Shown: positions 1 through 35,786 of the stretch, piece after piece
Position numbering within the stretch: the stretch's first letter is position 1
How the letters are laid out: each line of letters begins with the position of its first letter
Source: Saccoglossus kowalevskii
Taxonomy: Eukaryota > Hemichordata > Enteropneusta > Harrimaniidae
Length of the DNA: 35,786 bases
Assembly (NCBI RefSeq): GCF_000003605.2
Contig: NW_003145787.1
Location: forward strand, 1-35,786
Direction of reading: 5' to 3'
Position numbers and translations under genes: made by a program
Notes under the pieces: generated by a model
The model's input: only the letters and a program-made list of their open reading frames with translations
Database searches by the model: none
What the model was told of the DNA's origin: nothing

Positions 1-300
1 ACTTAATCACGTTCATAGTGTGGTCGGAAATGCTGACCGGCAGCGCTGGAACAATGGGACCACGGTAACATCTATTTATGTGTTCTTCGTAGCCATGGAC
101 ACGGAGGAGGTATTGTATGGGGATTGTGTGGCGGTGTACTGTCTCGCTTTGGGGGCTGGCATTGCACATTATGAAAGCTACAAATAAATCCCTGTGAACT
201 GAACCCATTTTTTTATACATCAATCCCACGGCCACTTTTATAACAAAAGGTTTCACAAGTCTATAGAATAAACAGAAAGGATTCAATCTTGTTAGCATCG
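1..300. other. Left-edge stretch, unidentified; LINE 5' end not located
   Basis: Positions 1-190 are more GC-rich than most of the window and end in an AATAAA-containing stretch (about 182-190). No reading frame or known family is recognised. The LINE signal starts somewhere between about 230 and 310, so this stretch may be its 5' UTR, another older repeat, or host DNA. Confidence 0.3.
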
Positions 301-308
301 GTACTACC

Positions 309-1361
309 ACTGAAGATGGCCACTCAGACGATACACCACCAGTACCCCCAGTTATAATTAATGCTCTATTAAAGGATCTGGAAGCTTTTAGAAACATATT
401 GTGCAACAGATTTGGAAAGCAGAATACGTAAGATTAGTTCTAACGATGGCTGTATGGAAAATGTACCACCTGGTATTTCGGAAGAGCACTGTGAAGTCAC
501 TCATTCTCCACCGCAAGCTCCGCCATATGAATCTGAATCAGATCGGCTTAATTCAATTATTATTAGAGATTCACTTCTTCGAGATATTGATTCAAGTAGA
601 TTATACAAAACCAAAGTGATTGCAATGTCAGGGGCACTTTTCCCGGATGTTTCAAGGTGTATTGACAATATGTCAGAATTGATTGCAAAGAGTGACTCGG
701 TTATCATCCATTGTGGAACCAATGATGTTCAGAATTTTATTTTGAACATGACATCGTTAACGAATGCACATCATCTGTTAACAAAGTTAAAGCTATAACC
801 CAGCAACCAAGATATTTATTTCAAGTGTGTGTCCAAGAGACGACTATTTGCGTGCAGCTGTGAATTCATTAAATCGATCACTTCGACTTGTGGCGGAAAA
901 CAATGGTGCTTCTTTCATTGACAATGACACAATATTACGTTACAATGTTGGTACATTAACACTAACTTATACAGTGACAAGGTTTATTTGAATGCCCGGG
1001 GTACGGGCAGGTTGGTGGGAAATTCAATATCATGTGTCCTATCACTCGATCCATCCAGTTGTCAAACCGACGTAATAGTGCTCATCGTAGAAGTATCCAT
1101 GGGGATAATTTGAATCCTCATATCCACTCTAATAGCAGACGACGTGTCACGTGCTACAGCTGTGGTCGTGTTGGTCATACTTTCCACGTGTGTAATTTAA
1201 ATAGGCAGCAGCACAACAGTAGCGAAGTAAGGTGTTACAATTGCGGCGAGGCAGTTCATAGTTCATGTATGTCGTCAAGTAACATGTATTCGATGCTGGA
1301 GTTGTGGGAAAACGGGTCACAAGCAGAAACACTGAAACTTTTAGATATCCGGCCAGGATGA
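309..1361 (+). pseudogene. LINE ORF1 remnant: SGNH esterase plus two CCHC zinc knuckles
   Basis: The N-terminal part is readable from about 309 (residues DTPPVPPVIINALLKDLEAF). After a frame change, 412-798 gives an SGNH-hydrolase start: IRDSLLRDID, the GDSL-type block, then HCGTND, the block III motif. A further frame, about 830-1010, gives PRDDYLRAAVNSLNRSL and ends with DKVYLNARGTG at 976-1008. In that last block the usual catalytic His of the D-x-x-H-x-N motif is Tyr. Positions 1032-1361 encode two knuckles, CYSCGRVGHTFHVC (from 1152) and CYNCGEAVHSSC (from 1233). The second lacks the normal C-x4-H spacing to some degree. In CR1 elements this esterase-type ORF1 protein is thought to assist RNA binding or membrane association. 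At least two frame changes and the lost His mark it as dead. Confidence 0.8.
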
Positions 1362-1975
1362 GACGGCAAACAAAATTGACGAGCTTAATGTGATACTTAC
1401 TGCTGATTGTAAAAAACAAGTCGACTTATTTTTTGTATGTGAAACCTTTCTCAATTCGTCTTACCATGACAATGAGTTTCATATGAATGGTTTCAATTTA
1501 ATTAGGCGGGACCGTCCAGACGGGAGAGGGGGTGGTCTTGTGGCTTTCATCAACTCTGACTTTGTTTTCAGTCATAGACTGGACCTTGAGAACAATTTTC
1601 TTTAAATTATGTTGATTGAATTAACTCCACCCATATATTCGTGGTTCGCAAACTCCGTTCCTTTCCTCAATCAAACAATCATTTTCTATTCGTTATAGAA
1701 ATTTCAAAGTGTTCGCTGAGTCTCTATTTTTGGCTGACTTTCGGAACACGCCTCTAATTTCCGTACTTAACATTACTGATACTAATTTAGCTTTCGAGAC
1801 TTGGCATTCTATTTTTAATAATATTTGTGATTCGCATGCCCCATTCCATTGTAGACATGTGAAAAAATTAAGACTGCCAGGATGGCTGAATACGGACATT
1901 CTACTTAAAATTAGAGAAAGAGACAAATTTCGGAGGCTTGAACGTACTTTGTGTGATGTTACCTAAACCAATATA
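1362..1975 (+). pseudogene. LINE ORF2 remnant: APE-type endonuclease and linker
   Basis: About 1362-1605 reads as the N-terminal half of an apurinic-like endonuclease: KIDELNVIL, then DLFFVCETFLNSS (the E of the ETxL motif is a metal ligand in this family), then IRRDRPDGRGGGLVAFI, which matches the typical R-D-R-x-x-G-R-G-G-G block. Several blocks are then missing. Positions 1709-1966 carry the end of the domain and the linker typical of CR1/Jockey ORF2: FAESLFLADFRNTPL, then CDSHAPFHCRHVKKLRLPGW with the conserved HAP and P-W, then LLKIRERDKF. The host-target nicking domain is therefore present only in pieces. Confidence 0.8.
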
Positions 1976-2039
1976 GAGCCAAACGTAATTTGGTAGTTAA
2001 TTTAATCAAGGCCGCTAAGAAAAAAACATTATATTCAAA

Positions 2040-2922
2040 ATCAATAGCTCCAACAGTGCCGCATTGTGAAAAACCTTTAACGATTTGATCAGTGGTGGTA
2101 AATCTAACTCTTTCGATGATCATATTTCAGTTGGCAATAACTTCGAATTTTTTTTTAATAATTTCAATACACATTTCGCTTCTGTTGCCGACAAGTTACA
2201 ACCCAATGTTTCAGTGGGTGATTCATATTTTACGAATTTAAGGAAATTTATTGAACCCAAATTGACCAATACTCGACAATTTGTTATTCCGCCGGTTATA
2301 TGCCAGTTCGTGAAGAACCAACTGTTTTCACAATCTAGTTCTAAGTCAGCTGGCCTTGAAAATACATCATCTAAACTTTTGCGTATTTCTGCTCCATTCA
2401 TTTGTGAAAGTATTGTTTATTTATTCAACTTCAGCATTTCATCAGGTATTTTTCCAGACATGTTTAAGCATGCCAAAGTTATTCCATTACACAAGGGTGA
2501 ATCCCAGGACTTCATTTATTCAGTCGTTATTGGACTATTGCTGTATGGTATGGGGCAATACAAGTCAATCAATTTTATGTCGGGTGTATAAGCTTCAGAA
2601 AATGGCGGTTCGTGTGATTTCCTCTGATAACTTTAGCCAATCGTCGTTTGAACTGTTCAAAAAACATAGTATCTTGCCTATCGATTACAGAATTTCATAT
2701 TTTCTAGGAATCGTAATGTATATGGCAACCAATGGCTTGGCGCCTTTATATATAAGTGAAATGTTCAGTCCTATCTCCCAAACCCACAAGTATAGTACAC
2801 GTTCCTCTCTTAAAACTAATTTACGCATTACTAAATGGAAAAAATCCATTGGTCAGAGGACCTTTCAGTATAGAGGGGTAACCCTATGGAATAACAAATT
2901 CAGCCTCTTTACGCATTTTTAA
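2040..2922 (+). pseudogene. LINE ORF2 remnant: RT with core deleted, plus C-terminal domain
   Basis: Positions 2085-2508 encode the pre-RT and RT fingers region, ending with FSISSGIFPDMFKHAKVIPL and HKGE, the usual 'G-x-F-P-x-x-W/F-K-x-A-x-V-x-P-L-x-K' block. Directly after this, in another frame, comes the domain that normally lies several hundred residues later: SLLDYCCMVWGNTSQ, YKLQKMAVRVIS, FELFKKHSILPIDYRI, ATNGLAPLYIS, to a stop near 2922. The palm with YADD is absent. The junction is at about 2508-2515. One internal deletion is the simplest reading, because both flanks remain well readable. Confidence 0.85.
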
Positions 2923-3052
2923 GAAAACTTACAAAATTTGTCTTAGTGAAAAATTTGTTGTAAATGGCTCAAGCCTATAGTGTGTATATTGTGTTTTTTG
3001 TCCCTACAGAAGGCCCAATGAAAATTACTTTATTGTGTATTGGCCAACCCTC

Positions 3053-3184
<132 letters not shown>

Positions 3185-3921
3185 CTTTGCTAAATCTTGC
3201 TAAGCATTCAAAAAAGAGAATGTTTGTACCTGTTTTCTATATTTTAAAATCGCCTTTGATTATGTTCCACTATTACCAAGACTGCGAAGGCTAGTACTGT
3301 TCAAAAATAAAAAGCAAAAAAAAGAGCCCTGGAACCTGCATCTATAAACTAAAGCTATGTACCTAGTTAAAGGTCAAATGACTAAATAGTTACGCCATCA
3401 AACATCAGCTGGTATTTGTTGAAAATTGATTAATTCGACTATTTCTAAATATTCCATGGGCAACAATATTTACAAAGTGTTCGCAAGTTCAATAACAAAT
3501 AACAGCTAGGTAGGATTCCATCGCTAGGTTACACTGACATGCATTAATGTTAATGTCGAGGGGGAATTCCAAAAAATTCAAAAATTATATTGTCGCCACA
3601 CAGGTCAAATTTCTCAGCAGGTGGCTACCTTACTTTCACGCACGCAAATGCTATAGTCAGCTGTTATTGCTCGTTGTATACAAATACACAAGTCACAATT
3701 AGTGCTAAATGTAGCAGTCTGAAAAAAAAGACCCGCAGCACAAGTGTAGTCTTGTTTGGTAGTGTAACCTCATTCCACATTGTGACACACCTGGTAAACA
3801 TATCCTACAAGCTTTTTCGGAATGAGGACAGTACAACCAATACATTCTGGATATAATCTAATTTATTTAATCTGATTGTACATTGACCGTCTGTAAGATA
3901 AGTAAATAATTGAGGCATGAT
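3185..3921. other. Gene-free stretch
   Basis: AT-rich DNA between the LINE tail and the inverted-repeat element. No coding signature, RNA gene or recognised repeat was seen. Short open frames here (for example 3590-3856) have no family resemblance. Confidence 0.5.
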
Positions 3922-4088
3922 TTAAAGCGGGGGAGTCGTCACCTGCGCATGCGTCAGATGGCCATAGCGTGTCATTGTTTAAAAACAAGCGTCTACCCAT
4001 GAGTTTTTTTGCGTTTTTAGCGTGTGTTGTTATCGTCGCTTGAGACTCACTTTTCCCGCGTGCGCAGGTAACGACTCTGCCGTTTTAA
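3922..4088. mobile_element. Small TTAA-flanked inverted-repeat element (MITE-like)
   Basis: The 32-bp ends, 3922-3953 and 4057-4088, are inverted copies of each other with about five mismatches. The best-matching core is GAGTCGT-ACCTGCGCA. Each outer end is TTAA, so the element could be flanked by a TTAA target-site duplication, the signature of piggyBac-type insertion. The 167-bp length with no coding capacity fits a MITE. Against a piggyBac origin, the termini do not begin with the usual CCC/CCY. The ends are markedly more GC-rich than the surroundings. A stable hairpin of another origin is the alternative. Confidence 0.5.
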
Positions 4089-4202
4089 CTAGACATTGTA
4101 GTACATGTTTGATATATGTAATACATAGAGTGTTCAAATTGTCACTGACTGATATATTGTTTAATGACCTGTACCGTGACATTGGTGTGATGAGGAAGAC
4201 AG

Positions 4203-4605
4203 TGTAAAAGCTATTGCAGTACGAGATTACGCATTTGACATACCTTAAAAGCCGAGAGTCTAGTCATATAAGTCTACCGAGCTTTCAGACAGCAAATCTC
4301 GGCCCAATTCTTTACTAAGACCGAGATCGAGTTTTTCCGGCACGTGTCGTCTCAGTTTCTACCGCTCACATATGTGTTTCGGCTTGTGTTGGCTTGGCCC
4401 CGATCCGTTCGTGGGCTCGTGAAAGAGCATAATTTCGAGTTCTATTTCAGTGTCGAAATTACGTTAGTGAGTCACGCGAATCCAGGGCCGAAATCCCAGA
4501 CCAGGAATATTATACAAGTCACCCGCTATCGACTTGCCGTTCGAAGAGACTCGATACGCCCTATTTCATGTTCAGGACTGTACCAGAGTACCCCATGAGA
4601 AGACA
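4203..4605. other. GC-richer island with TATA-like motif, unidentified
   Basis: This block is clearly GC- and CpG-richer than its surroundings. It holds a TATA-like CATATAAGT near 4265 followed about 25 bp later by a TCAGACAG initiator-like sequence, and a hairpin CTCGG...CCGAG near 4300-4325. The 7-mer GAAGACA lies at both flanks (4195-4201 and 4599-4605). It could be a host promoter, an LTR-like remnant, or an exon. The 84-codon open frame at 4344-4598 matches no family I know. None of the options is established. Confidence 0.25.
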
Positions 4606-5736
4606 TAATCTTTATAAACGCAAATCATGAAATTTCCCCTGTAAAATACATTGCCTTCAAATATTGCATTATATCACATAGTATTATTATATTTTGTTTA
4701 CAATGTATATATAAATCACATTTAGATCATCTATCATAAAACAATATCAAGCAGTATTTTAGGCTATCAGCTATCGCAATACTACTTGTTTGTTTGAAGT
4801 TTAATAGCATACACCTCTAGCAATCTGATCTGATGAAGCATATTAATTACTCGGATACGGTTACGTAGATTTCCCTTTTAAATTTTACTCTGTAAGAAGT
4901 AATTACAGGACATCAGCACAAGGGGTCTTAGCTATTTTAGGACAACGATTACCAAATATAATCTACTATACTCTAGTATTCAATATAGTTGTCTTTGAAT
5001 CACATACATGATTTGTTATGACACTTTATAATTCCCAAACTCGCCCTTTTTATAAAACTCTCCAATTGAAATCATTTAGAAATTGGGGGTCGTGTTGTGT
5101 GAGGCGATAATCTACTTTAAACGTGACACTTTCTTGGGTGATCACAGGATTCTGCCTTAACTAATACTAGTGATCTTAGCTCACCTGAATAAAACAACAA
5201 TTTTAACTAATACAATTATATAACGCATGTAATGTAGTTTATAATTGCATTGTGAATGTTTCGGACACAGATACGAGAATATATGTACGATTTAGCAAAA
5301 AGTTGCTTTGCCTCGCACTGGGTAACATAATACAGAAGTACAGTGTATGCTTTATTATTTTCTCATAAATAATTCAATGTGTTTTGCATGAAATTAAAAT
5401 GTACATTCAAAGTGGCACATAACCTTTATTGGAATCTGCTTATATAGGTAGTACAATACCTGTTCACAAGCTATGTTGAGTTACCCGTAACGTTCACAGT
5501 ATGCATACAAATACATCTGTAGCAAATTACACTGTGTATATTATGTATAAGACAGAGGTACATGTCTGGATATACTGAGAGTCAAATATTACGTACACCG
5601 TCTTTGGTAAAATTGTAACCAAGCGAGTTTTTATCATCTATATCGTCAATTTTCAATTTTGTACGATTTGTAGGTCTCTGAGTCCATATAGATGAGCAGA
5701 AACAAATAACTGAGATGTACGCAGCACATTTTATTA

Positions 5737-5774
5737 TGCATGCAACATGCCACGAGTTCGATTCCCTCACCAAT
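5737..5774. promoter_or_regulatory. Best-conserved block of copies A/B1, with pol III B-box-like motif
   Basis: This 38-bp block matches 14004-14041 with about four differences, much better than its flanks. It contains GTTCGATTCCC, close to the tRNA T-loop/B-box consensus GGTTCGANTCC. No A box at the right spacing and no cloverleaf were found, so it is not a tRNA gene. It may be a relic of a tRNA-derived SINE or a constrained regulatory site. On the minus strand it can be read as I-(G/D)-E-G-I-E-x-V-A-x-C-M-H, but the substitutions are not concentrated at third positions. Confidence 0.35.
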
Positions 5775-6384
5775 GACTAATTTTTCTCATTTAATAGGAA
5801 ATACACTCCCCAATTGGCTGATCTGAAGGAATATGGGTGGAGTTATGGGGTTTGACACTAGAAAGAATGTAAACAGTTAGTAAGAATTTGCATGTGTAAA
5901 AGTGCTGATTAGGCTGTAAAGCCAGGACATTTTCAACAAAGGAACCAGACAGTTTCCAACAAAGAAAGTGCCTGCTTTCCAGTAAATCAGACGAAACTAG
6001 TTAATTTTGGCGGGAAGCGTGCGTGAGAATAAAGAATACTTTAAACGGTGTAAACAAGGCATTGCGTGCTATTTCTAAAATCAACGTACTAACAATTGGT
6101 CACACGACCAAAATGATATAAATACACTTTTCTTCATTTCTTTAATATTATAGTTTATTTTTATTCATTATTTATTCATCTCAATATTATATATTATAGC
6201 AAACACGTAAAATATCACTTTGCGTGAAACTAAAAATAAGAGTGATTTGGTCAGTCGTATTTTACAATATATTAAATTGTAATTACGACACTCCATAACA
6301 GCATCATTAAACATCACATTGTAGCACATTAAAGAGTCATTTGCAATTCATGCACACAGATTAACTGATGGTCATTCATGTGAT

Positions 6385-6400
6385 GGCTATATATATAGCC
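6385..6400. repeat. 16-bp perfect palindrome
   Basis: GGCTATATATATAGCC is self-complementary. The matching position in copy B2 (about 15825) does not keep the symmetry, so this is probably incidental. Confidence 0.6.
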
Positions 6401-7288
6401 CTACAATGCTAAAACCGAGTCGATTATTGTAATATATGTCTATGGCTCGCCATAATATAATTTGTTTTGAAGTACATATCTATTTGTCGTGTATCGCATC
6501 TAGCATGTATTTTCAAAAATGATTTAGTGCCTACTAAGTGTAATATTGGAATAATATATTCATACATACATTATTTTTTGGCATAAAATGAAAGACAAAC
6601 ACCAATGAATTGGGTTTACTCGTCTGTCCAGCGTCTTCCGCCGACATCGTCAACAATTCATGTGTTCAGGATGATTTTTTTTTAATTTTTTTCAATCAAT
6701 TTATAATCTTGGTGGAGTTCAATGTTCGAAAATCTGAAACATTTTTTTATTAGAGCTTTTTGAAGGAAATGTGTCTTAAAATGTGTATCAACTTAACAGG
6801 GGCTGTATTTAAATGATATTCAATAGGTGTCACTTAGACAGACCTTGATACCTATCAACTCAAAATATAACTCGATCTCCATGATCGTTCACTGAGTGTG
6901 TTGTACAAATTATTTTCTTCCCCGCTAAAATTTGACAAGTAGATGTGCACCATGCTTTGTTTAGTATAAAATGTTGCTCATCCCTAGCCAATCACAATTT
7001 TAATGTTTTATCAATTCGCTAATTTGTTTTATTTACAGAGATTTTTGATCACAGTATTTTCCGGTAATACATGAGATATATATTCTAATTTTATTTAATT
7101 TCTCATGGATTTAATTTAAAACATTTTATTAAAATTAAAACCTAGTGAATAATCAATGCCTCTTCTACGTATATATTTTATTTAGAATGAAATTAGGCTA
7201 TTCAATGTATTAGGTAGAACATTACTATGAGAAATATTTATGACGCTGAATTAGACAGACAAATTGGCACGAATATGTGAAAATATGC

Positions 7289-7302
7289 ACAAATGCATTT
7301 GT
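7289..7302. repeat. 14-bp perfect palindrome ACAAATGCATTTGT
   Basis: This is a perfect palindrome built of the same half-site (ATGCATTTGT) as the 20-bp palindrome at 8447-8466, arranged the other way round. The half-site resembles but does not equal the POU octamer ATGCAAAT. Confidence 0.6.
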
Positions 7303-7417
7303 ATAGCTATTATGAATGAATAAGAGAGCGGTTACGGCCTTCCTTAAGAACCGATCGAGTTAGAAACCAGCGCCCAGAATTTCTTATTTCCAAAATGCCG
7401 TCTGTATGGCGACGAAT

Positions 7418-7431
7418 TCGCCCTCTTATGG
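7418..7431 (-). promoter_or_regulatory. CTCF-like site, copy A (weak)
   Basis: Read on the minus strand this is CCATAAGAGGGCGA. It fits the metazoan CTCF core CCASYAGRKGGCRS at 11 of 14 positions. The copy B1 site at 14730-14743 fits better. It lies inside a segment (7380-7460) that aligns well with B1. Confidence 0.3.
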
Positions 7432-8446
7432 TCAATCTGGAACCGTCGATTTCCATAATCATAAATGATGTAATTTTAGCAAAACACATACAACATGTAT
7501 AACATACTGTCATGTAACATTTTAATTAACGAGCTATATTAAGACTTGCTATTTAAACTGCTCTTCACGTTTACACTGAACCACACTACTATTCACCCGA
7601 AAGTGAAAGCTAGTCTTTGTTTATTGTGTCACGAGTAACAATCTTCACCAATTGATTATGTGGTTTTATTGTTCAAATCTTTTAATACCGGCCACACTTA
7701 TAAAACGAATTTGGCTGAGTCTATTAATAATAATATTTAAATAATATTTTAAATTCAATGATGAAAAAGCAATTGATGACAGAAAACTCCACCTCAACAC
7801 ATAATTATTTAAGGCATGCTAAAATCAGGGCAAACAAAGCAATGGAGACGAAAATACTACACTATTCTGTAGGCGTGTCTAGCGAGGTGAAAAGAATAAT
7901 CAAAAAACGTGAAAAAAAAAAGAATTTAAGACAGTAGCATGATTCAGAATTTGGAACTGAAAAGATTCTAGTGAATTAGCGAGTACGATGAAATTCAGTG
8001 TTTGGAAGTTGACATTTGATTTTTGCTTCATGAAATAATACAAATAACAATCTACAGTTCATCAAGACTACAGACTATACAGATGTTCAATGTTTGATTA
8101 ATTACATGCTCGTAAATCGCATGCACAGATTGGCGTTACAATTCGACACATATTTCACTTGCCGTACCATATCAGCCACGACATTATCGATTCTATCTGA
8201 TGCACAAAACAAAGACGGTCACAAATGAAAGTGCTTATGTTTGTTTACCTAAGGCCAATAATTTAATTTAATTCGATAGCTTTACTCTTTTTAACATCAT
8301 AATCACCGTGAAATAAAGTACCATTATGTCTGATATTATAATTTTATCAGAGGACTATCACCTTTCCCAGTTAACACTAACGTAGATGGCGCCTTCAATA
8401 AAGCTGTGTCTTTTCTATTAGACTGGGTGTTGTCATCAATAAAAAT

Positions 8447-8466
8447 ATGCATTTGTACAAATGCAT
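8447..8466. repeat. 20-bp perfect palindrome
   Basis: ATGCATTTGT is followed immediately by its exact reverse complement, with no spacer. It lies just after the strongly matching A/B2 segment (8040-8425) but is not kept in B2. Confidence 0.7.
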
Positions 8467-9896
8467 TGGCCCTTCGTAGCAATATATAATGTATTTATCG
8501 TTCGACATTTTTTGTTGTTGAAACCTAGTTGATCACATATAGAAAATATGCTGCAAAAGTGAACTATTATTAACACTATGTATGAATGTTTCGAAATGCG
8601 TTGCTATTGTCACCGTGCACTCATCAACATTTCTCAGAAGATTATCAACTCGCACAATTTTGCTTTAATTCATGGTAAACATGTTGTAACCTTAGTATGT
8701 TTTAACCAAGAGATGGTAGTGTTAATATTGGTCTGGATATTTCTTCAAAACTGTAATGCATTTTATGATGTAATATGATATAACAACGATATATAATTGA
8801 ATTTGATCGCAGTACAGTTCATGCGTGTATATCCAATTAGCGATATGGTCGATGCTGGTGATTGGAATGGCCAGTGACAAATTATGTTGGTATTACTAGA
8901 TAGAGGAGGAATTATGTTTACCCTGTTTACTACTTTACATTAAATGCACGCAGCTGCAGTAGATACCATCATGGAATTTCAGGGGAAAATATTTTACCCT
9001 GTTCATTGTGTTTCAGCACTCACAAATCGCCTGTGCCCCTTGGTGTTATCTGTGCCTAACTCCCTAATTTAACGATTTCGAATGGCCGAAAGAAATCTAG
9101 ATAGATGTTTACAATAATACGTTTGATTTATCTGTGCTGACTTATATTAAACATATTGTACACTATCATTAATCGTGGTTCATATATACCGTTTCAATAG
9201 GGCTTTATGCTTAAATTTATAGAATTCATTTCGTTATGAAGCCTCACTCTTGGCATTGTTCATGGATAAAACGTTATATTTTGAGTGAGTAGTTCTCTGA
9301 TCAGATGTGTTTCCTAATACCACACGTCAGAATTGAATATATACTCCAAGTTACGTGTAATTCATGAACATATAAACCTAACCTAGAATATACCATAATA
9401 ATTAATGTTTTATAGCTTGTTACTAATCTGAGTAATATTTATACACGTTGATCCTTAACAATCTTTTATACTTCAGAACTGACTCCAACAGACTACAAAT
9501 TAATGAAGCTTTATTACTTCTACCCATATATTTAGTAGTTTCTATATGTAAATTAAAATAACTATATGTAATTACAGTTACACAAATCGCAAATAAAGAA
9601 TACAATTTATAGTCAGTATAAATAGGCAGTATGAAAACGTATTCTAATTAACTTCAGACTCTTACCATTCTTATGAAAACGCTGTATTGTTTTTTTACAC
9701 AACTAAACTGGCTACTACTTTTTGATTGTAACAGTTAGAGTAAATGAAATTATCTTGACATAGTTACACCTATAGCGTCAGAATGTAACTGTTTTCACAT
9801 TTTCTAAATATAAAACTGTCTTGGAAAGCGAAATACGGTAAAATCATGTCGTACGCAATATTCGGACATTTTTAGATACACAATCAAACAACCTAC

Positions 9897-10060
9897 CTGG
9901 TAACGTAGGTTCGCAAAGTTCGCAGGAAACCATCGTCGATGCGTATTCTGAACTAGATATATTCAATGAATAAATAATGATAATGTTTTCAAATACTGTG
10001 AGGTTTACGATGAACTTGAAGCAAACAATCATTACTCCTCGCGCTGAGGGTGCATGTGTT
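9897..10060 (-). other. Possible 5' exon with splice donor, copy A (minus)
   Basis: The minus strand has CAG|GTAGGT with the exon ending at 9897. It aligns with a perfect CAG|GTAAGT at 21620 in copy B2. Upstream on the minus strand, TTATATAA lies near 10078, then an ATG at 10032 opening a 62-codon frame across the donor (MIVCFK... to ...TLPG). The conserved 14-mer ATGCGTATTCTGAA at 9939-9952 recurs at 21704-21717. This could be a first exon of a minus-strand transcript, coding or not. No matching acceptor or downstream exon was identified, so it remains a hypothesis. Confidence 0.2.
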
Positions 10061-10572
10061 CGTGTATTTACAGATTATATAAGGTTATAACAATAATGAT
10101 ACGCGTAGGGAGGTCGACCTGTACTGCCGTAAGTGCACTCTTAGCGGTATGCATGTGATATTTTGTAGGATTTTAGAGATAATTCAATGAGATAACAAAC
10201 CCGAAATGGTAAGGAAAATTATAAATTCTATTTCTAATTTAGTAAGCGTATATAGAATGTCAGTCAATATTTAAAACTGAAATCATGCACGATCAATGTA
10301 TGTATGAATCAGTATCATGCGATCTACATTTCTACAAACCAAGCATTTGATTTTGATCACATTTCTTCATTATGTTTCCATCAGAAAAGTAATGTGTTTT
10401 GGTGTGATGTGCTATTATTTTCCGATTCAGTTTTAGATTTTACGAGTGCAATTTTAGTTCAATATCGCTAATAACACTAGTAACGTAAGAATGACATAAA
10501 TTAGTTGTGCAATGGAATTGCTAGAAATTGATAGGTGTATGGGTTGAATGCAAAATGAATACTGAAACATGA

Positions 10573-10574
<2 letters not shown>

Positions 10575-10641
<67 letters not shown>
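10575..10641. repeat. (TA)n microsatellite
   Basis: About 33 uninterrupted TA units, lying within copy A and absent from B2 at the matching place. Confidence 0.95.
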
Positions 10642-10643
<2 letters not shown>

Positions 10644-11480
10644 GAAAAACAAATGCTCCTGAGAACAGTTTCTCATAGCGAATGTAATATTTTTTTCTTT
10701 TTTAACTCAAACCCATGTGCAACAAGAAGGTGACCACATCCAACACTGAAATTAACGGTTTCGCTACATTACATTTGAGAATGTTTGCTCCAAATTATCT
10801 ATATCACTAGTGTCATTCATTTTGGACGTACTATATGTTCAAATGTTTTACTACAATTTTACAGGCAGCTTCTATCAATTTTCGTTTACACCAATTCTAT
10901 CTTTCTCTTATCGATACAGACATGATCGGGAAAATATACATCATTTTGTTTTAAATAATTAAAAATAATTTTATTAAAATTGTTAGATTAGGGGTATATT
11001 CTGTCGAATAAGATATGGTAACCAATTTTCTTGTTCAAGTGGAAAACTGTTGATGAACATATCCTTGCTTCTGTAAGTCTGAAAGAAATTGTTTATCTTT
11101 ATCACTTGAGTAAACCGGTTGTTACTTGCAGCTACGAATAATGCAATGATATATTGCTATCACATGAGTACATTTTTTATAGTCAACATGTTTCGTATAC
11201 TAATCTATTGTTTCTGTTCAGTTCGTTCAGCGTCAATATCAATGAATTGAGAGAATGGAATTAATTTCTTTGACACGTTGATGCTTCTCCGTGAAATTTA
11301 CATACATAATTTACGATAAAGAATACAGGTTACGTCACATGTTAGCTTAGGAATGTACAGTATCAATATATTTATAGTGGGATAAAGTGTGATATGCAAT
11401 CACAGCCTACAGGGAACTACACCTAAGAAATCAGTGTGTAATTTATTTACCCCAGACATAATCTTGTTTTTCGCCATCTT

Positions 11481-12706
11481 TTTTTAAAAATGTGATTAAA
11501 CCTTGTTATCAAGTACATGTCGTATAAGTTCTGCTCGCCACGAGCTAGGAAGCTGGTAGATTTGTTTTACATGATTGTTAAAGTAATATATTTACGCGTC
11601 GTGTGCACAAGTGTACTTTGTTTAGGCAAATATTATTTGAACAAGCTAACGAATTTGAATTTCAATGTAATTTAAACGCATTCACATTTACATTCTCACG
11701 TCTTTTCAACGTTATGAGCTAACGTTGTTTTTTATTATAATTGGCCTGAAGGAAGATTTACGTCCCAATATAATGTTGTATTAATATTGGATGTCATTGA
11801 GATTTTTATATGAAAAAAGAACAACGCTAAACTCATTCCACGTACATATAATTAGAGCTATGGGAGGCGATACTAATCTACAATCGAATACACCGATGAA
11901 GATGTGCATCATCTCATCCATAACAGATCAAATGTTTGGTTCAAATTGAACCCAGTTGGTAACACGCCCGGATTTTTTGTTATGTATTAATCATGGCGTT
12001 ATGCAAATCCATGGAGGAGTTTTATTTCAACAGTGGAATGCAGTCGGAGATAACACCGCTTCCTGTTAAACAACACAATCGGTACTGATGTCATTATTAT
12101 AACCAATAATGGTAAAGGTTCCCAGCATCTGTGTATATATATATATATATTATTATTTCCGTGCACTTCATTAGAGATGTCGCCCACAGGCAAATCGCAT
12201 AAAATACCTTGTGTTATGACTGATTACGGAAGTAGTTAAGTATCAGCACTTTCCCAATATTCCTACCGACATATTTCCTGATCTTGTTTAAATAGTAACC
12301 TCTAGGTCACACAACACATACGTGAATACACTCAACAACGAATTACAAACATATACAAAACTAAAGTAATCAGTCCATACGTTCTATATTAAGATTGGAA
12401 TTGATTGAGCCTCATATATTGATGAATATAGCAACACGATATAATGTCGGATATTTTACTATATTTGTGAAAATTACCTCATGTCAGCATCCATTATTAT
12501 ATATTTTTGTCATATCACCTCAAACCCTGGAATTAGAAGTGTGCATGGAATCACGGTAAGAAACTGTGTGCATTGCCGCGTGTTAACTGTCATAAAGGTG
12601 ATTGACAGGTCATACTTAATTTCAAGTCTGTAAGGACAGTTGGAATGTATCAGGTATGCTGTTATTTCAATAAAAAACATGTTTATGATTTACTGAGTTG
12701 CCTCCG
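11481..12706. other. Gene-free stretch between copy A and the LTR-like block
   Basis: AT-rich DNA in which homology to B2 can no longer be followed by eye. It holds a short TA repeat (12134-12150). No gene, RNA gene or known repeat is recognised. Confidence 0.4.
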
Positions 12707-13285
12707 TGACACAGCTGCTAGCAAAATCACATTCTAATTGGCTCATATGGAAACCCAGGCGGTACGGTGTCCCTGAATCTGGGCCATTTATGCTTATAAA
12801 TTGGACAGTTGGGGTCTATAATTTCTACTGTGTATCCTGTGCGTAGCTACTACAATATTGTGAGACAAGTGATACAGGCTTTATTCATTATTTTGTGAGA
12901 CTTGTATGAACTGCTCTGCGATCTCCTGCTTTCAGTGGTGCCCTCCTAGCGTTTCTTTGCAAGCAAGGCTCCTGTATTTATTCGTTGTTGTGTTGCAGAA
13001 GCCATTGACTGTCATCCATCCTGGAACTGTGACTTATCACCAATGCACACTTCCCTCGGCAATCCACTATTTTTGGTGATTTTATTCATTCTGTGCTTTA
13101 TTTTTTGAAATTATTTTGAGAGGTAATAAAGCCAGAAGTTTTAACTCGATATGTTGGTGTATGTGTATTTCATTTCCAGTACTATTGTCTTGTCTACCCC
13201 ATTCTAGCAGTGACATATTCCCTTGTCCAGTGTGAGTTTTGTGGGTGCCCTCTCATTAGCAATAAGCAGACCTTAAACTGTGACA
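12707..13285 (+). mobile_element. Candidate solo LTR (fossil), about 579 bp
   Basis: The block is more GC-rich than both flanks. It begins TGACACAG and ends CTGTGACA, short terminal inverted repeats with the TG...CA ends of LTRs. Inside are a TATAAA at 12795-12800 and an AATAAA at 13125-13130, in the order expected for promoter and polyadenylation signal read on the + strand. No clear 4-6 bp target duplication is visible, and there is no internal coding sequence or second LTR nearby. If real, it is a single LTR left by recombination, family undetermined, and old enough for its flanks to have diverged. A host promoter or another repeat is the alternative. Confidence 0.35.
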
Positions 13286-14003
13286 CCTACACAATTTTTC
13301 TCATGCAAATATTTCACTTTCCGTCAATAATGTAATAACCTAGCCCACATTTTCTTTGTATATAAACGTTAACCTTGTATGATTCAAATACACGACAAAA
13401 AATAGCAGATTCTCACAATTAACCCTTTGAGAAAAGTTGAATGTCAATTGCTTTCTTGAAAAATTACGCAACTAACCATGCATGCTCAACTACTATTATA
13501 TCTACGTTTCTCTAACAATATAAACAGTCTCTGCATTGAACAATAGGCATAATAGTTACTCGGACTTCTCCGATTAATCTTTTCAATTTTACTCTGTAAA
13601 GAATTTATCATGGGACATCAGCACAATAGTTGTTAACATTTTACTCATTGCACAATTACCATGTGTGAAGTTGCCTGTGGTGATTACAGTAGGCATGCAA
13701 ACATATCTAAAGCGAATTACACTTCCTATATTAACACGGGCGTACGGTTTACAATCTGCATCATGTGCGGATTTATTGATAGTAAAATCGCCTTTTGTAA
13801 GACTCTGAATGTGAGTGCGTTAAGTATGTTTAGTGAGATTTAATTACCTTGTCGTCTTATTTACCACTTTTGTAGGATTTTCCACTAACTCTATTGTGGT
13901 CTCTTTGTCTATATTGTATGTCACGCAATTTGTGTAGATAAATTTAATCAGATAATCAGCTGAGCAGAAGAACAACCCTGATATACTTGCCACATTGTAT
14001 ACA

Positions 14004-14041
14004 TGCATGCAACGTGCCACTTGTTCGATTCCCTCATCAAT
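14004..14041. promoter_or_regulatory. B-box-like conserved block, copy B1
   Basis: Partner of 5737-5774 and about 89 percent identical by eye, including all of GTTCGATTCCCTCA. It contains a pol III B-box-like sequence, but no tRNA fold or A box was found. Confidence 0.35.
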
Positions 14042-14729
14042 AGAAATCACACACCCCAATTTTGCTAATCTGAAAACAAACTTGCTTGGCGTCCCGCGTC
14101 TAGCCACAGTAAAGTCACTGAGTCAATATTATATAGTTTAGTTTTGCTCATTCTATCTCAAGCTGTTTTATCAGAATCCATCATCGAAACTACGTGATGA
14201 CGTCATAACATTTATATGTGCCTTTATAGAGTGTTTCACTATAGTAGTCTGTTATATAATAAAATAATAATATAAAATATATAATGAGAGTAATTGGTTG
14301 GGCAACACCTTTGAGCAGCAATGCTGTTCATTTATACATATCACTTGCACACTCAATGCAACAGACTCACACATTTTCCTTACTTTGAATGCAACCATTA
14401 TTATCAATTAACACAAATACAACTGCAAATAATGTCCTACGAATTCTTGGCCCATTTTTGAGCGTGTCTCGTTGAAAAGTGCGAGTTAAAATGTTTACAG
14501 TTTTTATTTATTTGCAGTTAGTTGTGCCGAGGTACAGCGGATACCATCATTACGAACTAGTTATTTGCAATTCTGTTTCTTCAATGTTCAAATAATATGG
14601 ATTATATTTCGAACATTTTCAACGACATTGGAAATGTTCGTAATTATAGGATTTGGCAAGCAACTTAAATGTAATTGCTGGAATGTCAGGAGATCTTATT
14701 TCTGCAAATTTTTCTACATGGCCAATAAT

Positions 14730-14743
14730 CCGCCCTCTTGTGG
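14730..14743 (-). promoter_or_regulatory. CTCF-like site, copy B1
   Basis: Read on the minus strand, CCACAAGAGGGCGG fits the CTCF core CCASYAGRKGGCRS at 13 of 14 positions. It sits in the 14697-14775 segment shared with copy A and is among the best-kept parts of that segment. Whether it is bound is not known. Confidence 0.4.
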
Positions 14744-15060
14744 TCAGAACGAAAGCGTCGTTATTATTAAGAAAGTATATCTTGAATTAATATTTGTGAT
14801 AGATGACAGTCAATAAATTTAAATTGCTCTTTAAAGCAAACGTATTGTATCAAGCAAGTATCTCTGTTGTTGCAGTTCACTGCTCAGCTACCAGATCGAC
14901 CTGAATGAATGTTTGAGAGCTTAACAAAACTGGTATAGGAAACGTCATACTTCTGCAAAGAAATGGGCTTCAAAATATGTTTATTGCAATCGAACATCAT
15001 CCTATCATCGCGTAAACGTTTAGTGCAACAAAACTACCTCGAGTGTTTCATAAACGTAGA

Positions 15061-15500
15061 TAGCGAGAAAGCTTTTCGTTCTGTGTAGATTCCCGGGGTC
15101 CGACTTGTGAAAATACCCGGAACCCATGTTTGTGAAAGGGGTTTCAAAATAACCCTAAACATGTTTTAAAAGATCAAAATTTCGTACCCTTTTCACTGCT
15201 AGAAAGCTAAAAGATCGCGCACCTTGTAATCGCGCCTAATATCGCGATATTTTAGCTTTCTAACCATTCAGTGTAAGCCCGGGTAGGTCATATGCCTTGA
15301 TCGCCCGCGATCGAGGGTCGTTAACCAGGGGCCGGACATTTTCCTCGTTTTTGCGATCATTGAATTTCTTAAAGCAATACAAAAAACGATAATCTCATTT
15401 AAAAAAATAACCACCCTTATCACATTGGCAGTACCGAAAAAACAACCTTTTTGTCTATTTTGACTGAAATGGTAACTCTAAACGCGTAACGCGCGTTACT
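15061..15500. repeat. GC-rich fold-back region between B1 and B2
   Basis: The arms 15201-15219 and 15243-15261 are inverted copies differing at one of 19 positions, around a 23-nt loop. Looser symmetry extends outward: CACTG and TACCC at about 15186-15199 mirror GGGTA and CAGTG at about 15269-15285. The block holds CCCGGG, GATCGCCCGCGATC and TAACGCGCGTTA, which are CpG-rich in an otherwise AT-rich window. It looks like a fold-back or MITE-like insertion at the join of two duplicate units. No family is recognised. Confidence 0.5.
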
Positions 15501-18439
15501 GTGCTTTTATACGAGCATTGTTTTGGGTCACATGACCACATGTTGTAGAAATACACTTATCATTAGGACAATAGTATATAGTTTCTCTCCAGCTGCTTTT
15601 ATAAGAATCTAGTATAGCAAATACGTGATGACGCCGTAAAATATATCTGTGCCTGACACTAAAAGCGATTTGGCCAGTCATAATTTAGATATTACAAATA
15701 TATTACACTGTGATGACAACGCTGCATAACAACGTCTTTAAACATGATAGCACATTAAGGAGACAGTAGCAATTGCTGAACACAGATTAACTGATCTTAC
15801 CCGATGGCCATTCACTTGATGACTATATACAGAGCCCTACATCGTTAAAACCGAGTCGATTAATGTAATATATTTCTACAATTCACCATTATATAATTGG
15901 TTTTGAAGTACATAGCTATTTTTGAAAGACATGTTCTCATGACAAAGTAACTCAACAATTCGTACATTGTGTGAGATGATGTCATTACCGATAAGAAATT
16001 GAATTTAATATTCATCACAAAATGCCTAACAAATTGAAAAAAAAAAAAAAAAAATATTTTGAATTGACAATGTATTTGAATTTGTAACTAAACGCATAAG
16101 CGCTTTGAAAATAAAATGAGCGATAACAATCCAAGCAATAAATCAGAGTCATTATTTGTGACCGAATTCCAAAGTAAACTTCAAGCGGCGAGAAACAGTG
16201 AAAAGTGATTATAGCAATTCTTAGTTGCTCTCCGGAAACGCGTAATTACTTGTGAACATATTATATATTAGAAAAAAAGATTATCTGTTTTGTAATAGTA
16301 CATAACAACGTTTTGATGCTCACCCTTGCTGACTGAATTTCTCGTGTCTTTTATTTGCACATTTTGTCATTGTGTTCGATTTGAATACGGTGATAATACC
16401 ATATATCAGTGACAGCATTTGTTAAAATTAAGATATGACATTCAGGATGTGATTTCGAAGTAATAGCCATATTGAATTCAAATGTTACTATGAACTATAA
16501 AGTGGCATTATTTATGATGTACATGTAGAAATATACATTGGAGCATTGGGTAATTTGTAATGATATAAAAATGAAAAGCGATAGAACAAATATTTTCGAC
16601 ACGATACAATTATAAGGATCAACATTTTGAATGATTTTTTTTACTTTATATCAACCGAAATGTAGAAAATTCGTAGTTTAGTTAGATTCACACAAACATT
16701 ACCATATATTGTACACGGAAAGTAAAAACGATCCACTTATTGAATATGTATTTTTATTGTTCTCTTCGCATAGTTTTAAAATTGAAAAAAAAATCGGCCA
16801 TACTTATAAAACAAATCTGATTGCGCTTGTTCTTAAATAATTTAATGATGAAAAATGCAATTCAAGACTTTAAACTGAACCTCGACGTACATACACTCAA
16901 TACTCCATATGCAAGATATGGGTAATATATTTGAAAGTTTTGAAACAGATTGAAAAATGCATCAGCATAATTATCTTAAATTACAAGGAAGCGTTACGTC
17001 CAATCTGCTTATTTTTTCCCATGTTAATTTTATTTATTTCTGAATAACTTAAACTTAAAATGTTGTCATGTCATTTAAACATTCAGACACAATAGGGAGC
17101 TGCAAATGGTGACCTACGCATTTTAAAAGTACTATATATGTACAAAGTACAACGCGAAAGTTTCATCAATCTCACATTATATATACTTAGCCATAAGTTT
17201 TACAAAAAACCCTAAAACGACATTTAAGTGCTGACAAATAATATTCTGGCATTTCAAAAAAAAACAAGACTTAATATGTCAATTTGACTTTACGTGAACA
17301 CATTACTTTCTAATTTATAATGTTTATGATGTTGTAAGTGATTTTAATTATTGGAAATGTCGCTGTTCGACCTTAAATAAAGTGTACGTCATTTTACACT
17401 TAAATTGTCTATGTGTGTAAATCATGGTCCTAATAAATGATAGGAAACGAGTCTGTTCTTACTAATAATATATTTACTATGTTATAGGCTAAGCATGGTC
17501 GACATGCATATTTAACAGTATGTCATTTGTTTTTCCAAAAATAGAAAATATCTTGTTGTCTTTAGCTTTTGTGTACTTTTCATTATGTAATGTATTTTTT
17601 TAAACATATGTATAAAACATACTCGATTGTGTTATTCCAAGTCAAGTAATTGTAATAGAGAAAAACTAACCATTGAATGCGTTTGACAAGTTAACATTTA
17701 ATTTTCAGTTCATGAATTAATAACAATTTTCAGCTCATCAAAACAAACAACACATTTTTATCGCTTGATTAATTTCATGCTCATAAGTCCCGTTACGTAT
17801 ATATTGGTGTTACAATTGTAGATGCCATGGCGATGTACATTTTCCTTACTTCATATCAGAAACCACGTCATTGATTCTAAATCATGCATATAATGGGCCA
17901 CACAATAAAGTTATTACGTTTGTTTACCTGTAAATAATTATATTTAATTGTATTTATTTGCCCTCCACAACATAACAATCATCGTGTAAAAAAGTGCCGA
18001 TGTGACTGATCGTTTTATCAGAGGACTTTTACTATTTTCAGATAACATTAACTTGGATGGCGCCTTCTATAAAGACGTGTTTGTATGCGAATCTGGATAT
18101 CGTCCGTACTAAAAATACAATTTTTCACAAAATACTGGTTTTCAAATCCCACATAAATTTGCCTTCATGATCAATATACCCCCAAAATACTATAGTCATT
18201 GATCAAAGTACACCATCATCTGTAGCTGAATCAGAGTGTTGTTGACCGGACAACGCTAAAGCTCAAACAAAGGAAATTTTTATACTAGAGAAGAAATTTA
18301 AAATTGTTTGTTTTTTGGGTCACATATCAATAATATGCTGAGTGTGGATGTTTCGAAACAGTAATCAACGATATAACAGCGATATACATGATTTGATCAT
18401 AGTAAAATCAGAACACATACTAGACTCCTAAACTGAGCA

Positions 18440-20700
18440 TTTGGTATATCTATATCAGCTACGTGATTGACAGCTTTGCGGCCGTACTTTCACGAGCGAA
18501 GCAGAATACACCGCATCTCTAGTGATAATAACTCTCATACGCAACGAAAGCCACGGGGTGGGTGGGGGGTTCTGTTATTGTTACATATGTTCCATATTTG
18601 ATTATTTTGTATTAAAGAACAAAGCGGGGTGGAATTTAGATCTGGTAACCCCATTGCTCATTAATATGTTACAAGATAATATTACGCCCTAGCAATCCAT
18701 GTCAGTGTAGAACGCGTGTCACTGTCTGGGCGAAAATAAAATAATCAGACGTCTAATCTGAGTCACTGTCCTCATAAATAACCGGTGAACGTTTAGGCGG
18801 GGCCACGACAGAACCAGAACTTGAACTGGTCGACTATGATACACATTTTATGTTGAAGTTAAAAGTTCCGCCACAGAATTGTGCATTGGCAAACATGCCG
18901 TGCAACTGCGTTACTTCACTGCTGATATTGCTTGCTGGTCGTCGATTGAATGAGTCTTGGTTACCGGTTAAAATGTTGCTCGTTTGGCGTTGGTATTTAT
19001 TTGGAACTGAGTAACGCCGTAACGTCGCCAGCAGAAATCGTTGATTTTACTGCCGGTGGATTTTCCGAGAGCTCTTCAGTGTTCACAAAACACAGTTTCC
19101 AGGTGGTCAATATACATTAAGTTCTCCCAATCGTAGTATTCCATGTGATATACCCTAATATGCCAAACATTTTGCTGAACGATTTGAACCGCATAAAAAT
19201 AGCAGACGAATATGTGTAAAAATAGTTCGATTTCCAATGGAAATACCATATTGATTGCATATCAATCGTGAAAATACTGAAAACATTATTGCATAGGTGA
19301 TATGAAAATTAGTTTTAGTTAAAATAAGTGACTGTCTAAAAGTACCATTACTGTTGTTCAAATTTCATTTCACTCGGCAAGTATATTCATGTACCCCAAG
19401 AGAAAAATATCGTATTTCTAAATAATGTTTATTTTTTTTATGTTAACGGTACTCCTGAAGGGACTACTTTGTTTGCTCTCAGATCTCAATTGCACATGGG
19501 GTGTGGAAATACCGATTATGATTTTAGGGACGAATCAAAATACTGCAGTACATATGTAATGAATAAAAAAAAACAAAAAAAAAAAACATTATAAAAAACA
19601 TTTTACTTACTAGACAAAGCTGTTACTAACAGAAAAACTGTCAAACTGTGTACAAATAGATTAGGATGTTTATAACTATTCAAAACACACGCGCAACTAT
19701 TCATGTGATCGCAAAAGTATTAAAATGTATGTATTGTGTGCCACAACACTTGTGCCTGAACTCATCCAAGTGATTGGAGTTTGTAGCCTTTTTTTAAAAT
19801 AGCTTAATTCCGTGAAAATACTTACATGCAATAACTACTAAAATTTCCTGCAATGTTACGAGCCAGATCACCTACGGCTGTGTCAAATTACTTGCTTGAC
19901 TCTCTGAAACATTTCGGTTAAGATGCAATAAACATAACCAACAGTGGACATATAATTTCTTTTTACATAGACAACGGAAAATGTGTTTGGTTCGTATATG
20001 CCTGAACACTAGTGAACATAAACATCTAGTTACAAATCATGTCATAAAATGTGTTTTTACCAATATGATTGCCATTATAATTCGTTAATGTTAGAAATGT
20101 CCATCTGATTATCCAATAACACGGGTCATAATAATTGAATCTATTTGTCTAGTATGTTACATTAGATTTTTAGACACGCACATTTAATGAACTCGGGTCT
20201 TCAGTATCTTCACGTCTGGCTTTGGTACTTCTGGGAAATAATTTTTATTTGTTGGTAATAGTAAAACAGATTAACGAAATATATCTCAACTCTAGTTTGT
20301 GTGTCTGTATCAGCCAGCCACAACAATAAAGTAATGTGTTTAATGAGCACTTACTAATACTACTAATGGTATCGACATTAGTAGAATTAATTGTCCCTTT
20401 CATCATGAAAGCCTTATTTATAGACTAAATGCTAATGGAATTTCTTTAAAGGTTTATTGTGTTGGCATCATAAACTATTTTAGTACGTCTGGTAGCAATG
20501 TATATTTCAGTCTTGACAGAACGCATACACTTTTTGAAATACACATACCATTGCCAATGTATATAAAGTAAGCTCCATGTAATATAACATTGAAAAGAAC
20601 TAATGTTAAAATACACGTGGAGGTCAATTAGCTAATAAAACAATTGAATATGATAGTAAAATAAGTGCATTAATAAATTTAACACAATGCCCATAACTTT
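18440..20700. other. Extra DNA in B2, absent from copy A
   Basis: Copy A has no counterpart for this interval. The part at about 18440-19110 is clearly GC-richer than B2 around it and carries the recombinase-like remnant on the minus strand. The rest, 19110-20700, is AT-rich with no recognised feature. An insertion of one or more mobile elements after the duplication is the simplest reading; loss from A is the alternative. Confidence 0.45.
18753..19046 (-). pseudogene. Decayed C-terminal frame resembling a Crypton-type tyrosine recombinase
   Basis: A 98-codon minus-strand frame reads, in part, RRYSVPNKYQRQTSNIL, then MFANAQFCGGTFNFNI, and ends APPKRSPVIYEDSDSD before TAG. One in-frame TAG (18834-18836) splits it. 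The first segment recalls the region around the catalytic Tyr of Crypton/DUF3504-type recombinases (S-x-x-x-Y-x-x-x-S/P...R-x-x-x-S-N-x-L). The 'F-x-G-G-T-F-N-x-N-I' strand and an acidic Asp-Ser tail are, as I recall, common at the C-termini of such proteins in marine invertebrates. The catalytic R-K-H-R part is not visible upstream, where the frame is broken by 19049. The family call is from memory and tentative, but the coding character itself looks real. Confidence 0.4.
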
Positions 20701-21619
20701 GAAATATTTACGGCAATGTGTCAAGTATATATATGATTCTCATAATTCTCGAGAATAAAGAATTCACAATGAGCAATTCTACGTGGGAGTAGTGCATTAA
20801 ATCATTTCATTTCAGAATTCTGACATTAACATTCCTCTACTAGTATTCGGGCAGCAATACAACACGTGGCGAACATCTGTTATACACACAAATGAAATTA
20901 AAAAAAAGAAATTGCTAAGCTGAATTGCATTGATACATACTACTACGATGTAGAAGCAGCTTAAGGACCATGCACTGGTCGGTGATGAAATTAGCACCTC
21001 GTTTTTGTCTGAGTAAAGACTTTTTGGCGATACAGAAAATCCTTAATTTGAAAGCTAAAATGCTGTCAAGATCACTCCCACTCAGATATATCATGGTCAA
21101 AGCTGAAGTCAAGATGTGTTCACGCTACTCAAGAATAACCAATGTCTATTTTAAGAGTGAGTAAAATATACTTCAACTGTTATCATCGTAAGTGATGTCA
21201 ATACGCTTGTTTATCCTTTTTAAATAAAAATGCTAATCACCTCTATACAGTTTTCAACTGAAATGCAACATATCGTGCTACTACATCGTTTTGCTTACAC
21301 AATGCAATTAATTAACAATGAAACTAATTAATTCATTCTTTTTTCCTCTCTTATATAATATATATTCGCTATATTGGGTTTTGTATACATCACTAAATGA
21401 ACTACTACTTTCCTGTAGTAACGATTGAAGTTAAAGTAAATTGGATTATCCTGAAGTATTGTCAAATATAGCATCAGAATGTCACTATATAAATATTGTC
21501 ATCTAAATATAACAATTTCTTAGGAAAAGAGATACGATAAAATCGTTTAACATTCTAAATGTATTTTGTAATTGTGCAATGTATTGTAATTTTGTAATCA
21601 AACATTTAAACATACTTAC

Positions 21620-21760
21620 CTGATGACTTGGATCTGTCATGAAACCATTAGCGTTATTCACTGTACGATCTTATGTTAAATCATGTAGGCTCCTTTCGCG
21701 GAAATGCGTATTCTGAATGAGCAACCAATAACAATATATTAAAATACCGAGCTTACCTGA
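21620..21760 (-). other. Two minus-strand splice-donor-like sites in copy B2
   Basis: CAG|GTAAGT (exon end 21620) and CAG|GTAAGC (exon end 21757) are both near-ideal U1 targets. The first aligns with CAG|GTAGGT at 9897 in copy A. A small frame, ATG ACA GAT CCA AGT CAT CAG, leads into the first donor. No acceptor or downstream exon could be tied to them. Confidence 0.25.
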
Positions 21761-23100
21761 TGCATTTTTATATATAAAATTACGCCATGTGCTCAATCAC
21801 AACACAAGTTAACACGAGTATAGTTTAAATGAGAATAGACTATCGAATTGTGTGTGGATGGGGCTTAACTGCGAATATTGCATCACATAAAAAACGAACA
21901 TTTTGTTGAATAAGTGTATTTGAGACAACTTACGACATTTTGATAATTCGTTAATGTTTTTCGGCTTGTAATTGCATTTTAATGCATTTGAAACAGTCTC
22001 GAAATGCAGATTTTGGTTGCGAAAATTACATTTCATTTCATTTAAAAGATGTCAGGATATTCATATCCATGTTTGGCAGAGTAAATTAAATTATTCACCA
22101 AAATTTGTAATGTGCCATTATGTATTGGGCGAACTCGAAACAGCTTTAACATTTGAGACATGGAAAACACAGATAGAATCTTTTTCTGAAATTCTCATAG
22201 GAATATACAATTAGTTTCATCCAAATGTTGGCAAGGTAACTTGCGAGGGGAGGCGCGGCGATGAAGTACAATAATACGTAATCGAGGTCAAAATATAAAG
22301 AAATAGAAATTTTAAAAAGCACTATGGAAACTATCCCTTTGTGCCGAACAGAGTCACCACAGAAGGAATCATTTTCACAGCTTTTCTCGTTCTCGTTTAG
22401 AGATGCGCAGAACCAAAGTGACGAGCTCAATAAAAATGCCGCGTTTTCCCATTAGAATGGCGCACATTGTTATTGTGACCATAGTCTTCACTCCGACACC
22501 AACGTTTTTGGCAGATATCAACAATCTATGCGTTTGCTAATCACAGTTTCACTCCATTTGACAGAGAATGATGATATTCGTTTAGTACATTGATATTGCA
22601 TAATAATATATTATATTTAATATGGAGCTGGATACTAAGGTTTGTACACCGGTAACAATACGTTTGTACATGCTCACATGTTACTCCAACATGAGGATAA
22701 TTGCAATTGCCTGGAACAGCTGGGACTGGTTCAATTCTAAAACAGCGAAACAGATTTTTCCAGCTTGAACAAAACACAACCTTCAGTTTATTTTGACTGT
22801 ATATATAATAGTCTACCTTGACGTGAACCGCTTCCCTGTAAAAATCGATCTGTACGCAACACAAACCTGGTCAGATTACGTCACATAATGTAAGCCACTA
22901 TAGGCTTAGTGCCCAGTAACAATATATACGATAAGGGATAAAGTTTGATATACAACTTCGTACAATGTGTAAGTACTAATAACGCGTTTAAATCTATGGA
23001 GACCAAATCTGAACAAATCATATTAACCTCTGTACCCCGGTCGAAATATTCTTTTGTCAGCTACAGTCTACAGAGATTTGACTCAATCTGATACGTATGT

Positions 23101-26040
23101 CATTATATAATACCCGGTAATAGGAATCCTACGAATGCATGTTATTCACGTTAATTGTAATCTATAATATTCATTGGAACGTATACCCTTTACTGTAAAC
23201 AGCGTGATTTTTCTTGTGGAATTTTATATTTTATTCATGTAGAACCCATTTAATAAATCGATTATAAGTGAGCTGGAATGTTAGTATGTTTGAAAAATGA
23301 CAATGTGTCATTCAGTGCAACCTAAATTGATGTAGACTGTCAAATATAACTTATGTGTGTATTATATAAACTAATCGTTACATTGATAATAATATATTAA
23401 TATTAATTTATTAATGATACTGTTAAAATGACATTGCTTAAAATATGGTTTAACATGATTATGTGAATATAATAATAAATATAGGTTTTGAACCCAACTA
23501 AGGTTAGTATGCATCAGTAAAAAGATACATAGTTTGGATAAGGTTGTAAAGTGCACAAATGTATTGTTCTTGTCGTAAAACCCTCTTGACGCAGTGAAGG
23601 AATATATATCGGTTTACCATACTTTTATTAACAAACGTGACTAAATTACACTAACTCACACAATATCATTCTCAAAAAAACGAGTCAGACATATTTTTGC
23701 TTGTGGAGGACCTCACTGACAGTGAGTTCGCAAATACGAATGTTGTTCAATATTCATAATTGAACGTTAACGTTTATACATTGGTAATTAGAGGATTACA
23801 TTCAAGTTATATGAAGTAACTAATAATATACATACTAAGTCATCAATTGGAGAAGGAGAGACTAATTGTGAAAGTTTCTTTTTTACATCAAAAATAATAA
23901 TACAGCTATTGTTCTTATTCAAACATTTTACATTACTAAGGTAACTGAAGCTATGTAATGAATATTGTGCATGTTTCCGTATGTTTGGTAAACACGACTA
24001 TCATTATGAAATAAGGCTCTATATTTTTTAGCATGACATTTCATTTATTTGGGACACATGATAATACACACATCTTATTGTCCTGTCAACGGATTGGAGA
24101 GATATACGAGAATAATACAAATGCTTCGGCGGCATGCTTCTTATTGACGCTACCCCAAGAGACTAGCACAACAGTGATAAATGATGCAGTTCTCGGTGAC
24201 AGTTAAACAATGTTGCGATCTGATTCATTCATATCATCGCGAAAGGTTGGAAAAAATGAACCTATTACTTATATCCATATAAGTAGACTATCACTGTGGC
24301 ATGTGTAATTTGATATCAGTGCGTGATGGAATGAAACTATATAATACAGTGACAGGTTGCCATGAATAACGATTATATTTTTCTGGAGGCAATGATTCTG
24401 TCACTAATCCCATATAACGACTGCAATAAAGTTTTTCGAATTAAAAGTATAACCACGTACTCTCCGTGAGGTTTTTCCAAGAATTCACGGTCTGGAATTC
24501 CACCCACCATACATTTTATTTGAGTACACACTTAGGGTGCACTCCATTGGCCTCAGTGAGTAATATTAAACTGGCTACGATGCTATGCGATTATTCATGT
24601 TCTATTAAAGGGAATTATTCAGTCTTGCCTAGGAATTTCGTCAGTATAATAACAATCCTAAATATTTTAGCCAAAAAATAATCACCTCAAATTACAAGAT
24701 GTGAAATCTATATAGATCGCATTCATCGTTATCTTGGATCATTAAATTACGTATTTGCTTCTATGGACATGGAATCATATTGCACTACACAACTACCTAC
24801 CTTCTCCCAGCCAACCATCGGTATATAATATTTGACACTCTCTCTTGCAACAAGTTGCGCAGGCAAAATTAGCTGTCTAATAAATAACCTCTGATAATAT
24901 ATATAGGTCATGTGATATGTTATACGCTGTACATGATAAATAACGTCTTGTACTGAACTACAAGCCGACATGCGAAAAACAATCAAACGGGCGTTTATCT
25001 TTTCAAAATTACTCGTGATAAAAGAGCTCAGACTACAAAAGCACCTTAACGCGAGAGGCAATCTTTTTTGAAAGCGTAGTAAGTGTACATGAAAAATATA
25101 TTTTCTGGAGGTATGAATGCATATTGCTGAAAACTTAAATAGGGCAAATGTCGTGGTTTGTCTTGCTTTGTTATATTACTTTTAATTGACACTGCTCTCT
25201 TATTACTTGGGTGACATCAATATTATGAGATTATTTTTTTAAAAATCGAAAAACCTGTCGGTTTATTTGGCTTAGCCTCAATGACATAATAGTTATGTAA
25301 CGGTGGTACTGAGATATACGTAACTGAAATATAGTTACGTCTGTCACCCATATTCACATACATGTAAGATTAGTATGCATGTCATGTACATGCGACATCG
25401 ATACATTAAGAATAATATATTCGCGCATACAAAATCACACCTGCTTCATTCAGTTTTGGTGCTCGCTGGACTGTTTTTTTATTTTTTAGTCATTCCCAAC
25501 TACTACTTACTAGAATGTACAAAATTGGGAACTCGAAACAATTGACTGACAAATAATAAGTTACTCCAAAATAATTTATACAAGTAACACAGTCCTAATG
25601 GACAGGTTAGAATAATTACAACAGCAGAACTTTTTTTTGTATTTTATGACTTTACATTGGGCAATCTTATACATACGTATCAATGTTTACATTCCAGAGT
25701 TTTATAAAAGTTAAATTTCTATATATTTGTTTTCAGTTTGCCTTTTTCCAATTATGTTACAAAATGTGTTTTTTGGCGTTGTGGCATTTTGTTGTTTGTA
25801 TTTGCAATAAATAACTCACATTGGTATACTCGCTTTATATAAAGGAGCAAAACCTTAAAGTTGGGTTTCAGGTCATTTATTTTACAGTTTTGACCAGTGT
25901 TTCTTACATCTGGTGTGACAAAGGCCCATATAACCTTGTTATCTATTTTAAATTATTGTACTTAACAAAAACAAATGTTTTACCGAGTTCCCCTGTGATG
26001 GCGCATTCCAAAACATGTGGGTTTCCCAGTGATGACCCTT
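23101..26040. other. Gene-free stretch
   Basis: AT-rich DNA with no recognised gene, RNA gene or repeat. It holds a small perfect inverted repeat (ACTTATAT-CC-ATATAAGT, near 24267-24284). Short open frames here, such as 24747-25061 on the minus strand, lack any family resemblance. Confidence 0.45.
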
Positions 26041-26346
26041 AACCCCACTTGCCATCTTTTGTGTGTTTCTAGGTGAGTGATTTTTGTCATCCTTATCATG
26101 TTTTATCAAAATAGTAATCCTTTACATCCCACTTGTTGAAATACTGTATAAGGTGATAATGTGTTTCTTCTCCTTGTTGACATGTATTTTTTGGAAGTTT
26201 ATGATTATTCTATTTTGAGATAAAAAAAATTGTGATCGGCCCATTGCTATGTACAGGTTGCCATGTTGCAAATACCTTTTCTTGTTTTGATATGAATGAC
26301 ATGTATTTTAGAAACCACACCTGCCATATTTTGTGTGTTTCTAAGG
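26041..26346. repeat. Pair of diverged direct repeats, about 31-35 bp
   Basis: 26041-26074 and 26312-26346 share AAcC-CACxTGCCAT-TTTTGTGTGTTTCTA at about 90 percent. GACATGTATTTT also occurs in front of the second copy and about 140 bp before it. The unit may belong to a dispersed repeat or to the 3' part of the adjacent LINE fragment (minus strand). The family is unknown. Confidence 0.45.
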
Positions 26347-26498
26347 GCTCGAAGGAGAAATAAAGCAGCAACGTAGAGTCGGTTCATCAATCCGCAATTG
26401 CAATTTCTGGTTTGTTATTGTATTTTCATCTATGAACACCTAGAATTATATACAACGCAAATCTCCAACTGTATATTCACATTCATATAAATGGGTGT

Positions 26499-26955
26499 TC
26501 AAAACATCTCTGTAGGGAATTTTTCTTGATTTATTTTATGAAGTTTCTTATTAGTGTAAACAATTTTATGCAGGAGTTTAAACTGATTTTACTAACAACT
26601 GACATTTTCATCAATACTTTATACATTTATACATTTTCTTCCAGTGTATAAAGTCTAGGTTCAAAATCTCTTCAATTTTCTTCTACCTACCAGGGGAACA
26701 AACAATATACTTCTCAGATCATTTTTATATTCTGCTTTGTAACCAATTCAACTTGTAAATACCTGATATTGATAAACATATCTCATTAATACTTTGTTTT
26801 CTATGCTTCATATTTTCTGGAATGGCATCTACGAGATCAATTCCATATTTTGAATTAATGAAAGTTGTCCATGGTACAATGGCTTCTTCATCAAATAAAT
26901 CTAAATTTCTATATATATATTGTGCAGCTATATCAACTAATCCGAGCATGAGCAT
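26499..26955 (-). pseudogene. L1/Tx1-like LINE ORF2 C-terminal fragment
   Basis: Minus-strand 26955-26725 reads LGLVDIAAQYIYRNLDLFDE, then VPWTTFINSKYGIDL, then VDAIPENMKHRK. This is the 'D-L-F-D-E-x-G...W-x-x-F-x-x-K-Y-x-I...x-A-I-P-x-x-W-K' series found downstream of the RT in L1/Tx1-clade LINEs. After a break, 26588-26502 reads NQFKLLHKIVYTNKKLHKI, matching the later 'Q-F-K-x-L-H-x-I-L-x-T-N-K-x-L' block of the same domain. The order and spacing support a true remnant. The endonuclease and RT are absent and at least one frame change lies between the pieces, so this is a heavily truncated, dead copy. The Met at 26955 is not a real start. Confidence 0.65.
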
Positions 26956-29059
26956 AGTTTAATTAAATTATCGATAGGCGATGTGCTTTACATCTCATGG
27001 GACAGGTGATGGCATTAGATGGTAATTAAATGTGTTTTATTCAATCATTGCCTCTGTTGTAGTTTGTCCTTGTAACTGTGGATTTAATGATAAATCGGCG
27101 CAGATCACAATAAAATCACGTGTTTAACAGTCATAAATATATAAATGCAATACACATTATTATGAACATATATGCTTTGGTACAGATACACCATAACAGT
27201 GTCTTACCTGAACTTGCTTTGTCAGTCGTCATAGCAGCTCTAATTTGTCCGACTGACGCAGAGCTATGGGTAAAGCGTTGTCACGAAGATAAAATATCAC
27301 CTAAAACATTGATGACGCCTTCGTATGCCTGCTTTACAACAATGACCGTCGTAATTATGTTGAAAATATCGGATTCAAAAGACCCAAACAATAGTCGCAG
27401 TAAATTTTCCCCCAAATCCAATTTAAGTAAGTTACTTCAGATAGTCTGTTATCGCAATTGCTATTATACACTTATTTGTTTTGGCATAGAACACTTTCCA
27501 TGACAAACTACGTACAACCATACAAATGCAAAAAAAAAAACACCATGAATTACACTATGCACGTTCGCTCGTCTATGTTCTTGCCACACCTTCTTGATAT
27601 AAACTTTAAACACAATACAATATATTAAACCGCAAAATGTACAGTTGAGTAATATAAATATAATTTGTTGTGACATTTCCTCCTGGCGTATTTATCCGAT
27701 TAAAATGTATCTGACAAATAAATATCCGTACATTCTACTTTTGGAACAACTTTTACTATACTGTTTTGTGATACTAAATTACTTCATGCGATGTATAAAA
27801 TAAACTTTAATGGTCAAAGACAAAATGAACAAAATAATTTACTATTTAATTATTATATAATTGACAAAATGAGTATCGATTGTGTCACATATATTTGTAT
27901 TATTCTTGCTTGTATTGTCTAAATGACGAAATGAAACATACTATTCTGTTCTGATTCAAAGTGCGGTGTAATCATATAACAACGTTGTAACATCTGATTG
28001 ATGTACATAGACATTTGTTTGAAATTTAACACGACAATTTGGTAATGTATACTACGGTACTGCAACGATGGATTTTATCTCCTCATATATTGTTCATTAA
28101 TACTATAACATTTGACGACATTTGACTGAATAGTGTATAAATATTTAAAATTCCATTACAATTTCAGATATATACGTATTATGACTACGCATACCAAATT
28201 AGATAGTTAAATCTGTTCCACACCCACACATTTAATCTTGCAGTATTAATGGAATAAAACATTATACAGTATGAAAGTGTTTTCGTTTCATGTATCGACT
28301 AATATGTAGATTTATTGCAAAGAACATTACTACAAGCCCTCAAATTCAAAACGTTTGTTGGCTGCCAATTATAATAACTAATATGCATGTAAATTGTTTT
28401 CAGAGATTTGCAAATTCACCTAGTCACTGTAGGTACGCATTCATTGAAGCTGGTTGAAGCAGTGTATCTATGGCAGCTAGTGTCAGTAAGTAGTAAGCTA
28501 TGTGTCAGCTTGCTCTTGATCTTGATAGGCAAGGCGCTATGCGATTGTAGTGAATTCGAATTTTCATAGTCTTTCAGCTTAATAACGTGAAACTAATGGG
28601 TAGTTCTATCAGCCTAAAGTGTATCAACTGATATGTGGATCACCTTTTTTCATTCAAACAGAAGTATGAAAATAAACATGATATGTTATATTTTTGCATC
28701 GTTTCGTCCTTTCCAGGCAAGGAACTTTTGGCCTGCGTGAATTTTGAGCGAGCTCGTTGGTGATTAACACCATTATATTTCCTTAAATTCCACAACCATG
28801 TTCGTCAGGTATATATTCAGAATAAAATAAAAGACGCACCTAGTGTACACTATTCATAATGGCAGAGCATCTGTAAAGGGCAACTCACTAATATCAATGC
28901 GAGGAAGAAACTGAATTGAAAACGACTTTAACATATGAACATATCATATTTATCTCAATATTAGTTACGGAATCAATGATGTTTACTTCATTATTAAATT
29001 TAACATATTTCGTGTTCAAATTCAACAGGTCAGTTACTCATTGATGGATGCACTCTGAT
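26956..29059. other. Region downstream of the GPCR, no gene recognised
   Basis: AT-rich. On the minus strand a first-exon-like sequence ends at 27208 with CAG|GTAAGA, preceded by ATGACGACTGACAAAGC (small frame MTTDKASS); no continuation was found. A canonical AATAAA on the minus strand at 28316-28311 could end the GPCR mRNA, giving a 3' UTR of about 750 nt. The 127-codon + strand frame at 27120-27503 has no family resemblance. Confidence 0.4.
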
Positions 29060-30130
29060 TCACGTTAGTGTATTGTTAACAGAGTTGGTTGTGATGGTCA
29101 ATGTCTGTCCAGTCGATGGAGTCACTTTAGACTTCCTTTTCAATATCCATGAAAACAATCGATAGAACTCATCCCTGAAACTCTGGTTGAAATAAGCGTA
29201 AAGAAATGGATTCACCCAACTGTTGCTAAGATATAAAGTTATACAAGTCGCTGCTATGACGTCACTCCATATGTAAATGTTGACAGGAATTGTAGTGATG
29301 TCTGTCATTTGAAAGTATAGCGAGAAGAATCGCCATGGGAACCAGCTGATGCAAAATAACACTACGACCAGAATCAACATTTTCACTGCTTTTCTTTTTT
29401 TCTGTTTGGATTCATCATTTGGAGCGGAACTGAACCATAGACTGGATACCATTATGGCGTACATCACACAGAGGATTATTAGTGGAACTAGGTACATCAC
29501 AAGAAAGTCACTAACTTCAAGATAACTTAATAAGTAATATTTATCAGATGGCACTGCACATACTGATGTAGATACAGTCACATTGAAACCTACGGGATGT
29601 GTAAATGTAACTATGTCCAATACGTACATTCGATGACTAGAATATGTGCCGGCACAAATCCATATTACAGCAATACACACTGCGGCATCTGTTCTTGTCA
29701 ATTTAGGGTGAAGTGGTTGAACTATTGCTCGGTATCGGTCGATTCCTATTCCGATTAACGAAAATATCGTGGCGCACTGAGCAACCCATTGTAGCCAAGC
29801 TGTTCCCTTACACAACACGACGCTACTCATTCCAGCCAAACCGAATCCCACGTAAGCCACTTGCATCGGAATGTAGAAAAACGCCATCATAAGGTCGGAT
29901 ATAGAGAGTGATATAATGAACATACACGTCGACGATTTACGTAGTTTAGACTGACGAACCACAGCGATCATTACCCAGATATTGCTGCATACAATCAAAG
30001 TGAAAAAGACAACGAAAATCGCCATAGTTAATTCATTCGGAACACGTTTCGCAGTCGGAATGGTGAGAGAGTTGTCGCTACTGGTAACAGAGAGATTAGA
30101 CAGATTATTCGCCATCTTCTCAAGTGTCAT
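29060..30130 (-). CDS. Rhodopsin-class peptide-type GPCR, 356 residues
   Basis: A single uninterrupted exon encodes a complete seven-helix receptor. TM1 is about 33-57. TM2 is 70-94, with D79 in LSISDL. TM3 is 107-133, with Cys107 and DRY at 131-133. TM4 is 148-166. Cys191 in loop 2 can pair with Cys107. TM5 is 205-230. TM6 is 247-272, with CISWFP (P265). TM7 is 287-312, with NPFLY at 307-311. Helix 8 is NQSFRDEFYRLF. N-glycosylation sequons lie at N9, N12 and N183. The DRYRAIVQPLHPKLT stretch, the basic K-x-K-K-R-K start of TM6 and the W-F-P motif recall neuropeptide receptors of the NPFF/SIFamide/QRFP group. The ligand is not identifiable, so it is best called an orphan. It should signal through G proteins at the plasma membrane. 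Met6 (30115) has the better start context and is an alternative start. Confidence 0.93.
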   Translation of the reverse strand: MTLEKMANNLSNLSVTSSDNSLTIPTAKRVPNELTMAIFVVFFTLIVCSNIWVMIAVVRQSKLRKSSTCMFIISLSISDLMMAFFYIPMQVAYVGFGLAGMSSVVLCKGTAWLQWVAQCATIFSLIGIGIDRYRAIVQPLHPKLTRTDAAVCIAVIWICAGTYSSHRMYVLDIVTFTHPVGFNVTVSTSVCAVPSDKYYLLSYLEVSDFLVMYLVPLIILCVMYAIMVSSLWFSSAPNDESKQKKRKAVKMLILVVVLFCISWFPWRFFSLYFQMTDITTIPVNIYIWSDVIAATCITLYLSNSWVNPFLYAYFNQSFRDEFYRLFSWILKRKSKVTPSTGQTLTITTNSVNNTLT

Positions 30131-30142
30131 AACTTAGTTCTA
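30131..30142 (-). other. Splice acceptor just before the GPCR start codon
   Basis: On the minus strand, TTCTCTTTTAG ends at 30140. It is followed by nine bases of 5' UTR (AACTAAGTT) and then the ATG at 30130. The pyrimidine tract plus AG is a strong 3' splice site. The coding sequence thus lies in one exon, with at least one non-coding exon upstream, as is common in invertebrate GPCR genes. Confidence 0.7.
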
Positions 30143-31208
30143 AAAGAGAACGAAATGTCAAGTTTTAATGATAAGTTTGAAACATCCATATGTTGTCGTT
30201 AATATATAATAAACTCACATTAAAATGTCGTTAATATATATCTAATAATGATATAGAAAATACATTCGTGTAGGTTGGTGATATTACTGGAAACGCAATA
30301 TCAAATTTCGAACTTGGCATGATAGATTCGTTGCACATTTTAACAGAACAGCATTTAAAGTTAACTTTTAATCAGCCAGCTTATGAGATTGGGGTCAAGC
30401 AGTATTACTATTTAACTACATAGAATTTGCATTTTTAAAATGTCTATGTGCTAAGGAAGGCATGTTTGTATTGTATTTACTAAAGTAATACGGAAACGTT
30501 TTTGCAATGTAGTCTCAGTAAAAATTCTTCAAATTATGGTTTGTAACCGTTTATTTCAAATGTATAGCAAGTGTATTAATTGTGTATACTTATTTTATGC
30601 TGAAAAAATATTGGGTGATTGTCTAGTAGGAACACATTGTATTGCATATTTTGAATTGCACATTATATCATTTATTATAATAGCGATATTATTAAGCTTT
30701 TCGAATGATACAATTAGTATTATAGTAGAATAACAAGTCACATATAATAGTGAATAATAAACCTATGATGAATCTCCTAGCAATTGTCTCAAATGGGTTA
30801 TATTGAAAATGAATGGAAAATATATGTGGTCTTAGAAAAATAATTGTCCAGAATTCCCAAGATATAAAGTCACCAAACCTTTATGTCGGCTTATTGTAGG
30901 CCTGGTTACCAAGTGACCAAGTACGAATAGAATGGGTGTTACAGGACATTTTTATTTAGACGACCAGTTCATATAGATGGCAGAGACAGGTTCAAAATTA
31001 ATATATTATATAAACATTTATTATGTACGAAAATACGCAACGTATGCATAAGTAACATCAACCAAACGATAAGTGAAAAAGAAAACATTGACACACTATG
31101 CTGGCTGACATGATATAAGTTCATTAAAATAAACCCTAGCCCTGAACGGAGATATCCGATAATGAGTGTATATGCATATTACAATACAATTTCACGTTAC
31201 CGAGTTAC

Positions 31209-31510
31209 CGTCTTCGAGCCTTTCAACGCTTCAACGATTCACTGTCGGTTATGATTCACGTAGGTGTAGACTGGCGGCGAAGCAGTCAGCCTACATTGCC
31301 TTCCACATCGTGTAGGTAAATATAGTCTTTTAACAGTCGAACTCAGACACACAGAGTAGATAATTCGCAGACACACGGGCGTAGACAAATCGCCGACACA
31401 GAGAAAACACACCCCGAAGTTTGGTTTACTGCAACGTGTCACACCGCAGCCATATAAATATCAGCCACGTGTAATAACACGCAACGGTTTTTAGATACTA
31501 TCCAATCGGT
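31209..31510 (-). promoter_or_regulatory. Candidate GPCR promoter and 5' UTR exon
   Basis: About 1 kb upstream of the GPCR acceptor the DNA becomes more GC- and CpG-rich. On the minus strand this region offers an inverted CCAAT (31502-31506), a CACGTG E-box (31466-31471), an AT-rich TATTTATA (31460-31453), and donor-like sites ending with ...GACG|GTAACT (exon end 31209). A 5' UTR exon from about 31430 to 31209 joined to 30139 would fit. The TATA motif reads better on the + strand (TATAAATA), so a + strand or two-way promoter is also possible. It is not proven. Confidence 0.3.
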
Positions 31511-34500
31511 GCCTTCGCCAATTGAAATACGCTTGTATATTCAATCAGAACGCGTTCTAGGCATTCACCCTTCAATCCATGGTACTTCTGGTCTTTCTAG
31601 CGTCAACTAAATTCGACAGATTCAACAATGAATGCAATAAATGTTTTGCTCGCCTATCCACCTAGGAATTTCCTATTTCAAGGTATAGTTAGAGTTATAC
31701 AATGACTTCAATTCTCATCCTAGAGTGTGGCGCCCTCAAACTGCACGTCGTCAAGTATATGCAACGTATACTAAATTACATTGACAAATGAGCACGATAT
31801 AGCGCATACTGAACCTAAGACTTCAAGAGGTTGTTGATTATATTACGGAAAGGTGAAAATCATACCATTGATGAAATGTTCTAAACACCAGTTCAGCGCT
31901 AAACACGGCCTTCAACACGTACCAACAGGGATACACGGATAGTAAGAAGTGGAAGCTACAAATTTACGTACTACACACACCACAGAATGCTATAAATTAA
32001 CATGCTATAAATTAACAGCGTGGTATAATTACTGAATGATTTCTTGAAGTATGTAAAACATAGCAGTGCAGTGTGGAGTGAATGGCCCTAGTTAATTTCC
32101 CATAGCTAGCGACTGGAGTTCCACAATAGGGCCATTTCATTCTAATTCACAACTGTATTACTAAATTTGCATTCCCGTTTGACTTGAAACTTTGATTTTA
32201 AATGCTGAGTTTAGCTATGGGAGGTATGGATCCACTCACAACATTTCTGGGCCACGCAAAGTCTGCACACCTATTTGTTGGACACGATTTTCAACGGCAA
32301 CACATAGAGACTGGCTGCCGCATTTTTAAATACTGGCCATGACGTCACACATTTTATTTTGTCAACCAATAAATGACCCACACTTATTAATTAACCACCT
32401 GGATACTCATCTAGTTAAGTTCAGGGCGACTAATGAGGCACGTATCACACACACTTTTATATTTCTGTTCATGCAGTGTGAAATACGTCTAACCCTAGGC
32501 TATACATTCAACCTCTGACTGTGGACTGTTATCACCATACAATTAGATAATTACGTCTCATGTGTATAATATGTGATTCACTGTAATAAATAAATACATA
32601 ATCACATTTTTTTATAAATGACACCGTAATTCGTTCATTGTATTACCGTCACCTCGAGACACACACCATTTCAACCACCCTAGTTAGATGACTAGGTAGG
32701 TGTAGATTAGATGGATACAATGCACACATATTTGTCTCGATCTTTTTTGAATGTGACGAATTTGTACAGAATTATTTAATATATCCGCGACAAGATTGCA
32801 CTGGTGATGACGACGATCTAAATATCCAATATAACATTAGAGATTTCCACGAACAAGCACGAGTGATCTCATTTATAAAGCTACATCACTCAATTCATGC
32901 TGTTATACACGAACTGGAATTGATATCAATATTCGAGAAGAAAGCAGGTTTCATCGCAACACTTTACTCAATTTGGGCGACGTAATGAAATCACTGTACC
33001 GCACCATGTCGAACACGCAGCTATAACTAACATATGTTAGTCTGTTATATTACAAATTGCACATTGATAACCGACGAATGGATTTACATCTAAACAATGA
33101 CACTTCCTCACACCAGGTACCATTAACCGGGATGGTTTATCTGAATCATCATCTCACCTTTCTAAGCAACGCCATATGTGTAACTGACACATCATATATC
33201 CATTTGAGTCTCTGTACACAAGTCTCAGTGTCTGTGTGATACATACCTCGTTACAAGCACAATTGATACTTCTCAGAGATTTCAATTGCCGTACGCACAT
33301 AGTATTTTTGGGTGTATGTCAAAATATGCCACACAGTAATATGCACTACGTTTTGGTAGAATCAATTTTAATATTGTTAAACGAAACATCATATGACATA
33401 TTATACTATAACATGCGTTTGGGGTTTATCATATGGATATGAATTCATTTGATATTCAATTACTCTGCTTAGTTACACATCTAATTTACAATATGGTCTG
33501 TAGATGAAAAAACACCCGGCGTTCTTTACTGCCATTATTATTACCATTTAATTTATATGCACCATCATGTCCACCACAGACAGTTAATTAACATATTTCA
33601 TAGTGAACATTTTCTAATAAATTGTAATATGTTATTAAATAAACGCGTGGAATATTACTGGTATGCATATATCGAAAACAATAACACAATGATGTATTGA
33701 CCCTCAATATCTAGCTCTAGTGTTTATTTATTTATTAGTTTGAAATTATATCTCAAAAGATATGTAACATATTCTTATAGACTAATTTAATTAATTGTAT
33801 TCATTTAAAGAATCGTGTTATCTTACATCAATCAAGATTATTACTATTATAATTAAGAATTGGTGTCAAGGGAATTTACATATCTTCTTTATCCTCTTTA
33901 TCCTATTATTTCTTGCCCTGATACTAATTTATTTACTCTAATGATATAAAGTAATACTAGCATTAGTACCATTGTGATCCATTTAATTCAATAATTAGGC
34001 TTACATATATTTTTGAAACAAGTTTATGATAGTTACGCCTCATGTCGTTTTTATCATTGCTTTGTGAATCGGGCAGGATAATTATTATATACATGATATA
34101 CGAAATACCATGTCTTCAAATCCAACTTCAACACATATCGGGAAAACATGTTTTCATCATTCGTGTGTTATCGAATTATTAAATAACAGAAAAGACAGCA
34201 ATTATAAACATACCTTGCAGTTTCGGTGCGGCGAACAGTTGAGTTTCCGATTTGGTTCTTTCGCAATTGTATGTATCTATCACTGTCACGCATGCGCACG
34301 AACATATTATTGCTTGTTAACAGTTACGCTATAATAAGGCAATGGAGTGCCTATACTGACATTCTTGTCACAATCAGAAATGTTGAACAGCTTAGTTTGG
34401 TTTAAATGAGAGAAAGTGATATAACAATTCGAGAGTAGCAGACTTATGATGCTTTTAATTTAAGTACTTTGAATAATACGATTTATTTTTTCTTCTGCTA

Positions 34501-35345
34501 TAAACAATCGGTTCTCGCTTACCAGTCTCTGTAAACACTCACTAGTACAAAACAAGTGAGACGACCTATAACCTGGATTGGAATTATTGATAACCTTAAT
34601 GTTGGGACTAGTAATTATAACGCATTTTACTGAATGTTTGTATAGCGTCGTCTGTCTATCTTTATGTCTACAAACATCACATAGTATAAGAATTACAAAT
34701 TAATTACATTCAATGTCATGAAGTTCACATTTACATGTATTACCATGCACAACAGGCGATAACACAATATGGGGGGAATTGCTATAAATATAAGCTGCAG
34801 CAAGCAACGAGCTTGGTCCATTAACTACTCAGACTTTATTTCTTGTTTTTTTTCAACTTTATGTAAATAATCATGCACTAAAGGTTGATGTAGATTAGGC
34901 TATAACTGCGTTCATTTGAATTTACTATTTGAAACCGTTTCGAAGAATGGCACTGTATTTAAGGTAGCGAGAGGGGAACAACCAAAAAAAAAAAACTTTT
35001 TCTAAAAATCCCGGATTATGCAACCTTATATTGTGTACTTTCTTTATCTTTGGTCCGAATTTACAGTGCGCGATGCATTTGTTGAGTAATTTCAGTTTAT
35101 TCCCGGAAACTTAGTTATAGGTGAACACGTCCTTCATGCATTTACATATCATGTTGAATGACAGACTGAAGACAAAGGATTTAATTTGCATACTGATTTG
35201 TTGACCATCCAGCTTTATTATATCCTGTGTAATCTATAAGTAGTGTCCGTTACGCGATCGAAGCACAAACAAACATTACACTATAGTATTTCAAGCTTTT
35301 CTCGGTGTTTTAATAACCTAATATATCAAGGGAAGGAGTTCTAAG
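31511..35345. other. Gene-free stretch
   Basis: No coding exon is recognised. It contains an imperfect inverted repeat (32076-32090 against 32127-32142, GAATGGCCCTA/TAGGGCCATTTC), the mirrored 10-mers CCCATAGCTA and TAGCTATGGG about 115 bp apart (near 32100 and 32220), and a perfect CRE-like TGACGTCA at 32340-32347, about 2.2 kb upstream of the GPCR start on its strand. Open frames of 60-74 codons here have no family resemblance. Confidence 0.4.
32340..32347. promoter_or_regulatory. Perfect CRE-like TGACGTCA
   Basis: The 8-bp palindrome TGACGTCA is the full CREB/ATF consensus. It lies upstream of the GPCR on its strand and is followed by a CCAAT (CAACCAATAAA near 32365). Chance occurrence is possible, and a second copy exists at 14198-14205. 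Confidence 0.25.
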
Positions 35346-35786
35346 ATGAAAAAAAATGGCCGCCGAAAAATGTCCGACGCCGTTAAAAGATACCTAAATG
35401 AAAGTGACCTGGGCTCATATTATAGTCAGCCCGCAGAGTGGAATCAAAAATGTAACTCCGTGACTGACATTTTTCCTGCGTCAAAAAAGAGTGGACATTC
35501 TTTTGATGTGAATCGTAAGCTGGTGATCGCGGCTCGTGGCATTGGAAAGGGTCGTCGCGCAATGCGTAAATTTAGTAGCTATATGGGATTACCGCCTCTA
35601 TTATATCTGGAACCACATTCAGAGAAAACACTCGGAAAGTTTTAGACGTTTAGACTATTAGAACAAGAATTTCAAGATGCCGCCGATGAAATATGAAAAC
35701 TCAAAACAAAATTGGCGTAGATAGACGAAAGTGGTGACACCGATAAAAACAGTGGATATAGCGGTATCTGTCGACGTGTCAAGCTG
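35346..35786 (+). pseudogene. Broken Mutator-like transposase, N-terminal part, cut by window edge
   Basis: The first 99 codons carry KKNGRRKMSDAVKRYL, then VTDIFPASKKSGHSFDVNRK, then LVIAARGIGKGRRAMRKFSS and YMGLPPLLYLEPHSEKTLGKF. This follows the 'Y-E-V-N-R-R-x-V-x-A-x-R-x-x-G-x-G...F-x-x-x-M-x-x-P-P' start of the Mutator-like transposase domain widespread in invertebrates. A stop follows at 35643. Beyond it, further pieces of the same domain are readable in other frames: FQDAADEI (about 35668-35691) and VDIAVSVDVSS (35752-35784), the latter matching the family's 'D-I-x-V-S-V-D-G-T-W' catalytic-region block. Several stops and a frame change make it non-functional. The rest lies beyond the right edge. 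It is a DNA transposon relic, not a host gene. Confidence 0.7.

Follow-up and report, generated by a model that had tools for sequence, protein, structure and literature searches.

Tandem segmental duplications that carry duplicated pseudogenes have neighbouring copies in direct orientation, a gene fragment disabled by frameshifts or stop codons, and a related intact gene nearby. A locus of the hemichordate Saccoglossus kowalevskii displays the same three properties, but differs in that it is strongly eroded, with about a quarter of one copy still alignable to the other, and in that the relic is found in one copy only. Rhodopsin-family receptor arrays with decayed members are a second kind of system that the locus resembles. 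Here an intact gene similar to those of the NPFF and galanin receptors is accompanied, approximately 6.5 kb away, by a decayed relative in the same orientation, although there is a single intact member within the DNA analysed. At the level of noncoding sequence, the locus is also similar to the duplicated conserved noncoding elements of vertebrate paralogues, as these are outlined in PMC1896008, in that paralogous noncoding islands show partly complementary retention. In that outline the vertebrate elements are recognized by being conserved across distant species, whereas the islands described here come from the comparison of the two copies, A and B, alone, and show neutral-like substitution.

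Organization of the duplicated block

The DNA analysed, referred to as the window, is 35,786 nucleotides in length (contig NW_003145787.1 of assembly GCF_000003605.2, forward strand). It contains a tandem, diverged duplication in direct orientation. Copy A extends from 4838 to 11399, these being the outer limits of its anchors, and copy B from 13547 to 22955. Copy B consists of two parts: B1 (13547–14760) is the partner of A 4838–5774 and A 7375–7448, and B2 (15526–22955) is the partner of A 6098–6485 and A 7622–11399. A dust-filtered self-comparison recovers the chain of same-orientation anchors between A, B1 and B2 that the initial annotation had described. There are nine anchors, all on the plus strand and with scores of 39.7–215 bits, and with the filter on they are not low-complexity matches. 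Copy A was shuffled 20 times with dinucleotides preserved to provide a null; the best shuffled match is 35.4 bits, with none of the 20 shuffles reaching 38 bits, and on the opposite strand A and B share nothing above 34.0 bits. The two neighbours are similar over kilobases, collinearly, in the same orientation and outside low-complexity sequence, as is expected of a tandem segmental duplication.

The anchors mark nine islands of similarity, termed a1–a9. Four are shared with B1 and five with B2, and their order is collinear inside each part. Those shared with B1 are a1 (4838–4939 in A and 13547–13643 in B1; 61.1 bits), a2 (5474–5543 and 13664–13733; 48.3 bits), a3 (5690–5774 and 13958–14041; 62.5 bits) and a5 (7375–7448 and 14687–14760; 39.7 bits, with 53 of 72 columns identical). 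Those shared with B2 are a4 (6098–6485 and 15526–15921; 215 bits, 80.1% identity over 366 aligned columns), a6 (7622–7803 and 16707–16893; 46.8 bits), a7 (8000–8461 and 17681–18131; 205 bits, 75.2% over 435 aligned columns), a8 (9644–9845 and 21324–21544; 94.0 bits, 75.6% over 201 aligned columns) and a9 (11326–11399 and 22872–22955; 41.1 bits). In A the islands add up to 1639 of 6562 bases, and in B to 1664 of 9409. Taken anchor by anchor, the offset between A and B2 is 9.4, 9.1, 9.7, 11.7 and 11.5 kb, which is much like the growth from about 9.4 to 11.7 kb reported initially.

Copy B also has an internal repeat on the plus strand, at 14156–14223 in B1 and 15586–15654 in B2, with 79.7% identity over 69 columns (E = 2e-9). 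The sequence of this repeat suggests a local re-duplication of approximately 1.4 kb. Copy B may be the product of such a re-duplication, or it may represent two copies with largely complementary losses. No third copy is seen beyond B, in 23300–35786; apart from a receptor match of 39.7 bits, nothing there matches A or B with more than 32.6 bits.

Another proposal for the origin of the block is that A and B are both insertions of a single long non-autonomous transposable element, or that they share a series of transposons in identical order. The island ends appear abrupt by eye and there is other mobile debris in the window (LINE-like, 1–3184), both of which would fit a transposon. This origin is nevertheless very unlikely. 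Nine anchors are ordered within B1 and B2 over 6.6–9.4 kb, and no terminal inverted repeats are found among the 25 longest of the 98 inverted pairs of A and the 84 of B, those of A being mostly a TA run. The lack of a further copy in the window beyond B also argues against a transposon, as does a Pfam search in which the 88 scanned frames of the block reveal no transposon domain.

Intervals between the islands

Seven pairs of internal intervals were aligned globally, with 60 shuffles each, and have z values of 4.3, 0.1, 0.3, −1.3, 2.0, 0.4 and 2.0, where the sixth pair is a sub-interval of the fifth; one further pair, too short, was skipped. Six of the seven have z ≤ 2.0 although each side holds at least 196 bases, and where z is 2.0 the score is reached by 1 shuffle in one case and 2 in the other, out of 60. 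Outside the block, the flanking sequences have z values of −0.8 and 0.7. With the TA run partly masked, local alignment shows weak similarity in three of the seven internal pairs (score reached in 0, 1 and 3 of 100 shuffles) and no residual similarity in the other four (12, 52, 98 and 76 of 100) or in the two outer pairs (67 and 77 of 100).

When neutral homologous DNA of 1100 bases is simulated with 0.12 substitutions per site in each copy, z averages 66.8 and does not fall below 40.0. The mean is 17.1 at 0.3 substitutions and 2.6 at 0.45, where the signal is nearly gone, and at 0.6 the signal is gone. When the real z values are placed beside the simulated ones, the longer intervals would be either non-homologous or at least two to three times faster in their change than the islands; the simulation represents 1100-base intervals, and power is lower for shorter ones. 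Tandem segmental duplications are also expected to align without breaks except at recognizable insertions, and the two copies do not. This can be put down to age, and it weakens the label of recent segmental duplication, not that of duplication as such.

If the intervals are homologous, a rate at least two to three times that of the islands is what constraint on the islands predicts. A neutral account, on the other hand, needs turnover in nearly every interval and in both copies, and the loss of almost all interval sequence asks much of it. By the figure of about 884 My given for mammals, the required turnover is not universal. Perhaps, then, the islands are paralogous conserved noncoding elements (enhancers, insulators or other cis-elements) that were copied together with a receptor gene and then maintained by selection, whereas the intervening DNA and the receptor copy itself drifted until nothing was left. 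Intervals mostly near chance, as against the strong signal of simulated neutral DNA, point in this direction, and the largely complementary sets of islands in B1 and B2 look like subfunctionalization. Selective retention of this kind is rather unlikely, as the divergence of the islands themselves argues against it.

Divergence of the islands

Identity in eight islands is 77.9% over 1486 aligned columns, with a range of 72.9–84.9%. An earlier estimate of about 70% is amended by this value; with gaps counted, identity per anchor is 61.8–76.7%. Across the eight islands (a5 left out) identity is homogeneous (chi-square 7.55, 7 d.f., p = 0.37). Uniform divergence is expected of one duplication event, and the homogeneity agrees with a single age. 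It also argues against elements kept by selection.

Within islands, mismatches are not clustered. The clustering test took in a4, a6, a7 and a8, four of the nine islands, and the right part of a4 was also taken separately; in none does clustering rise above that of the uniform-rate simulations fitted to it (P = 0.107–0.998). P values are 0.64–0.82 for the longest identical run, 0.51–0.71 for the run statistic, 0.15–0.80 for window variance and 0.11–1.00 for the best window. Fitted substitution is 0.11–0.14 per site per copy and fitted indels 0.015–0.03, with lower values of 0.08 and 0.005, respectively, in the right part of a4. With a 460-base island, the test has a power of 71, 76, 93 and 100% against four models of blockwise constraint, a detection being called when either of two measures is beyond its own 95% point (5% each). 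Blockwise clustering of conserved positions, a signature of conserved noncoding elements, is thus not seen in the four of nine islands, by a test that usually detects such constraint. The islands look like neutral chance survivors of one event. Between the moderate age and the constraint on some parts that the initial annotation had offered as alternatives, homogeneous identity and unclustered mismatches favour moderate age, while the unalignable intervals leave room for constraint.

At the motif level, a CTCF consensus has 21 matches in the window with up to three mismatches, against 13.2 expected, and 3 of 100 shuffles reach this number. The best CTCF-like word is at 14730–14743, in the B1 partner of a5, and is the only one of the 21 with fewer than two mismatches. 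The A partner of this word also matches, with three mismatches. The CTCF core has its only exact match of the window in a7, and the B2 partner has one mismatch; in total there are six matches against 2.6 expected, a number reached by 5 of 100 shuffles. The locations of these words in a5 and a7 would suit conserved elements, but the motifs were sought after the islands had been seen and the excess is modest. The CTCF-like matches are therefore a post hoc lead and may provide a weak hint. A CREB-type site was rejected, as its matches are at chance level (15 against 13.2 expected).

It is unlikely that the islands represent insulators or cis-regulatory elements that have outlived the receptor copy, have become partitioned between the copies and perhaps regulate the intact receptor gene 6–25 kb away. 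If the islands do prove to be constrained, the locus would represent a case of control elements surviving their own gene copy.

Coding and RNA signatures

Six of the nine islands (a1, a4 and a6–a9), including all that are longer than 100 bases, have no frame open through both copies. The short islands a2, a3 and a5 (70, 85 and 74 bases) have some frame that is open in both copies, which carries little weight at 23–28 codons. The view that the block holds no conserved reading frame thus stands for six islands. Indels are not multiples of three in 49 of 64 cases across the nine islands, and translated similarity of a4 is scattered over frames and strands. On these properties, together with the closed frames, coding islands were rejected. 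The block has 90 stop-to-stop frames of at least 50 codons; 88 of them were compared with Pfam, and no family matches with an E value below 0.035.

At the RNA level, short similar stretches alternating with unalignable intervals look like exons and introns, and the islands could stem from the tandem duplication of structured RNAs or of the exons of a gene for a long noncoding RNA. Such a role is most improbable. Ten strands from three islands (a3, a4 and a7) fold within the range of shuffles (z = −0.59 to 0.97), and the entire window has no match to an Rfam family at the gathering threshold, so that neither search supports structured RNAs. A tRNA search of the window found none. B-box-like words at 5755 and 14022 are the only matches in the window with one mismatch, and a tRNA-derived element in a3 was considered; it gained no support, as there are 12 window matches with up to two mismatches against 10.97 expected.

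The receptor gene and a related relic

The only long clean gene found in the window encodes a rhodopsin-family receptor (29060–30130, minus strand). It is a single open frame of 356 amino acids and lies outside the duplication. Pfam assigns it to 7tm_1 (E = 1.2e-38), and among solved structures neuropeptide FF receptor 2 is the best match (1.2e-29), with galanin receptor 1 at 2.2e-27. It has no match to phage records. By eye, an acceptor-like splice sequence precedes the start codon and a donor-like site is present at about 34.2 kb on the minus strand (region 30130–34260). These sequences suggest that the gene may have a distant 5′ untranslated exon.

A receptor-related fragment is found in B2, at 22610–22087 on the minus strand. 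It aligns to residues 169–351 of the intact receptor, with frameshifts and stop codons. The frameshift-tolerant score is 110, which none of 100 local shuffles reaches (maximum 62); the maximum in 20 shuffles of 18.8 kb is 73, and the tblastn E value is 1e-4. A reversed-protein control scores 72 at the same place, so composition contributes but is not everything, and the relic claim is carried by the test at the DNA level. In that test, over residues 241–327, the alignment score is 41 and is reached by none of 200 shuffles (maximum 25). In the DNA alignment, 15 of 18 indels are off multiples of three, and mismatches at codon positions 1, 2 and 3 number 24, 20 and 26, which leaves little codon-position signal. 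Similarity to the intact gene is thus accompanied by disabling changes and, judged by its sequence, the fragment is a pseudogene and a distant relative of the intact receptor. The block had initially been described as without a recognizable gene, and the relic contradicts this. The Pfam receptor family has no match in the scanned single frames, including those over the relic, and there is no trace of the first half of the receptor in the upstream zone of B2 at 22600–23500 (score reached in 70 of 100 shuffles).

The counterpart of the relic in copy A, 9846–11325, is not significant, with its score reached in 21 of 100 shuffles. For A 11200–11500 against the receptor, the protein score is reached in 1 of 100 shuffles and the DNA score in 66 of 200. 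Since the relic is detectable in B2 and not significant in A, the receptor half of the account given below rests on B2. Two other candidates are not claimed as relics. A possible second trace at 16464–16646 (B2, minus strand) has a protein score of 64 (0 of 100 local shuffles), a DNA score of 26 (0 of 200) and a blastn E value of 0.02, but shuffles of 18.8 kb reach 73 and the reversed-protein control scores 63 nearby. Traces at both copies of a9 are suggestive by eye; at the DNA level their scores are reached in 66 and 178 of 200 shuffles.

Proposed history of the locus

The duplication itself, its pattern of islands, the receptor relic and substitution statistics of a neutral kind are observed. 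The locus is probably an old tandem segmental duplication beside a neuropeptide-type receptor gene, which has since been broken up by insertions and deletions and has drifted largely without constraint. A block of at least 6.6 kb would have been copied in direct orientation, perhaps by unequal exchange or by a replication-based mechanism. Copy B would then have been changed by the re-duplication of about 1.4 kb, unless it represents the two copies with largely complementary losses. At least one unit may have carried a related receptor gene, now the pseudogene fragment in B2, which presumes that the duplicated unit included the gene. The surviving islands would bear the marks of point changes and small indels, and most of the DNA between them would have been replaced through larger insertions and deletions, so that replacement, and not fast drift, would have erased the intervals. 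The initial statement that no feature type explains the block is too strong, as most of it can be explained by an old segmental duplication that includes a receptor pseudogene. If the locus is ordinary in this sense, it clearly illustrates how a tandem duplication decays over time, leaving uniformly diverged islands that could be mistaken for constraint.

Other features of the window

Five stretches of the window have a GC content of 32–40% and CpG at 0.87–1.04 of expectation. Taken with the receptor gene and the retrotransposon debris, this composition resembles that of nuclear DNA from an invertebrate. The LINE-like debris at 1–3184 has a zinc-knuckle frame at 1032–1361 (Pfam zf-CCHC, E = 6.6e-6) and further frames that look endonuclease- or reverse transcriptase-like by eye, three of which were given to Pfam and have no match. 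The debris ends in a perfect (TAAA)33 run at 3053–3184. An inverted repeat at 3922–4088 spans 167 bases and has 32-column arms that are 84% identical; it looks MITE-type, and with an E value of 0.075 it is possibly due to chance. The gap between B1 and B2 has an inverted repeat of 20 bases at 15200–15262, with arms 95% complementary and 23 bases between them. A direct repeat, 26041–26071 and 26313–26343, is 90% identical, and its two units are 272 bases apart.
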